A DNA stretch of 64,000 bases from the NCBI GenBank assembly GCA_947381965.1, contig CANCXX010000009.1:48413-112412 (forward strand). The letters run 5' to 3'. Position numbers and translations under genes: made by a program. The stretch's first letter is position 1, and each line of letters starts with the position of its first letter. The notes beneath the pieces are model-generated. The model saw only the letters and a program-made list of their open reading frames with translations, was not told where the DNA came from and did not search any database. Below are positions 1 through 64,000 of the stretch, piece after piece. The DNA comes from an uncultured bacterium (lineage in GTDB: Bacteria > Bacillota > Clostridia > Lachnospirales > Lachnospiraceae).

Positions 1-2
1 AG

Positions 3-215
3 TTTTCTTATTTTTTGAGAGAAAATGGCATTGTCCATGTGGGCTGCAGTCTTACTACCGAAGATGAAAGCATCCAATTCTTTTATTATACCCTGCAAAC
101 AGACGGCCGCCATCTTACAGGCGGCCTGGAAGATGTATATGAAGGGCAGATGGAAAGTTATTTTTCAACATTAGAAGTCACTTATCCAAACTTAAGTGAC
201 TTCTTTCATGCTTAA
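3..215 (+). CDS. 3' end of an unidentified protein gene (partial)
   Basis: An open frame enters from the left edge and ends at TAA 213-215, giving about 70 C-terminal residues. It lies outside the chemoreceptor gene, whose stop codon it meets convergently at 212-214, so it is not a shadow. The residues (ending in NLSDFFHA) match no family I recognise. The last codons also encode a 12-bp inverted repeat that probably forms the shared transcription end. The start lies outside the window; the TTG at 15 is probably internal. The function is unknown. Confidence 0.5.
173..204. terminator. Inverted repeat between convergent genes
   Basis: A perfect 12-bp inverted repeat (AGAAGTCACTTA / TAAGTGACTTCT, 8-nt loop) sits at the 3' ends of the left-edge gene and the chemoreceptor gene. 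No strong T-run follows on either strand, so it is a possible bidirectional terminator rather than a clear one. Confidence 0.4.
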
Positions 216-2266
216 CCGCTTATTTTAAATTTTACCATCTCCTGCTCTAGTTCATCAGAAATCCTCATAAGACGTCCGACTTCATTTCTGATATTTCCAA
301 GCTCTTCTTCAAGCGAAACCGTCACTTTACCAGATAATTCTTCTGTTGTGCAAGACACATCGCGGATTCTCTGGGCCGCGTGGACAACAGAATTATCAAT
401 CTCATACATTTCTGCTATTAATGTATCAATCGCATTTGCCAGACGGCTTGTTTCTTCTGCCAGCTCTTTATAACTGCCAAAGGTTTTTTCCACTTTGTCA
501 GCAGCTTCTATTGATACCATCATGGAACTTTTTACCTTTTCAATATCGGAAACTGTCTCATCAATATCCTTGCATAACTCCGCAATAATCTTCTCAATAT
601 TTCCGGTTGCCTGGGTGGAATCTGCAGCAAGCTTTCCAATAGATTCTGCCACTACCGCAAATCCTCTGCCTGCCTCTCCTGCCCTTGCCGCCTCAATACT
701 TGCATTTAGGGACAGAAGTTCTGTTTCTGATGAAATATTACTAATCACGCTGATAATATCGGCAATATTGGCAGAATGGGTTTCAAGCATCTTTATCCTG
801 TCATAAGAAAGCTTTACATTCTCGTCCACATACTGATTTTGCTGCTTTAAATCCCTGATACTGTCCTCCCCTTCAAGACTGGAATTTATAGCAACCTTGG
901 CTTCATCAAGAAGAATAGCGCTTTTTTCTTTCAGCTCTTTAAAGCTGTCCTTCATGCGTGCCATTTGTTCCACTACCTGGGTTACATCTTTCGTCTGTTC
1001 AACGGTACCTTCCGTTATCTCCTTAAGAGAAGCATCTATTGAACTGATGTTTGTCTCTATGTCCTGTAATTGGCGGGAGCATTCTGCCTGTTCCCTCGTA
1101 GAAACCTTGATTCTGCCCAGAATATTGGAAATTTTATCAGCCATAACATTAAAGCTTCCCGCCAGAAGTCCTACCTCATTGCCAATTTCCTCTGCCCGAA
1201 TAGAAAAATCTCCTTCCGCCGCTTCTTTAATAAGCCCGGTAATTGAAGCAAGCGGTTTTGTCAGCCTTCGTGCAAGAAAAATGACTAATAAGAAAACGAT
1301 TCCCATACCCACTGCCAGTATGACGGCGGCTGTCTTAAGCATGTTGTAGACAGCCGACATAGCAGCGCTTTTCCTGTGCAGCGTAATCAAGGACCAGGAA
1401 TCTGACTCTCCTTTTAAGGGAATTGCCGTATAACTTACATAATAAGGTCTTCCTTCATAGGATATCTTCCCGCTGCCGCTTTTCTCTTCCATCACGTTTT
1501 CAATTATCTGCTTAAAATCCTCTGACACCTCCAGAGGCAGCTGCTCTGTAATGATATTTCCATCTGCATCCTTCTTTGGGTGTCCGGCTTCATCCTTTAC
1601 CGGAACTGTTTTCACCATTTCCCTGTAATTATACTGTTCCTCAATCTGCAAAGTATCAGGATGCGCAACCACTACCCCTTCCCCATCAATAACAAAAGAA
1701 ATTCTGCCGTCTTCCTTCCGGGAATACTCGCCTATCAGATTCTGGAGAAAATCCAGTTTCAAATCTGCCGCATAGATACCTATCAGTTTTTCCTCCTCAT
1801 ACATGGGAAAGAAGAGAGAGGCACAGGGCATTCCTGTTGCTACAGAATAATAGGATTTGGATATAAAGGGCTTTTTTTCTGACATGGTCTGTACAAACCA
1901 CCATCTTGTTGAACGGTCTGCCAGTTCTCCTGCTGAGCGTCCGGTCTGTAAGCCGTCTGTTCCCTGTATGTAAATCTGCTCCAGATAAGTATTTCTTTCA
2001 ACACACCCTGCAAGAATCGGTGTCTGGATTTGTGTATCCATGGTCAGAATACTTGGATTCGCTGCCAGTTCTTCATTTATACTATATGCCCCATCCATAA
2101 AAGCCCTAATCTCCCCTGCCAGAAGGTTGGAGATATCCTGGTTTCTTGAATAGATGTCTTTTTCATAGGAACTGGTAAATATAAACAGCATAATTACCGC
2201 AAGAATACAGATTATTGTCATCATTGGAATCATCATCTGCTTAAATATACTTTTTCTCTTCTTCAT
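212..2266 (-). CDS. Methyl-accepting chemotaxis protein (Cache sensor)
   Basis: A 684-residue transmembrane chemoreceptor that passes ligand binding outside the cell to CheA/CheW inside. It has an N-terminal membrane segment (about residues 9-31), a Cache-type extracellular domain to about 305, a second membrane segment near 311-333, a HAMP linker, then a long helical signalling domain. The hairpin tip near 517-540 carries the family signature ([20 protein letters not shown]). There is no C-terminal CheR-binding pentapeptide. The start is supported by AAGGGG upstream of ATG. It lies 22 bp downstream of metA on the same strand. No flagellar or che genes are nearby, so the ligand is unknown. 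Confidence 0.93.
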
Positions 2267-2288
2267 GTAATCCCCTTTCCGGCACTAT

Positions 2289-3194
2289 TTACAGTTCATA
2301 GGGCGTTACCTGATACACGTAATAATTTAGCCAGTTGGAATACAGGTTATTGCTGTGGGAACGCCACTGCAGCGCCGGTCTTTTAGTATCATCATCATCT
2401 GGATAATAGTTCTTTGGCGGCTGTATGGGCAGCCCCTTATTTTTATCCCGCATATATTCATTGTGAAGGGTATACCTGTCATATTCCGGGTGTCCCATTA
2501 CAAAAATCTGCTTTCCTCCCTCTGTCATGCAAAGAAGTACGCCTGCCTCCTTAGATTCCGCAAGAACTGTAAGTTCCGGGCAATTGTGTATATCCTTTGA
2601 CAAAACTGCTGTGTGTCTGCTGTGAGGTATCATAAAATAGTCGTCAAATCCTCTAACCAATGGGATTTTCCGGTTCATCACTTTATGTTCATATACGCCA
2701 AATATTTTCTGTGAAAGCAGTACTTTTTTCAGTCCAAAATGAAAATAAAGTCCCGCCTGAGCCCCCCAGCAGATGTGCAGCGTGGAAGTGACATGGGTTT
2801 TAGTCCACTCCATAATTTCACAAAGCTCCGGCCAGTAATCCACCTCATCAAAGGAAATTTGCTCCACTGGTGCGCCAGTGATAATCAGTCCGTCAAATTT
2901 CTTTTCCTTCAGCTCGTCAAACGTATTATAAAATCTGTTCAAATGATGAATAGGAGTATTTAAGGATACATGGCTGTTCATTTTCATAAATGACACATCT
3001 ATCTGCAACGGCGTATTGGACAAGACGCGGGCCAGCTGAAGCTCCGTATCCTGTTTTACCGGCATCAGATTTAATATACAGATTTGAAGCGAACGAATAT
3101 TCTGGTGCAATGCCCGGTATTCATCCATAACAAATATATTTTCATTTTCCAATATTTCTTTTGCAGGCAAATCACTTTGTACCTTAATAGGCAT
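2289..3194 (-). CDS. metA: Homoserine O-acetyltransferase (MetA family)
   Basis: Cytoplasmic enzyme that activates homoserine for methionine synthesis. The 301-residue length and motifs fit the MetA family: nucleophile Cys142 (in [10 protein letters not shown]), Lys47, and His235/Glu237 (GHPEYDRY). Position 111 is Glu (TGAPVEQI). In this family Glu at that position goes with acetyl-CoA and Gly with succinyl-CoA (B. cereus versus E. coli), so acetyl transfer is predicted. AAAGGAG lies 11 nt before ATG. A 55-nt repeat also found upstream of purB occupies the leader. I see no SAM riboswitch in the short upstream gap. Confidence 0.95.
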
Positions 3195-3229
3195 GGCTGT
3201 TTATACTCCTTTCAATTTTTATTGCTGGC

Positions 3230-3284
3230 AGGTAATTGCAAGACCTGCAGACTTGCTGAATATTCTGATTAATATATTCTGCGA
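3230..3284 (-). repeat. Leader repeat family B, copy 1 (upstream of metA)
   Basis: A 55-bp stretch between the ligase stop and the metA ribosome-binding site. It aligns along its whole length with 63947-64000 upstream of purB and shares the exact core ACTTGCTGAATATTCTGA. Both copies have the same orientation relative to the gene that follows. Confidence 0.6.
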
Positions 3285-3290
3285 AAAGCC

Positions 3291-5255
3291 TTATGCGCCA
3301 AAACGGTTAACAAATTCATCCTCTGAAAGAATCGGAATACCAAGCTCATTTGCTTTTTTATTTTTAGCTGAAGAAGATGCTGCATCATTGTTTACCAGAA
3401 AACTTGTTTTGGAAGTGACGCTTCCTGTCACCTTTCCCCCTTCTGCTTCCACATAAGCCTTAAACGCATCTCTGTTTTTATAATAATGCACTTCTCCGGT
3501 AATCACAAAAGTAAGCCCCGCGCATCTGCCCTGTGCATCCGGCTTTATGTCTGCTTTTTTTATTGTTACCTCTTTAAGCAGCGCCTGCAGGGAAGATTTA
3601 TTTTTTTCATTTTCGTACCATAAGACAGCAGAACCGGACTTTTCAGGCCCAATACCATCAATATCCTCAAACCCCTTCTTTTGTTCCAGCCGGTCCAAAA
3701 ATCCCTCAAATCCGCCGTCCGCCACAATTTTTTTTCCGGCGTCCAGGCCAAACATCGGAATGCAGAGCGCATAAATAAAATTAACCGGATTTACCTGTCT
3801 GCTTTTTTCTATGGCGCGCATCATGTTTTCACAGGACTTTTCCCCAAACCCCTCCATTTGTCTGATAAAGTCCTCATGTTCTCTCAGGTGATAAATATCT
3901 GCAAATTCCTTTATGAAACCCTCATTCATAAATTTTAACATAGTTTGTATGGAAAGGCCATCAATATCCATTCCTGCCTTACTTACAAAACGGGTAAATT
4001 TCTTTACATGTTTTGCTGTACAGTCGGGATTGGTACAATGCAGGGTTTTGGTTTTACTCCTTTCGCTTGTACGGATTTGGGTCGCGGCGCCACATACAGG
4101 ACAGACCGATGGAATTTCCACGCTGCCTGAAGACTTTTTCACAGAAATACATTTTGGAATAATTTTATTTGCCTTAATCACTTCCAGCGTACACTTTTCG
4201 CCAATTCCCAGCCGCTCCATTTCACTTAAGTTACAAAGGGAAGCACGGGAAACAGTGGTTCCCTCAAGCTGCACCGGCTGGAATACCGCCACCGGAGAAA
4301 TGGTAGATGCCGCGCAAGACCATTCCACATACAAAAGCTCTGTCTCCGCCGATATATCCTGCCATTTAAAAGCATACCCAGCCCTTGCCGCATGATGTCC
4401 TGTAACACTGCCGGAAGCGGCATATTCTGTATCTTCATAGCAAATCACCAGCCCATCCACTGGCAGATCCAGTCTGCCGCTTTCCACTTTATCTGTCCAT
4501 CTGTCCACAGCTTCTGGCAGGCCATCCCCCTTTACCATCTCCCGCTCTACCACTGTAAAACCTTCTTTTTCAAGAAAGTCCATTCTCTCCCTCCAGGATT
4601 TTATATCATCCTCCCGGTAAACAAGCGTAAAAGCATGAAAACGCACCCGTCTTTCCTTTACCTTTTCCGGGTCGTCCAGACTTAAGGTTCCGGAAGCTAA
4701 ATTGCGGGGATTAGCATATTTTTCATCATCATCTTCTATGGTGTCATTAATCAGGTTAAAATCTGAATAGGATATCACAGCTTCCCCCCGTACCACCATA
4801 TGTCCCTGATACTTTATTTTTAAAGGAAAGCCTTTAATCACATTTTTAAGATAGGTAATATTGGTTCCTGTCGTCCCATTTCCTCTTGTAAGAATTTTGG
4901 ATAACCTGCCGCCATCATAAGTAAGAACCAGTGTCAGCCCATCCAGTTTCCAGGAAATCCATACTTCTTTTTCCTCTGCCCATTTCTGCAAATCCGCCAC
5001 CAGTTTTGTTTTGGCAAGGGAAAGGGCCGGAAATTCGTGAGGTTCTCTTTCCCCATTGTTCGCTTCATACCCTGCATTCTGGGTGGGACTGTCAGGAAGA
5101 ATATAACCTGTTTTTGCTTCCAGAGAGGCCAGCTCGTCAAACATTGCATCCCATTCAAAATTGGACATAATTTCCTCGCCGCCGTTATAATACACTTCTG
5201 AAGCTTTGTTTAGACACCTTACCAATTCTTCACATCTTCTTTTTTCATTTTCCAT
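3291..5255 (-). CDS. ligA: NAD-dependent DNA ligase, LigA family (divergent)
   Basis: Seals nicks in duplex DNA using NAD+. The adenylation lysine is Lys103 in WKLDGLTL. Then come the nucleotidyltransferase and OB domains, a four-Cys zinc finger (CPVCGA ... CTNPDC), helix-hairpin-helix repeats and a C-terminal BRCT domain. The open frame extends 31 codons further upstream, but GGAGGA before the ATG at 5253-5255 sets the start here (654 aa). Several motifs differ from housekeeping LigA: SNFEWD where SDAEYD is usual, and HEFPALSLAKT where PMLSL.NT is usual. It may therefore be a second ligase rather than the replicative one. Repeat family A lies just upstream. Confidence 0.88.
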   Translation of the reverse strand: MENEKRRCEELVRCLNKASEVYYNGGEEIMSNFEWDAMFDELASLEAKTGYILPDSPTQNAGYEANNGEREPHEFPALSLAKTKLVADLQKWAEEKEVWISWKLDGLTLVLTYDGGRLSKILTRGNGTTGTNITYLKNVIKGFPLKIKYQGHMVVRGEAVISYSDFNLINDTIEDDDEKYANPRNLASGTLSLDDPEKVKERRVRFHAFTLVYREDDIKSWRERMDFLEKEGFTVVEREMVKGDGLPEAVDRWTDKVESGRLDLPVDGLVICYEDTEYAASGSVTGHHAARAGYAFKWQDISAETELLYVEWSCAASTISPVAVFQPVQLEGTTVSRASLCNLSEMERLGIGEKCTLEVIKANKIIPKCISVKKSSGSVEIPSVCPVCGAATQIRTSERSKTKTLHCTNPDCTAKHVKKFTRFVSKAGMDIDGLSIQTMLKFMNEGFIKEFADIYHLREHEDFIRQMEGFGEKSCENMMRAIEKSRQVNPVNFIYALCIPMFGLDAGKKIVADGGFEGFLDRLEQKKGFEDIDGIGPEKSGSAVLWYENEKNKSSLQALLKEVTIKKADIKPDAQGRCAGLTFVITGEVHYYKNRDAFKAYVEAEGGKVTGSVTSKTSFLVNNDAASSSAKNKKANELGIPILSEDEFVNRFGA

Positions 5256-5270
5256 TCTATTTCTATTCCT

Positions 5271-5372
5271 CCGCATACCACAAGCTATGCTTACGGTACT
5301 GCACCAACAGATAGTTTGGAAGTTTTCTGCCAAACTTATCCCCTGCACATCGCAAGCTGTGCTTGCAAATGT
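5271..5372 (-). repeat. Leader repeat family A, tandem copies 1 and 2
   Basis: One full unit of about 69 bp (5271-5339) plus a degenerate second unit (5340-5372). The consensus on the plus strand begins CCCCTGCATATCACAAGC. It contains two short hairpins (around GCAAGC/GCTTGC and TTTGGAAG/CTTCCAAA). It ends a few bases before the ligase start codon, and its edge contributes the GGAGG ribosome-binding site. Further copies are at 6211-6345 and 44347-44399. Confidence 0.65.
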
Positions 5373-5459
5373 GTAATACTATACCAGTCAATTTCTCTTT
5401 GCAGACAATTGGACTATCAAGCCTGCATCAATTCAAACACACTCCAGCAGAAGAATCTG

Positions 5460-6203
5460 CTAATGATTTTGTTTTTTTCCAAAGCAAATACGATACAGTT
5501 CCCTAAGTTCTTCTCCTTTTAGCTGTCGGTACTGCCCCGGTTTTAAATCCATAAGCCGGATATTTACCACCCGGACCCTTTTGATGGCATCCACATGATA
5601 TCCAAGCTCTTTGGTCATTCTTCTTATCTGTCTGTTGACTCCTTGAGTCAGTATTATTTTAAAGGTAAATTTTCCTGTTTTTTCTGCCTTGCATGGTCTG
5701 GTTGTAACATCCAGTTCCGAAAGGTAAACCCCTGCCCGCATCTTAGAAAGAAATTCTTCCGTAATTTCTCTGTTCTCTGAAGCCATGTTCCGTGCTCTCA
5801 CCAGGTATTCCTTTTCATGTCCTGCGCTTCCCCGCATCATAGCGTCGATTAAAGCGCCATCATTGGTAAGCAGTATCAGCCCTTCTGCTTCCTTATCCAG
5901 TCTTCCTGCATAAGTAACACGGATGGGAAATTTAACCATATCCGTAATTTTTTTATCTGCAAACCGGTCTTTTTCCGTACAGGTCACGTCTATGGGCTTA
6001 TAATAGGCAAGAACCACTTTTTCATTTTTTCCATGAACCTGTTTTCTATTCACAAGTATTTCATCACTGTCACAAACCTGTTCTCCCATTTGGGCCGTTT
6101 TCCCGTTTACCCTAACCCGGCCCTCCTCTATCAGCCTGTCTGCCTCCCTCCGGGAGCAGATACCGCAGGATGCAAGATATTTATTCAATCTTTCTTTTTC
6201 CAT
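5460..6203 (-). CDS. rluF: 23S rRNA pseudouridine synthase, RluF type
   Basis: Converts a uridine in 23S rRNA to pseudouridine. It has an N-terminal S4 RNA-binding domain (residues 1-60), a catalytic domain with Asp103 in GRLDKEAEGL, and RluF-like motifs (GHEKEYLV, QGVNRQIRRM). The predicted product is 247 aa. The open frame starts nine codons earlier, but that stretch lies in repeat family A, and CAGGGG sits 8 nt before the ATG chosen. RluB is the alternative; the HEKEYLV and NRQIRRM blocks read more like RluF. Confidence 0.9.
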   Translation of the reverse strand: MEKERLNKYLASCGICSRREADRLIEEGRVRVNGKTAQMGEQVCDSDEILVNRKQVHGKNEKVVLAYYKPIDVTCTEKDRFADKKITDMVKFPIRVTYAGRLDKEAEGLILLTNDGALIDAMMRGSAGHEKEYLVRARNMASENREITEEFLSKMRAGVYLSELDVTTRPCKAEKTGKFTFKIILTQGVNRQIRRMTKELGYHVDAIKRVRVVNIRLMDLKPGQYRQLKGEELRELYRICFGKKQNH

Positions 6204-6210
6204 TTTTCTA

Positions 6211-6345
6211 CCCCTGCATGTCACAAGCAAAGCTTGCGATACTGCATCAATAATGAATTTGGAAGCTCTCTTCCAAACTTCTACCCCTGCATATCACAGG
6301 CAAAGCTTGTGATGCTGCACCAATCGTAAGTTTGTCTGGAACTAA
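6211..6345 (-). repeat. Leader repeat family A, tandem copies 3 and 4
   Basis: Two head-to-tail units (6211-6283 and 6284-6345), each opening with CCCCTGCAT on the plus strand and containing AAGCTTG and CTGCA.CAAT blocks. The near edge is 8 bp from the rluF start codon and supplies its CAGGGG ribosome-binding site. These are the clearest copies for deriving a consensus. Confidence 0.7.
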
Positions 6346-6349
6346 CTTT

Positions 6350-6384
6350 AATATATACCGCAGGATCACCCTGCGGTATATATT
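6350..6384. terminator. Perfect 15-bp inverted repeat after hflX
   Basis: Arms AATATATACCGCAGG and CCTGCGGTATATATT enclose a 5-nt loop between hflX and the rluF leader repeats. It is stable as a hairpin and lies just downstream of hflX. It has no T-run on either strand, so it may be an RNA-end or processing hairpin rather than a true intrinsic terminator. Confidence 0.5.
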
Positions 6385-6452
6385 AATCTGTGTTGACTCA
6401 ATCGGTCGTTTTATTTTTTTAACGTTTAAATCTGTTTTAAGTACTTATCCGG

Positions 6453-7769
6453 TCAACAGTTCTGCAACAAATACTTTTCGTATCTGTTTCTATCTGCTTT
6501 GTGACATTTTGTGCAAAGCAACGTTCCCTTGTCTTTGTACTCCTGGCTGATAATATGGGAATGCTCCATAAAATAAGAAACAATATTTCCCTTTTCGTAG
6601 GGCACCAGAAATTCTGCCTGCACATAATCCGCATAGATCCGCTCCAATATAATTGAAGTAAGACATTTGACAGATTCCGTATCCCTGGCCGAAATATAAA
6701 TCTTGTCATTTCCAATTACCTGGGGATAACTTTGGACGCCATCCATTTCCCCATTCTTTTTATCCACTTTGTTAAATACCGTAATAACCGGAATCTCACT
6801 GGTATTAAGCTCTGACAGTGTGAGATTAGTTGTTTCCATATGTTCCCTGTAAAAAGGGTCCGAATAATCTACCACATGCAGAAGCAAATCTGCATTTTCC
6901 ACTTCCTCTAAGGTTGAATGGAACGCTTTTACCAGTCCGTGAGGCAGTTTATGGATAAATCCAACGGTGTCTGAAAGAAGGAAATCCTTATTGTTTCCTG
7001 TATTAATCCTGCGGACAGTGGTGTCCAATGTGGCAAACAGCATATCCTTTTCCAATACCTTTTTTTCTTCATCCTTTACATACGCATCTATCATGGCGTT
7101 CATGATAGTAGACTTTCCTGCATTGGTATAGCCAACCAAAGCCACCAGCGGAATTCCCGCTTCCATACGCCTTCTGCGCTGCACCTTTCTTTCCTTTGCA
7201 ACTTCTAAAAGCTCCCCGGAAAGCTCTGTAATCCGGTGTTCAATTCTTCTTCTGTCCAGTTCCAGCTTTTTTTCTCCGGCGCCCCTGCTGCTCATGCTGC
7301 CGGTAGTACCGCCCTGTCTGGTCAATGCTTTGTGCATTCCCACCAGCCTGGGCAAAAGATATTTAAGTCTTGCAGACTCCACCTGCAGTTTTGCCTCTCT
7401 GGTTCTGGCACGGGTTTCAAAAATATCAAGTATCAATGTTGTTCTGTCCAGTATCGGCCTGTCCAGCTCTCTTTGTAAGTTACGGAGCTGGGACGGGGTA
7501 AGGGTATCGTCAAACAGCAGAATATCCGCCTCCAATGCCTCCACCGCTTCCTTTACCTCCTGCACTTTTCCTGCACCAATATATAATCCCTTATCAGCGC
7601 TCTCCAAACGCTGGGTAATTATGCCTACCGGCTCCATATAACAGGCTTTCGCCAGACTTGCCAGTTCTTCCATGGACTTTTCAAAATCCTCCCTGGCAGT
7701 TTTAGTATCAACTCCTATCAGCAGCGCACGTTCCGGACGCTCATTTTCTTCTTTGAATTTTTCTTCCAT
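6453..7769 (-). CDS. hflX: Ribosome-associated GTPase HflX
   Basis: GTPase that binds the 50S subunit and rescues stalled or heat-damaged ribosomes. The N-terminal HflX domain includes the glycine-rich linker (GGTTGSMSSRGAGEKKLE). It is followed by the G domain with G1 GYTNAGKST, G3 DTVGF and G4 NKVDK. The C-terminal segment carries CTKC and a basic tail. AGGAGG lies 4 nt before the ATG at 7767-7769; an in-frame ATG 12 codons upstream has a poorer site. The product is 438 aa. It follows aroA by 77 bp on the same strand. Confidence 0.94.
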   Translation of the reverse strand: MEEKFKEENERPERALLIGVDTKTAREDFEKSMEELASLAKACYMEPVGIITQRLESADKGLYIGAGKVQEVKEAVEALEADILLFDDTLTPSQLRNLQRELDRPILDRTTLILDIFETRARTREAKLQVESARLKYLLPRLVGMHKALTRQGGTTGSMSSRGAGEKKLELDRRRIEHRITELSGELLEVAKERKVQRRRRMEAGIPLVALVGYTNAGKSTIMNAMIDAYVKDEEKKVLEKDMLFATLDTTVRRINTGNNKDFLLSDTVGFIHKLPHGLVKAFHSTLEEVENADLLLHVVDYSDPFYREHMETTNLTLSELNTSEIPVITVFNKVDKKNGEMDGVQSYPQVIGNDKIYISARDTESVKCLTSIILERIYADYVQAEFLVPYEKGNIVSYFMEHSHIISQEYKDKGTLLCTKCHKADRNRYEKYLLQNC

Positions 7770-7846
7770 AATTCCTCCTAAACTATGTCCCGCTGCCGCC
7801 CTCATTCCTCCCTGTATTTATTAAAGTTTAAATATTTTCTTAAAAT

Positions 7847-9142
7847 CTATTCGTATAATTCATCTATTAACTCAAAATAATTCTCAAAGGTCTTTCGGCA
7901 GCAATACGGATTTTTAATCGTTATCTTGCCTGTCTTAAGTCCAATCAGAGTAAAAGCCATAGACATTCTGTGGTCTTCATAGGTTTCCACTTCTGCCTCC
8001 TTTATTTCCCCTGGAAAAATCCTGATGCCGTCCTCCTCTTCCATACAGGAAATGCCCATACGTCCAAGTTCTGTTAAAATTGCATGTATTCTGTCGGTTT
8101 CCTGATAGCGTATATGTCCTATATCCCGGATCAGAGTAGGTCCTTTTGCAAAAGGAGCAAGCGCAGCCATAGTCATGGTCTGGTCTGAAAAGTCTTTCAT
8201 GGAAATATCCATTCCCGGATAATCCACTATTTCCTTTCCGGAAAGCTTTACCCCTGTTTTTCCATCGGTAAGTGTACATCCCATTTCCTTAAGGACTTCT
8301 AAAAATCTAATATCTCCCTGTAAAGAATCCATATGAACATTTTCAACCTCAACCTCCTTTTTTAACAGCGGCGCCATGGCATAAAAATAGCCTGCCCCGG
8401 AAACATCCGGCTCTATCTGATATTCCTTCCGCCCAAATGTGCCGGTATAAGGAACCTGGCAGCTTTTGCCTTCCTGCCGCACCTCTATGCCAAACTGTCT
8501 CATCATGGCAAGTGTCATTTTAATGTATGAACCTTCTGCCCTTTCTCCCTGCATCGTAACCCTTAGCCCGTCTTTCAGAAGCACCCCTGACATTAGAAGC
8601 GCACTTGCAAACTGGCTGCTAATACTGGTATCAATTTCCACTTCTTTTAAAGAAATTGCTTTTGACTGCATTCGGAAAGGAAAATACCCCTCTTCACCGT
8701 GAAAAACAAAATTAACGCCGGCTTTTTTTAATACATCCAATAGCGGCTTCATAGGCCGCCTGCACATTTGCGGAGAAGCAGTCATTTCATATTCCCCTCC
8801 GGCTAAAGAGAGCATAACTGTCAGAAATCTGGCTGCAGTCCCGGCGCTTCTCACATCAAGGACCCCATGGTTATTGGGAATCCTTCCGCCCATTCCCTGA
8901 ATTGTCACCTCTCCGGCCTCTTCGTCCACCAATACCTCAAAGCCCAACTTTGAAAGGCTGTCCAAAAAGGCTCTGGAATCGTCACTGAAAAGGACTCCAT
9001 GCAGCACACAGCGTTCTTTAGACAGGGCGGCAAGCAATAATGCCCGGTTCGTAATACTTTTCGAACCCGGCACTTTTACTTTTATCCCATTTCCGCCTTC
9101 AGAAATGCTCTTAATCTTTTTTACCTGATACGCTTTTTCCAT
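7847..9142 (-). CDS. aroA: 3-phosphoshikimate 1-carboxyvinyltransferase (EPSP synthase)
   Basis: Joins PEP to shikimate 3-phosphate in the chorismate pathway. It is 431 aa, with GSKSITNRALLLAAL at the N-terminus, RSAGTAARFL in the middle and YEDHRMSMAF with NPYCCRKTFENYF near the C-terminus. It is separated from the aroQ-aroK-aroE group at 24-26 kb. About 157 bp lie between its start and the upstream HAD gene, with no promoter I can defend. Confidence 0.95.
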   Translation of the reverse strand: MEKAYQVKKIKSISEGGNGIKVKVPGSKSITNRALLLAALSKERCVLHGVLFSDDSRAFLDSLSKLGFEVLVDEEAGEVTIQGMGGRIPNNHGVLDVRSAGTAARFLTVMLSLAGGEYEMTASPQMCRRPMKPLLDVLKKAGVNFVFHGEEGYFPFRMQSKAISLKEVEIDTSISSQFASALLMSGVLLKDGLRVTMQGERAEGSYIKMTLAMMRQFGIEVRQEGKSCQVPYTGTFGRKEYQIEPDVSGAGYFYAMAPLLKKEVEVENVHMDSLQGDIRFLEVLKEMGCTLTDGKTGVKLSGKEIVDYPGMDISMKDFSDQTMTMAALAPFAKGPTLIRDIGHIRYQETDRIHAILTELGRMGISCMEEEDGIRIFPGEIKEAEVETYEDHRMSMAFTLIGLKTGKITIKNPYCCRKTFENYFELIDELYE

Positions 9143-9299
9143 TTATATTCTCCGGCTGATTATAATAATTATTTCACGAAGATTCTTTTTCCTGCCATGC
9201 CCAAACTTTTGACACATATAGTATTATAAATTATCCGGACCATAAAAGCAATATGGAAACCAATCTGTACACGGAAATCAATTTCTCTTAAAATCAATT

Positions 9300-10004
9300 T
9301 TAAAAAACGGTTGTGGATTTTTGTCTATACAACATAGGAATAATATTCTCTGGCTCTTTTGCAAATACCACAGCCCCCGCTTCTTCCTGCTCCTTCCGTG
9401 TACGGAACCCCCAGGCCACTGTGATGCAATCCATCCCTGCATTTTGGGCTGTGGCAATATCCACTTCTGAATCCCCCACATATACCGCCTGTTCTTTGGA
9501 AATGCCTAAAAGCCGTAACGCTTCAAAAACGCTGTCAGGGCAGGGCTTTTTACGGATCCCCTCCCTTGCACCGATGGCAACGGAAAGGTACTCTTTAAAG
9601 TACTGTTCCCACAGTGCGTCCACCCCTTCCTGCAGTTTATTGGATACAATTGCCATGGGGAATCCCTGTTCTTTTAATTTTAAAAGCAATTCTGCTATTC
9701 CCGGATAAAGTCCTGTTTTGTCATTACAGTGAACACAATAGTGTTCCTTAAAGTCAGCAAAAACTATCTCCTGTTCTTCCTGTGCTGTTCCTTCCGGTAC
9801 TGCCAGCGCTATCAGTCTCTGCACTCCGTTTCCCACAAAATGCCTGATATCCTCCAAAGTACGTTTCGGCATTCCATTTTTTTCAAGGGCATAGTTCACG
9901 CTTTCTTTTAAATCCTCCAATGTATCCAAAAGGGTTCCGTCCAGATCAAAAACCACTCCCTTGTATTTTTTTTCGCAAAAATTCAAACTATTATTATCCA
10001 TCAC
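9300..10004 (-). CDS. HAD-family phosphatase (Gph/PpaX-like)
   Basis: A 234-residue haloacid dehalogenase-type phosphatase of the phosphoglycolate/pyrophosphatase subgroup. Motif I is VFDLDGTLLDTLEDL near residue 18, with a helical cap, motif II VSNK, and motif III/IV KPCPD ... VYVGDSEVDIATAQNAG. The first codon is GTG, sharing a base with the MATE stop (TAGTG); ATG follows immediately and is an equally good start. Coupling to the upstream MATE gene suggests co-translation. The substrate cannot be read from sequence. Confidence 0.88.
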   Translation of the reverse strand: MMDNNSLNFCEKKYKGVVFDLDGTLLDTLEDLKESVNYALEKNGMPKRTLEDIRHFVGNGVQRLIALAVPEGTAQEEQEIVFADFKEHYCVHCNDKTGLYPGIAELLLKLKEQGFPMAIVSNKLQEGVDALWEQYFKEYLSVAIGAREGIRKKPCPDSVFEALRLLGISKEQAVYVGDSEVDIATAQNAGMDCITVAWGFRTRKEQEEAGAVVFAKEPENIIPMLYRQKSTTVF

Positions 10005-11374
10005 TATCCATTTCCTTTCAAAGAATCCATCAGTTTTTTCCTAACTGCCAAAAAACAGACTCCATGGGCAAGAGCTGTCAGCGTCCATGATACCGGATAA
10101 GATATATACAGGGTCCGCAAGGTTCTGTCCCACTGGAATATGGTATAAATCCACACCACCCTAAAAGCACATGCGCCAAGCAGGGACACAATCATTGGCA
10201 TTACCGCATATCCCAGCCCCCGGATGCTTCCCACCAGAACATCCATAATACCACACAGACAATAAAAGGTACATATGATTTCCATCCTTTTAAGTCCATA
10301 GGCAATCACCTCTTTGTCAGAAGAGTACAGCCCTAAAATCTGTTCTCCAAAAAGGACTGCCCCATTTCCCATCAAAAGACCGATTGCAGTTACAAATAAA
10401 AGGCATTCAATTAATATTTTATTAATTCTTTCATACTGTCTGCCTCCTAAATTCTGTCCTGTAAAGCTGACGGCCGTCTGATGAACAGAATTCATAGCTG
10501 TGTAGACAAACCCTTCCACATTGCTCCCAGCCGTGTTTCCAGCCATGGCAACCGAACCGAAAGAATTAACGGATGACTGGATCAGCACATTAGAGATAGA
10601 AAACAAGGACCCCTGTATCCCGGCAGGCAGTCCGATGGCAGCTATCCTTTTAAACTTGTCCCAGTTCATATGAATTTTGTTAAGACACAGCCTGAAACAG
10701 CCTTCGCTTTGCAGAAGGCACCTTATAATCAAAACTGTGGATACACACTGGGAAAGCACTGTGGCTAAAGCCACCCCCGCCACTCCCATATGAAAGCCAA
10801 TCACAAACCAAAGGTTTAAGAGCACATTAATAACCCCGGCAATTATCAGATAAATCAATGGCCGTCTGGTATCCCCTATTGCACGCAATATAGCGCTTCC
10901 AAAGTTAAAAAGAAGCATAGCCGGCATTCCCAGAAAATAGATTCTCATATAAAGTACAGAATGTCCAATTACATTTTCCGGCGTATCCATCAAATGTAGC
11001 AGCGGCCTTGCAGCAATTATACCTACAACTGCAAGTATAAGACCTCCCGCTACACTTACAAGTACTGACGTATGCACTGTCTGGCTGACTTCTTCCTCCT
11101 GTTTTGCCCCATAGTATCTGGCAATCAGTACATTAGCGCCTACTGACAGCCCAATAAACAAATTTACCAGCAAATTGGTCAGCGCACCAGTAGAGCCCAC
11201 CGCCGCCAGCGCTTCATTTCCGGCAAACCTGCCCACCACTACTACATCTGCTGCGTTAAATAAGAGCTGCAGAATCCCTGAAAGCATCAGAGGCAGGGTA
11301 AAAAGCAATATTTTACCAAATAAAGGGCCATTACACATATCAATTTCATATGACTTTTGTACTTTTTTTTCCAT
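10004..11374 (-). CDS. MATE-family multidrug/metabolite exporter
   Basis: A 456-residue inner-membrane protein with about 12 hydrophobic segments in two related halves, typical of the MATE/DinF superfamily that couples export to Na+ or H+. The N-terminus (GPLFGKILLFTLPLMLSGI) and the GRFAGNEALAAVG block are characteristic. GGAGG lies upstream of the ATG. It is divergent from the amidase gene across 71 bp and overlaps the HAD phosphatase by one base. The substrate is unknown. Confidence 0.93.
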   Translation of the reverse strand: MEKKVQKSYEIDMCNGPLFGKILLFTLPLMLSGILQLLFNAADVVVVGRFAGNEALAAVGSTGALTNLLVNLFIGLSVGANVLIARYYGAKQEEEVSQTVHTSVLVSVAGGLILAVVGIIAARPLLHLMDTPENVIGHSVLYMRIYFLGMPAMLLFNFGSAILRAIGDTRRPLIYLIIAGVINVLLNLWFVIGFHMGVAGVALATVLSQCVSTVLIIRCLLQSEGCFRLCLNKIHMNWDKFKRIAAIGLPAGIQGSLFSISNVLIQSSVNSFGSVAMAGNTAGSNVEGFVYTAMNSVHQTAVSFTGQNLGGRQYERINKILIECLLFVTAIGLLMGNGAVLFGEQILGLYSSDKEVIAYGLKRMEIICTFYCLCGIMDVLVGSIRGLGYAVMPMIVSLLGACAFRVVWIYTIFQWDRTLRTLYISYPVSWTLTALAHGVCFLAVRKKLMDSLKGNG

Positions 11375-11445
11375 TTCCGTTTCCTCCGTGAACCTTTTCC
11401 TTCCTTTTCCATATATTAATATAAGATTTTTTTCCAGAGACTATT

Positions 11446-11970
11446 ATGGCTACTATTATTTTAGATGCCGGACATGGAGGCAGTGATTTCGGCGCCACCT
11501 CCATGGGCCGTATGGAAAAGGACGACAATTTACGGCTTGCACTGGCAATTGGCAAGGTTCTCCAAAATGCAGGCGTCAACGTCCTTTACACCCGCACCGA
11601 AGATATCTACGAAACCCCTGCCGATAAAGCCGCAAAAGCAAACAGCCTTCCTGCCGATTATCTCATTTCCCTGCACCGTAATTCCAGTGTTTATCCCAAT
11701 CAGTACATGGGGGTAGAATCCCTGGTCTACAACCGCAGCAGCGCCGCAGGGAATATGGCGGAAAACATTAACAGGCAACTGACTGACATTGGATTTGTCA
11801 ATCTGGGGGTTAATGAACGCACCAACTTAGCCATCCTGCGCCAGACCAATATGCCTGCTGTGTTGGTTGAAGTTGGTTTTATAAACACAGACAAAGATAA
11901 CCGGATTTTTGACTCCCGCTTTCAGGAAACCGCACAGGCAATTGCTGACGGCATTCTCATGTCCCTGTAA
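11446..11970 (+). CDS. N-acetylmuramoyl-L-alanine amidase (Amidase_3)
   Basis: Zinc amidase that cleaves the bond between muramic acid and L-alanine in peptidoglycan. The 174 residues are a bare catalytic domain. Zinc ligands are His in DAGHGG, Glu in GRMEKD and His in SLHRNS; the catalytic Glu is in VLVEVGFINT. No signal peptide or cell-wall-binding domain is visible. It may therefore be exported non-classically or act on internalised wall, and a spore or prophage link cannot be excluded. It is one of few plus-strand genes here. Confidence 0.88.
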   Translation: MATIILDAGHGGSDFGATSMGRMEKDDNLRLALAIGKVLQNAGVNVLYTRTEDIYETPADKAAKANSLPADYLISLHRNSSVYPNQYMGVESLVYNRSSAAGNMAENINRQLTDIGFVNLGVNERTNLAILRQTNMPAVLVEVGFINTDKDNRIFDSRFQETAQAIADGILMSL

Positions 11971-12000
11971 TATTTCCGTGTTCCTATACACATTTTAAAA

Positions 12001-12046
12001 CCTGCTGTATCCCCGCCTTTTGGCAGGAATACAACAGGCCCCTTTT
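12001..12046 (+). terminator. Intrinsic terminator after the amidase gene
   Basis: CCTGCTGTAT pairs with ATACAACAGG around an inner CCGCC/GGCAGG stem, and CCCCTTTT follows. It terminates the amidase transcript and abuts the stop codon of the convergent TPR gene, so it may serve both. Confidence 0.75.
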
Positions 12047-14378
12047 ATAATTTTTCTTCCAAATCCTCCAGGGAAGCATATCCATAAAGAAATGCCGTGT
12101 TCGCCATAATCATTTTTGCCAGATTTTTGTTTTCCGTTAAAAGCTGTGCAATAAATCTCCCATATAAATCCAGGGTTTCATCAGAATAAGTGGACAGCTC
12201 TCCCCTTAAATAAGTCTCATAGGAGGTATTATAAGGAGTATCTTCCGCCGTATGGATGCTGCGCGCATTGCCTGCCGCCTTAGGATATTCTTTCGCAAAT
12301 TCCTCCATCCATGCCACCTGTATCTTAACAATTTCCTCTATAATTTCCTTTTTCATCTCCGGTATTTCCGGGAAGGTATCTTTAATCCCAGCGTACCGCA
12401 AGGGTGCAGTGCTCTCCATCATCCGTCCATATTTTTCGGTAATAAGATTCCATCCCCGGTCATTTGCTTTATGGAAATCGCTGATATAGCTCTTTAGCAT
12501 TTCTTCCGTCCAGGCATAATACTGGCTTTTGCGCATAATGGAAAAGGTATTCCAGTCATCCTGGCAATCCGCCCGTCCGCCTTCATTTTCCACCTTGTCA
12601 AAGGCTTCCCACTCTAATGAAACCAATTCATTTACCAAAGCAGCCTTAAAGGAATCATCCTTCTTTTCCTTTTCAGGAATGCTCCGAAGAATATTGTCCG
12701 TATGGTTATCCAGATAATTGTCCTCGCCGCTGGTCAGTCCCTGCTTTTTCATCTCGGCAATTATCAAAGATACAATAATTTCTATGGTCTGAGGTATCCG
12801 CTCATTCCCTATGGACAGTTCCACCAGGGCATTTAAAATTTCTTTAATTTCCGGCAGCACACGCAGACTGCCCATGCCTTTGTGCATCCATTTATAAAAA
12901 GGAGCATAGGTACGGTTTAACAAATAAACCATTGCCATCGTGTGTTTCATAAATTCTGAAAGCGCTATGGAAGCCGTAACTTTTTCTCCCCGTCCAAACA
13001 TCCGGGAGTAATTGTATTGGCCGGACTGGGCCATAAGCGCCGCTTCCCTGGCAATCTTTTTAATTCTCACCTCTTCCGGATAATAAGCTAAAATTCCTCT
13101 TCTTATTCTGGTAAATTCTCCCAATTCATCTTTAAAAACCTTACCGTTAACAGCCGTTGCCAGCCGGTAATCGTCCAAAAACAGCCACTGGTTCCGGGTA
13201 GTCGGCACATCTCTAAGACCAATCAGTCCCTCATAAAAATCACCAATCCTAAATACCCCTACCCTTTTTTGCGCTTTCAACGTGGTAAAACGGGTAATTC
13301 CCATATAAGTGGAAGGAAGGCTGTCATATGCCCTTTGCAGCTCTTCCCCGATTTCATCATACACTGTGTCTGTAAGCCACAGACAAAATCCCGGTCCAAA
13401 ATCATGATCCCTTGATACCTGATCGTCATAACCAAAGCACTCGGATCCCTCTCCCACAAGTCCCGCCGCAATTGCATTTTCATACTCCGGGAACTTCTGG
13501 TGTATCATGGGCTTTCCATATTCTTCATAAAAAGCCTGGCATAATTCCATTCCGCTTCCAAACTGTCTGTTCTTTACAGGAAGCTCCTTCATTTTTGCCG
13601 TCACCGCATTTAAGTTCTGGAGCGTAATCTCATAAGCCTTACTCTTTCCCACATTCCGTTCAATTTCCATAAGGGCCATCTTATAAAAACGGGCGGATTC
13701 CTCCAGATTACCTGCCATATATTGGGCTTCTCCCATGGCAGAGAGGGCGCCGCTGTAATGATAGTCCTTGTCCTCGTCCATCTCAAAAATTGAAAACGCC
13801 TTTTTCAGATTGTCAATTGCCTCCTGATATTGTCCCAGCTTTAACTGGGAAGCCGCCAGATTGGTATAGGTCACTGCCATTTCAATTCTTGCCTCCCCAT
13901 ATAAAGCAACAATGGAAAGGGCTCGCTTTAGGCAGTCACAGGCGCTTTCATAATCTCCCATCTCCTGGAACAAAAGGCTCATATTGTTATAAAGACTGGC
14001 ATACCTGAAATCTTCCGGCGCCAGTTTCTGCTCATAAACCCCTTTTACCTCCTGATAATAAATCATGGATTCCCGCAAAAGCCCCGCCGCTCTGCAGGCG
14101 TTTGCAACATTCAGCAGCGTGGTCGCATATGCCACAGAACCCTTTAGCCCCGCCTCGTCCATTAAGAGCAACACCTGCCTGCAGCTGGCAATGGACTTAT
14201 CAAATTCGCCCGTTTCCCTGTAATGACCGATAATTTCATTGAGAAGCGTAATCATTGAACTGATGTCCCCTTCCATCTGCGCTTCCTCAATGCTCCGCAG
14301 CAGAAAATCTTCCACCAAATCCACTTTATGCTGTGCAAACAAATTATCCAGCTGTTCCAGCACCTGATCAATCCTCAT
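12045..14378 (-). CDS. TPR - DUF4037 - DUF4125 multidomain protein
   Basis: Predicted 777-residue cytoplasmic protein with three parts. Residues about 20-270 are tetratricopeptide repeats. A nucleotidyltransferase-like DUF4037 follows (GEGSECFGYDD then SRDHDFGPGF). The C-terminal DUF4125 includes LEWEAFDKVENEGGR and CQDDWNTFSIMR. The G-S spacing to the D-H-D cluster fits a minimal nucleotidyltransferase active site. The start at 14376-14378 has GGGAGG 9 nt upstream and is preferred over an ATG 12 codons earlier. The role is unknown; the architecture suggests a peptide- or protein-sensing nucleotidyl-transferring enzyme. Confidence 0.8.
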   Translation of the reverse strand: MRIDQVLEQLDNLFAQHKVDLVEDFLLRSIEEAQMEGDISSMITLLNEIIGHYRETGEFDKSIASCRQVLLLMDEAGLKGSVAYATTLLNVANACRAAGLLRESMIYYQEVKGVYEQKLAPEDFRYASLYNNMSLLFQEMGDYESACDCLKRALSIVALYGEARIEMAVTYTNLAASQLKLGQYQEAIDNLKKAFSIFEMDEDKDYHYSGALSAMGEAQYMAGNLEESARFYKMALMEIERNVGKSKAYEITLQNLNAVTAKMKELPVKNRQFGSGMELCQAFYEEYGKPMIHQKFPEYENAIAAGLVGEGSECFGYDDQVSRDHDFGPGFCLWLTDTVYDEIGEELQRAYDSLPSTYMGITRFTTLKAQKRVGVFRIGDFYEGLIGLRDVPTTRNQWLFLDDYRLATAVNGKVFKDELGEFTRIRRGILAYYPEEVRIKKIAREAALMAQSGQYNYSRMFGRGEKVTASIALSEFMKHTMAMVYLLNRTYAPFYKWMHKGMGSLRVLPEIKEILNALVELSIGNERIPQTIEIIVSLIIAEMKKQGLTSGEDNYLDNHTDNILRSIPEKEKKDDSFKAALVNELVSLEWEAFDKVENEGGRADCQDDWNTFSIMRKSQYYAWTEEMLKSYISDFHKANDRGWNLITEKYGRMMESTAPLRYAGIKDTFPEIPEMKKEIIEEIVKIQVAWMEEFAKEYPKAAGNARSIHTAEDTPYNTSYETYLRGELSTYSDETLDLYGRFIAQLLTENKNLAKMIMANTAFLYGYASLEDLEEKL

Positions 14379-14486
14379 ACATTCCTGCCTCCCTTTTATT
14401 AAGTCTATCCTCAAATTTCTATTTACAAAAGTTGATTGATGTCAAATATTATTGCCATTCTTAAGTCATATGACACCATCACCTGC

Positions 14487-14578
14487 CTAGAGCGTGTTTG
14501 AAAAATCATTTCCAACATCTGCACGCGGAAAACCGCGTCCCCACATTTGCTGGGAAGCATTTTTCAAACACATTCTAG
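14487..14578. mobile_element. MITE-like 92-bp inverted-repeat element
   Basis: Terminal inverted repeats of about 27 bp, each starting CTAG and sharing GTGTTTGAAAAAT, bracket a short core with GCGGAAAACCGC. There is no coding capacity. The right CTAG supplies the TAG stop of the patatin gene at 14575-14577. The symmetry and short length fit a miniature inverted-repeat element; a long terminator-like hairpin is the alternative. Confidence 0.55.
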
Positions 14579-15432
14579 GAACTGTTCATCAGAAAATCCC
14601 ATATTTCTTTTTCCCGTCCCATCGCCTCTTCATATCCATGCCGGTAATAATCCATAAGAACATCCACATTTGACTCATTATTGCTTATGGCAAGCCGGGA
14701 GGGACGCAAAACCAATGCCTTTCCCTGTTTTTCCATCTCTTCAATTTCCATCAGACATTCATTGTACTTTCGGGCCCGTCCTGCTACTGTCCGCACAAAT
14801 GCAGGATACCTGCGATAAAGAGTCCTTATCATCAGCATATAAAAATGCCTGTACTTTTTCCTGTAATCCGACTTTCGGGTAAGAATCACCAGTATTTTCT
14901 CCCACCCCTCTTCCAGCGCCTTGGCAACCGGAAGCGCATCCGCCATTCCTCCATCCAGCATGGGAATATTGTCAATTCTGCTGATCCGTGAAATAAAAGG
15001 CAGGGAATTGGCCGCCCGACAGATTTTCCAGAACTGATCTTCTGTATCAAAGTTCTCATGAAAGATGCTTTTTCCTGTCCTACAGTCCGTTGTATTTATA
15101 ATAAACTTTTTTGCAGAGCTTGTAAACGCATCAAAATCAAAGGGTACCAGCTTTTTGGGTACCACGTCAAATAAAAAATCCATGTCAAAAAAGGTTCCCT
15201 TCTTAAAAAAGGTAGCCGGTCCCATAAATTTTTCTTTTTCCAGTGGTTTAATCACCGCCTCCACTGCCCTGCCCTTTTGCCCCGATACATAGTTCATTCC
15301 CGCATAAGCGCCCGCAGAGACGGCCAAAACATTAGGCACTTCAATGCCCTTTTCCATAAAATAATCCAACACGCCAGCAGCAAAAACACTGCGCATTGCC
15401 CCGCCTTCAATCATTATTCCTGCCTGTTTCAT
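14575..15432 (-). CDS. Patatin-like phospholipase / acyl hydrolase
   Basis: Serine acyl hydrolase of the RssA/YjjU group, 285 aa. Visible elements are the oxyanion loop (GGAMRSVFAAGVLDYF), the nucleophile Ser in AVSAGAYAG, and the Asp of DGG in MLDGGMADALPV. The first glycine of the GxSxG elbow is Ala here, a conservative departure. There is no signal peptide, so it is probably cytoplasmic or membrane-associated. Its stop codon lies inside the inverted-repeat element at 14487-14578, so the native C-terminus may have been changed by that insertion. Confidence 0.85.
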   Translation of the reverse strand: MKQAGIMIEGGAMRSVFAAGVLDYFMEKGIEVPNVLAVSAGAYAGMNYVSGQKGRAVEAVIKPLEKEKFMGPATFFKKGTFFDMDFLFDVVPKKLVPFDFDAFTSSAKKFIINTTDCRTGKSIFHENFDTEDQFWKICRAANSLPFISRISRIDNIPMLDGGMADALPVAKALEEGWEKILVILTRKSDYRKKYRHFYMLMIRTLYRRYPAFVRTVAGRARKYNECLMEIEEMEKQGKALVLRPSRLAISNNESNVDVLMDYYRHGYEEAMGREKEIWDFLMNSS

Positions 15433-15605
15433 TTGTAACCCGCCATCCTTAACCTCTAGCAGTCATGGTTCCGACCATGATGCCGCTTCAGTTGGTAGTT
15501 TATAACACTTATTACTTATTATACTGCATTCATGTTTTTTTTCAAGCATCACCCCCGGGCCAATACCTACATATTATACATTAAAAACACAAAAGGAAAT
15601 ATTTT

Positions 15606-16520
15606 ATGTACGTTTCTATTGGTATTGTTATTATTGCATTGCTGATTATTTCCCTGTTCGCCTTCTGGCGAAAGCGCAAAGCTATAGAAAAAGTATGCTC
15701 CATGACCCCTATAGAAAAATGTGAACTTCTCAATTCATTGATAGAACCCTTCGGTTACTGCTATGACCAGCGTCAGGACATTATTTCTTCAAGAAATGAC
15801 GCCTGGCAGCGGGAAGTGGGATATACGGCATTTTTTGACCGAGCTGCCTCACACTTTAACATGGTTTTTGACTATCTGCCAGTTTATTTCCATTACCAAA
15901 ACAGAACATGGCTGATAGAACTGTGGAAAGGACAGTACGGAATTAATACCGGTTCAGAAGTAGGCGTTTATTATGCCGACAGACTGCTTTCAGAAGAAGA
16001 AGTTTCGACTGCTCTTTTCCATGCCGTGGATGACCGGGATATGCTTCCCATCTCTATGGAATTGTTTAGAGGCCGGGACTTGTTAGCCTCCCTGTCCAAA
16101 AAAACCTGGTGGCTTACTATCTTTTGCATGGGAATGTTTTCTCAACCTCCGCAGTTAAATCTGGAAGTCTCTATCCATTTTCAGGACTGCGATATGCGGT
16201 GCAGCTTTCTAAACGCTCTTTTACAGACTGGATTTCCAAAAGATTCTGTCCGTGCCTGCGGCAACACTGTATCCATCCAGTACTGCGGCAAGCCAAACAG
16301 AAAATACGGCTTTTGGCAGCGTATCAGCCGCAAGTGGGCACAGTTTACCAACCGTATATTCTGCCGCATTTACTTGTGTATTACCAAGTGTTTTTCACTT
16401 ACCGCAGATAAACTTCTTTACCTGTACTATCTGCTGCCCTTTGCTTTCCGCAAAATGCTGCGGGTTCGCAGGTTTGGCAGGCATAAATCCAAATGTAAAA
16501 ATAAGCGCCATTGCAGGTAA
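15606..16520 (+). CDS. DUF4474-domain membrane protein
   Basis: A 304-residue protein with one N-terminal membrane anchor (residues 3-21) and a soluble domain. The domain has features I associate with DUF4474: PFGYCYDQRQDI, DAWQREVGY and LIELWKGQYGI. A hydrophobic, basic C-terminal tail follows (about 240-304), possibly a second membrane association. AAGGAAA lies upstream of the ATG. The function is unknown. It is followed 63 bp later by a phosphoesterase on the same strand, probably one transcript. Confidence 0.75.
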   Translation: MYVSIGIVIIALLIISLFAFWRKRKAIEKVCSMTPIEKCELLNSLIEPFGYCYDQRQDIISSRNDAWQREVGYTAFFDRAASHFNMVFDYLPVYFHYQNRTWLIELWKGQYGINTGSEVGVYYADRLLSEEEVSTALFHAVDDRDMLPISMELFRGRDLLASLSKKTWWLTIFCMGMFSQPPQLNLEVSIHFQDCDMRCSFLNALLQTGFPKDSVRACGNTVSIQYCGKPNRKYGFWQRISRKWAQFTNRIFCRIYLCITKCFSLTADKLLYLYYLLPFAFRKMLRVRRFGRHKSKCKNKRHCR

Positions 16521-16583
16521 CATTTAGCAGGGCGCTTATCCGCAAAAACATGCTTAACAAGTCATCATAAACAGGAGGAATCC

Positions 16584-17462
16584 ATGAGTTATTTTTCCCG
16601 TCTTTCCCATGCTTTTGAAAATGCACCTGTACTGCCCCTTACTATGGGCAGCCGGTATGCCATAATCAGCGATTGTCACAGAGGCAGCGGCAACTCCAAC
16701 GATAACTTTTTAAAAAACCATAACCTGTATTTTACAGCGCTTAACCACTATTATGCACGGGGCTTTACCTATATTGAACTGGGAGACGGGGATGAACTGT
16801 GGGAAAATCGGAGAATGAGCCAGATTATCGAAATCCATAATAACGTGTTCTGGCTCCTCTCCCTCTTTCACAGACAAAGCAGACTTTACATGGTCTATGG
16901 CAATCATGATATGGTAAAGAAAAAGAAGCAATACAGCAAAACCTTCTGTGCCAGCTACTTCTGTACAGATACCCAGTGCCAGCAGACGCTTTTTCCGGAT
17001 TTAACCTTTCATGAAGGTATTATTTTGGAAAACACCAGTATGAATTACCGGCTTTACCTTACCCATGGGCACCAGGCGGATATAATGAATTCCACCTTTT
17101 GGAAACTGACCCGGTTTCTTGTCCGCTATCTTTGGAAGCCCCTGGAACGTTTCGGTGTTCTTGACCCCACCAGCGCTGCCAGAAATTATACTGTAAAGGA
17201 CAAGATGGAACAGCGTCTAAGCAGCTATGCCACCATGCAGCAAAAACCAATAATTGCCGGACACACCCACAGGCCTCACCTTGACCCGGATTCTCTTTTT
17301 TATATGAATACCGGAAGCTGTGTCCATCCCCGCTGCATCACCTGTCTGGAAATTGAACGTGGAAAAATCACTCTTGTAAAATGGACTCTTTCCGTAAAAA
17401 AAGACAGAACCCTCTATGTTGCAAGAGAAGTTCTGTCTGAAGGAAAACTACTGTATCCCTAA
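16584..17462 (+). CDS. Metallophosphoesterase (calcineurin-like)
   Basis: A 292-residue binuclear metal phosphoesterase. The family motifs are in order: ISDCHRGS, GDGDE, GNHD, THGHQAD and GHTHRP. Asp in the first motif is followed by Cys-His rather than the usual x-His with Val or Leu, still giving D-x-H. AGGAGGAATCC precedes ATG. There is no signal peptide. It is paired with the DUF4474 gene and convergent with gdhA 16 bp away. The substrate cannot be told from sequence. Confidence 0.88.
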   Translation: MSYFSRLSHAFENAPVLPLTMGSRYAIISDCHRGSGNSNDNFLKNHNLYFTALNHYYARGFTYIELGDGDELWENRRMSQIIEIHNNVFWLLSLFHRQSRLYMVYGNHDMVKKKKQYSKTFCASYFCTDTQCQQTLFPDLTFHEGIILENTSMNYRLYLTHGHQADIMNSTFWKLTRFLVRYLWKPLERFGVLDPTSAARNYTVKDKMEQRLSSYATMQQKPIIAGHTHRPHLDPDSLFYMNTGSCVHPRCITCLEIERGKITLVKWTLSVKKDRTLYVAREVLSEGKLLYP

Positions 17463-17478
17463 AGTCTATAAAAAGGAG

Positions 17479-18828
<1,350 letters not shown>

Positions 18829-18913
18829 TTAAATATAATTAGTATAATTGTGGTATAGTATTCTTGTATACAATAAAGGGTGAAAACTCCCTTTCTAAAC
18901 CAGAACACCATAC

Positions 18914-18944
18914 AAAAATACACAGGCTGATTGTCCTGTGTATC
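18914..18944 (-). terminator. Intrinsic terminator between the 143-aa gene and gdhA
   Basis: On the minus strand ATACACAGG pairs with CCTGTGTAT across an 8-nt loop and is followed by a T-run (TTTTTG). It lies downstream of the 143-aa gene and upstream of gdhA, insulating gdhA. Confidence 0.7.
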
Positions 18945-19060
18945 TGACTTCTTTGCCCATATCGTATTATATAACGTACCTTTAAAAATCACAATACACT
19001 TTAAGCAATTAAATTATAAAAGTTTTTAAAAATACAAAGAAAAACAATTCTATAGAATGC

Positions 19061-19492
19061 TTATAAATATTTTTTTAATCTTTCTATATTCTTTTCTTCA
19101 AAATCCATCAACTCTTTTGCCACTTCCATTGAGACCTCTCCTGCGTTTTCATGATGATTAATCGCTTTCCACATACTTGTAAGCCCCCGGTTAGAACCTT
19201 GAATCATCAATTCCGCAATATGGCTGGTACTGGTATTTAACATTGTGTTTGCCTTAACCCCGCCCTTAAGCATCAAATCCTGAAATCCTGTTTCCCTGTA
19301 GGAAGGCGCTTTTCCGTCAAGAAGCCTGTCTGTAGCCTTATTATAAATATCCCCATACTTCATGGACTCTCTTGCAACCTGTATGGCCAGACTGTCATCA
19401 TAAACTTTTTCGCTTATGGTATCTATTGCTTTCATTGCCATCTTCGCATTTCTTTGTACTTCCTGCAAAACCTTAACATCATCGCTTCTCAT
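19061..19492 (-). CDS. Small all-helical protein of unknown function
   Basis: A 143-residue, charged, predicted all-alpha protein without membrane segments or signal peptide. It has two long helical regions (about 1-60 and 85-143) and a middle stretch rich in Ser/Thr. No Cys is present and no metal-binding cluster is evident. A ferritin-like or coat-associated fold is conceivable but not shown. It lies 74 bp downstream of the Gfo/Idh/MocA oxidoreductase on the same strand and ends at a good terminator, so the two may be co-transcribed. Confidence 0.7.
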   Translation of the reverse strand: MRSDDVKVLQEVQRNAKMAMKAIDTISEKVYDDSLAIQVARESMKYGDIYNKATDRLLDGKAPSYRETGFQDLMLKGGVKANTMLNTSTSHIAELMIQGSNRGLTSMWKAINHHENAGEVSMEVAKELMDFEEKNIERLKKYL

Positions 19493-19566
19493 ATTTTACC
19501 ATCCTTTCAGCTAAACTTATACCTGCTAAAAGTATTCCCGGATGGCTGTTTTTCATACCTGGAGCG

Positions 19567-20568
19567 TCAAGGTTGTGCAGATTCTTCCTTTTCAAATGGA
19601 TAAACAATCCCCCATTCCTTTCGCAGGCTGTCCATAATCCGCATCACACGAAGCGTTTCACTGTGGGGCATTTCCGGACATTCAATAGCCCCTCCCCGAA
19701 TTGCCCGGATACTGGACTCAACTTCATATTCGTACCCTGAAATCTGTTTTGGACATTTATACATGCCAATTTTCTTATAGGAATTATCAAAAACTGTTAT
19801 ACTCTCAAAATTATTTATATTTTCTACCGTAATATAGCCCTTCGTTCCATATATAATTCCCTTTCTGTCACTTAAAGAAACCACAGAACTGTTTAAATGG
19901 GCTACCCTCCCATCTGTGTATTGCAAAGTAATACTGTTTTGTCCATCCACACCGGATTCCATATATGTGCAGTTAGAGTAAATCTTGTGAATGTCATTTC
20001 CAAAAACCATTAACGCAAAATTAAGGGGATATACCCCCACATCCAGTAGAGCGCCTCCTGCCAGGGCAGGATTCTTAAGCCGCTCTACATGAGCTATCAC
20101 ATATCCCAGATTGGCAGTTAATGTTTTGGGCTCACCAATAACACCGCTTCCCGTCACTTCCCTGATTGTGTTAAGCATCGGCATATAGCGCGTCCATATT
20201 GCCTCCGTAATAAATACTCCTTTTTCCCTTGCCAGATGGATTAAGGCTTCCGCCTGGGCTGCATTTGCGGTAAATGCCTTTTCACAAAGTACCGGCTTTC
20301 CATAATTCAGGCACATTTGCGCATTGGCATAATGCTCAGAATGGGGCGTTGCAATATAAATCAAATCCACCTTTTTGTCTGCCGCAAGTTCCTCATAAGA
20401 GCCATACGCCTTCTTGCAGCCATACTTTCCGGCAAACACATCGGCTTTTACCTTTTCTCTGGAAGCCGCCGCATAAAGCTTTACATTTTTCATTTTATTG
20501 ATGGTATCCGCCATGACCCCTGCAATATTCCCTGTACCAATTATTCCAACATTAAATTTTCCAAGCAT
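19567..20568 (-). CDS. Gfo/Idh/MocA-family oxidoreductase
   Basis: NAD(P)-dependent sugar or cyclitol dehydrogenase family, 333 aa. The N-terminal Rossmann domain has GIIGTGNIAGVMADT. The family CEKP motif appears as CEKAF, a deviation at the proline. The C-terminal alpha/beta domain contains GGALLDVGVYPLNFAL. AGGAG lies 9 nt before ATG. The substrate is unknown. It is preceded by an SH3 protein gene with its own terminator. Confidence 0.88.
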   Translation of the reverse strand: MLGKFNVGIIGTGNIAGVMADTINKMKNVKLYAAASREKVKADVFAGKYGCKKAYGSYEELAADKKVDLIYIATPHSEHYANAQMCLNYGKPVLCEKAFTANAAQAEALIHLAREKGVFITEAIWTRYMPMLNTIREVTGSGVIGEPKTLTANLGYVIAHVERLKNPALAGGALLDVGVYPLNFALMVFGNDIHKIYSNCTYMESGVDGQNSITLQYTDGRVAHLNSSVVSLSDRKGIIYGTKGYITVENINNFESITVFDNSYKKIGMYKCPKQISGYEYEVESSIRAIRGGAIECPEMPHSETLRVMRIMDSLRKEWGIVYPFEKEESAQP

Positions 20569-20615
20569 TCTTCTTTTCTCCTGTTTTTAAGTTCCACTCT
20601 ATCGTTTTTTATCAT

Positions 20616-20644
20616 AAAACCCCGAAGCAAATGGCTTCGGGGTT
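20616..20644 (-). terminator. Intrinsic terminator after the SH3 protein gene
   Basis: CCCCGAAGC pairs with GCTTCGGGG, and on the minus strand TTTTAT follows. It lies 10 bp after the stop codon of the SH3 gene. Confidence 0.85.
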
Positions 20645-20654
20645 CTCGTCACAA

Positions 20655-21947
20655 TTATTCCACATATTCAGACTTTACATAACCGGTCTGTCCATTATAC
20701 TTAACTCTGCTCCATCCATCAGCAAGTTTCATTAGAAGCTCCAGTTCATCTCCCTCGTAAGCTGTTCCAAGCACCTCTGCCTCTGTGCTGGCGCTTTTAC
20801 GGACTCTCACGCTTTCAATTACTGTAACTTTTCCCATACTTTCCTCATTAGATGTGTTTTCATTTTCCCCAGAGGCCGTCTGGATTTCGTTCTGCTCTTC
20901 TTGCTGTTCTTCCTGTACTGGTACTGGCTCAAGATAATCACTCTTAATAAAGGCTTCCCTGTCATTGTATTTGACCTTACTCCAGCCATTTCCTCTTTCT
21001 TCAAGAAGTGTGAACTCCTGCCCAATCTGTGCTTTATCAAGTCTGTCAGCCTCTTCGCTGTCCGAGCTTCTTATATTTACCACATCGGTTGCACGTACTG
21101 TCATTACCACTGCCGCTGGTTCCGTTTCTCCTGTCTGCCCCTCTTCCGCTGCAGAAGCCGCCTCTTGGACAGGCGTATCTACTGCTTCAGGCTGTTCTGC
21201 CTGCGCAAGAATTTCTCCTACATCCTCATTTATCTTCTCCTTCAGATAGGCGATAAACTCATTCAGTTCCTCATCTTCTGCCAGCAACTCATTATATTCC
21301 ACAACTACCTTGTTGTTTAAATCCACCACATCATCCTGAAGAGTAACTTCCTTAATGTAATTCCAGATGGTATCATCATAGGTTCCATCATTAATAAAGT
21401 ATTCTCCCTTTTCGTTTTGCCCAATATAATAAGTCTGCATTCCCGGAAGAGGTTTATCCACATCTGAAAACTTCACTTCTGAATAAACATACGCCACATA
21501 AGTATTTTCCGTCATACCCGGCTTCGTATATATATTCAGGACAGGATAAGAGTCAATATATTTGCTTAACTCCTGCACACGTATCGTTTCAATCTCATTC
21601 AAGTAAGTATTTAGTGAAGAGATTTTTTCAATATCCCCTGTCGCCTGGGCATCATAGTAAGAGCGGATAAGATTATTCAGTTCAGGATAAGCATTTTCCT
21701 CCAGCTGATATTCGGGCGTTTCTGTTCCTGGCGACGGAATCGCATCCTTTACAGACACCGCCATTGCAGCCTGCTCTGCCTCCTTTTCAAGCGCCTCTTT
21801 CTGGTTGGCATTTACTGCCACCACAATTGTAATAAGCACACAGACAATTAGAACAAGAGGCATTACAATCTTGTTATGGTCCATGACCCAGTCCCTGATT
21901 GTCACAAACTTTTCCTTCATTCCACTGTTCTGATCTGAACGATTCAT
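20655..21947 (-). CDS. Membrane-anchored protein with two C-terminal SH3 domains
   Basis: A 430-residue protein with an N-terminal cytoplasmic stretch and one membrane segment (about 33-50). An extracellular region of roughly 180 residues follows, then a low-complexity Glu/Ala/Gln linker. Two bacterial SH3 repeats lie near 283-345 and 370-430; each has VNIRSSDSEE- or VRVRKSASTE-like openings and W-S-K/R-V-KYN. Such repeats commonly bind peptidoglycan peptides, so a cell-wall-attached sensor or scaffold is plausible. Length and architecture are family-typical; a specific role is unknown. Confidence 0.82.
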   Translation of the reverse strand: MNRSDQNSGMKEKFVTIRDWVMDHNKIVMPLVLIVCVLITIVVAVNANQKEALEKEAEQAAMAVSVKDAIPSPGTETPEYQLEENAYPELNNLIRSYYDAQATGDIEKISSLNTYLNEIETIRVQELSKYIDSYPVLNIYTKPGMTENTYVAYVYSEVKFSDVDKPLPGMQTYYIGQNEKGEYFINDGTYDDTIWNYIKEVTLQDDVVDLNNKVVVEYNELLAEDEELNEFIAYLKEKINEDVGEILAQAEQPEAVDTPVQEAASAAEEGQTGETEPAAVVMTVRATDVVNIRSSDSEEADRLDKAQIGQEFTLLEERGNGWSKVKYNDREAFIKSDYLEPVPVQEEQQEEQNEIQTASGENENTSNEESMGKVTVIESVRVRKSASTEAEVLGTAYEGDELELLMKLADGWSRVKYNGQTGYVKSEYVE

Positions 21948-22001
21948 AACTTTCCTTTCTTAAATTATAGCTTTGCATTAACAGTACGCCAAAAAAAGCA
22001 C

Positions 22002-22023
22002 AAAAAAATATGCGCAGGCGCAT
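22002..22023 (-). terminator. Short terminator after tRNA-Arg
   Basis: On the minus strand ATGCG-CCTG-CGCAT is followed by ATTTTTTT, just downstream of the tRNA 3' end. Confidence 0.6.
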
Positions 22024-22039
22024 TCACTGGTGATGTAAA

Positions 22040-22111
22040 TGCACCCGACAGGAATCGAACCTGCATTAAAGGCGTCGGAGGCCTTCGTTCTATCCGTTAG
22101 ACTACGGGTGC
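22040..22111 (-). tRNA. tRNA-Arg (anticodon CCG)
   Basis: The minus strand folds as a complete cloverleaf: acceptor GCACCCG/CGGGTGC with discriminator A, T-loop GGTTCGATTCC, and anticodon stem AAGGC/GCCTT. The 7-nt loop CTCCGAC gives anticodon CCG, reading the Arg codon CGG. CCA is not encoded. Confidence 0.96.
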
Positions 22112-22152
22112 ATAAATCTTGAAATATTACAAATTTGTTACATCACTCTGTT

Positions 22153-22181
22153 ATAATAACACATGACTGCTGAATTGTCTA
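22153..22181 (-). promoter_or_regulatory. Putative promoter of tRNA-Arg
   Basis: On the minus strand TAGACA (22176-22181) and TATTAT (22153-22158) are 17 bp apart, about 40 bp upstream of the mature tRNA 5' end. The -35 is one mismatch from consensus. Confidence 0.5.
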
Positions 22182-22315
22182 GTCAACATTTATAAAAAAA
22201 TTGTGAACTCTTATTTTATTTTTACTGGCAGCATATCAGAAGCTTGGGACTGTTTCTTCTCCTTACTTTCCTGACAGCTGCCAGTTGGCAGATTTTTATT
22301 TATAAAATAAAAAAA

Positions 22316-23302
22316 TTATATAAGCCACAATATTTCATTTTTGCTTCTGCTGTAATAATAAACTGAATCCGCCAATACCTCGTCTTCTGCCACATGTGTC
22401 CGGTTAATATCCGTAACAATCCCATAAAGCGCTTCTTTACAGGTATCCACCCCGGCTGGCACCAGAATAATTTCATGTACAGAACTTGGAAGAATATAAA
22501 AGTCCTGCCCCGCCTTATCTGCAAACGCCTTCAATATCTCCGGGTACAAAAGACAGGCCGCCCCATATAGTTTCTGCCTGTTCGTCAACACAAACATAGG
22601 CGCTCTTTTTTTATTAAAATCGCCTGTCATCTGCACGGCCATCTCTTTTACCCAATTTTCATCAAATAAGTCCGTATTTTCCTCCTTTTTTAATCCAATA
22701 TGAGAAATATCTTTTCTAAGACTTTCCTCAAAAACTTCACGCATTACATCTTCCATACTCTCAATCACCCCTGGAAACAGTTTTGGCGTATTTAAAAACG
22801 CTGTATGGTACAATTTCCCCATATCTATTCCCCACATTTTCATATGCTGGTTACGGACCAGTATCGCCGCTTTCCCCAAAAAAGGCGCTTCCAAAACTGT
22901 ATAGTAGAATACCATCGCAAGATTATGAAACAATTTATGTGGAATCTGCTCCAGTAATTCCTTGTTTTTTTCTGCTGAAATCAGTTTAAATGCCAGCTGC
23001 TCCTTCGCCCTGTCAAATTCAGTGAATCCTGATAAATCCAACTGGTCTTCAAATTCTGCTGCCTGAAATTCATCATACAGCACATTGGAAATTTTTTTAA
23101 TTTCCTTTTCTGTAATATTTTCTCTGTAAAACCCATCAATATAAATTGTGGGGGACGCTATCTGCCCTGTACGCTTTGCAACAATGCCTGTGCGCATCAC
23201 ACCGTTATTTTTCTTAACACTATGGGAAAAAACCGTATAATTTTCTCCAAGCTTTAACTGGAGATTCTCAAGAATTGCTTTTGTAAAAGATGTGAAATTC
23301 AT
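22316..23302 (-). CDS. DUF5688-family protein
   Basis: A 328-residue cytoplasmic protein whose pattern I associate with DUF5688 of Lachnospiraceae: an N-terminal domain with DGFYREN, a helical middle with IPHKLFHNLAMVFYY, and a C-terminal half ending in LPSSVHEIILVP. There are no catalytic motifs or membrane segments. GAGGTAAC precedes the ATG. Members often occur in multiple copies and their function is unknown. It stands alone between tRNA-Arg and the efp terminator. Confidence 0.75.
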   Translation of the reverse strand: MNFTSFTKAILENLQLKLGENYTVFSHSVKKNNGVMRTGIVAKRTGQIASPTIYIDGFYRENITEKEIKKISNVLYDEFQAAEFEDQLDLSGFTEFDRAKEQLAFKLISAEKNKELLEQIPHKLFHNLAMVFYYTVLEAPFLGKAAILVRNQHMKMWGIDMGKLYHTAFLNTPKLFPGVIESMEDVMREVFEESLRKDISHIGLKKEENTDLFDENWVKEMAVQMTGDFNKKRAPMFVLTNRQKLYGAACLLYPEILKAFADKAGQDFYILPSSVHEIILVPAGVDTCKEALYGIVTDINRTHVAEDEVLADSVYYYSRSKNEILWLI

Positions 23303-23413
23303 AGATGTGTTACCTCTTTCTTTCGACTAAAATAAAGTGACAGTAAAAATCAAACAAGGAAACCCGCTTTCCCTTCACGATATGCAGAGCACTTTCCTTA
23401 TGCCTCTGCACAC

Positions 23414-23445
23414 AAAAAAAGACAATGAAATCTCTCATTGTCTTT
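23414..23445 (-). terminator. Intrinsic terminator of efp
   Basis: On the minus strand AAAGACAATGA pairs with TCATTGTCTTT around a 6-nt loop, and seven Ts follow. It is a strong intrinsic terminator 28 bp after the efp stop. Confidence 0.92.
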
Positions 23446-23473
23446 CAGGCTTTTGACTGGATATTTTACAGGA

Positions 23474-24031
23474 TTATACTCTGGACAGATATTCCCCTGT
23501 TCTTGTATCAATCTTAATTACATCGTGCATCTCAACAAACAAAGGTACGTTTACCGTAGCCCCCGTCTCAACAATGGCAGGCTTACTTGCGCCGGTTGCC
23601 GTATCTCCTTTAAATCCTGGCTCGGTGTCTGTAATCTCCAGTTCCACAAACAAAGGCGGTTCAACTGAAAATACACTGCCATTATGGGAGCAAACCTTAA
23701 CCATTTCATTTTCCTTTACAAATTTGAGCGCATCACCGACCGTGTCGGCATTTAATGCAATCTGATCATATGTTTCAACATCCATAAAGTTATACAGTTC
23801 CCCGTCTGAATATAAGTACTGCATATCTTTTCTATCAATTCGTGCCTGTGGACATTTTTCAGTAGGTCTGAAAGTTTTTTCCACTACGCCGCCATTCTTT
23901 ATGTTCTTCAGCTTGGTTCTGACGAATGCTGCTCCCTTGCCGGGTTTCACATGCTGGAACTCAATAATCTGGAAAACGTTATTATCCAGCTCAATCGTAA
24001 TACCATTTCTGAAATCACCTGCAGAAATCAT
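23474..24031 (-). CDS. efp: Translation elongation factor P
   Basis: Binds between the P and E sites and rescues ribosomes stalled on polyproline. The 185 aa form three beta-barrel domains. The modifiable lysine is Lys32 in [12 protein letters not shown], and the C-terminal signature [14 protein letters not shown] is intact. AGGAGG lies 8 nt before ATG. It is flanked by strong terminators on both sides, so it is monocistronic. Confidence 0.97.
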
Positions 24032-24082
24032 AAAATATTCCTCCTCAAATTTTCACGTTATAATTCTTTACCAGTTTAATAT

Positions 24083-24129
24083 AAAAAATGATATTTTTCA
24101 ACCACTTTCTTGAAGGAATATCATTTTTT
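24083..24129. terminator. Bidirectional terminator between aroQ and efp
   Basis: AAAAAATGATATT pairs with AATATCATTTTTT across a 21-nt loop. The A and T runs allow termination on either strand. It ends the aro operon before efp. Confidence 0.75.
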
Positions 24130-24143
24130 CATAGAAATTTTAT

Positions 24144-24584
24144 CTACTCTTTACTTTTCATCTCCAGAACAGCATCTATTGCCTCCAGATAACCTTCCAG
24201 CCCATGCCCGTAAATCTGCCTGTCACAGACAGGTGCAGTTACAGAAACTTTTCTAAAATCCTCTCTTTGGGTAATGTCAGAAATATGTATTTCCACCTTG
24301 GGCACCGTAATGCTTGCCAGGGCATCCCTTATGGCATAGCTGTAATGGGTATAAGCTCCTGGATTAATAACAATTCCTTCTGTCCCGTCAAAATAAGCAT
24401 CCTGGATTCTGTCAATAATCGCCCCCTCATGGTTGCTCTGGAAAACCTCTATGGAACTTCCGCATGTCCTGCCCTTATCTCCAATCATGCCAAGCAGATA
24501 ATCATAATCCTGGTTTCCATATACACTTTTTTCCCTGATTCCAAGAAAATTAATATTTGGCCCGTTAATCACTAATATCTTCAT
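24144..24584 (-). CDS. aroQ: 3-dehydroquinate dehydratase, type II
   Basis: Dehydrates 3-dehydroquinate to 3-dehydroshikimate. The short 146-aa length and flavodoxin-like motifs are type II. Visible are GPNINFLGIREKSVYG (catalytic Tyr in the lid), FQSNHEGAIIDRI, INPGAYTHYSYAI, and HISDITQREDFRKVS. It is the last gene of the yqeG-aroE-aroK-aroQ run and ends at a terminator. Confidence 0.95.
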   Translation of the reverse strand: MKILVINGPNINFLGIREKSVYGNQDYDYLLGMIGDKGRTCGSSIEVFQSNHEGAIIDRIQDAYFDGTEGIVINPGAYTHYSYAIRDALASITVPKVEIHISDITQREDFRKVSVTAPVCDRQIYGHGLEGYLEAIDAVLEMKSKE

Positions 24585-24626
24585 TCCATTTTTCCTTTCC
24601 TGTCACAGCCTGCTGCTTATTCTCAT

Positions 24627-25154
24627 TCAGGCGCGCTGACAGAACCTTTCATATGCTTCTTTAATCTGTCCAAGAATTTTTTCAAAAGGCTGATCTGAAA
24701 CATCTACAACCACATCCGCACAGGATTCATATACCGGCGATCGCTGTGCCAAAAGTGCCTTAATCCGTTCCATAGGGTCGTCTACCTGCAAAAGCGGTCT
24801 TGTATTATCTGTCTTAAGTCGTTCAAAAACCACTTCCGGTGTCACTTTCAAATAAATCACCATGCCCAATTTTTTCAGCAGCCTTTGGTTCTCTCTTTTT
24901 ACAGGAAGTCCCCCGCCTGTGGAGATAATCTGACCACTGGCAGTTTCTATGAGTTCTTTTAAGCATTCTGTCTCCATGTCCCGAAACGTCTTCTCCCCAT
25001 AAGCAGAAAAAATATCTGAGATTTCCATCTCCTGTTTTTCCTCAATCCATTTATCCGTATCAATCATTGTTTTTTTCAGCAGATAGGAGAGTCTGACTCC
25101 CACACTGGATTTACCGCTTCCCATAAAACCTGTTAAAATAATATTATCTTTCAT
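24627..25154 (-). CDS. aroK: Shikimate kinase
   Basis: Phosphorylates shikimate using ATP. It is 175 aa with Walker A GFMGSGKSSVG, the shikimate-binding Asp of DTDKWIE, GEKTFRDMETECL, the glycine triad STGGGLP, and the lid region DNTRPLL. It overlaps the 3' end of aroE by 11 nt, with GGGGG upstream of its ATG, consistent with translational coupling. Confidence 0.95.
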   Translation of the reverse strand: MKDNIILTGFMGSGKSSVGVRLSYLLKKTMIDTDKWIEEKQEMEISDIFSAYGEKTFRDMETECLKELIETASGQIISTGGGLPVKRENQRLLKKLGMVIYLKVTPEVVFERLKTDNTRPLLQVDDPMERIKALLAQRSPVYESCADVVVDVSDQPFEKILGQIKEAYERFCQRA

Positions 25155-26019
25155 CCATTACCCCCATTTTTTTCTTTAATATTTCATACACCTGTACTGC
25201 CATTTTTTCCGGAACAGAAATGTTGTTCCATAGTTCATACGCAATAATTCCCTGATACAACAGCATCTTTAAACCATGGTATGCCTCTCCCCCTTGTTTT
25301 CTCACTAATTTCATAAAGCAGGTTTCCGAAGGCTTGTAGATTAAATCATAGCCTGTATGTATCTTCCGGTAAAATGCTTCTTCCTCAATCACCGCCCGTT
25401 CTGTGTCAGGATACAGTCCCACACTGGTCGCCTGAATTGCCAGAAACTTTCTATCTGGCAGCTTTTCATACTGGGACAGAGACATTGGATATATGTACTC
25501 TTTCCCTGTTTTTTCTTTTACCTCCTTTGCAACCGCCAGCGCTTTATCATAGGAACGGTTTAAAAGATACACGGCCGAAGCATTCTGCAGTGCACACATA
25601 AAGGCTGCCGCTCTTGCAGCGCCTCCCGCTCCCAGAATTACGACCTCCTGCCCTTCTATTTCTATGCCTTCGCCGCGCATGGCACGATATAGGCCGGGCA
25701 TATCTGTATTGTACCCTTTATATCCCCCTTCTGTACGGACCAGTGTATTTACCGCACCTATTTTTTCCGCCAGTTCATCTACCGAAACCAGCCCTTCCAT
25801 GATCTGGCTTTTGTATGGCACCGTAACATTTAACCCCAGAAGATTCAGGGCATAAGCCCCTTTTAATGCAGAAAAAATATTATCCTTTTCCACATGAAAA
25901 GGAACATAAACCAGATTATGGGAAAGCAGGGCTGCCAGCGTATTATGGATCATCGGTGACAGGGTATGCTCCACCGGATTTCCAATCAGCCCACAGGTTC
26001 TTGTGTATCCGTCAATCAT
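25144..26019 (-). CDS. aroE: Shikimate dehydrogenase
   Basis: Reduces 3-dehydroshikimate to shikimate with NADPH. The 291-aa product has the substrate-binding N-terminus GNPVEHTLSPMIHN, catalytic Lys in NVTVPYKSQIM, NTDMPGL, and the nucleotide motif VILGAGGAARAAAF. The frame opens 22 codons earlier inside yqeG, but GGAGG lies 7 nt before the ATG at 26017-26019. That ATG is 14 nt past the yqeG stop, so I take this start. Confidence 0.94.
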   Translation of the reverse strand: MIDGYTRTCGLIGNPVEHTLSPMIHNTLAALLSHNLVYVPFHVEKDNIFSALKGAYALNLLGLNVTVPYKSQIMEGLVSVDELAEKIGAVNTLVRTEGGYKGYNTDMPGLYRAMRGEGIEIEGQEVVILGAGGAARAAAFMCALQNASAVYLLNRSYDKALAVAKEVKEKTGKEYIYPMSLSQYEKLPDRKFLAIQATSVGLYPDTERAVIEEEAFYRKIHTGYDLIYKPSETCFMKLVRKQGGEAYHGLKMLLYQGIIAYELWNNISVPEKMAVQVYEILKKKMGVMDER

Positions 26020-26032
26020 CTCCATTCCTCCA

Positions 26033-26548
26033 TTATTGGCCGCTCTTTTCCCTGGGGTGCTTCCTCTTATAAAAAGCAAGAACAACCTTTTCCAGATAAC
26101 GTTTTAGCACTATCTGAATTTCTTCCTTTTTATTGACAGGCTGCACTAATATAGAAAAAATCCCTGTGTTTCTTGCGCCCCATACATCCGTAAAAAGCTG
26201 ATCCCCAACAAAAAGCGTATTTTCCCTGTCAGTGCCCAAAAGTTCCATGGCCTTTATATATCCCTTTTTTGAAGGCTTACCCGCCTTATAAATATATTGG
26301 GCATGGACTGCGTCATTAAACATTTTCACCCTTGGTTCTTTGTTATTGGATAAAAAAAGTACGCCAAATCCCATTTCTTTCAGTCTTTCCACAAGAGAAA
26401 TACTGTCAGCGTCCGCAGGCGCCCCGTGAGGGACCAGTGTATTGTCTATATCAAAAATAACGCCCCGGTAGCCGGAGTCGTAATACTTTTGAAAATCTAT
26501 TTTATATGCAGAACTGATATATATGTCGGGATAAAATCTCTCCAGCAT
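26033..26548 (-). CDS. YqeG-family HAD phosphatase
   Basis: HAD superfamily IIIA phosphatase, 171 aa. Motif I is VIFDIDNTLVPHG, motif II FLSNN, then KPSKKGYIKAMELL and FVGDQLFTDVWGARNTG. Homologues (YqeG, and mitochondrial PTPMT1/GEP4-like relatives) are phosphatases possibly acting on phosphatidylglycerophosphate; the substrate here is inference. It has AAAGGAG before ATG. It is first in the run with aroE-aroK-aroQ, whereas in many Firmicutes yqeG precedes aroE, so the order is conserved. Confidence 0.88.
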   Translation of the reverse strand: MLERFYPDIYISSAYKIDFQKYYDSGYRGVIFDIDNTLVPHGAPADADSISLVERLKEMGFGVLFLSNNKEPRVKMFNDAVHAQYIYKAGKPSKKGYIKAMELLGTDRENTLFVGDQLFTDVWGARNTGIFSILVQPVNKKEEIQIVLKRYLEKVVLAFYKRKHPREKSGQ

Positions 26549-26645
26549 AGATACTCCTTTGTTCTTTACTGTTACTTAATATTTATTAATCCTTATTGTA
26601 CCATATCTGTTCCTTATCTGTAACCCTTAAACACGGGAATTTTCC

Positions 26646-26699
26646 AAAAAATTACCGTCTGGTATTTCTTTTTCAAAAAATGAAATACCAGACGGTAAT
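26646..26699 (-). terminator. Strong terminator of the 12-gene glycan operon
   Basis: On the minus strand ATTACCGTCTGGTATTTC pairs perfectly with GAAATACCAGACGGTAAT (18 bp), followed by TTTTTT. It lies 53 bp downstream of the last operon gene. Confidence 0.92.
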
Positions 26700-26751
26700 C
26701 AGACACTCCCTCTATGTTGTTATCTGAATGAAAGTATTGCCGTAAACAATC

Positions 26752-27825
26752 TTACATACAGGTTTCCATCTGCAGGTCGTCTGCACAGTTTTTCCTGCTC
26801 CAGGCAACATTACGGCGGGTTATCCTTGCAGGGCTGCCACATACAATGCAATTCCCAGGCACAGGCCCTTTTACAAGACTTTCCGCCCCCACAATGCTTC
26901 CATCTTCTATTCTGCTTCCATATAAAATAACAGCTCCAAGTCCAATCCAGACATGCTTTCCAATATAAATATTTCTCTGCCTGCATATCTCTTCTGTAGA
27001 ATTAATATTCTTTCCTGTTGTCAAATCAAATATGGTATGACAGTCATTTGAGTATATTTTAATATCATGGGAAAGCATACAATCTTCCCCTATACTCACT
27101 TTTGACCATTCACATATATCAATGCAGCAGCCAAACCATGTTGTAGTCTTATCCCCAATTTCAAAACATGCCCAGGGCTTTATATACATGTATTTTATAC
27201 TTCTTAAAAGGCAGCCTTCTCCAATGCTTACCTTTGCATTCCGGCCAATTTCTATCCCTGTCTGGAACGACATTCTGGTATTTGCACCAATTTCAAGAAC
27301 CCCATTGCTTCGTACATATATCTTGCTGCTGCCCCCCCCCAATCGCTGAAAGTTCTCATGTACGATTACTGTTGCATGAAACCCCGGAAAGACAATTTGC
27401 AGCCCCTTTAAATCCCCTATCACTTTATTGCCGTGCGAATCTTCATAGTAGTCTTTTCTCTGCTCCAAAATGCACTCTGTAAAGTAATAATAATCTTTAT
27501 CTTTCTCAAAGCCATTTTTAGAAAGAGTTTCTGATATCTCCAGATAAAATGCAAGTGGAATGACAATATAATACTCATTTTTATCCCCATTATCAAAAAA
27601 ATCTGATACAGAATATACCCCATCGCCTGACTGGGATTTATTGCTGTCTATATATCCATATACAGCAATTTGATACACATTTTCTAAAACATTTGCAATT
27701 CTGTCTGAAATTCCATATTTCCCCCATAAAACAATCCTGCGTCCATTATAATATCTGCAGGTGTTTTTTATTATATCGCAAACCCAGTCCTCTTCAAGCG
27801 CTTCCAGCTGCTTATCCTTTTCCAT
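26752..27825 (-). CDS. Hexapeptide-repeat acyltransferase with N-terminal Rossmann-like domain
   Basis: A 357-residue protein. Residues 1-135 look like the small nucleotide- or sugar-binding domain seen in glycan-modifying enzymes (RRIVLWGKYGISDRIANVL). From about 165 a left-handed beta-helix acetyltransferase follows with repeated [LIV]GxxxxI turns, ending IVCGSPARITR. It probably O- or N-acylates a sugar of the surface glycan. Codons 163-165 are encoded by a run of nine Gs (27332-27340), a slippage-prone tract early in the gene. It is last in the operon, 16 bp after aepY, and is followed by a strong terminator. Confidence 0.85.
   Translation of the reverse strand: MEKDKQLEALEEDWVCDIIKNTCRYYNGRRIVLWGKYGISDRIANVLENVYQIAVYGYIDSNKSQSGDGVYSVSDFFDNGDKNEYYIVIPLAFYLEISETLSKNGFEKDKDYYYFTECILEQRKDYYEDSHGNKVIGDLKGLQIVFPGFHATVIVHENFQRLGGGSSKIYVRSNGVLEIGANTRMSFQTGIEIGRNAKVSIGEGCLLRSIKYMYIKPWACFEIGDKTTTWFGCCIDICEWSKVSIGEDCMLSHDIKIYSNDCHTIFDLTTGKNINSTEEICRQRNIYIGKHVWIGLGAVILYGSRIEDGSIVGAESLVKGPVPGNCIVCGSPARITRRNVAWSRKNCADDLQMETCM
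27332..27340 (-). repeat. Homopolymer tract G9 inside the acyltransferase gene
   Basis: Nine consecutive Cs on the plus strand read as G9 in the coding strand (Leu-Gly-Gly-Gly, residues 162-165). The gene is in frame with nine; one added or lost base would truncate it before the beta-helix. It is a candidate contingency locus. Confidence 0.9.
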
Positions 27826-27841
27826 ATTCCCTGTCCTTTTC

Positions 27842-28969
27842 CTAAATTTCCTCTGATTTTAAATAATCCATAAATCTCTTTTTGTTTTCCTGTGTGCCAA
27901 TTGTTGGACGTCCCAGGTTCCTCCTAGCTCCCATTGCACATTTAACTTCAAGAAAACATGGACCTTTTTGCATCTTGATCCTGTTAAGCTCCCGGTCCAG
28001 CTGTTCAAATGTATCTGCTCTTGCAGCATACAAATACCCACACGCCCTTGCAGCCAGAACCAGGTCTGTTGTTTTGGCCGCTGTAGGCATTCCTCCTACA
28101 GTTTCATGAGATTCATTGTTAATCACAATATGTATCAGATTATCCGGCGAGGTACTGCCAATAACAGCCATGGAGCCCATGTGCATCAAAACCGCTCCAT
28201 CCCCGTCAATACACCAGATTCGCGCTGCCTGCTTTTGTAGGGCAATACCAAGAGCAATAGAAGAACTGTGTCCCATAGATCCTACCGTCAGAAAATCTTT
28301 GTCATGACCGGTTCCCATTTGCTCCCTGATTTCATACAGCTCACGACTTGCCTTTCCGGTTGTGGAAACAATGGGGTCCTTTCCCGATACCGACACAATA
28401 TGCCGGATAATATCCTCACGGACCATCTGGTAACCATTTTTGTAATGTACTTCTTCCTTATATATAAGAGCATCCTTACATATTATAAATGCCGCCTGTC
28501 CGCCCATGTCAAAAACATGACGGAATTTTTTCATAGCTTCTTCCACTTCCTGTCTGCCGGAATCCCTGCGGATAATAAATGTCTCTATTCCCAGGTCATC
28601 CAAAAGCTTACCTGTAATCTTTCCCTGATAAATATGCTGGGGTTCATCATAAACGCCTGGTTCTCCCCGCCACCCAACAATGAATAGCATAGGAACTGCA
28701 TATACCTCCGGGTGCAGCAGCGAAGCTGCAGGATTTATCATATTTCCTTCTCCTGAATTTTGCATATATACAACAGGCACTCTTCCGGATGCAAGGTAAT
28801 ACCCCGCCCCAATCGCTGTACAGTTTCCTTCATTTGCAGCAATTACATGATGCGCCGGATTGGTGCCATACTTTTTTATCAGATAATCGCATAGGGGCCG
28901 CAGCAGAGAATCCGGAACCCCTGTATAAAAATCCAAATTCACTATCCGTATCAATTCTTCTATTTCCAT
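27842..28969 (-). CDS. aepY: Phosphonopyruvate decarboxylase
   Basis: Thiamine diphosphate enzyme that decarboxylates phosphonopyruvate to phosphonoacetaldehyde and so drives the unfavourable PEP mutase step. The N-terminal domain has FYTGVPDSLL and the TPP-activating Glu in AANEGNCTAIGAGYYL. The C-terminal domain carries the TPP/Mg motif GDGAVLMHMGSM with Asn-Asn about 25 residues on (IHIVINNESHETVGGMP). I chose the ATG at 28967-28969 with GGAG six bases upstream (375 aa); an ATG four codons earlier is possible. It lies 31 bp after aepX. Confidence 0.92.
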   Translation of the reverse strand: MEIEELIRIVNLDFYTGVPDSLLRPLCDYLIKKYGTNPAHHVIAANEGNCTAIGAGYYLASGRVPVVYMQNSGEGNMINPAASLLHPEVYAVPMLFIVGWRGEPGVYDEPQHIYQGKITGKLLDDLGIETFIIRRDSGRQEVEEAMKKFRHVFDMGGQAAFIICKDALIYKEEVHYKNGYQMVREDIIRHIVSVSGKDPIVSTTGKASRELYEIREQMGTGHDKDFLTVGSMGHSSSIALGIALQKQAARIWCIDGDGAVLMHMGSMAVIGSTSPDNLIHIVINNESHETVGGMPTAAKTTDLVLAARACGYLYAARADTFEQLDRELNRIKMQKGPCFLEVKCAMGARRNLGRPTIGTQENKKRFMDYLKSEEI

Positions 28970-29000
28970 TTTAGTCTCCATTTCACCTGTATGCAGATAT

Positions 29001-30296
29001 TTACAGTTCATCTATCAGCGTGATTATCTGCTTAATAGGCATAAGCCGCGGCTCCGCTTCCAGCGCCCGATGATACTTAAGCAGATCCTTTGCTGTGTTT
29101 TCCATAGCAGGAATAGCGCTTCTGGTAAGCTGGTTTGCATAAATCACCACATTTACACCATGGGCAGCCAAATCCATTTCAAATACCTGGTGAAAAGAGG
29201 TAGGAACAACAACAATTGGTGTATTCTTATCCTTTTTCCGAAATTCGTCGCAAAATCCGAAAATCTCCGCCGGGTCCTTTTTTCTGCTGTGGATCATGAT
29301 CCCGTCTGCCCCCGCCTCCACATATGCAAACGCCCGCATCAATGCGTCCTCCATTCCCTGTTCCAATATCAGACTTTCTATCCTTGCAATAATCATAAAA
29401 TCAGCTGTCAGTTGTACCTTTTTTCCTGCTTTTATTTTTCCGCAAAAATGTTCAATGTCATCCTGCGTCTGCTCCACTTCCGTTCCAAACAGCGAATTTT
29501 TCTTCAAACCGATTTTATCTTCAATTATGACGGCAGAAACCCCCATTCGCTCCAGTGTGCGTACCGTATAGACAAAATGCTCTGTAAGCCCACCTGTATC
29601 GCCGTCAAAAATAATTGGTTTGGTGGTTACTTCCATCACTTCATCAATGGTTTTGTACCGGGAAGTCATATCAACCAACTCCATGTCCGGCTTTCCCTTT
29701 ACTGTTGAATCACACAGGGAGCTTATCCACATAGCATCAAACTGCTCAAGATTATTCCCTGTCTCCACGATTGTCTTTTCCGCTATCAATCCTGTAATTC
29801 CACTATGTACTTCCAATGTCTTTACTATCGGACACATTTTCAGAAGCTGCCTTAACCTTTTCCTTCTGCATTCCGGCATAGACAGTTTTTCTCTCTGCAT
29901 CCTTTCCATACGCAGTGCATTTTCACTATTTGTATAAGCTACTTCTATCAGCTCTCCCTTTGACTTTTGCATAAGGCTTTCTGCATTATCCCGAAGGAAA
30001 CGCAAAGGCCCCTCTTTCCAGTTGTCACCATGAATAATGTAATTGGGGTGAAGCTGTTCCACAATTTCATCATAGGTGACTTTCTTTTGTACAACTACTC
30101 TGCTTACCCCTTCAATTTTCTCAACCATTGCAACCCGTTCCCTGAAGCTTACAGCTGGAAATCTGTTAAACCTTATCATGGCCTCGTCAGTAAGAACACC
30201 TACAATAACTTCTCCATATTTTCTGCCCTGGCGAATAATGTTCAGATGCCCTTCATGAATGATATCTGTACAAAAACATGTATAAACTGTTTTCAT
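29001..30296 (-). CDS. aepX: Phosphoenolpyruvate mutase with N-terminal cytidylyltransferase-like domain
   Basis: Makes the C-P bond by rearranging PEP to phosphonopyruvate. Residues 1-135 are a TagD/ECT-like nucleotidyltransferase domain with the HxGH motif (HEGHLNIIRQG). Residues about 150-431 are the isocitrate-lyase-superfamily mutase: ISSLCDSTVKGKPD, FDGDTGG, and the diagnostic EDK-x5-NS motif (IEDKIGLKKNSLFG) that separates mutases from lyases. The two-domain form is known for AepX. One base separates it from the preceding gene. Together with aepY it commits PEP to phosphonoacetaldehyde. Confidence 0.94.
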   Translation of the reverse strand: MKTVYTCFCTDIIHEGHLNIIRQGRKYGEVIVGVLTDEAMIRFNRFPAVSFRERVAMVEKIEGVSRVVVQKKVTYDEIVEQLHPNYIIHGDNWKEGPLRFLRDNAESLMQKSKGELIEVAYTNSENALRMERMQREKLSMPECRRKRLRQLLKMCPIVKTLEVHSGITGLIAEKTIVETGNNLEQFDAMWISSLCDSTVKGKPDMELVDMTSRYKTIDEVMEVTTKPIIFDGDTGGLTEHFVYTVRTLERMGVSAVIIEDKIGLKKNSLFGTEVEQTQDDIEHFCGKIKAGKKVQLTADFMIIARIESLILEQGMEDALMRAFAYVEAGADGIMIHSRKKDPAEIFGFCDEFRKKDKNTPIVVVPTSFHQVFEMDLAAHGVNVVIYANQLTRSAIPAMENTAKDLLKYHRALEAEPRLMPIKQIITLIDEL

Positions 30297-30297
30297 T

Positions 30298-31497
30298 TTA
30301 ACTTACATCCTCCATACCACCATCTCCCTGAATGTTTTTCTCTATCACTTCTTCTGTCAAAAACTGCGCTGCGGATTCAATTTCAGAAAAGGGGACCTCT
30401 TTCATCAGGGTAACGCCAAATGCTGTTTTTACCTTCCGGCAAAGTTCATCTGTATAAAAAAGAGTTCCTCCCTTTATGTTTTCGATGCCGTCCAAATACA
30501 TGGACTCCCTGTTTTTATCCCGCATCTTTTCCATTGGGAAAACACTTTCATCAATATAGGCCCGGACAATTTCCCCTCTTCCATCAAGAATAACCGGGTA
30601 TCCACCCAATTCTCCAAAAGCGCCCGGACTATGAACCTTAACCTTCTTCCTGTCTCTTACCGCCTGTAAAATTGCGTTTATAAGCTGATAGTTGCTGGAA
30701 GCATTCATCATATTCCTCTTAGCATCCACAGGCATTGGAATGTTACACATTGAAAAAATCCTATCCATATCCGGGTCCAGTATTTTATTCTGATATTTAA
30801 TTGCTATCAACTGTTCTGTCTTTTCTGTATGCCCTTCTTTACTGATAACCACATCATGAAAATGACCGGAGGCAAAGGTAACGTCAATGTTCCAGTAATC
30901 ATTGATTCCATACCAGCCTGCAACTGCAAACTGGACTCTCGGAATCAAGTGATTTACATTTCCACTGCCAAAATCCGGATATGCCCTTCCTGATGATTTC
31001 AGCCAGGGAATTACCGCATCTGAATAGGAAGTATTAATTACAATAGCATGAGCGTCTGCCTGTTCATACGCTTCCATAATATTTTTAGTGTATTTAACTG
31101 CCAAAGGCGCCCAAATTCCGTACGCCCGAATTTTATTCCATGAAATACTGCCATATTTTAACCCGGCATAAGCCCGGCTGCTGTTTACGATGATATCAGG
31201 CTGACACATTTTAAGACATTGTGCAATTCTGTCAACTGAATTAAAGTCAACATCCGACTCTATGTAAACCTGACTCCGGTTCTGTCCCCTGATTTGTGAG
31301 GCTATACGGGCAATATTCACATCTGTTGTCATATGCTCTTTGTTTCGTCCCACTACATAAAAAGTTAACCTTTCGTCCTGCATCGACATCAGATAGTTTA
31401 GCAGATAATTTCCCACACTTCCAAGCCCCAGGATCATTACACGGATCTGCCCCTCTCTATCTCTCAATTCATTTATTCTCTCTTCAAGTATCCTCAT
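30298..31497 (-). CDS. NAD(P)-binding dehydrogenase-like protein of the glycan operon
   Basis: A 399-residue protein with an N-terminal Rossmann fold (VMILGLGSVGNYLLNYL) and a long C-terminal domain. It superficially resembles saccharopine or short-chain dehydrogenase-like reductases. It starts at an ATG six bases after AGGAGGATAAAT-type spacing; an ATG seven codons earlier is less likely. The substrate is unknown. Lying immediately before aepX, it could act on phosphonoacetaldehyde or on a sugar nucleotide; that is inference only. No aminotransferase motif or PLP lysine context is evident. Confidence 0.65.
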   Translation of the reverse strand: MRILEERINELRDREGQIRVMILGLGSVGNYLLNYLMSMQDERLTFYVVGRNKEHMTTDVNIARIASQIRGQNRSQVYIESDVDFNSVDRIAQCLKMCQPDIIVNSSRAYAGLKYGSISWNKIRAYGIWAPLAVKYTKNIMEAYEQADAHAIVINTSYSDAVIPWLKSSGRAYPDFGSGNVNHLIPRVQFAVAGWYGINDYWNIDVTFASGHFHDVVISKEGHTEKTEQLIAIKYQNKILDPDMDRIFSMCNIPMPVDAKRNMMNASSNYQLINAILQAVRDRKKVKVHSPGAFGELGGYPVILDGRGEIVRAYIDESVFPMEKMRDKNRESMYLDGIENIKGGTLFYTDELCRKVKTAFGVTLMKEVPFSEIESAAQFLTEEVIEKNIQGDGGMEDVS

Positions 31498-31577
31498 ATT
31501 TATCCTCCTGCCTGTCATTTCGTAGTATTAGTAAAAAACGCAGCAAGGCTGTGGGTAATTGACCCTGGCGGCGTTCA

Positions 31578-32345
31578 TCAAAGGGACGCTTCGCACCCGC
31601 CTGACCCATTGCTTGCGGAAATAAAATCTGTCAGTGTATTGCAGTTTACCCATTTTTTGAACTGAAAATGTTTATATTCATTTCCTGCAAGAGCTGTAAA
31701 GTATTTTTGTATAATAATAAGATTTGTACCCTGCATTTCTTCTTGCGATAGGTTTTCTAAAATATCTGTAAGAATCTTTCTCCTGGTAAACTTCCATATC
31801 TGCCCGGAGTTGAAAATAGCAGTAAAAGGCTCCTTAATTGAAAGCGCTCTATGTTTTGTGTCATAAATATAGTGGATTTTTCCTTTTACATCAAAATAAA
31901 ATACAACCGCATGTTCTGCGCAGATAGTTTCCCTGTTTGAAGTTACCACATCGCTTTCCGCCTCACATACCTGCCGGAACGTCTCCTTATCAACCCAAAG
32001 ATCCCCTTCGCAAAAAACCAGACTGCTAAAAGGAAATCCCCCTGCTTTTTTCATTCCAAGATACAAACTGTAGCCGGAGCCGTAATCTTCAAAATGTTCG
32101 TTTTTTATCAAAACGATCTTATCTTCCATATCTGCAAAATTCTGCCTTACAAATGCCTCAAGCTTCCCAAACAGAAATCCGCCTACAATAATGTACTTAT
32201 CAAAATCCGTATTTTGGTATATCATCCTAAATAGCAGCGCTTCCTTTGGTGAATTTTGATAATAAAGGCATTTAAGCGTATCTTTTCCCACAGATTCACT
32301 AAATCTCCTTGCCATACCCGCAACAGTAATAATCAGAATTTTCAT
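31578..32345 (-). CDS. LicC/PntC-like nucleotidyltransferase
   Basis: A sugar-nucleotidyltransferase-fold enzyme of 255 residues. It opens with MKILIITVAGMARRFSES (NTP-binding loop) and has a region resembling LicC: NEHFEDYGSGYSLYLGM followed by FCEGDLWVDKETF, where the Asp would bind Mg. LicC and its relative PntC make CDP-choline and CDP-aminoethylphosphonate, the donors used by LicD. This suggests activation of a phosphonate head group with CTP. The frame extends 83 codons into the upstream epimerase gene; AGGAG five bases before ATG fixes this start. An ATG six codons earlier is the alternative. Confidence 0.72.
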   Translation of the reverse strand: MKILIITVAGMARRFSESVGKDTLKCLYYQNSPKEALLFRMIYQNTDFDKYIIVGGFLFGKLEAFVRQNFADMEDKIVLIKNEHFEDYGSGYSLYLGMKKAGGFPFSSLVFCEGDLWVDKETFRQVCEAESDVVTSNRETICAEHAVVFYFDVKGKIHYIYDTKHRALSIKEPFTAIFNSGQIWKFTRRKILTDILENLSQEEMQGTNLIIIQKYFTALAGNEYKHFQFKKWVNCNTLTDFISASNGSGGCEASL

Positions 32346-32364
32346 AACCTTCTCCTGCAGCATC

Positions 32365-33357
32365 TCACCCCTCCAGCTCACGGATACACATTTCAATTCC
32401 TTCTGCCAGGGAAACTCTGGGCCGCCATCCTGTTCTATTTCTGATCTTATCTGTGTTAAGCATACGTCTTTCAGGGTCCGATTCCCTATATCCTTTAAAA
32501 ACCATTTGCGGCTTTTCAATCCCCATTTTTTTTGCACAAAACAATGTAAGATCAATAATAGAGATTTCTTCATCTGTCGCCACATTGTATACACTGCCGT
32601 CTAATGCGTCCGGACTATGGACCAGCGCCAGCACCGCCATGCAGCTGTCAATGTTATGGAGAAATGTGCGCTTATTTTTTCTGCTGTTTTCCAAAAGCTC
32701 CACACAGCCATTTTGTTTTAGCTGCATAAGTATATGTGGAATAATATGTTTAGGATATAACTCTTTTTTACTGTACACATTGGCAAAGCGTATAGAGCAT
32801 CCCTTTATTTTGTTGTTGATTACCGCATCCCGCATAAAAAACTCTGTCATCAGTTTTCCTGCCGCATAACTGGTTCTCTGACTGTGCTCTGCATTGGCAA
32901 GCAAAAGATAATCTTCTTCTGAAACACCCCCTTCCTTCCAGGAATTCATAGAATATACCTCTGAGGTTGAGCAGTTAATAAAAATATCCGCTCCAATTTC
33001 AATAGCCTGATCCAAAAAAAGACGCATCCCCATTACGTTTGTCTCAAACGTCCTGTCAATATGATAAAAATGCTCTGTATGTACAACTGCTGCACAGTTT
33101 ATATAAATAATTCTTTTAAATTCCTTTTTCATTGCCATTGCCTGGTTTTTAATCTGCGCCATCTGTCCTTTATTATTAATATCAAATTCATAAAAAGAGA
33201 AATGGTCATTATCCTCTATTTCTTTTAACGCCTCTTTGGACGAAGCAAAAAAATTATCAAAACCAATGACCCGGCTTCCCTTCCCCACCAGAGTTCCCGC
33301 AAGCTCACTTCCTGTCATTCCGGCAACGCCGCTTATTATATATAATTCCTCCATCAT
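32365..33357 (-). CDS. NAD-dependent epimerase/dehydratase (extended SDR)
   Basis: A 330-aa sugar-nucleotide-modifying enzyme. The nucleotide loop is GVAGMTGSELA, the active-site triad includes Ser/Thr in NCSTSEVYS and the Y-x3-K of TSYAAGKLMTE, and RFANVY and TFLHNIDSC are typical. It probably supplies a modified nucleotide sugar for the surface glycan; which one is unknown. Its ATG overlaps the stop of the phosphoesterase gene (ATATGATG). Confidence 0.88.
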   Translation of the reverse strand: MMEELYIISGVAGMTGSELAGTLVGKGSRVIGFDNFFASSKEALKEIEDNDHFSFYEFDINNKGQMAQIKNQAMAMKKEFKRIIYINCAAVVHTEHFYHIDRTFETNVMGMRLFLDQAIEIGADIFINCSTSEVYSMNSWKEGGVSEEDYLLLANAEHSQRTSYAAGKLMTEFFMRDAVINNKIKGCSIRFANVYSKKELYPKHIIPHILMQLKQNGCVELLENSRKNKRTFLHNIDSCMAVLALVHSPDALDGSVYNVATDEEISIIDLTLFCAKKMGIEKPQMVFKGYRESDPERRMLNTDKIRNRTGWRPRVSLAEGIEMCIRELEG

Positions 33358-34082
33358 ATTCCGTACTCCAGTCTGTTTTTGTAAAACGCATCTACCTTTG
33401 CTGAAAAGGCTTTCTGCTCTCTTCCAATATTATAACCGCATTTTATCATGACAAAATCTTCCTTATCCAAGTCCAACAATGCACATTGGGCCATAGGATT
33501 TAAATTCCGCGGCTGTCCCACGGAACCAGGATTTATAAAAACTGTTTTTTTTCTGTTTCTATGAAGTCCATCCTCTTTCGGATAATATTTTTCAAAAAAA
33601 TGAGGCAGATGTGTGTGACCGGAAAAAACATAGTCATATCTGCCATATTCCTCTAAATCATCCCAGGGAAAAATCCCTTTCCAGTATTCATCTTCAAGAC
33701 TTCCGTGCACAGCCAGACATTTTTTGCCGCATATATCAAACTCATATCTTCCTTTTCCAAGCATTTCCTGCATCAGATAACTTTTCGTATTCTCAGATAA
33801 TTGACTACGGGTATATCGTGCACACTGTTGTCCCCGCTCCGAAGAAAAATTTACATATTTTTCAAATACAATTGCCTCTTCATGATTTCCCCAGATATTA
33901 CATAAAACCGGATAGGACAGCTCTTTAATCAGTTCTATCGCTTCGTTGGAATGTGGTCCATAATCAATTAAATCCCCTAGCAGAACCATTCCCTGTATAT
34001 TCGTTATCTCTCCAAGCTGCCGTTTTAAAGCTGCCATCGCCTCCAAGTTTCCATGAACATCAGAAATAATTACTATTCTCAT
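33354..34082 (-). CDS. YfcE/MJ0936-type metallophosphoesterase
   Basis: A 242-residue phosphodiesterase-fold protein with all motifs: ISDVHGNLEA, LLGDLIDYGP, IWGNHE, LAVHGSLED, and FSGHTHLP. It starts at an ATG overlapping the stop of the propeller-like gene as ATGA, so translation is coupled; the frame's earlier GTG is rejected. In a glycan operon it may trim a phospho- or phosphono-diester intermediate or recycle a nucleotide donor. That role is inferred from location only. Confidence 0.85.
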   Translation of the reverse strand: MRIVIISDVHGNLEAMAALKRQLGEITNIQGMVLLGDLIDYGPHSNEAIELIKELSYPVLCNIWGNHEEAIVFEKYVNFSSERGQQCARYTRSQLSENTKSYLMQEMLGKGRYEFDICGKKCLAVHGSLEDEYWKGIFPWDDLEEYGRYDYVFSGHTHLPHFFEKYYPKEDGLHRNRKKTVFINPGSVGQPRNLNPMAQCALLDLDKEDFVMIKCGYNIGREQKAFSAKVDAFYKNRLEYGI

Positions 34083-35314
34083 TGTGTTTTCTGTTTCTCC
34101 TGCAGACACATTTCCTTACAGTACTCATAAATCCTTTTCCCTATAGGTTCTGCCTTTTTATTCTTTTCTTTCTCTTCCATCCCTGCCACTTCATCCAAAT
34201 AATCTTCCAGCACGTCCATCCATCCAAAAGATTCATTTAACTTTCCCGTATACAGCCTTTGCCTGATTACATTGCGGTAAAAACCTGAAAAATACATATT
34301 ATCCGCCTGGTTTAACTGCAGCGGCGTATAGCGGGTCCCTCCTGTACATCCATTTATGGTCAGAAGTCCGTTTCCACACCTGGGATATAAGAGAATTTCC
34401 TCTCCATTCTTTTCATATCCGCAAAACAAAGAATATATTTTACATCTTCCAAATCCATCAGGATATCTGATTTTTTCCACACTTCCTGTCAGTTTATTTA
34501 ATCTGAATATCCAATTGGAATGGCAGGGCAGAGCAAGACCATATTTTTCATTTATATCTATTCCCCTGATAAAAGGAGTCCGTTTTCCATAAACTTCCGT
34601 ATCACATGCAAAACGCTCTTTTATGCCCTCTTGCGGGTTCCACACATAAATCGCTTTTTCTTCAAGCGAAGTAAGATAAAAATCCTTCTCTCCGCATACA
34701 CTGATACCCTGTAGCTTTATCTTTCCCCCATCCATCCCTCTTTCCGTATTGGAAAAAACAAAAACAAGCTTCTTAGAGCTGCCGTCAATACAAAAAATTT
34801 TTGACCGACGGTATTCAGCCAGATAAAAAAGCTGTCCTTTCTGACACACACAGGCAATATCCAAAAGCATCCAGTTTTTATATCCGCCAATATACTCTCC
34901 AATTTTTTCTGTTAAATACGGAAGGCTCTCTACCTGACAGGACTCCGTATGAAATACAATAACTGGCCAGCGCACATAGCTTGGAAAAATCCATAATCCA
35001 TCCGCAGTAAAAAACGCATCGGCAACCTGAATCTCTTCACTTGATATCTCTACCAATTCCCAACGCTCCAGTTTTAAATCCCAAATATGAATATATCTTC
35101 CGCGAAAGGGAATGAAATACAGTTTTTCGCCAATATGAAACACCCTGCGGTGCAGCCGCCCTCTTTCCTTTTCTGCCTGCGGAAAAAAATCAATGATCTG
35201 CGCCTTTCCTGATACCATATTCCATTTCATAAAAGCATTATAATCATAATTGGAAAACCATAAATTCTCTCCAACCTGACAGGCATCCAAAAAAGTAATA
35301 CTGTTCAATTCCAT
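34079..35314 (-). CDS. Predicted beta-propeller-like protein of the glycan operon
   Basis: A 411-residue protein without a recognised family. It has a run of about 40-50-residue beta-rich units (GENLWFSNYDYN, GEKLYFIPFRGRY, ADGLWIFPSY, KGQLFYLAEY, EKDFYLTSLEEK, EKYGLALPCHSNW), which looks like a blade repeat as in Kelch or NHL propellers. The C-terminal 70 residues are helical and charged. No signal peptide is present, so it is cytoplasmic. AAGGAG lies just before ATG. It may bind or measure a glycan or protein partner; no catalytic motif is visible. Confidence 0.65.
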   Translation of the reverse strand: MELNSITFLDACQVGENLWFSNYDYNAFMKWNMVSGKAQIIDFFPQAEKERGRLHRRVFHIGEKLYFIPFRGRYIHIWDLKLERWELVEISSEEIQVADAFFTADGLWIFPSYVRWPVIVFHTESCQVESLPYLTEKIGEYIGGYKNWMLLDIACVCQKGQLFYLAEYRRSKIFCIDGSSKKLVFVFSNTERGMDGGKIKLQGISVCGEKDFYLTSLEEKAIYVWNPQEGIKERFACDTEVYGKRTPFIRGIDINEKYGLALPCHSNWIFRLNKLTGSVEKIRYPDGFGRCKIYSLFCGYEKNGEEILLYPRCGNGLLTINGCTGGTRYTPLQLNQADNMYFSGFYRNVIRQRLYTGKLNESFGWMDVLEDYLDEVAGMEEKEKNKKAEPIGKRIYEYCKEMCLQEKQKTQ

Positions 35315-35324
35315 TTTCTCCTTA

Positions 35325-36149
35325 TTATTCACCCGGAAACTTAACATAAACTGCTGTATGTTTTGGTTCCCTTTCACTTTCCGGCGGCAGCGTCATATAA
35401 TCCTTTCCATAATAGTATGCTAACATTTCCCCTGACCAAAGGGGCGCCCTTACCATAATTCCTTCAAACACCATATCACAGGTTTCCTCTAGCCACTTTC
35501 GCTCCTGACCTTTTGTCTCTTCTTTGGAGCCCCAGGCGTAGCATCTGACTTTTTTTGTCTTTCCTTTTCCATAACAATATGCTATTTTTTCAAGTCCATG
35601 ATATGCCCACTCTTTGGGCAGTAAATTCAAACACGAAAACCCCATCCTTTTTAACAGAGTATCTGCACTTTGGGCGCCGACTTCAGAATAAAGTATTTTC
35701 CGGCAACACAAAGAAAGAATGTTACAGTAAATACGCGGAATTACTTTTTCCGGTAAGCCGTCACATGGGAAAACATCAATAAAAATACCGGTTTTTGATT
35801 TTAGACATTCATGACCTTCCCGAATAAAAGTTGTATCATTCCTTAAAATTCTTGCATATCCCCAGCGGTATCCTTTGTCTGTCCGGTATGTCTGCAGAAA
35901 AAATTTCCCATCCAGCTGTTTCTCACAGATACCACAAAACTTATCATAATCCCTTCGCATCATTTTAATATCAATATCATCATCCCAGGGAATAAAGCCT
36001 TTATGCCGGATGGCTCCAAGAAGTGTTCCCGAATCAATAATATATGAAATATGGTTTTTCCGGCATATACGGTCCAGCTCGCACAATATCGAAAGCTCTA
36101 CCAGCTGCATTTTTCTGATATTTTCAGGTATGTACTCAAATCTTTCCAT
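35325..36149 (-). CDS. LicD-family phosphotransferase (copy 2)
   Basis: LicD proteins transfer phosphocholine or related phospho-bases from a CDP-carrier to glycan sugars. This 274-aa copy has the core LicD motif near residue 45 (GAIRHKGFIPWDDDIDI) and FIDVFPCDGLP. The ATG at 36147-36149 overlaps the upstream LicD gene by 14 nt. The two copies are paralogues arranged in tandem, with matching nucleotide blocks around 35992 and 36957. In this operon the donor could be a CDP-phosphonate made by the LicC-like enzyme (inference). Confidence 0.9.
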   Translation of the reverse strand: MERFEYIPENIRKMQLVELSILCELDRICRKNHISYIIDSGTLLGAIRHKGFIPWDDDIDIKMMRRDYDKFCGICEKQLDGKFFLQTYRTDKGYRWGYARILRNDTTFIREGHECLKSKTGIFIDVFPCDGLPEKVIPRIYCNILSLCCRKILYSEVGAQSADTLLKRMGFSCLNLLPKEWAYHGLEKIAYCYGKGKTKKVRCYAWGSKEETKGQERKWLEETCDMVFEGIMVRAPLWSGEMLAYYYGKDYMTLPPESEREPKHTAVYVKFPGE

Positions 36150-37131
36150 TGGTCTGCATCTTTTTCCTTTTCTCATCTTCTCTTAATAATTCTGCAGCAA
36201 GCTCTTCATATTGTCCCAGACTGTATGCGGATGCTTTTTGGTGCATGACCCTTTTTTCTTTTGGAGGAAGTTTCATATAGTTGTCAAAATTAAATCTAAG
36301 CCACTCATCATAATGTGCCGTAATCATTACTGTCATATCCTCAAACGGGGCATCCATGACTTCCGTGAAAAAGCACCTAAGCAGTCCTTCCTTTCTCTTT
36401 TCCTTTTCCTCGTCAGACAAAACATTCCAGTTTGCCTTTTTAAACCGCTTATACCGCTTGGGACCCAGCTCATATTTTTTCTTTTCCCCGTTCGCCATTA
36501 ATCCCCAGCATCTGACCATTTTAGTTTCTCTTCCAAAATTAAGCATTCTAATGAACGTCAGCAGCTTTAGCGCATCCTTTTTAGGTATTTTGGCCAGTCG
36601 GCGGAAAATTTTCCTGGCCCTCTCATCCTCGCTTTTTTCCGCACCTACTGGCGAATACATTGTTTTTCTGAGAAGATATGCACATTTTGACTGGATTTGA
36701 CCAATCATACGATTATTTAATTTCCCATCTCTGGGAAAAATATCAATAAAAATACCATTGTGACTTTTAATAGCCTCCTGCCCCGCCCTCACATAGGTTG
36801 TGCCATTTAATATAATCTTTCCATATATCCACCGGTATTCAGGATCCGTATCAACCGTCTGTACAAAATATTTTTCCTTATCCAGCTCCTGTTCACATAT
36901 TTTTAAAAACTTCTCATATTCCTTCCGCAACATGGTTATATCTATATCATCATCCCAGGGAATAAAGCCTTTGTGCCGGATGGCCCCCAACAGACTTCCT
37001 CCGCATAATGTATATTTAATGTCATGTTTTCTGCATATCCTATCGACATCCTTTAGTATTTCCAGTTGAAGCAGCTGTATTTTTCTTAATTCTGTCGCAT
37101 TAATCGGTATCACCTGCTCATTGCTTTTCAC
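36136..37131 (-). CDS. LicD-family phosphotransferase (copy 1)
   Basis: A 331-aa LicD protein with GGSLLGAIRHKGFIPWDD and FIDIFPRDGKLNN, the metal- and nucleotide-binding signatures of the family. The start is GTG, eight bases after AGGAGG, and its GTGA overlaps the stop of the TagD-Gfo/Idh gene. The C-terminal third is highly basic and Lys/Arg-rich (about 215-331), perhaps for membrane or acceptor contact. The tandem pair suggests that two acceptor sites or two phospho-groups are decorated. Confidence 0.92.
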   Translation of the reverse strand: MKSNEQVIPINATELRKIQLLQLEILKDVDRICRKHDIKYTLCGGSLLGAIRHKGFIPWDDDIDITMLRKEYEKFLKICEQELDKEKYFVQTVDTDPEYRWIYGKIILNGTTYVRAGQEAIKSHNGIFIDIFPRDGKLNNRMIGQIQSKCAYLLRKTMYSPVGAEKSEDERARKIFRRLAKIPKKDALKLLTFIRMLNFGRETKMVRCWGLMANGEKKKYELGPKRYKRFKKANWNVLSDEEKEKRKEGLLRCFFTEVMDAPFEDMTVMITAHYDEWLRFNFDNYMKLPPKEKRVMHQKASAYSLGQYEELAAELLREDEKRKKMQTNGKI

Positions 37132-38492
37132 AATACAATCCTCCTGACGAGATTATTTGATAAATCATTTCTGTATTTTTCCATAATTTCCGCAATGGCA
37201 ATGGAATCCTCCGCCTTCATTACGGAAGTATGCTTTTTCAGTCCATTTATCTGTGCAATAAAGGCTCCTATCTCATACCTTAACCCCTCTCCCTGATACT
37301 TAAAGAAAAATTCCTCATTTGCAGACCTGTCTTCATAGCAAAGTTTAAATTTTTTTGTCAGCCACCAAGGGGAATCTGCAATCAAATACCCGTTTGTTCC
37401 TGCTATAACCAGATTTCCTTCTGATTTAACCCCCAGACCTGTCTTGATAGAGGCAATTGATCTGTCATAATAAATACATGCCTTCGTGTATAAATCCACT
37501 CCATTTTTATCGCAGAAAGATGTAAATGATATATCCCGGTAATTTCTCCCCAAAAGCTTAATTACTGCCAGCAGCGGATAACTTCCCAATTCTGTAAAGC
37601 TTCCCCCGCTTTCCTGGGGAAGAAATTCCCTAAGATTATGGTCTTGCACAAGTTTGGTAAAACCTGCTTCCACTTCGCAAATTTTCCCTATGTTTCCGCT
37701 TTTGGCAGTTGAAATTAATTTGATAAAGCCTGGTGCATATGCTGTTTTTAGGGCTTCCATCAAAATCAGTTTTTTCTCTTTTGCCAAAGCAAAAGCCTCT
37801 TCCGCCTCCCTCTTTTTTAAAACCAGCGGTTTCTCACACAAAACATGTTTTCCATGATTTATAGCGTCCATAATGTATTCATAATGGGTATTATGAGGCG
37901 ATGCAATATAAACGGCATCCGAATGACGGAACAAAACCTCCCTGTCATCGGTATATATATTTAGCTGGTTTAGTTCTGTCAGCTTTCTTGCACTTTCTAA
38001 ATGAGGGTTATACACAATTTCTGCATTTACACCGCTTACATATTTCACCTCTGGTATAAACCTTCTTGCAATCCTTCCCGATCCAATAATCCCCAGCCGT
38101 ACAATACCAAAATTTCCATTTCGAAGCATTGTGCTTGAAATTCCTTTGGTTCTTTCCAGATATACCACCTTACAGTATTCTTTCAGATATTCAAACTTTC
38201 CAAGCCAGTCAGAACCAACTGTAAAAATATCCACATTATATTTCTGGATATCCTCTACCTTCTGTCCAACATGGTCTTCTATAATTATCTGATCAGCGAA
38301 TCCCGTCTGCTTTACATGTTCAATACGCTCCATCAGTGAATCTGCCACATTCAATTTTCCCCTGTATTCATCATACTGCTCTGTTGTTACGCCAACTATC
38401 AGGTAATCGCCCAGCGCTTTTGCCCTTTGGAGCAGCCGGTAGTGTCCTTCGTGAAACAAGTCATAGGAGCCATATGTAATTACCTTTACCAT
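37128..38492 (-). CDS. TagD-like cytidylyltransferase fused to Gfo/Idh/MocA oxidoreductase
   Basis: A bifunctional 454-aa protein. Residues 1-130 are a glycerol-3-phosphate cytidylyltransferase-like domain (TYGSYDLFHEGHYRLL, and RTKGISSTMLR near the end). Residues about 135-454 are a Gfo/Idh/MocA oxidoreductase (LGIIGSGRIARRFIPE, CEKPLVLKKREAEEAF). The first domain would make a CDP-polyol donor and the second would oxidise or reduce the polyol or sugar it carries. Its ATG overlaps the upstream stop by 7 nt. The ribosome-binding site is GGAGGAAGAGG. Confidence 0.88.
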   Translation of the reverse strand: MVKVITYGSYDLFHEGHYRLLQRAKALGDYLIVGVTTEQYDEYRGKLNVADSLMERIEHVKQTGFADQIIIEDHVGQKVEDIQKYNVDIFTVGSDWLGKFEYLKEYCKVVYLERTKGISSTMLRNGNFGIVRLGIIGSGRIARRFIPEVKYVSGVNAEIVYNPHLESARKLTELNQLNIYTDDREVLFRHSDAVYIASPHNTHYEYIMDAINHGKHVLCEKPLVLKKREAEEAFALAKEKKLILMEALKTAYAPGFIKLISTAKSGNIGKICEVEAGFTKLVQDHNLREFLPQESGGSFTELGSYPLLAVIKLLGRNYRDISFTSFCDKNGVDLYTKACIYYDRSIASIKTGLGVKSEGNLVIAGTNGYLIADSPWWLTKKFKLCYEDRSANEEFFFKYQGEGLRYEIGAFIAQINGLKKHTSVMKAEDSIAIAEIMEKYRNDLSNNLVRRIVL

Positions 38493-39841
38493 TCCTCTTC
38501 CTCCACGACATTCAAATTGTGTATCAATACTGGCTTTCCTGCTGCTACGTACAATGGTAATAAAGAACTGACAGAACCATAATAGGCATCGGAAAGCGCA
38601 ATCGCCCTTCCCAAATCCGGCGTATCATCATAAATTCCCCAACCTTCTCTTTTATACCTGTCAACAATGGACGTATATTCATCTGAAACATATGGATTCA
38701 TTGATTTAGCTGTTGCCATGGAAAGAGGATGCGGACGCCATAAAAGAATAATGTCATTCCTTCCTTTAAAATAATCCAGTGTTTTCTTTAATTTTGGTAT
38801 AAACTGTTTATAATTTGTCTGCATAAGAAGATTCAGATGTGTATTATACAAAACAACTCTTCCGTTATGTTTTTCTGCAAGTATCTTTTTCCACTCGTCT
38901 GGCACTTGCAACGTTTTCTTATCAACATTTTGCACTTTTTCAATTTTAGGAGATCCCAGCCCGACAATTTTATTTTTCCAATACTCCCTTGTATTTTCTC
39001 CTGCATATTTTGACAACACGTTTACATATATTTCTCTCATTGCTTCTGACTGAACAATTACTTTATCTGCATTTACCACACCAAACACTGTACAGAAATG
39101 CTCCATCCTTTTTACCTTTGCCGTTTCTTTGGGTGAGATTTCTTCACGAATAAAGTAAGGAACATAGACTAAATTTTCCGTATATCGCTTTAAACAGGAA
39201 GTGTAAAAAAAAGGATGTACGCTGGTCACATAATTGCCGTCGTCATAAGGGTTATGAATAAATATCATATCCGGCTGGCGGGCCTCAAAGTCATAAGCCC
39301 TGTATTCAGTTATAGGAACATAGTCAGGATAACAGCTCCCTTCGTAATGTTCCTGTCCAAGATTTCCATTGGGATCCTTATCAAAATAAGGAATAGGTAT
39401 TACATAGGCATCACAATCCGGATCTTCATTTGCCGCCATCCAAATACTCTCCAGAGAGTCCCACATAGATGCCTTATAGGGAAGAAATACTACCTCTATA
39501 TGAATTTTTATATCATTCTTTATACTGTTTTGTATTTGTATCAGTGATTTTTGTAATTTTTTATATACTTTACTTCCACTGACAGATCCTTCCCCTGCAA
39601 TTTCTTTATAACTTTGATAGACAAGTTCACAGTATTCCTCTAATATTGGGATTGTAACTACGCCTTCCCCCTCACTGCTTTCTATCAGATTTCCCAGATT
39701 TATGACACCCTCCTGACATTGTTTTAACAGCGCAAGGGCAGCGGATATTTCTTTTTTCTGGATATTTTTCCAAACTTCTCTATGCGCCTGTCCAAGCAGT
39801 CTGATAAAGTCTTCCGCCTGTTTTTTCTGCATTTTCCGCAT
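38486..39841 (-). CDS. CDP-glycerol glycerophosphotransferase-like protein, first operon gene
   Basis: A 451-residue protein with an N-terminal helical region (1-115) and a C-terminal glycosyltransferase-B-like half. The C-terminal half contains VVNADKVIVQSEAMRE, VVLYNTHLNLLMQ, LLWRPHPLS and SDAYYGSVSSLLPLYVAAGKPVLI, the last resembling the donor-binding end of TagF/TagB transferases. It probably adds a polyol-phosphate or related unit from a CDP-donor to the glycan. Confidence in the family is moderate. It is the first gene after the non-coding stretch 39842-40083, with AAGGG eight bases before ATG. Confidence 0.72.
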   Translation of the reverse strand: MRKMQKKQAEDFIRLLGQAHREVWKNIQKKEISAALALLKQCQEGVINLGNLIESSEGEGVVTIPILEEYCELVYQSYKEIAGEGSVSGSKVYKKLQKSLIQIQNSIKNDIKIHIEVVFLPYKASMWDSLESIWMAANEDPDCDAYVIPIPYFDKDPNGNLGQEHYEGSCYPDYVPITEYRAYDFEARQPDMIFIHNPYDDGNYVTSVHPFFYTSCLKRYTENLVYVPYFIREEISPKETAKVKRMEHFCTVFGVVNADKVIVQSEAMREIYVNVLSKYAGENTREYWKNKIVGLGSPKIEKVQNVDKKTLQVPDEWKKILAEKHNGRVVLYNTHLNLLMQTNYKQFIPKLKKTLDYFKGRNDIILLWRPHPLSMATAKSMNPYVSDEYTSIVDRYKREGWGIYDDTPDLGRAIALSDAYYGSVSSLLPLYVAAGKPVLIHNLNVVEEEEW

Positions 39842-40083
39842 AACGCCGACCCTTTCGTAATAAAATAAGGCACATTGGTCATCCGTAGATGATGCAGGTA
39901 TCCTGCTTCGCTCCCTGCTACTTCATACCTAACGATATGTTCACAGGGTCCTGGCATACCCAATACACAGACGCAAAATATGTCTGTCTTCTAATGCCGT
40001 ATCTTGTTTTTATATCATGAATATTTTTGTGATCCTTCCGGTAAAATACAGGTTACGCCCCTATTTATTCACAAAAATCATTC
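39842..40083 (-). ncRNA. Structured non-coding spacer, possible guide-RNA locus of the TnpB-like protein
   Basis: 242 bp without a credible gene between the TnpB-like gene and the glycan operon. On the minus strand several nested pairings are visible: TTTTTGTGA with TCACAAAAA, ACAGAC with GTCTGT inside GGCAT/ATGCC, AGGTAT with ATACCT, and GCAGG-ATA-CCTGC. TnpB guide (omega) RNAs are encoded at exactly this position, overlapping and following the 3' end of tnpB. No promoter, guide or target has been identified, so this is a hypothesis. A 79-aa open frame here is rejected. Confidence 0.35.
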
Positions 40084-41406
40084 CTATGATTTTAATTGTT
40101 CTTTTTCTCCACGTTTTCTGGCATTTCGGGCCGCATTCACTCTGTCCCGTTCCTGAAACCCACAGGCCGGACATAGAAAAAGGCCTTTTTTCTTTTGTCC
40201 CTCTTTGCCGCATTCACTGCACTCAATGCCAATGCCTTTTCCAAAAACCTCTACTATCGCCACAGAATGTTCCCTGCATTTAAGTAAAAATCTTTCCTTA
40301 ATATAACCTTTCTGCCATATAGCAACATGAAAATTTATTCTTTTTACTTTTCCTGCCCTGCCCCTTGCAGGCAGTTTAGGAAAATAAACTGTTTTCGGCT
40401 TCTCCGTCCTGAAAAAACGATTCAATTCTGCATTGATATAGGTATGCAGTCTTTCATCCATTTTTCTTTTCTGTTCTTCATATCTTTTTCTTCCTGGATT
40501 ATCATCTTTATTATTTCTGTAAATACGATTCTGTTCCTGTATCCATTCTGCCTGATGTCTGACATACTCCCCCATCTGTTCTCCATAAATGTTCCCACTG
40601 TCCGTGGTAAGCATGTCAAACATGCCAAAGGCAATTCCAACTTCATTTTGAAAATCACCATGTCTTTTCACCCGTATTTTAATAGGAACAAAAATTTCCA
40701 ATCTGCCGCTTTCTTTAAAAAGTCTGATAAAAAGCTGCCTGTCATACTGATTGGAATCTGTTAACGGAATGTAAATCCGCTTTCTTTTCTCTTTCACAGA
40801 TATATAAATTCCGTGATCCCCATAACGATATGCTCTTTCTGAAATAGAAAACCCGTCTGTTTCATCTGTATGAAGTTTTTTCAAATGTCTGCGCACTTGT
40901 CTTTTCAGGTAATTATCCAATCTGCGAATATCTACATCTGAAGCAGCTTCCTCATATTTTTTTTGCAGTGTATCAGGCAGTTTTAGCGGCTTATCATTAA
41001 GCACTGATTCGAAGCAGTTATTAACCTTTAGTATAAAGCGGAGATAATGTTTGTCTTTTGGAGTGAAGTTCTCATTTCTATGTACAGATTCCTGTACCAG
41101 CTTTTTTACTTTAGACCAATGGCTTTTAATGTCCCCTAAAGCATCATAAACCGCAAGATAAAAATATACGGAAGGCATATTCAGACTTTCCCTAAGGCCG
41201 CTTGCTGTCATCTCGTTCTGTACTGTATAACCGGGATAGAGTTTTTCAATACTTTTTATTCCTCCATACCTCTGATATACATAATTTTTTACTTTGCCAT
41301 AATCATCTGCAATCTCCAGAAGCTTACACATATCTTCCATCGAAACAGGTTCTTTATTATACTGACGAATCGTTTTACATATCGTGTTCCCTGACATAAT
41401 CCTCAT
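40084..41406 (-). CDS. TnpB-like RNA-guided protein, predicted nuclease-dead
   Basis: A 440-residue IS605 OrfB/TnpB-like protein. The C-terminal zinc ribbon is intact (Cys396/Cys399 and Cys412/Cys415) and the RuvC-III Asp remains (Asp421 in RDRVNAARN). Two catalytic acids are gone. RuvC-I reads VGIAFGMFD with Ala259 where GIDxG is expected. The RuvC-II strand reads TVYFPKLP with Pro343 where the usual Glu of IVxEDL would be. No TnpA or IS605 ends are visible. The start could be this ATG or the one at 41397, which has GAGG closer. Two palindromes lie upstream and the surface-glycan operon downstream, suggesting an exapted regulator. Confidence 0.78.
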   Translation of the reverse strand: MRIMSGNTICKTIRQYNKEPVSMEDMCKLLEIADDYGKVKNYVYQRYGGIKSIEKLYPGYTVQNEMTASGLRESLNMPSVYFYLAVYDALGDIKSHWSKVKKLVQESVHRNENFTPKDKHYLRFILKVNNCFESVLNDKPLKLPDTLQKKYEEAASDVDIRRLDNYLKRQVRRHLKKLHTDETDGFSISERAYRYGDHGIYISVKEKRKRIYIPLTDSNQYDRQLFIRLFKESGRLEIFVPIKIRVKRHGDFQNEVGIAFGMFDMLTTDSGNIYGEQMGEYVRHQAEWIQEQNRIYRNNKDDNPGRKRYEEQKRKMDERLHTYINAELNRFFRTEKPKTVYFPKLPARGRAGKVKRINFHVAIWQKGYIKERFLLKCREHSVAIVEVFGKGIGIECSECGKEGQKKKGLFLCPACGFQERDRVNAARNARKRGEKEQLKS

Positions 41407-41410
41407 GAAA

Positions 41411-41432
41411 CCGTAAAGTATACTTTTTGGTA
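41411..41432. promoter_or_regulatory. Imperfect palindrome, copy 1, at the TnpB-like start
   Basis: CCGTAAAGTA / TACTTTTTGG is a degenerate copy of the 24-bp palindrome at 41536-41559, sharing AAAGTATACTTTTTGGTA exactly. It ends 5 bp before the TnpB-like ATG, where bound protein would block transcription or translation start. Confidence 0.55.
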
Positions 41433-41479
41433 ATAAATTTTTATGGTGAAAACTGCTAAAAGAAATTTAGAAAGGCTGC

Positions 41480-41508
41480 TTGATTTTTATGAAATTTTAT
41501 AGTATACT
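41480..41508 (+). promoter_or_regulatory. Putative plus-strand promoter between the two palindromes
   Basis: TTGATT (41480-41485) and TATACT (41503-41508) are exactly 17 bp apart on the plus strand, a good vegetative promoter. No plus-strand gene follows. The transcript would run into the palindrome at 41536, which is followed by TTTTTT and could terminate it after about 50 nt. Confidence 0.45.
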
Positions 41509-41535
41509 CACTACTGAAAGAAATGATAAACTAAT

Positions 41536-41559
41536 TACCAAAAAGTATACTTTTTGGTA
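41536..41559. promoter_or_regulatory. Perfect 24-bp palindrome upstream of the TnpB-like gene
   Basis: Left half TACCAAAAAGTA and right half TACTTTTTGGTA match perfectly. It is likely a dimeric-protein operator, or on the plus strand a small terminator hairpin with the TTTTTT that follows. A second, imperfect copy lies 125 bp away at 41411-41432. Confidence 0.6.
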
Positions 41560-41646
41560 TTTTTTATGTATTGAAGCTTTTACTCTGCAATTATGCAATT
41601 TATTCAAACACTAAAAGCTATATTTCTATAATTTGTTTCATAGCAC

Positions 41647-41685
41647 AAAAAAAGACGATCCTTCCAGTAAAAGATTGTCTTTTTT
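41647..41685 (-). terminator. Intrinsic terminator after the DUF1905 gene
   Basis: On the minus strand AAAAGACAATC pairs with GATCGTCTTTT (one G-T pair) and runs into seven Ts, 32 bp after the DUF1905 stop. Confidence 0.8.
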
Positions 41686-41716
41686 CAAGGGCTTTCCTTT
41701 TTTATATTCCGGCTTT

Positions 41717-42010
41717 TCATTCTCTCTCACTTATAGTCACGAAAACCTTATCACCAGGCTGCTTCCCTATCTTTTGCCGGATGTCCTTCCTTATACCAAT
41801 AATATAGCAGGTATTTCCTTTTTCATCTTTAACTCCCATGTTTACGATACTTCCATCATAAGGCTCCCCGTCAAAAACTGCATGTACTTTTACACGCCCT
41901 TTCCCAAACTCTTCCCGGATATCATAAGGAAAAATTACATAGGCGCCGCCTTTTTGGTCTGCACTGTATATAAATGTCTCAAATTCATAAACCTTTTGAT
42001 TCACTTTCAT
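41717..42010 (-). CDS. DUF1905-domain protein
   Basis: A 97-residue beta-rich protein of the DUF1905 family: an FETFIYSADQKGGAYV opening, IFPYDIREEFGKGRVKV, FDGEPYDGSIVNMG, and a C-terminal swapped-hairpin-like IRKDIRQKIGKQPGDKVFV. The fold is a small beta-barrel related to AbrB-type proteins; the function is unknown. The ATG at 42008-42010 has GGAGG immediately upstream at unusually short spacing. A GTG five codons earlier has no ribosome-binding site, so the start is uncertain. Confidence 0.8.
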   Translation of the reverse strand: MKVNQKVYEFETFIYSADQKGGAYVIFPYDIREEFGKGRVKVHAVFDGEPYDGSIVNMGVKDEKGNTCYIIGIRKDIRQKIGKQPGDKVFVTISERE

Positions 42011-42160
42011 ACCTCCATATACCACCGTTTTCTATTATTTTAAAATTATCCCTGCTTCGTGCCCCTGTAGCATCATATTTCATCCCTGTTAAACCGCACC
42101 AGTCAGCCTCTTGGCATTTAGTTCCAAGCCTTTCCTTATATTCTTCCTATGCAATTTATA

Positions 42161-42200
42161 TAAAATAGAGCCTGCCATAATGGAAAGCTCTATTTTAAAA
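42161..42200 (-). terminator. Terminator after the Rpn-family gene
   Basis: AAAATAGAGC pairs with GCTCTATTTT across a 20-nt loop, 13 bp after the stop codon. The T-run is short but present on the minus strand. Confidence 0.65.
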
Positions 42201-42213
42201 CATACAATTTATG

Positions 42214-43266
42214 CTAATCAATCATATTATATTCCTTGTATAACTGTTTTCTCGCTTTTTCATCAAAAATCTCATCCAATTCATCTAATCGGTTATCTCT
42301 TTTAAGATATCTAATTAATGTTGCCAGCAGGTTTTCTCCCTGCTGCATCCCTTGCTGCATTCCCTGCTGTATCCCCTGCTGCATCCCCTGCTGCATCCCC
42401 TGCTGCATTCCCTGCTGCATCCCCTGCTGCATCCCCTGCTGCATTCCCTGCTGCATTCCCTGCTGCATCCCTTTTTGCATTGCCTTCTGCATAATTGACT
42501 GCCCCAATCCATCCATATCGCTCACTCCTTTTAATACCTTTTCATTGCTTCTAATGTCTACATATTTTGCTATCTTTTCCTTATCACAATCAAATATCCC
42601 AGACAAATAATCAAATATTGGGACATCCGTCTTTTCGCCTCTGCGTATTACAATTACATTCATAAGGTCATAGTCTTCTTCTGGTTCATCCGTTGCACCT
42701 ACAATATCTGTTTTCTTTATAGAATACATGGATACCGTATTTTGCAGTTTCAGCGGAATTCTCTCATTGCATATCCAAATACTGTAGGCTTTCTGTATAT
42801 CTCCATAATTTGTCTGTTCCGTTAATCCACCAAGCTGATAGCTGATTTCTCTCGCCGCGTAATATATTCCTCTTTTTATTACCGGGTAAGAAGGGTCTGT
42901 TGGTCTGTAATTATTCTGAACTTCTAAATCAATATGTAAATGAATACAAAGATTTTCATTACTTAACATAGGATTCACAGCCTGAAAGTGCGTATCATAC
43001 ACAATCATCTTGTCGCTGACAGATTCCATTGCTGTTGGCATTCCCTTTATTCTGGCAGGAACATCCTCAACAGGAATATCCTGAATGCTGTCTGCATCTA
43101 TATAATGGATAATTTCCTCCACTGTAGAGTTTTTGTATTCTGGTACTACTTCCTTTAATACAGGCGCTATAATTTCTCTGTTATGAAATAATCGTTTGCA
43201 TGCTTTATCATATTTACTCCCGATAGATTCTGCTACAGCTATGTCTATTTCTGTTTCTGTTTTCAT
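42214..43266 (-). CDS. Rpn-family PD-(D/E)XK nuclease / transposase-like protein with QQGM repeats
   Basis: A 350-residue protein of the recombination-promoting-nuclease type common in Lachnospiraceae. The PD-(D/E)XK core shows SDKMIVYDTHFQ and HIDLEVQNNY, the latter with the usual E-x-Q. The C-terminal quarter carries a tandem Met-Gln-Gln-Gly repeat (about 11 units) followed by a charged helix. These genes are often multi-copy and annotated as transposases without terminal repeats. I see no inverted repeats or target duplication around it. Confidence 0.85.
   Translation of the reverse strand: MKTETEIDIAVAESIGSKYDKACKRLFHNREIIAPVLKEVVPEYKNSTVEEIIHYIDADSIQDIPVEDVPARIKGMPTAMESVSDKMIVYDTHFQAVNPMLSNENLCIHLHIDLEVQNNYRPTDPSYPVIKRGIYYAAREISYQLGGLTEQTNYGDIQKAYSIWICNERIPLKLQNTVSMYSIKKTDIVGATDEPEEDYDLMNVIVIRRGEKTDVPIFDYLSGIFDCDKEKIAKYVDIRSNEKVLKGVSDMDGLGQSIMQKAMQKGMQQGMQQGMQQGMQQGMQQGMQQGMQQGMQQGIQQGMQQGMQQGENLLATLIRYLKRDNRLDELDEIFDEKARKQLYKEYNMID
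42338..42478 (-). repeat. 12-bp coding tandem repeat (about 11 units)
   Basis: A near-perfect tandem array of a 12-bp unit (TCCCTGCTGCAT on the plus strand) encodes Met-Gln-Gln-Gly repeats in the Rpn-family gene. As a multiple of three, copy-number changes would alter length without a frameshift. Confidence 0.9.
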
Positions 43267-43490
43267 ACTTCCCCCTTTCCCTTCATTTCAAGAATATATA
43301 TCAATTTATCAATGGATCTCTGCTATCCATTATTCCGTTTATATATATTTTAATTATATGCTAATCCTTCCTGTTTTACAAGCCCGGATTTCTTTTCTGC
43401 CAAATATACTTTCACTGCTTCTCCCTATTATATCTGTTAGAACACAATGCCGTCATTCTTCCCTGATTCTTTAAATTCTTGCACATTCTG

Positions 43491-43841
43491 TTATCTGCGC
43501 AATATTTTATCCATTGTTTTCCCTTTGGCTAGTTCATCAATCAGCTTGTCCAGGTAACGGATATCCCGCAAAAGCGGTTCTTCAATTTTCTCAACTCTGA
43601 CACCGCAGACAACGCCTTTTATTAAGCTTCTTTTTTCATTCATTTCCGGTGCATTTAAGAAAAAATCTCCATAAGCAGTCTTTTTATCATTCAAATCTTC
43701 CAACTCTTCCTGGCTATATCCGGTAAGCCACCGGATTACCTCATCTACTTCTTCTTTTGTCCTTCCTTTTTTTACCGCCTTTTGTACAAGAAGCTTGTAA
43801 ATTTTTGAAAATTCCATCTGGTATACTTTCTCATTGCTCAT
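43491..43841 (-). CDS. DUF2200-family protein
   Basis: A small 116-residue protein matching the DUF2200 pattern: [36 protein letters not shown], then TYGDFF-like [13 protein letters not shown] and [11 protein letters not shown], with a helical end. The function is unknown. It lies 53 bp after the DUF1801 gene on the same strand, and both are typical small stress-type accessory proteins. Confidence 0.85.
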
Positions 43842-43894
43842 AACATATCTGCCTTTCGATTTATTCCAGTTTCATCTGTCATATAAAACGCATC

Positions 43895-44311
43895 TTATGG
43901 GTGATTTCCCGTTTCATTGCACCACTTGGCAATATCCATTACTAACTCCAGCGGAAGAGGTTCATTGTACAAGAACTGTATCGTTCCTTTACTGGTCTTA
44001 TAATTTTTCAGTCTCTCACCAAATTCCACCACAGCTTCTGTTCCTGCATACACGCCAATATGCTTCTTATGGGCAGCAAAATGGATAATATTATATTTAT
44101 CCCAAAATGTCGGCATACTCCACGAAATTCTCTCATCAGCCTCCGGCAGGGCCATACGAATGGCATTTCGTATCTCCCTTAAGTACTGCTGGTGTTCTTC
44201 TGGCTGTGCCTGAATATATTCATCAATTGTCTTCGGTTTCTCTCCACAATAATGGCTCTGGTTCTGTTTTGATAAAGCGCGTCCGCACTTCGGACATGTC
44301 CACATTTCCAT
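43895..44311 (-). CDS. DUF1801-family protein with N-terminal zinc ribbon
   Basis: 138 residues. The N-terminal 22 carry C-x2-C...C (WTCPKCGRALSKQNQSHYCG), a small zinc-ribbon-like segment. The rest is the DUF1801/YdhG (iron-chaperone-like, frataxin-resembling) domain: TIDEYIQAQPEEHQQYLREIR, ISWSMPTFWDK, IHFAAHKKHIGVYAG. Repeat family A copy 5 lies 36 bp upstream. The function is not established; the iron-related name is family-derived only. Confidence 0.82.
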   Translation of the reverse strand: MEMWTCPKCGRALSKQNQSHYCGEKPKTIDEYIQAQPEEHQQYLREIRNAIRMALPEADERISWSMPTFWDKYNIIHFAAHKKHIGVYAGTEAVVEFGERLKNYKTSKGTIQFLYNEPLPLELVMDIAKWCNETGNHP

Positions 44312-44346
44312 TTTCCTCCCTTACTTCCAGCCTTCCATTCTTATAC

Positions 44347-44399
44347 ACCACATATCTCAGGCGATGTTTGCGATACTGCACCAATAGTAAATTTAAAGA
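44347..44399 (-). repeat. Leader repeat family A, copy 5
   Basis: About 53 bp matching the unit at 6211-6283, including CGATACTGCACCAATAGTAAATTT. As with the other copies it lies just upstream of a minus-strand gene start, here the DUF1801 gene. Confidence 0.6.
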
Positions 44400-44738
44400 T
44401 TTTATTTATGATATTATTCTACCATAACTATACAAATTATTCTATTCCCATAAATAATAACATATGTTTGGGCTGTGCTCCTGTCAGTATTGCAAATGCT
44501 CACTTTTACAATGCTGTTTCTATATCAGGAAAAGTTTATAGGTGAAGACGCAGGGAATAAAGGATACCGGATTTTGAATGCCGGCAAAAAATACAGGCAA
44601 TTAAGGTAATTGGTCCCAGGAACAGCTTGCCACTATGGTTCAGCGTGCAATTATGCGTCTTAAAAAGCCCAGCTGGAAGAATAAATCTTCAGCTGGACCT
44701 TTGTGTTTCCCACAGCGACTGCAGAAATTAATCCCCTG
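44400..44738 (+). pseudogene. Intergenic stretch with possible remnant of an Xre-type HTH gene
   Basis: No intact gene lies here. Between about 44515 and 44660 a plus-strand frame reads GYRILNAGKKYRQLR and stops. One frame over it continues NWSQEQLATMVQRAIMRLKK, which together resemble an Xre-type helix-turn-helix start (KKYRQLR..WSQEQLA) broken by a frameshift. The rest is AT-rich with no other signal except the tetR terminator. This is tentative. Confidence 0.3.
44662..44702 (-). terminator. Intrinsic terminator of the RND-tetR operon
   Basis: On the minus strand CCAGCTGAAGA pairs with TCTTCCAGCTGG (one bulged base) and TTTTTA follows, 37 bp after the tetR stop. Confidence 0.82.
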
Positions 44739-45365
44739 TTAATTTTCTTTCTTAAAGGCCTCCAAATCCCGGCACACATCCTGACAAATCATTGCCCGCA
44801 TTGTTTCATTGTCCAGTTCCATTTTAACCTTTGCATCAAACTGATACAAAACGTAACAAATTAGTCTGGAAAAAATGGTCATAAGCAGATGGCATCTTTT
44901 TTCCTTTGAAAGCTTTTCGACGGTTCCACCTTCGTCATCTATTATCTTTCTAATTACATCAGTGACAAGTATATCCTCTTCTTTTTTGTTCTCCGCCATT
45001 TCCCGCATCCTGCTGCTGATAACAGAGTTATCCAGCATAATCTGCATGGTGCGAACAAAACAGTTCATTTCGGCCATTTTCTCTTCCATGCGGATTAAAA
45101 CCAGATTCATCTTTTCATACAAATCTTTTTCTCTGCTTATCAGCCCATACATCTGCTGACAGTCTGCCTTCAATTCGTGGAAAAGCGCCTGCGCAATCAT
45201 TTCTTCCTTATTGGAAAAATACTCATATACAGTCCCCTTTCCAATTCCAGCCCTTGTCGCGATTTCCGCCACCGTAACATTGTTTAGGTCAGCGCCTTCC
45301 CTAAGAAGCGCGATAACCGCCCCATAAAGGGCCATCACCTTTGGCGCTAATTCTTTGTCATTCAT
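44739..45365 (-). CDS. TetR-family transcriptional regulator
   Basis: A 208-residue repressor with an N-terminal helix-turn-helix (VTVAEIATRAGIGKGTVYEYFSNKEEM) and a helical ligand-binding domain (about 60-208). Its ATG lies 3 nt after the RND gene stop, so the two are co-transcribed. The RND promoter carries a CCGAC-AG/CT-GTCGG-type palindrome overlapping its transcription start, a TetR-like operator. Autorepression of the exporter operon, relieved by an exporter substrate, is the natural reading. Confidence 0.93.
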   Translation of the reverse strand: MNDKELAPKVMALYGAVIALLREGADLNNVTVAEIATRAGIGKGTVYEYFSNKEEMIAQALFHELKADCQQMYGLISREKDLYEKMNLVLIRMEEKMAEMNCFVRTMQIMLDNSVISSRMREMAENKKEEDILVTDVIRKIIDDEGGTVEKLSKEKRCHLLMTIFSRLICYVLYQFDAKVKMELDNETMRAMICQDVCRDLEAFKKEN

Positions 45366-45368
45366 TTG

Positions 45369-48300
45369 TTATTCCTCCTCAGGCAGCGCCTCTTTCTTCG
45401 CCAGCCACTTCTTTTTTTCAGATTTTTTCTCCCTTGAAAAAATATCGTAAATACAAGGAATGACAATCAGGGTAAGTAAAGTTCCATAGGTAAGTCCTCC
45501 GATGGTTACTACTGCCATAGGCTTTGCCATTTCAGACCCCATATCATGGCTGAACACCATAGTACATAAAGCAAGTATGGTAGTGAGGGCAGTCATAAGA
45601 ACCGGCCGCAGTCTTGTTCTTCCGGCAGTCAAAATAGCCTCCCGCTTGCCCATGCCTTCGCTGCGGAGCTGGTTCATATAATCCACCAGCACAATTCCGT
45701 TATTTACGATGATACCTGAAAGCATAACAAAACCAATCAGCGCCACAACGCTAAGCTCACTATTACTGATTACCAGCCCAAGAAATCCTCCTGTAAAGGC
45801 AAGAGGAATGGTAAACATAATGATAAATGGTGAAAGCAGGGACTGGAACTGTGCCACCATAATCAGGTACATAAAAATCAGCGCTAACAAAAGCATCAGG
45901 TAAAGCTGACTCATTGCATCCATAATCGTTTCATTTTCCCCTGACATTACAAGAGAATAGCCGGCAGGCGTCTCATACTTTGCAAGCTCTTCTTCCAGCA
46001 CCTCTGACACAAGCCCCACATTATAACCATCGGCAATTTCCGCAGACACAGCAATATAACGGTTCTGTTCAATGCGGTTTACATCCTTGGGAGAAATCGT
46101 GTTCTGGAATGATGCAATTTCGGAAAGAGGTACTTTTTCTCTGGTTCCATCCTGTTTTTTCCTGTCAAGCTCTAATTCTCTTACCAGTTTTCTGGTAAGT
46201 TCCATATCTCCGGCATGTTTTACATAAACACTGTATTCCATTTCAACAGATTCCAAAGTAGTTGCACTTGAGCTTTCCGCAAGCTTATCCGACATTTGCT
46301 GAAACACCTCCGCCACCGTCAGACCATGTAAAATAGCTTTGTCTCTGTCAATAATTACACGCAGCTCTCCCGTTGACTCCTCCAGTCCATCAGAAATATT
46401 TTCTGTTCCTTCCACACTCTCTACAATCCTGGCAACATCTCCTGCTATTTTCTGTAAGGTATCAATATCGCGTCCTCTGACCTGTACAGTAATCCCGCTG
46501 CCTCCTAAAGCGCTCATATCCATGGAAGAAGTGTCAATTTCCATCTCTGCTTTATTCTTTTCACAGATATCCCGTGTCTGTTCTATGATTTCTTCAGCAA
46601 TTACCTCATTATTTTTCTCTTTATCCGCCTTTAAGGTGACATAAATCGTAGTGGCATTGGTGGCCGCATTTCCTCCGCCTGTAAGCATGGACATAGAAGA
46701 GCTTGAAGCCATAGCGCCTACATCCGAAACATCCTCCCTTTCCATCAGTTTTTCCACCACTTCATCTGTCACCGCGCCTGTCTGGACAAGAGGAGTGTCT
46801 TTGGGCAGACTTAAAGAAATGGTAAACTGGGTGCTGTCCATATCTGGCATAAAAGCAGTACCCTTTGCATAAGAAGCCATGGCGCTCATTACCAGCAGCG
46901 CAACCACCAGTATCAATACCACTGGTTTAAATTTAAGTGCGAATCCCAATATTTTTTCATAACCCTTCGTAAGGCCTGTAAAAAATTTCCCATCTGTGGT
47001 TTCTTTGGTTTTCACCAGAACCTTTGACGCCATGGCCGGCACTACGGTAAGGGCAATCATCAGACTGGCAAGCAGAGAATATGCGATCGTCAGTCCCATG
47101 TCCACAAAAAGCTGTCTGGTAATGCCTTCTGTAAACACAATGGGTAAAAATACACAGACAGTAGTCAAAGTGGATGCCATAATCGCCGCTGCCACTTCTC
47201 CGGCGCCTTCCATAGCCGCCTCCAGTGCGGACCGTCCTTCTCTTCGCATGCGGTAAATGTTTTCAATTACCACAATAGAGTTATCCACCAGCATTCCAAT
47301 GCCAAGGGCTAAGCCTGACAGTGAGATAACATTTAAAGTAATACCGCTAAAATACATACACACAATCGCCGTTACAAGGCTGATTGGAATGGAACAGGCA
47401 ATTACCGCCGTAGGGCGCAGATCCTTTAAAAATACAATAAGAATAAAAATCGCAAGCACTGCTCCAAAAAGAATATTATTGATTATGGAATCCATCACAA
47501 GGTCAATGTAAATTCCCTGATCCATCAGAGTAATCAGCATTAAGTCCTCATTTTCTTCCATCAGTTCATCAAATTTATCCAAAATTTTATCTGACACATC
47601 CCCGGTAGAATATCCAGTCTGTTTCTGGATAGTAACCATAATTCCTGGCGCGCCGTTTACATTGGCATAAATGTCCGCCGAATTATCGGTCATAAACACA
47701 TCCGCCACATCCCCTAAAGTAATGATGTCCACACCGTCCATTTCAAGATTCATCAGGGGCATTTTCTTCAGCTCTTCCACACTTTCAGGCTTATCTCCCA
47801 CACGGATCAGATAAGAAATCCCTTCCTCTGTCACATAACCGGCAGGCATAGAAAAATTCTGCGCCTGTAAAAGCGCTGTCACCGTATCTACAGTCAACAC
47901 ACTTCCCATATCCGCCTTATTGTATGCTTCTTCCCTGCTTTCCTCTAACTGCTCTTCTCCTTCCAGGATCTGCTGAAGGGCATCCGTAAGCTGTTTCGCC
48001 GTGTCATTTAACTGCTCTTCCCCGTCTTTAATCTGATCCCATCCTGCATTTATCTGTTCCTGTCCCTCTTCCAGCTGCTTTAACGCAGCCTCTAACTGGC
48101 TTTTTCCAGCCTCCAGCTGCCGTTCGCTGGCGTCCAGCTGGGTTTCCGCCGCACTGATTTGCATTTCTCCCATACTGATGGTTGTCTGGGCATTGGCCAT
48201 TTCAATTGCTGCAATCAGATTTCCCTGATAAAGCTCGCTTAACGCGCTGTCAAGAATTGCAATATTATTGTCCAGCTCCGATACTTTCCCTTCCATATCG

Positions 48301-49703
48301 GAAATGGAATCCTTATAGGAGTTAATGGTTTCCTTAATATAGGAAAGTGCGGAAGACTGGTTATTAACAGTTTCCTGCAATTTCTCATAGCTTTCCACCA
48401 CTGTATCGGCTTCTGTCTTTTTACGCTCAATCCCCCCTTTGATTTCTCCCATCGTTACAGGATTATTTATTTCATCATCGCTGGTCGGAAAATCAGGCGC
48501 AAGAAATTCTTCCAAATCCGCCCCATCTTCCCCAGTCTCATTCTTCCAATCCTCGTATGTCTTAGCATCATCCACCCCATCCAGCTTTCCAAGCAATTCA
48601 CCCGCCCTTTTGCTGTCTTCTCTGGCCTTCTCCACCTGTTCACTGCCTGGCAGTTCAGGAATGCTTCCTGCCATATTATCCAGATTCTTCTCCGCCTCTG
48701 AAAGCATTGCCTTCATCTGGGAAATTTCCAGCGTAACATGCATCTTGGCTGCCTCTGCCTCTGCCTTGGCTGTAAGAAGCTGGGTTTCCGCCTCTGCAAG
48801 CTGCCTTGCTGCCTCGTCCTTCCGGCTTGCCAGCTCATTTCTTCCTTCCTCAAGCTTTATTTTATTCTCGGCAATTTCCGCCCTGCCATCAGCAAGCTTC
48901 TTTTCCCCGTCTTCCAGCTCCAGACGATTTTCCTCAATCTCAATTTTACCCTCTTCCAGCTCCTGCTGGCTTTCATTCAAAGACTCCTTGGATTCTTCCA
49001 ACTCCTTCTTTGCATCATTTAACTCTTGCTGGCCTTCATAAATTTCCTGTCTGTTCTCATCCAGTTCCTCTTTGGCCTCATCTATCTCCACATCAATAGA
49101 GCCAAATACCTGTCTGTTAATCTTGTCAATTTTTTCCTTCCGGATAACCACGTTTACGCTTTCCTCCAAAAGCCCTGTGGCACTGGCGGAAGCCACCCCT
49201 TCAATACTCTCCAGCTCCTGGATAATCATATTTTCCGTCATATCCGTTATCTGGGAAGCGTTCATGTTATTTCCGCCGACTGCCGCAATCATTACAGGAA
49301 GCATGTCCGGATTCAGTTTCATTATAATTGGATTTCCCACAGAGTCATCCCAATAGCTTTTAATCTGATCCAAATTTTCCCTTATTTCCAGTGACGCGGC
49401 ATTCATATCCGTGGACTGTGAAAATTCCAGAATTACCATAGAATAATTTTCGCTGGAAACGGAACTGATACTCTCAATATTGCTCACTGTTGCCATGGAA
49501 GACTCCACTGGCTTTGTTACCACCATCTCAACGGTTTCCGGGCTTGCTCCCGGATAAGTGGTCATTACAATCACATAAGGCAGACTGATATTAGGCAGCA
49601 GATCCGTTGTCATTCTGGTAAAAGACACTACTCCCAGCACAATCACAAGCACCACAGCTACCAACACGGTGTATGGTTTTTTCACACTGAATTTCGATAA
49701 CAT
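45369..49703 (-). CDS. RND-family exporter with long coiled-coil insertion
   Basis: A 1444-residue inner-membrane RND exporter. The N-terminus (VKKPYTVLVAVVLVIVLGVVSF) starts the first TM segment. FLKDLRPTAVIACSIPISL, the central ISLSGLALGIGMLVDNSIVVIENIYR and the second-half RTRLRPVLMTALTTILAL are typical of AcrB/HAE relatives. Roughly residues 200-640 of the first extracytoplasmic loop are replaced or extended by heptad-rich coiled coil (repeated EL..G..EL.E..), inserted in the porter domain. With no outer membrane or adaptor gene here, the coil may substitute for an adaptor. The ATG at 49701-49703 is preferred, with GAGGAG upstream. Confidence 0.92.
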   Translation of the reverse strand: MLSKFSVKKPYTVLVAVVLVIVLGVVSFTRMTTDLLPNISLPYVIVMTTYPGASPETVEMVVTKPVESSMATVSNIESISSVSSENYSMVILEFSQSTDMNAASLEIRENLDQIKSYWDDSVGNPIIMKLNPDMLPVMIAAVGGNNMNASQITDMTENMIIQELESIEGVASASATGLLEESVNVVIRKEKIDKINRQVFGSIDVEIDEAKEELDENRQEIYEGQQELNDAKKELEESKESLNESQQELEEGKIEIEENRLELEDGEKKLADGRAEIAENKIKLEEGRNELASRKDEAARQLAEAETQLLTAKAEAEAAKMHVTLEISQMKAMLSEAEKNLDNMAGSIPELPGSEQVEKAREDSKRAGELLGKLDGVDDAKTYEDWKNETGEDGADLEEFLAPDFPTSDDEINNPVTMGEIKGGIERKKTEADTVVESYEKLQETVNNQSSALSYIKETINSYKDSISDMEGKVSELDNNIAILDSALSELYQGNLIAAIEMANAQTTISMGEMQISAAETQLDASERQLEAGKSQLEAALKQLEEGQEQINAGWDQIKDGEEQLNDTAKQLTDALQQILEGEEQLEESREEAYNKADMGSVLTVDTVTALLQAQNFSMPAGYVTEEGISYLIRVGDKPESVEELKKMPLMNLEMDGVDIITLGDVADVFMTDNSADIYANVNGAPGIMVTIQKQTGYSTGDVSDKILDKFDELMEENEDLMLITLMDQGIYIDLVMDSIINNILFGAVLAIFILIVFLKDLRPTAVIACSIPISLVTAIVCMYFSGITLNVISLSGLALGIGMLVDNSIVVIENIYRMRREGRSALEAAMEGAGEVAAAIMASTLTTVCVFLPIVFTEGITRQLFVDMGLTIAYSLLASLMIALTVVPAMASKVLVKTKETTDGKFFTGLTKGYEKILGFALKFKPVVLILVVALLVMSAMASYAKGTAFMPDMDSTQFTISLSLPKDTPLVQTGAVTDEVVEKLMEREDVSDVGAMASSSSMSMLTGGGNAATNATTIYVTLKADKEKNNEVIAEEIIEQTRDICEKNKAEMEIDTSSMDMSALGGSGITVQVRGRDIDTLQKIAGDVARIVESVEGTENISDGLEESTGELRVIIDRDKAILHGLTVAEVFQQMSDKLAESSSATTLESVEMEYSVYVKHAGDMELTRKLVRELELDRKKQDGTREKVPLSEIASFQNTISPKDVNRIEQNRYIAVSAEIADGYNVGLVSEVLEEELAKYETPAGYSLVMSGENETIMDAMSQLYLMLLLALIFMYLIMVAQFQSLLSPFIIMFTIPLAFTGGFLGLVISNSELSVVALIGFVMLSGIIVNNGIVLVDYMNQLRSEGMGKREAILTAGRTRLRPVLMTALTTILALCTMVFSHDMGSEMAKPMAVVTIGGLTYGTLLTLIVIPCIYDIFSREKKSEKKKWLAKKEALPEEE

Positions 49704-49811
49704 ATGTATTTTGCTCCTCTTTAGATTTACTATTTGGCATCTGACAGGCACACCTGCCACAAAGGTGCCTGACATTCAGGTAAATACCCCCAAATGTCTC
49801 TCTTTTTCCGT

Positions 49812-49826
49812 CCGACCAGTCGGTCA
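49812..49826 (-). promoter_or_regulatory. Putative TetR operator
   Basis: The minus strand reads CTGACCGACTGGTCGG; CCGAC and GTCGG arms flank AG/CT. It spans roughly +5 to +20 of the predicted RND promoter, a position where a bound TetR dimer would block transcription. Confidence 0.65.
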
Positions 49827-49833
49827 GTATCAA

Positions 49834-49876
49834 AAAGAGTATATTGACAAAAATTTTTTATGTCAATATACTCTTT
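49834..49876. terminator. Palindromic hairpin: sigH terminator overlapping the RND promoter
   Basis: Perfect 16-bp arms AAAGAGTATATTGACA / TGTCAATATACTCTTT enclose an AT-rich 11-nt loop, 33 bp after the sigH stop. A T-run follows on the minus strand, giving a good terminator. The same sequence contains the RND promoter. Confidence 0.75.
49838..49866 (-). promoter_or_regulatory. Promoter of the RND-tetR operon
   Basis: On the minus strand the -35 TTGACA (49861-49866) and -10 TATACT (49838-49843) are exactly 17 bp apart, near-perfect consensus. Because the region is palindromic, a similar TTGACA-17-TATACT pair also reads on the plus strand, but no gene follows there. Confidence 0.8.
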
Positions 49877-49908
49877 CATTTTTTTACTCTAATTTAACAT
49901 TTTAATAA

Positions 49909-50535
49909 TTATTTTATAATTGCCTTTTTTAATTTGGATTTAATTCTCTGCAGAGCGTTGTCTGTCGATTTATCGTCCCGCCCCAAAACCCTTGCAATTT
50001 GACTGTATTTCATTCCAGTAAGATATAAATCCAGCACCTGCTTTTCAAAGCTGCTAAGTTCTTTTTCAATAATTTTTTCCAGAATCTCCACATTTTCCCT
50101 GTCAATTAAAAGCTCTTCCGGGTTTTTTTCTGATACGGAAACCACGCTGTCAATCAGCTCCCAGTCCTCGTCATGTCCACTGCTGTCATTTTCGCCGCCT
50201 CCCCCATACAGGGAAATATAAGTATTTAAAGGCGTATGCTTCTGCCTTCCTGCTGCCTGTACTGCTGTATACATTTGTCTTGACACACACAAATCTGCAA
50301 AGGTAAAGAAACTGGCGTCCCGTCCGGTATCATAATCCCGCACTGCCTTAAATAATCCAATCATTCCCTCCTGGATCAAATCTTCCCGGTCCGCCCCCAG
50401 AATATACATGGACTTTGCCTTGCTTCTTACCAGATTTTTATACTTGTCCATAATATAGTCGGTAATGGCGGATTCCCCGTCCCGAAGCCGCACAATCAGT
50501 TCCTCATCGCTATACTTTTCATAATTTTTGTCCAT
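49909..50535 (-). CDS. sigH: RNA polymerase sigma factor, SigH type
   Basis: A 208-residue sigma-70-family factor of the SigH group that in spore formers directs early stationary-phase and sporulation genes. Region 2 reads MDKYKNLVRSKAKSMYILGADREDLIQEGMIGLFKAVRDYD; region 4 reads SSFEKQVLDLYLTGMKYSQIARVLGRDDKSTDNALQR. The acidic linker contains GGGGENDSSG. The start with GGAA upstream overlaps the SGNH gene by 17 nt; an ATG 12 codons earlier is less likely. Its place after mrnC-rlmB matches Bacillus gene order. Confidence 0.9.
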   Translation of the reverse strand: MDKNYEKYSDEELIVRLRDGESAITDYIMDKYKNLVRSKAKSMYILGADREDLIQEGMIGLFKAVRDYDTGRDASFFTFADLCVSRQMYTAVQAAGRQKHTPLNTYISLYGGGGENDSSGHDEDWELIDSVVSVSEKNPEELLIDRENVEILEKIIEKELSSFEKQVLDLYLTGMKYSQIARVLGRDDKSTDNALQRIKSKLKKAIIK

Positions 50536-51895
50536 CTTCCGTTTCCTGTTCTCTCTCTTGCATCTCTCCATCCAATTCTTTCATTTCTGGTGTCTCTTCT
50601 CTGTCATATATCCGTATCAGCTCTGCGGCAATATGCTGTGCCAACAACCTGTAGCCCTCTTCATTACAATGGACGCCATCAGGCATATAGTTGTAAATAA
50701 CCGCCGCATCATGGGTATCCAGCATATTGGAATTATAAAGGTCAATTACCGGAATTTCATATTCAGCGGATAGCTGACGGATAGCGCTGGTAATTACTGT
50801 CTGGGACAAAAGGTAATCTCTCTCTTTCCGCAGCATATCATGAAGAACATTCGGCAACGGGGTTATAAACACAATTTTAGCATCCGGGTATGTCTCTTTA
50901 AGGCCGCGCATCAGCTCATCCAAATCCCCAATAAAGGTCCCGGCCTTCCGCTCCTGCATGGTCCCGAAGTCTTCCTGAGTCAGGCAAAAACCGTCATTGG
51001 TTCCACCCATAACAATAATCAGGTCTGTATCCTGGGGTATCTCTTTAAACCTGTCCACAAAGGCATTCTCCCAGTACCTTCCAATGGAAGACCCTCCAAT
51101 TCCCAGATTGGTCATACTTTCCGCGCCTAAAATTTCCTTTAACCTTGAAGGATAAGAATACTGCTGATAGTTTTCCAGATTATCCAGATTGGCAGCCTGA
51201 GTGATACTGTCCCCCAGACAGGCAATAGAGAGTCCGGAAAAATCATGGTCATTATCCGCAATCACTTTCAAGTCCGTTTTGTTCTGTATCTGTGTTTCCA
51301 TATAGGATGCACGGATTTTACGTCTCTCCTGCAATGTGTTTCCTGAAACGGTATTCTTTGACCATGCCGGGCCGACAGCATCACTTCCAATAAAGTTCCC
51401 AGAGACTTCATTACCCGAAATGCTTCCTGTCATATTCCCGGAAACGGATATCATTTCATTTCCTGAAACGCTTTCTGTTTCATTCCCCGAAACCGTGCCA
51501 ATCTCGTTGGATGATACACCCTCTGCACTGTTGCCTGAAATGGTATCTTCTTCGCTGTCCCAAATGCTTTCTGCCTCATTGCCGGATACACTTTCTGACC
51601 CATCGCCGCTAAAACCGCTTCCAGCCATTTCCCAGCTATCGTCCACATCTTCCTCATCAAAATAAATTTTATTTTCTTCAATAAACGCTTCAATCGCTTC
51701 CGGGTCGTTGGCCAGCTGGCTGATCGTCATCTGGATTTCGGCAGCGTCCGCATGTATCTGTTCATTTCTGGCCACCCGCTCCTTTTCCCATCTTTGTGCG
51801 TTAAAATATTTCATGCCTCTGTCAATTCCCACCGCAGCAATCATAATCATCATCATGGCAATGAGCATTAACAAAAATCTGTTTATTTTTCCCAT
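50519..51895 (-). CDS. Membrane-anchored SGNH/GDSL hydrolase with VSGN-rich linker
   Basis: A 458-residue protein: an N-terminal membrane anchor (residues 7-26), then an acidic region. The linker (about 90-190) is rich in [VI]SGN repeats (VSGNE, ISGNS, VSGNE, VSGNM, ISGNEVSGN). A C-terminal SGNH esterase domain follows with GDSIT (nucleophile Ser), GIGGSS, GGTND and DGVHCNEEG (Asp-His). It probably deacylates a cell-surface glycan or wall polymer. It occupies the slot where Bacillus has yacP, between rlmB and sigH, and overlaps sigH. Confidence 0.88.
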   Translation of the reverse strand: MGKINRFLLMLIAMMMIMIAAVGIDRGMKYFNAQRWEKERVARNEQIHADAAEIQMTISQLANDPEAIEAFIEENKIYFDEEDVDDSWEMAGSGFSGDGSESVSGNEAESIWDSEEDTISGNSAEGVSSNEIGTVSGNETESVSGNEMISVSGNMTGSISGNEVSGNFIGSDAVGPAWSKNTVSGNTLQERRKIRASYMETQIQNKTDLKVIADNDHDFSGLSIACLGDSITQAANLDNLENYQQYSYPSRLKEILGAESMTNLGIGGSSIGRYWENAFVDRFKEIPQDTDLIIVMGGTNDGFCLTQEDFGTMQERKAGTFIGDLDELMRGLKETYPDAKIVFITPLPNVLHDMLRKERDYLLSQTVITSAIRQLSAEYEIPVIDLYNSNMLDTHDAAVIYNYMPDGVHCNEEGYRLLAQHIAAELIRIYDREETPEMKELDGEMQEREQETEDGQKL

Positions 51896-51954
51896 TTTAC
51901 CTTATTTCCCTGCCATTTGCTTCCAGATTTTCAGACTTGCCTAAATAGTTTCCA

Positions 51955-52713
51955 TTACATTCTCTGACGGACAATCTCATAGGCAAGCACGCCTGCAGCC
52001 ACCGAAGCATTTAAAGAGTCTATATCCCCTTTCATGGGTATCGCCGCCGTCATATCGCATTTTTCTTTCACCAGCCTTCCCACACCTTCCCCTTCACTGC
52101 CAATCACCATACCAATCGGCCCTTTCAAATTTAAATCATACATTTTTTCGCCATCCATATCCGCACACACGAACCACAATCCTTTATCCTTTAATTCCGC
52201 AATGGTACTGGCAAGATTTGTAACCCTTGCCACTGGCGTATAATTTAATGCCCCTGCAGATGCCTTTGCCACCACAGCCGTAAGTCCCACCGCCCGGTTT
52301 TTGGGAATAATTACCCCATGGGCACCGGCCGCATTTGCAGTTCGTATAATCGCCCCCAGATTATGGGGATCTTCAATATTATCCAGCAAAAATAAAAAAG
52401 GAGGCTCTCCTTTTTTTTCTGCAAGCGCCAGCATGTCCTCAATTTCTGCATATTCATATGCCGCTATACATGCAATTACCCCCTGATGTCTTCCCGTTTC
52501 CGACATCTGATCAAGACGCTCTCTTGTCACATATTTAATAAATGTGTTCCGTTTTCCTGCTTCCCGCTTTATAGTCTGGACTGGTCCGTCCTGACAGCCG
52601 TCCTGTATGTATACCTTATCCACTAACCTGCCGGAACGAAAAGCCTCAATAACCGCATTTCTGCCTTCAATCATAAATTCATTTATTTCCGGTTTCTTTT
52701 TTTTCATATCCAT
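51955..52713 (-). CDS. rlmB: 23S rRNA 2'-O-methyltransferase RlmB (SpoU family)
   Basis: A SPOUT-class methyltransferase, 252 aa, for the conserved guanosine of 23S rRNA helix 80. It has an N-terminal L30e-like substrate-binding domain (NEFMIEGRNAVIEAF) and motifs 1-3 of SpoU: LLDNIEDPHNLGAIIRTANAAG, MVIGSEGEGVGRLV, DSLNASVAAGVLAYEI. It lies between mrnC and the SGNH gene, in the conserved cysS-mrnC-rlmB order. Confidence 0.94.
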   Translation of the reverse strand: MDMKKKKPEINEFMIEGRNAVIEAFRSGRLVDKVYIQDGCQDGPVQTIKREAGKRNTFIKYVTRERLDQMSETGRHQGVIACIAAYEYAEIEDMLALAEKKGEPPFLFLLDNIEDPHNLGAIIRTANAAGAHGVIIPKNRAVGLTAVVAKASAGALNYTPVARVTNLASTIAELKDKGLWFVCADMDGEKMYDLNLKGPIGMVIGSEGEGVGRLVKEKCDMTAAIPMKGDIDSLNASVAAGVLAYEIVRQRM

Positions 52714-52779
52714 CTCCCTGTCATTACATTTCCGTAATATAAACTTTCTGTGACAGAATGTGTTTAGAAATACGTTCTG

Positions 52780-53235
52780 TCAGATACACGTCATAATTTG
52801 CGCCAGTTGTGCTTTTTCTAAACCAGAACAAATTAAGGCAAGAGCCCGCTCCATCTGATCCGTCAGATAAAGATATCCCACAAGTGCCTCAAGCCCTGTG
52901 GCTTTTTTATATTCATCAAAAGTAGCATTTTTTGCCTTAGTGTAAGGTTTTGCATTTTTTCCTCTTTTATACACCGCAAGTTCTTCCGGCGTAAATTCAT
53001 CCAAAAGAGCCTGGGCCAAAAGAGCCTGGGCCGGCGCCTTCACATAATTTATGGTTTGTCCATGCAGCCGATTTACCGACGCGTTTCCTTTCTGCACCAT
53101 GGCTGTGCGGAAAATCAGGTCATAAACCGCATCTCCGATATAGGCAAGTGTAAGAGGTGAATATGTCCGTATATCCACCTCTTTTAAACCAAAGCTTTTC
53201 TTTATTAATGCTAACAGATTTATGCTCTCTTCCAT
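52780..53235 (-). CDS. mrnC: Mini-ribonuclease III
   Basis: A 151-residue RNase III-like enzyme without a double-stranded-RNA-binding domain, which matures 23S rRNA in Firmicutes. The catalytic helix is LAYIGDAVYDLIFRTAMV, followed by NYVKAPAQALLAQALL and KNATFDEYKKATGLEALVGYLYL. It overlaps cysS by 16 nt and is translationally coupled to it. Confidence 0.95.
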   Translation of the reverse strand: MEESINLLALIKKSFGLKEVDIRTYSPLTLAYIGDAVYDLIFRTAMVQKGNASVNRLHGQTINYVKAPAQALLAQALLDEFTPEELAVYKRGKNAKPYTKAKNATFDEYKKATGLEALVGYLYLTDQMERALALICSGLEKAQLAQIMTCI

Positions 53236-54629
53236 TTAACTCCTTCACGGGTATCCTCAAGGACGATTCCCCTCTCCAGCAACTGGTTTCTGATTTCATC
53301 GGCCCGCTTAAAGTCCTTTGCCTTTCTTGCACTTTGCCGCTGGGCAATCAGCGCTTCAATATCTTCATCCAGCATCTCTTTCCGTTTCTCCACAATCAGA
53401 CCACACACCTGGCAAAGGGTTAAAATTTCATTTTTCAACTTTTGCAGGAACTCTCTGCTGCTCTTTTCCCCTGTGTTTGTGTTTGCAAACTTCACCAGCT
53501 CAAAAATTGCGGCAATGGCATCTGCTGTGTTGAAATCGTCATCCATGGCTTCGTCAAATTTCCGGGCAAACTCAGCCGCTTCCTTGGTTAACTTTGTCTC
53601 TTCTCCATCCATGGCTTCTGCAGAGGCATTTTCCATCCGATAATTTAAATTTCCCACACAGGTCACAATCCTGTCATAACCATTTGCTGCTGCTTCCATC
53701 AGCTCTCTGCTGAAATTTAAAGGACTTCTGTAATGTGCGGACAACATAAAGAAACGCAACACCTGCAGGTCATATTTTTCACTGATCTCTCTTACCGTAA
53801 AAAAGTTTCCTGCAGATTTGGACATCTTTCTGTTATCTATATTTAAAAACCCATTGTGCATCCAATACCGGGCAAAAGGCTTGCCATTGGCCGCCTCAGA
53901 CTGCGCGATTTCATTTTCATGATGAGGAAAAATTAAATCTTCTCCCCCTGCATGAATGTCAATCTCATCTCCCAGATACTTTCTGCTCATCACAGAACAT
54001 TCAATATGCCATCCCGGACGTCCATCGCACCAGGGAGACTCCCAATATGGCTCACCTTCCTTCTTAGGCTTCCAAAGTACAAAGTCCAGCGCATCCTCCT
54101 TCTGATCCTGCCCTGTTACCAGCAAAGAGCGGTTTCCGCCCTGCAAATCGTCCAGATTTTTATGAGACAGCTTCCCATATTCCTTAAAGCTTCTGGTCCT
54201 GTAATAGACCGTACCATCCTCCGCTATATAAGCATGACCCTTTTTAATAAGAGTTTCTATCATATCCAGCATTCCACAGATTTCTTCTGTAGCTTTGGGA
54301 TGGACTGTGGCAGGTTTTACATTCATTGCCTCCATATCTTTTTTGCATTCCGCAATATAACGCTCCGAAATAACAGAAGCCTCCACGCCCTCTTCGATTG
54401 CTTTCTTAATTATCTTGTCATCTACATCTGTAAAATTGGATACATAATTTACTTCGTATCCTTTATACTCCATATAACGCCTGACCGTATCAAAAACAAT
54501 CATCGGGCGGGCATTTCCAATGTGAATCAGATTGTATACGGTAGGACCGCACACATACATCTTAATTTTTCCTTCCTCTAAGGGAATCAGTTCTTCTTTC
54601 TTTTTTGTCAGTGTGTTGTAAACCTTCAT
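53220..54629 (-). CDS. cysS: Cysteinyl-tRNA synthetase
   Basis: A class I synthetase, 469 aa. The zinc-binding Cys and the HIGH motif are in [23 protein letters not shown] is [12 protein letters not shown], and [21 protein letters not shown] is diagnostic for CysRS. It overlaps cysE as ATGA. It lies under the cysE T-box together with cysE, so serine acetylation and Cys charging are induced together when tRNA-Cys is uncharged. Confidence 0.97.
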
Positions 54630-55315
54630 AATTCCTCATTTCCGCGCATTTTCGTGCGCTTTATAATCCGCATCTGTCTTTCCAGGTCAATGATACGGTT
54701 CGTCAGCTCCGTGTTAGCGCCATGCAGTGTGGCAATATCCTCTTTTATCGGGTCTGGCAGATGAACATGATCCATCTCCTCCTGGGGCAGTGATTTGTTA
54801 TTCCGTTTTACCACCCGTCCCGGAACACCTACTACTGTGGAATTTGGCGGCACTTCCTCAAGCACAACGCTTCCTGCCCCTATTTTGGAGTTGTCGCCGA
54901 TGGTAAAGGACCCCAGTACCTTGGCGCCTGCACTTATCATCACATTATTCCCCACCGTCGGATGCCTTTTTCCCTGTTCCTTTCCGGTTCCCCCAAGTGT
55001 CACTCCCTGATACAGGGTCACATTGTCGCCAATAACCGCTGTCTCCCCAATGATAACACCATTTCCATGATCAATAAAGAATCCTTTGCCAATTTGGGCT
55101 CCAGGATGAATCTCAATACCGGTTTTGCGCACTCCCCGCTGAGAAACCCATCTTGCCAGAAAATAATGTTTTTTCTTATACAATTTATGGGCAATACGAT
55201 AATGCAGCATAACCTTAAAGCTGGGGTAAAGAAAAACCTCCATAGAGGAGTGTATCGCCGGATCCCTCTGTCTGATAACTGCAATCTCTTCCTTTATTCT
55301 TTTTATAAATCCCAC
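54626..55315 (-). CDS. cysE: Serine O-acetyltransferase
   Basis: Acetylates serine with acetyl-CoA, the first step of cysteine synthesis. It is 229 aa, with an N-terminal helical part and a left-handed beta-helix: GIEIHPGAQIGKGFFIDHGNG, GETAVIGDNVTLYQGVTLGG, KRHPTVGNNVMISAGAKVLG. Length and ending match the Firmicute (EpsC-like) form. The start is GTG with GGGAG upstream. It is preceded by the T-box leader at 55428-55746. Confidence 0.95.
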   Translation of the reverse strand: MGFIKRIKEEIAVIRQRDPAIHSSMEVFLYPSFKVMLHYRIAHKLYKKKHYFLARWVSQRGVRKTGIEIHPGAQIGKGFFIDHGNGVIIGETAVIGDNVTLYQGVTLGGTGKEQGKRHPTVGNNVMISAGAKVLGSFTIGDNSKIGAGSVVLEEVPPNSTVVGVPGRVVKRNNKSLPQEEMDHVHLPDPIKEDIATLHGANTELTNRIIDLERQMRIIKRTKMRGNEEL

Positions 55316-55427
55316 CTAATCGCTCCCTTAAATCCACTCTGACCAGGTTATCTGAATGTTTTATAAATCAGGTGTAAAAGCGGCATATTTCCTTTGCAAG
55401 GGTCTTAACCTTAAAGCTCTCCTGCAT

Positions 55428-55746
55428 AAAAAAAGATAACTCCACTCTTTTAGAGACGAAGTTATCCGCGGTTCCACTCTAATAAAGGCACTTGGCCTCC
55501 ACTCATGCACGTAACGTGTGAATACGTGTTCTGCTACAAATCCCATTTAGAAACCTTTCGCAAAACCTGCTCCCGGATGCACTTCTATTATCCTTTTACA
55601 GAAACGCTCTCAGCCGCTGGCATTCCCTCTCTGTGAAAAACAGTACCCTGCAAAGATACCCTGACAATATACTCTTTCCGTTCCTGGCATTTTATCTGTT
55701 ATTCAGACTCTCTGGACAGACAGATATCTGTTTTAAAATACTTTAC
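55428..55746 (-). promoter_or_regulatory. T-box leader, Cys-specific
   Basis: A tRNA-sensing leader of cysE-cysS. The T-box sequence AGAGTGGAACCGCGG is at 55466-55480. It is followed by the terminator GATAACT.../AGTTATC and seven Ts (55428-55466). The upstream stem I carries GGGAATGCCAGCGG, placing UGC (Cys codon, 55620-55622) as specifier. Uncharged tRNA-Cys would stabilise the antiterminator. Confidence 0.9.
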
Positions 55747-55752
55747 ACTAAC

Positions 55753-55781
55753 AGCATATGCAAAAAATGTTATTTTGTCAA
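55753..55781 (-). promoter_or_regulatory. Promoter of the T-box / cysE operon
   Basis: On the minus strand TTGACA (55776-55781) and TATGCT (55753-55758) are 17 bp apart, placing transcription start near 55746, at the T-box 5' end. Confidence 0.78.
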
Positions 55782-55824
55782 CAGAAAACTAATTCTGAGG
55801 ATTTAATTGCTTATAAATCCTCAT

Positions 55825-56898
55825 TCAACCTTCACCCATCTTCAAAAGTTTGGCTGCTTGGTCCGCTGCAATACACGCGTCCACAATTTCCTGAATATCC
55901 CCATTCATAATCTTATCCAGTTTATACAATGTCAACCCTATCCTATGGTCAGTAACCCGTCCCTGAGGGAAATTGTAGGTACGGATTTTTTCTGACCTGT
56001 CGCCGGTCCCTATCTGGCTTCGGCGCAGCTCCGCTTCCGCATCATGCGCTTTTTGCTGCTCTATATCATACAATTTTGCCCGAAGCAGCGCAAAAGCCTT
56101 TGCCTTATTCTGCAGCTGGGATTTTTCCGTCTGGCTGTAAACAACAATTCCTGTAGGATAATGGGTAAGACGCACTGCCGAGTCAGTGGTATTGACACAC
56201 TGCCCGCCGTTTCCCGATGCCCGCATCACATCTATACGGATATCCTTTTCATCAATTACCACATCAACATCCTCCACCTCCGGCATTACCGCTACCGTTA
56301 TGGTTGAAGTATGAATGCGTCCCCCTGATTCCGTTTCCGGCACCCGCTGTACCCGGTGTACACCGCTTTCATATTTTAATTTAGAATAAGCGCCCTGTCC
56401 GGTGATCATAAAACTGACTTCTTTCATGCCGCCAATTCCAATCTCATCTACACTGACTGTTTCCACCCTCCAACGCTGGCTTTCTGCATAATGCACATAA
56501 AGACGGTATATTTCCGCCGCAAAAAGTGCCGCTTCATCGCCTCCTGCCCCTGCACGTATTTCAACAATAACGTTCTTGTCATCATTAGGGTCTTTGGGTA
56601 AAAGAAGAATTTTCAATTTCTGCTCCAGTTCTTCAATGCGCTTTTTGGCACTGCCAAGCTCTTCCTTTAACATCTCGCGCATTTCCTCATCTGTCTCTCC
56701 CTCCAGCATGGCAAGGGAATCTTCCACATCCTGATTGGATTTTTTATATTCTTTATATGCCTCCACAATAGGGGTCAGATCGCTTTGCTCTTTCATTAGC
56801 TTCCTGAACCGTTCCTGATTGCCAGTTACTGTAGGTTCTCCTAATTCCCCCATGATTTCTTCAAAACGATTTAAAATATCATCCAGTTTGTCAAACAC
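55825..56898 (-). CDS. prfA: Peptide chain release factor 1
   Basis: Recognises UAA and UAG and releases the finished protein. The 357 residues include the GGQ loop ([17 protein letters not shown]) and the stop-codon-reading region [16 protein letters not shown], with PET where PAT is common. The Gln of GGQ is the target of PrmC, encoded just upstream. It lies in the rho-rpmE-DUF1385-prmC-prfA run. Confidence 0.96.
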
Positions 56899-56901
56899 TT
56901 C

Positions 56902-57735
56902 TTAACCTCCCATTCTTCCTGATACCACTCTGTCAAGGCCTGACAAGTCTTTGCAGACGGTAATATCCTGATATCCCGCCTCTTTCATATATCCGCTTAC
57001 AGCCTCTGCTTGATCATAACCGATTTCAAAAAACAACATGCCGCCGGAATACAAATATTTTTCTGCTTCCTTTATTATCTTCCGGTAAAAATCCAGTCCG
57101 TCGCCTCCTCCGTCCAGGGCTGTCAGCGGGTCATGCTCCCTTACTTCTTCCATCAGCTCCGGTATCATTTTGGCTGGAATATAAGGAGGATTTGATACAA
57201 TAATTTCAAACTTACCATCCACATTTTCAAATAAGTCACTTTGCACAAAATCTGCTGCCAAATCAAGCAGCCGGGCATTTTCTTCCGCCACCGCAAGGGC
57301 TTTTTCTGATATATCGCATCCTATTCCCTCACATTCATTTGAATACCGCAGCAGGCTTAAAAGAATGCAGCCTGATCCTGTGCACATATCCAGTATACGC
57401 ATCCCATCATGAAGAAAGCGCATAACTTCCTCCACCAGAATTTCTGTGTCCTGTCTGGGAATTAACACATCGGGTGTCACTTTAAACTTAAGCCCCATAA
57501 ATTCCTGATATCCTAAAATATGCTGCAAAGGCACATGTGCCGCTCTCCTTGTAATGTCCGCTGTATAATCTCTGTTTTGTATCTCTGTCACTGGATTTTC
57601 CCCATGGGAAAGAAGGTAATTCCTGTCCGTGCCACAAACTTCCTCCAATAGCAGCCGGGCATCCAAAGCCGCCTCTTCTATATCAGCCTTTTTTAACTGG
57701 TCCATTCCCCAGCTATATAATTCCCTATATGTCAT
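56902..57735 (-). CDS. prmC: Release factor glutamine methyltransferase
   Basis: An S-adenosylmethionine-dependent enzyme that methylates the Gln of GGQ in release factors. It is 277 aa: an N-terminal helical domain, ILGYQEFMGL, RQDTEILVEE, the SAM loop ILDMCTGSGCILLSLL and the catalytic NPPY of IIVSNPPYIPAKM. The open frame extends 21 codons upstream; the ATG at 57733-57735, overlapping the DUF1385 gene by 11 nt, is taken as start. It directly precedes its substrate gene prfA (3-nt gap). Confidence 0.93.
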   Translation of the reverse strand: MTYRELYSWGMDQLKKADIEEAALDARLLLEEVCGTDRNYLLSHGENPVTEIQNRDYTADITRRAAHVPLQHILGYQEFMGLKFKVTPDVLIPRQDTEILVEEVMRFLHDGMRILDMCTGSGCILLSLLRYSNECEGIGCDISEKALAVAEENARLLDLAADFVQSDLFENVDGKFEIIVSNPPYIPAKMIPELMEEVREHDPLTALDGGGDGLDFYRKIIKEAEKYLYSGGMLFFEIGYDQAEAVSGYMKEAGYQDITVCKDLSGLDRVVSGRMGG

Positions 57736-58735
57736 TTTCATCCTCTTCCTCCAAAGAAGAATCATCCACCATCCAGGAATCGTCCACCTCATACCCAAAG
57801 GTTTCCTTTAAATATGCTTTCCAGTCAAATACCGCTTCCACCGATTTCATGGCTACCTCCACCATGCTCTCGTCAGGTTCCTTGGTGGTCAGACGTTGAA
57901 GCAGCATTCCCGGTGCAGAAATTATACGAATGAAAATATTGTCACTTCTGCCCGCTAACCGGATAATCTCATAGGAAATCCCGGCAATAACCGGAATAAG
58001 CAAAATGCGCAGCACTATCTTTAAAGCCGGATTTTGTACCCGTATAAAGAAAAACAGCACAATACTTACAAACATTACAAAGAAAAGGAAACTGGTCCCA
58101 CACCGTTTATGGATACGGGAGCTTCTCAATACATTGTGCACAGTAAGCGGTCTTCCCTTTTCAATACAATTAATACATTTATGCTCCGCTCCATGATACT
58201 GGTACAGCCTGCGGATATCCTTCATAAGGCTGATTCCAGCCACATATGCTAAAAAGATCAAAATTCTGATTGCGCCTTCAATAATTGCCTGAAGAGATTC
58301 ATTTCTCACATATACGGACAACAGAGAAGACAAAAAATAAGGAAGCAGGATAAAGATTCCTACCGCAAGCGCAATGGAAAAAATTGTTGTAATTCCCATA
58401 AGTATGCTTTCACTTCTGCCCCCGGAAACCTTATCCAGGGTTTTATCAATCTTTGTTTCCTGCGCTTCTTCATCCTCATAAAAGGAGGCCGAATAATTCA
58501 GAGTTTTAATGCCAAGACGCAGAGAGTCAACAAAATTAAACACACCTCTGATAAATGGAAGCTTTATGATTTTACTGTCTGGCATACAGCCCCGGAATAC
58601 ATCCACTTCCACTTCAATTTCTCCATTTGGTTTTCTGATGGCCACCGCATAGTCATCTTTGTTTTTCATCATAACGCCCTCTAAAACTGCCTGGCCGCCA
58701 ATTCCTGATGAACGGTTATTTCTATTTCTTCTCAT
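57725..58735 (-). CDS. DUF1385-family membrane protein (YqhQ homologue)
   Basis: A 336-aa multi-pass membrane protein of the DUF1385 family: IGGQAVLEGVMMKNKDDYAVA, then RGVFNFVDSLRLGIKTLNYSA, about four membrane segments, and YHGAEHKCINCIEKG with CGTSFLFFVMFVSI. The His-Cys cluster YHGAEHKC is conserved in the family and suggests metal binding. The function is unknown. In many Firmicutes it lies between rpmE and prmC, as here. The ATG at 58733-58735 has GGAG ten bases upstream. Confidence 0.9.
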   Translation of the reverse strand: MRRNRNNRSSGIGGQAVLEGVMMKNKDDYAVAIRKPNGEIEVEVDVFRGCMPDSKIIKLPFIRGVFNFVDSLRLGIKTLNYSASFYEDEEAQETKIDKTLDKVSGGRSESILMGITTIFSIALAVGIFILLPYFLSSLLSVYVRNESLQAIIEGAIRILIFLAYVAGISLMKDIRRLYQYHGAEHKCINCIEKGRPLTVHNVLRSSRIHKRCGTSFLFFVMFVSIVLFFFIRVQNPALKIVLRILLIPVIAGISYEIIRLAGRSDNIFIRIISAPGMLLQRLTTKEPDESMVEVAMKSVEAVFDWKAYLKETFGYEVDDSWMVDDSSLEEEDENDI

Positions 58736-58825
58736 AATCACCACACTCCTGTATAGTCAGAGACAGAGGAACCATACACTTCCTCTGTATGCCGCATAAG
58801 CCTGTGTGCACACAAGGGACACATA

Positions 58826-58857
58826 CAACAAAGCCGCTAATTTCCTTACGTGTCCCT
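58826..58857 (-). repeat. Hairpin in the rpmE-DUF1385 gap
   Basis: GGGACAC and GTGTCCC flank about 20 nt in the gap after the rpmE terminator. There is no T-run; it may be a leader hairpin of the DUF1385 transcript or RNA-end structure. Confidence 0.35.
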
Positions 58858-58863
58858 GCGCAT

Positions 58864-58896
58864 AAAACAAGGTTGAGATGTAACCACCCCAACCTT
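58864..58896 (-). terminator. Intrinsic terminator of rpmE
   Basis: On the minus strand AAGGTTG pairs with CAACCTT across a 14-nt loop and is followed by GTTTTATG, 11 bp after the rpmE stop. Confidence 0.75.
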
Positions 58897-58907
58897 ATCG
58901 CACAAAA

Positions 58908-59111
58908 CTATTTTCCTACACCATATCTTCTGTTGAACTTCTCAATACGTCCATCAGCTCTTGCCGCCTTCTGCTGGCCTGTGTAGAATGAATGGCATTT
59001 GGAACAAACTTCAACGTGAATATCCTTCTTGGTTGAACCTGTCACAAAGGTATTGCCGCAGTTGCAAGTTACAGTTGCCTGATAATATTCAGGATGGATT
59101 CCTTCTTTCAT
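58908..59111 (-). CDS. rpmE: Ribosomal protein L31 (zinc-binding type)
   Basis: A 67-residue large-subunit protein. The four Cys of the zinc-binding L31 form are present (TCNCGNTF ... VCSKCHSFY), as opposed to the C-minus paralogue RpmE2. It starts [16 protein letters not shown]. It lies between rho and DUF1385, matching the standard Firmicute arrangement. Confidence 0.96.
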
Positions 59112-59234
59112 GATTTCACCTCTCTATGATAAAATTATAATTTGTTCTCATTCCATATGCAGTTTTAAAATGCACATATAAATCCGAAACAGCTTTTTAA
59201 TTGTACCATAGCTTTTCCTATGATGCAAGTATTT

Positions 59235-60719
59235 TTAAAACCATTTTATTTTTTTAACCATATTTACAAATTCCTGATTATTTCTTGTCTTTGCAAACAT
59301 ATCCAAAATTTTTTCCACCGCCTCTTCCGGTTTCAGACCATTTAACGCCTTTCTCATTATGCTGATTGCTTCCAGTTCATCCGGGGCAAGGAGCAAATCC
59401 TCTCTTCTTGTACTGGACTTGGGAATGTCAATGGCAGGGAACATTCTTCTTTCAGACAGCTTTCTGTCAAGCACAAGCTCCATATTGCCAGTACCCTTAA
59501 ATTCCTCATAAACCACATCATCCATCTTGCTTCCCGTATCCACCAGCGCAGTGGCTAAAATGGTAAGGGAACCGCCCCCTCGCATATTTCTGGCCGCTCC
59601 AAAAAATCTCTTGGGCATGTGCAGCGCCGCCGGATCAAGTCCGCCGGATAATGTACGGCCGCTTGGAGGAACCGTCTGATTATACGCTCTGGTCAGCCTG
59701 GTGATGCTGTCTATTAAAATCATTACATCTTTTTTATGTTCCACCAGACGTTTGCCTCTCTCTATTACCATCTCTGAAACCCGTTTATGGTGCTCTGGCA
59801 GTTCATCAAAAGTAGAATATATCACTTCCACATTTGGACCTTCAATGGCTTCCTTAATATCTGTAACTTCCTCAGGACGTTCATCAATCAGCAGAATAAT
59901 CAAATGTACTTCCGGCGCATTATATTTAACGGATTTTGCCACCTCTTTTAACAGCGTGGTTTTTCCGGTTTTAGGCGGGGACACAATCATACCTCTTTGT
60001 CCTTTGCCCACAGGACTGATTAAATCCACAATCCTCATTGCAACACTGGCTCCTGGCATTTCAAGATGCAGTCTTTCATTGGGGAAAACCGGAATCATAT
60101 CTTCAAAGTTACACCGTCTGGATGCCTCCTCCGGGGTATAGCCGTTAATTGATTTTACATATAAAAGAGCTGCAAACTTCTCTCCCTGGGTACGAATACG
60201 TGTATTTCCCTCCAGAATATCTCCTGTTTTTAATCCAAATCTCCGTATCTGGCTGGGCGCTACATAAACGTCCCGGTCCCCCGGCAGATAATTTTCACAG
60301 CGGATAAATCCATATCCATCAGGCATAACCTCCAATATACCGCTGGCAGCAATACCACTGTCCAGTTCCGCAGGGAACTTGTCCTCTTCAGCGCGGGGCT
60401 CTTCCACTTTTCCCTCCGGCCGTTCCGCCTTATATTCCCCATTTTGCACACGCTCTGTCCTGCCTTCCACTTTCTGCTTTGGAGGAAGATTTCTTATCTG
60501 TGGAGTCTTTCCCTCCAGTTTCTCTCTGTCTTTTTCCTTATCCTTTTCTTTTTCCCGTTCTTTCTCTTTTTCCTTTTCCTTTTCTTTCTCCTTCTCATCT
60601 TCTTCCAGCATAAGCGCAATCAGTTCCGCCTTTTTCATCCCTGATGTGCCCCGCAGCCCTCTGGCTTTCGCAATTGCCTTTAAATCAGCAAGCGCCAAAG
60701 ACTCATACTTTTCTCTCAT
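59235..60719 (-). CDS. rho: Transcription termination factor Rho
   Basis: A hexameric RNA helicase. It has an N-terminal Rho_N domain, then a Lys/Glu low-complexity stretch (about residues 45-70). The cold-shock-like RNA-binding domain ([21 protein letters not shown]) is followed by the ATPase with Walker [11 protein letters not shown] and [13 protein letters not shown]. The length of 494 aa is above the usual 420 because of the charged insertion. GGAGG lies five bases before the ATG at 60717-60719; an ATG four codons earlier overlaps the ribosome-binding site and is rejected. Confidence 0.95.
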
Positions 60720-60916
60720 AAAATCCTCCATTCATTTATCGTCATAATGAGATTATTTTATTCATTCCAAATCATGTACTTTTCTTTTGGGAATATATTA
60801 CGATTTGTTGTGGAAATGTCTATATTCAGGATTATACAACATAATTGCCAAAATTTAAAGATATTTTGTAAAAAGTACCACGTTCCTTCTTAAGCGTGGT
60901 ACTTCTTACAAACAGT

Positions 60917-62323
60917 TTATTCTTTTCCGTCCCAGCAGTAGGTACAGAGTTTATTTTTGTCTATTCCAACGGATTCCATCATATCGTCCAGTCTGTGATA
61001 TCTTAGGGACGTAAAGTTCAGCTGCACGCCTATACGCTTTACCATTTCCTGATACTCCGGTGTCTCCGGATTGGAATATGCACTTAAATGCACATTCTTT
61101 CCATCCCCTTCCATCTCCTTAATAATCCTTCTGGTTATCAGGTCCATTTCCGAGGTGGAACGGGAAAAATTCAGATACCTGCATCCATACAAAAGAGGCG
61201 GACAGGCAGGCCGTATATGAACCTCCTTTGCACCGCTTTGATACAAAAATTCCGTGGTTTCCCGCAGCTGAGTTCCCCTTACAATGGAATCATCAATAAG
61301 CAGCAGGCTCTTATCATGTATCAGATCGTGCACCGGTATCAGTTTCATTTTGGCAATCAGATTTCTTTTGCTCTGAATGGCAGGCATAAAGGATCTGGGC
61401 CAGGTAGGTGTATATTTAATGAAAGGTCTTGAAAAGGGAATGCCCGACTCATTGGAATATCCAATTGCATGGGCAATGCCTGAGTCAGGTACACCGGCCA
61501 CATTATCTGGTGATACATCATCCCTTTTGGCAAGCAGCGCTCCACAATTGCAACGCATTTTTTCCACACTGATTCCCTCATAGGAAGAAGACGGATATCC
61601 ATAATACACCCACAGGAAAGTGCAGATTTTCATATCTTCACCAGGCTTTACCAGCGTGCGCACTTCTTCAGGCGTCACAATCACAATTTCACCTGGTCCC
61701 AGCTCCCTCTCCTGGGTGTATCCCAAGTTCAGATATGCAAAGCTCTCAAAGGATATACAATGCCCATCCTCTTTTTTGCCGATAGATACCGGCGTTCTTC
61801 CCATCTTATCCCTTGCTGCATAAATTCCTTTTGGAGTCAGCAAAGCAAGAGTCATGGAACCGTCAATCAGCTCCTGCGCGTAAGTAATGCCCTCTATCAG
61901 ATTATCCTTCTGGTTGATAATCGCCGCCACCAGCTCTGTGGCATTAATGTCTCCGCCGCTCATCTCCAGGAAGTGTGCATGACCCATGGTGAAAATCTGC
62001 CTTACGATTTCATCCATGTTATTTATTTTCCCCACTGTCATAATCGCATAGGTTCCATGATGGGAACGCACCAAAAGCGGCTGGGGCTCATAATCGGAAA
62101 TACATCCGATTCCAAGCGTTCCCTGCATTTTATTTACATCTTTGTCAAATTTCGTCCGAAAAGGGGCATTTTCAATATTGTGTATGGCACGGTCAAAGCC
62201 TTTTTCTTTGCTGTAAACAGCCATTCCTGCCCTTCTTGTCCCTAAGTGAGAGTGATAATCCGTACCAAAAAACAAATCAAATACACAGTCATTCTTAGAT
62301 GCTGCCCCAAAAAAACCACCCAT
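60917..62323 (-). CDS. Amidophosphoribosyltransferase-like protein (PurF paralogue) lacking the N-terminal Cys
   Basis: A two-domain, 468-residue PurF-like protein. The C-terminal phosphoribosyltransferase domain is intact with the PRPP loop LLIDDSIVRGTQLRET. The N-terminal Ntn domain starts MGGFFGAASKND: the position of the catalytic Cys (CGVFG in PurF) is Gly, and HLGTRRAG replaces LQHRGQEG. Glutamine-dependent synthesis of phosphoribosylamine is therefore not expected. It could use free ammonia, act on another amine, or regulate. The ATG at 62321-62323 follows AGGAG; an upstream ATG is rejected. It is next to purB. Confidence 0.88.
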   Translation of the reverse strand: MGGFFGAASKNDCVFDLFFGTDYHSHLGTRRAGMAVYSKEKGFDRAIHNIENAPFRTKFDKDVNKMQGTLGIGCISDYEPQPLLVRSHHGTYAIMTVGKINNMDEIVRQIFTMGHAHFLEMSGGDINATELVAAIINQKDNLIEGITYAQELIDGSMTLALLTPKGIYAARDKMGRTPVSIGKKEDGHCISFESFAYLNLGYTQERELGPGEIVIVTPEEVRTLVKPGEDMKICTFLWVYYGYPSSSYEGISVEKMRCNCGALLAKRDDVSPDNVAGVPDSGIAHAIGYSNESGIPFSRPFIKYTPTWPRSFMPAIQSKRNLIAKMKLIPVHDLIHDKSLLLIDDSIVRGTQLRETTEFLYQSGAKEVHIRPACPPLLYGCRYLNFSRSTSEMDLITRRIIKEMEGDGKNVHLSAYSNPETPEYQEMVKRIGVQLNFTSLRYHRLDDMMESVGIDKNKLCTYCWDGKE

Positions 62324-62464
62324 CTTTTTTCTCCTATTTCCAGTTCCGCATCTGCCCTTCCTTAAGCCTACACCTTCAGAGAAAATCCCGGCCACTTTCG
62401 TGTCCTGTCTTTCCTCTGGGCTTTCTCTGGGGCATCTGCTGCTTTCCAGTTTTACATTTGCCTG

Positions 62465-63916
62465 TTAAACATTTATCATGGTTTTAATGCCCAATAACTC
62501 TTTATTTGCGTCAAGAACCGGACCTGCCACCTTTGACAAAAAACTTTCCACCTGCTCCTTTGCCCGCCCCACATAACGGGAAGGCTCCATAGTTTTTTGC
62601 AGGTCCTCCAAAGACATATTAAATGCCGGGTCCGCCGCAATCAGTGTAAGAAGATTGTTTTCTCTTCCTTCCTCTTTCACATTCTTTGCAGCTTTCATGG
62701 ATAGTTCCCGGATCTTTTCATGAAGCTCCTGTCTGTTTCCGCCCATTTTTACCGCGTCCATCATAATATTTTCTGTTGCCATAAAGGGCAACTCGTTCAT
62801 CATATGCTTTTCAATAACCTTGGGATATACCACCAGCCCATCCACCACATTAAGACATAAATCCAATATGCCGTCAACAGCCAGAAATCCTTCCGGTATG
62901 GAAAGACGTTTGTTTGCCGAATCATCCAGCGTTCTTTCAAACCACTGGACGGCAGATGTAATTGCCGGATTAAGTGCGTCCACCATCACATATCTTGCAA
63001 GAGAAGCAATCCGTTCGCTTCTCATTGGATTTCTCTTATATGCCATGGCAGAAGAACCAATCTGGTTCTTTTCAAAGGGTTCCTCCACTTCCTTTAAGTG
63101 CTGCAAAAGACGGATATCGTTGGACATCTTATGAGCACTGGCGGCAATTCCCGCAAGTACATTTGCTACTCTCGTGTCCACCTTCCGGGAATATGTCTGA
63201 CCGGATACCGGATAACACTCTTTAAATCCCATCTTTTCCGCAATCATAGGATCAATTTTATCTATCGTCTCCTGGTCCCCGTTAAAAAGTTCCAAAAAAG
63301 AAGCCTGGGTTCCTGTGGTTCCCTTGGAGCCTAACAGCTTTAGCCCGGACAGCACATAGTCAAGATCCTCTAAGTCAAGCAGAAATTCCTGCATCCATAA
63401 TGTTGCCCTTTTTCCCACAGTGGTAGGCTGCGCCGACTGAAAATGGGTAAAAGCAAGGGTCGGCTGGTCTTTATACTTATGGGCAAAACCGGACAGCTTT
63501 TGAAGTACATTTACCAGTTTCTTTTTTACCAGCTCAAGAGCCTTTGCCATTATAATAATATCTGTGTTGTCCCCCACATAGCAGCTGGTTGCTCCCAGAT
63601 GAATAATACCAGCCGCCTTCGGACACTGCTGTCCGTAGGCATACACATGACTCATTACATCATGGCGCACTTCTTTTTCCCTGGCCCTTGCAACATCATA
63701 ATTAATATCATCTCTATGGGCCTTCAGCTCATCAATCTGTTCCTTTGTGATAACCGGCTTCCCATCCTGTGACAGTCCAAGCTCCATTTCCGTTTCTGCC
63801 AGGGCAATCCATAGCTTTCTCCATGTTCTGAATTTCATATCCTGTGAAAAGATATACTGCATCTCCCTGCTGGCATAACGCTCTGACAGAGGGCTTACAT
63901 ATCCGTCCGTACCCAT
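62465..63916 (-). CDS. purB: Adenylosuccinate lyase
   Basis: Cleaves SAICAR and adenylosuccinate in purine synthesis. The 483 aa carry the fumarase/aspartase-superfamily signature GSSAMAYKRNPMRSE, with catalytic His in LGATSCYVGDN and THFQSAQPTT. Start 63916 follows AGGAGG with six bases spacing; the ORF's upstream ATG lies in the leader repeat. It is close to the type II purB enzymes of Firmicutes and vertebrates in length. Confidence 0.95.
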   Translation of the reverse strand: MGTDGYVSPLSERYASREMQYIFSQDMKFRTWRKLWIALAETEMELGLSQDGKPVITKEQIDELKAHRDDINYDVARAREKEVRHDVMSHVYAYGQQCPKAAGIIHLGATSCYVGDNTDIIIMAKALELVKKKLVNVLQKLSGFAHKYKDQPTLAFTHFQSAQPTTVGKRATLWMQEFLLDLEDLDYVLSGLKLLGSKGTTGTQASFLELFNGDQETIDKIDPMIAEKMGFKECYPVSGQTYSRKVDTRVANVLAGIAASAHKMSNDIRLLQHLKEVEEPFEKNQIGSSAMAYKRNPMRSERIASLARYVMVDALNPAITSAVQWFERTLDDSANKRLSIPEGFLAVDGILDLCLNVVDGLVVYPKVIEKHMMNELPFMATENIMMDAVKMGGNRQELHEKIRELSMKAAKNVKEEGRENNLLTLIAADPAFNMSLEDLQKTMEPSRYVGRAKEQVESFLSKVAGPVLDANKELLGIKTMINV

Positions 63917-63946
63917 AATACTCCTCCTTGCCAATTGATTTCCTGT

Positions 63947-64000
63947 AGGGAATTGCGAAACTCGTAAACTTGCTGAATATTCTGACAATCTATTCTGCGA
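63947..64000 (-). repeat. Leader repeat family B, copy 2 (upstream of purB)
   Basis: 54 bp upstream of purB matching 3230-3284 upstream of metA with few changes, sharing ACTTGCTGAATATTCTGA and ending TATTCTGCGA. It runs to the window edge and may continue beyond. Confidence 0.6.

Follow-up and report, generated by a model that had tools for sequence, protein, structure and literature searches.

A nuclease-dead TnpB-like protein and a conserved structured RNA at the head of surface-glycan operons in Lachnospiraceae

The locus

The window analysed here is the whole 64,000-nucleotide stretch of contig sequence from an uncultured Lachnospiraceae bacterium, whose draft genome is 96.7% complete with 7.3% contamination. 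It contains a 440-amino-acid open reading frame on the minus strand, called as such by an earlier first-pass annotation and borne out here, which stands ahead of a surface-glycan operon. The operon comprises 12 same-strand ORFs (26752-39841), in agreement with that annotation, and includes LicD, cytidylyltransferase, and phosphonate genes. The features of the locus are as follows.

41537..41559, no strand assigned: inverted-repeat site, distal copy, ACCAAAAAGTATACTTTTTGGTA
41480..41508, plus strand: sigma-70-like promoter TTGATT-17-TATACT, within the inverted repeats and directed away from the operon (OFF in the assembly)
41410..41432, no strand assigned: inverted-repeat site, proximal copy, ACCGTAAAGTATACTTTTTGGTA
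40084..41406, minus strand: nuclease-dead TnpB-like protein, 440 amino acids, first gene before the glycan operon
39864..40000, minus strand: conserved structured RNA, 137 nt, between the TnpB-like gene and the operon, with pseudoknot ATTGG/CCAAT and 3' tail GTGCCTTATT
38486..39841, minus strand: F1, first glycan-operon gene
37128..38492, minus strand: cytidylyltransferase-like and GFO/IDH/MocA oxidoreductase
36136..37131, minus strand: LicD family
35325..36176, minus strand: LicD family
32365..33357, minus strand: NAD-dependent epimerase/dehydratase
29001..30296, minus strand: phosphoenolpyruvate mutase with cytidylyltransferase-like domain (phosphonate synthesis)
27842..29011, minus strand: thiamine-pyrophosphate enzyme, a likely phosphonopyruvate decarboxylase from its position
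26752..27825, minus strand: hexapeptide-repeat protein, last of the 12 operon ORFs

The phosphoenolpyruvate mutase and thiamine-pyrophosphate enzyme genes in the terminal part of the operon (26752-30296) suggest that the glycan of the window is probably decorated with phosphonate. Elsewhere in the window, matches at Rfam gathering thresholds are a T-box leader (55449-55694) and a tRNA (22040-22111).

A TnpB fold that has lost its active site

The AlphaFold2 model of the window protein has the full TnpB fold. It aligns over residues 7-439 with the active TnpB of transposons (8h1j and 8exa; Foldseek, VIA-align), yet all three catalytic acids are lost. At the sequence level the resemblance is fainter: the NCBIfam match to TnpB is weak and far under the cut-off, and the Cas12f1-like zinc ribbon at the C-terminus, of the TNB type, scores 25.3 bits in Pfam, slightly under the cut-off of 26.3. 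The same Pfam search, which listed the TNB domain, gave no NusG-type domain in the window protein at E values up to 1.

Alignment places Ala259 at the RuvC-I Asp and Lys344 at the RuvC-II Glu, the two losses already recognised in the first-pass annotation. That annotation took Asp421 as a kept RuvC-III acid, which is one residue off; compared with two relatives that have an intact active site (GIDKG / IVME / DTNA) and one canonical TnpB, the catalytic column falls on Arg422. With Ala259, Lys344, and Arg422 in the catalytic places, all three RuvC acids are lost. Among 91 homologues, mostly the best-scoring 80 of 250, the acid is absent at all three positions in 91/91, the RuvC-III column holds Lys or Arg in 88 and Asp in none, and the zinc ribbon, rightly described before as kept, is invariant. 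The question of whether homologues of the clade all lack the catalytic acids is thus answered for this set, and no alignment put an Asp or Glu elsewhere, the outcome named earlier as counting against a dead nuclease. Nine close pairs give a dN/dS of 0.04-0.16, which indicates strong purifying selection. The window ORF is real and encodes a nuclease-dead TnpB that belongs to a large Lachnospiraceae family.

Loss of the active site may have occurred more than once in the family, given that three dead lineages (G034, L101, and G397) group with the two active relatives at a support of 0.82 in a single FastTree run. The catalytically intact relatives, L183 (genome G796) and L184 (G638), have upstream and downstream sequence in common and are possibly mobile elements. 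An IStron (group I intron) ancestry was suspected for these two, and an Rfam search at E 0.01 gave no group I intron at either.

The window genome carries six copies of the TnpB-like gene, the other five being 53-60% identical to the query. Distribution in the genus is patchy (4/37 genomes), and seven of the 32 matches listed are partial. Three broken gene copies (L150, L160, and L163) have an adjoining RNA that is still recognisable. A search of IMG/VR with an alignment returned two relatives only, at 51% and 35% identity, and a viral scan with a single protein query found none.

Position at the head of glycan operons

The TnpB-like genes are stably tied to non-transposon genes. In 85/85 loci with a next gene of at least 150 amino acids in the available sequence, from the 91 loci (mostly the best 80 of 250), that gene lies on the same strand. 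The commonest is F1 (47/85), which has no Pfam, NCBIfam, or PDB sequence match. Elsewhere, representatives of the next and following genes encode a DegT aminotransferase, NeuB, glycosyltransferase 2, nucleotidyltransferases, and an epimerase. Nine representative neighbour genes were scanned; three have no Pfam match, among them both members of a membrane/secreted pair, the first of which heads 13 operons. Since nine representatives were scanned and F1 is matchless, the term glycan operon reflects annotation in the window and among the scanned members, and gene clustering extends it to the rest. The expected clustering of homologues with glycan genes holds within those bounds, and the operon-head position is found throughout.

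Beside the window gene, no transposase partner or element end was recognised when the neighbours were viewed, some of them with individual scans. Mobility of the homologues had been named as evidence that would speak against domestication; the operon-head position is kept, and the scan for TnpA covered part of the neighbours. The proposal that the protein is nuclease-dead, kept for binding, TldR-like, and linked to glycan operons is well supported by the 91 homologues, purifying selection, operon position, and a partner RNA. The loss at RuvC-III, this RNA, an invertible-promoter cassette upstream, and the six paralogues had all been overlooked.

Of eight F1 copies in the window genome, four adjoin a TnpB-like gene. 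Of the remaining four, one shares the strand of the C8b copy and lies ~17 kb downstream of it, and another follows a tyrosine recombinase and a CsrA gene, which leaves two others. At the copy behind the recombinase (L173, contig C25), the tyrosine recombinase gene is followed by one for a CsrA homologue (PF02599, E 6e-10) and then by F1, so that csrA has the place ahead of an F1 glycan operon that the TnpB-like gene holds elsewhere. A tblastn search with one CsrA query gave no match in the 91 locus sequences.

A conserved structured RNA

Between the protein gene and the operon lies an RNA that is present at 89/91 loci (mostly the best 80 of 250), as judged by a regular expression and a covariance model, R1. 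The regular expression finds it in 84/91, and R1, run on 21 sources, recovers it at five of the seven that remain: two loci truncated at contig ends, one scoring 87 bits, and G034 and L101 with weak scores of 25-31 bits. The loci L024 and L025 have the protein without an R1 match. In the window genome R1 gives six RNAs, at the six loci. Across 397 genomes of the bacterial family it places RNAs in 17, all among the 18 with the protein; the remaining genome, G429, has the protein only.

The structure was evaluated on an alignment of 42 sequences, taken from 45 of at most 165 nt out of 83 extracted. Changes on both sides occur in 24/38 pairs of the named structure. Covariation is 0.416 vs 0.161, and 0/500 shuffles are equally high. 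Pairing cells reach 96.7%, against 83.4% in shuffles and 34-41% when the structure is slid along the alignment, a control that somewhat favours the structure because it was derived from the same alignment. Support for the pseudoknot ATTGG/CCAAT comes mainly from conservation; the alignment adds a single compensated pair, at L091, and visual inspection shows AGTTG/CAACT in L100. At gathering thresholds Rfam has no match for the RNA in the six loci or the window, and the RNA constitutes a well-supported structured family.

RNA and protein are separable. In genome G342, three loci combine an inverted-repeat segment, the RNA, and an operon with no TnpB-like gene in the stretch read, and one full gene copy lies elsewhere in the genome. 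At two of these loci the downstream genes include clusters of the nucleotidyltransferase and NeuB type; at the third, matches to glycan-locus genes are weaker. Together with L024 and L025 and the broken copies at L150, L160, and L163, these loci suggest that the TnpB-like protein may act in trans.

An invertible promoter cassette upstream

Upstream of the TnpB-like gene, an inverted-repeat pair of the invertase-site type (score at least 12) is found in 60/83 loci, the 83 being those of the 91 with at least 200 nt upstream; controls give 2/83 and 5/161. A distance filter of 85-180 bp with short arms leaves 55/83, or 58 segments when three from G342 are included, and centre distances are mostly 118-149 bp. 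A promoter-like pair, read by regular expression in the 58 segments, points away from the operon in 34, toward it in 7, and both ways in 4, with none in 13. Related segments occur in opposite orientations at L029/L043 (score 0.93, vs 0.12 in the other orientation) and G342b/G342c (0.71 vs 0.15). From sequence, the promoter segment appears to be an invertible, phase-variation cassette.

A recombinase cluster immediately adjoins upstream at some loci, serine at 8/91 and tyrosine at 13/91 (one member of each scanned), and all 13 tyrosine-recombinase loci fall among the 23 without an inverted-repeat pair. The one serine recombinase scanned matches an Mpi-type invertase model at E 8e-12 vs 7e-5 for IS607, both far under the cut-off. 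At L027, L037, L069, and L077, unusually long inverted duplications (scores 83-135) lie upstream of the gene, some seemingly covering its 5' end. In the window, the protein encoded at 42214-43266 weakly matches a PD-(D/E)XK transposase family and contains a long MQQG repeat.

Candidate guide and target

Downstream of the RNA, an AT-rich leader site, AAGTWTATRTNYYTTATT, is conserved at C10, C8b, L024-L026, L028, L029, L034, L043, L047, L055, L081, L092, L093, L096, and others. It also precedes a few operons without the RNA or TnpB gene, and it is absent from most F1-type operons. We propose the last ~10 nt of the RNA (RTNYYTTATT) as a guide, which would have the leader site AGTWTAT-RTNYYTTATT as its target. 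The tail of the window RNA lies 22 nt from the next start codon.

For 11 of 25 leader sites, the sequence is identical to the tail tag of a different RNA in that genome, where 7.1 are expected over all 126 RNAs (P=0.037) and 9.6 under the stricter control of permuting within the 13 site genomes only (P=0.30), with the hypothesis formed on the same data that gave the counts. In the exploratory set, 10/20 matched, with 5.0 expected (P=0.003) or 6.3 within site genomes (P=0.028); further genomes, with 52 RNAs read of 58 model hits, contributed one leader site and no match. The pooled 11/25 gives P=0.010 or 0.11 with regex-read RNAs and 0.045 or 0.33 once five model-found RNAs are included, and the final figures leave out one added RNA, a duplicate of L053. 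A tag identical to the leader site of its own locus occurs in 0/19 pairs, with 3.3 expected within genomes (P=0.009) and 1.7 between genomes (P=0.15); allowing G-U wobble makes 5/19 own pairs compatible.

The site pattern occurs at 29 places in 16 genomes, vs 4 for the reversed pattern, and 18 of these are in family leaders by position. Four others (L299, L300, L287, and L277) precede glycan or operon-like genes in stretches that lack both a TnpB-family gene and a match to the RNA model; five are inside F1 genes, L286 is in an unrelated gene, and the last, L288, is by position in the F1 gene of L039. With up to 2 mismatches allowed, the window RNA tail matches nothing in its own genome but itself, and 6 matches including self against 5 in the control are what chance gives.

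Two other guide candidates were rejected. For the variable sequence after CTTATT, exact search gave nothing convincing (one search covered 4 of 80 named loci and 8 own or near ones). At a threshold of at least 14/18 matched in upstream regions, 5.5% of 109 same-genome pairs vs 0.7% of 2243 other-genome pairs were found, an excess not counted as support, the listed matches being AT-rich runs. A guide targeting the F1 codons for VY[IV]PYF was likewise set aside: those codons are under no synonymous constraint, and they show no special match to the sequence after CTTATT.

Interpretation

The best explanation is that a domesticated dead TnpB and its RNA form a TldR-like complex that controls phase-variable surface-glycan operons by RNA-guided repression in trans, a reading held tentatively and with slightly more doubt than conviction. 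The anatomy (lost active site, fold, partner RNA, inverton, operon) is computed, and we infer RNA binding, DNA binding, and repression. When the inverton of an operon flips ON, leader RNA would be made together with the operon mRNA and would bind TnpB-like protein from its own or another locus. The complex would then bind DNA without cutting in the leader regions of sister glycan operons and lower their transcription, such that few coats are made at once. Pairing of the RNA tail with the leader site may provide the specificity and is the weakest step. A more far-reaching version, which we consider rather improbable, is a genome-wide switch for one coat at a time, in which the leader guide RNA from each ON operon and a shared dead TnpB silence sister operons at leader sites that bear the matching tag; the active operon would spare itself because its own tag differs. 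An extra silencer is not strictly needed, as most invertons already read OFF (34 away and 7 toward of 58). RNA-guided control is the first choice on account of the published csrA-tldR system (PMC13418256).

The protein could instead be a cis-acting leader factor that binds the nascent leader RNA and modifies RNA polymerase, by antitermination or pause release, as a guide-free, TnpB-derived stand-in for UpxY or LoaP. We regard this as possible, though on the whole unlikely. Locus-specific antiterminators such as UpxY hold the same gene place elsewhere, and the tail is often TTATTT after a hairpin, which resembles the NusG pause motif. The RNA stands in the operon leader even where no TnpB gene adjoins, the searches gave no convincing guide target, and CsrA, an RNA-binding regulator, takes the same place in one sister operon. 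However, inspection by eye of a set of leaders showed no U-tract terminator, the protein keeps its zinc ribbon and the complete TnpB fold, and the closest published relatives bind DNA by guide (PMC13418256). If the complex is RNA-guided, it might bind the leader or promoter-segment DNA of its own locus as negative feedback. TnpB-type guides adjoin their scaffold, the protein is encoded in the operon to be regulated, and wobble reconciles 5/19 own pairs, but the lack of any exact own match makes such self-control distinctly improbable. That the gene is a decaying transposon relic hitch-hiking with glycan islands is hardly credible: its TnpB ancestry, nearby recombinase genes, patchy distribution, and partial or broken copies would fit, but the strong purifying selection contradicts decay, as do the invariant zinc ribbon, the RNA covariation, and the fixed operon position.

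Relation to known systems

RNA-guided repression in trans would place this family beside several known regulators. In the capsule loci of Bacteroides fragilis, UpxY/UpxZ hold the first-gene place in several phase-variable polysaccharide operons. The likeness lies in that first-gene position and in the ordering of expression that would follow from it; the protein there is of the NusG type, whereas here it has a TnpB fold and a dedicated structured RNA. A phage-encoded TldR of Enterobacter is reportedly the subject of work by Wiegand in 2024. It resembles the present family in that a dead TnpB has been domesticated to regulate a surface structure, and it represses with guides as short as 6 nt (PMC13418256). 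The present genes, in contrast, are in bacterial genome contigs, multi-copy, and tied to invertible promoters, with two relatives in IMG/VR (51%, 35%).

The nearest parallel is formed by the csrA-tldR flagellin loci of Oscillibacter and Flavonifractor, described as having hin, a ~120-bp inversion with promoter, a dead TnpB, a guide RNA, several loci per genome, and targets inside fliC (PMC13418256). The two systems share a nuclease-dead TnpB, a downstream RNA, an invertase and a promoter-bearing inversion upstream, and several copies per genome (PMC13418256). They differ in that the cargo here is glycan operons, the 91 loci have no CsrA match, the guide role is putative, and the RNA lies between protein gene and operon and also heads operons without an adjoining protein gene. 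The system is a variant of the TldR kind with a putative guide function. Among the top-listed literature matches, with the tables of the 2024 TldR paper outside their coverage, there is no description of a dead TnpB linked with glycan operons; nor is there, among the top-listed matches, an account of the ordering of phase-variable glycan operons in Lachnospiraceae. Such order is known for Bacteroides.

Surface glycans decide the encounters of gut bacteria with phages, immune cells, and each other. If the proposed control by RNA-guided repression is true, a domesticated TnpB and a leader-encoded RNA would form an RNA-based layer over DNA inversion, parallel to that of the flagellin TldRs.
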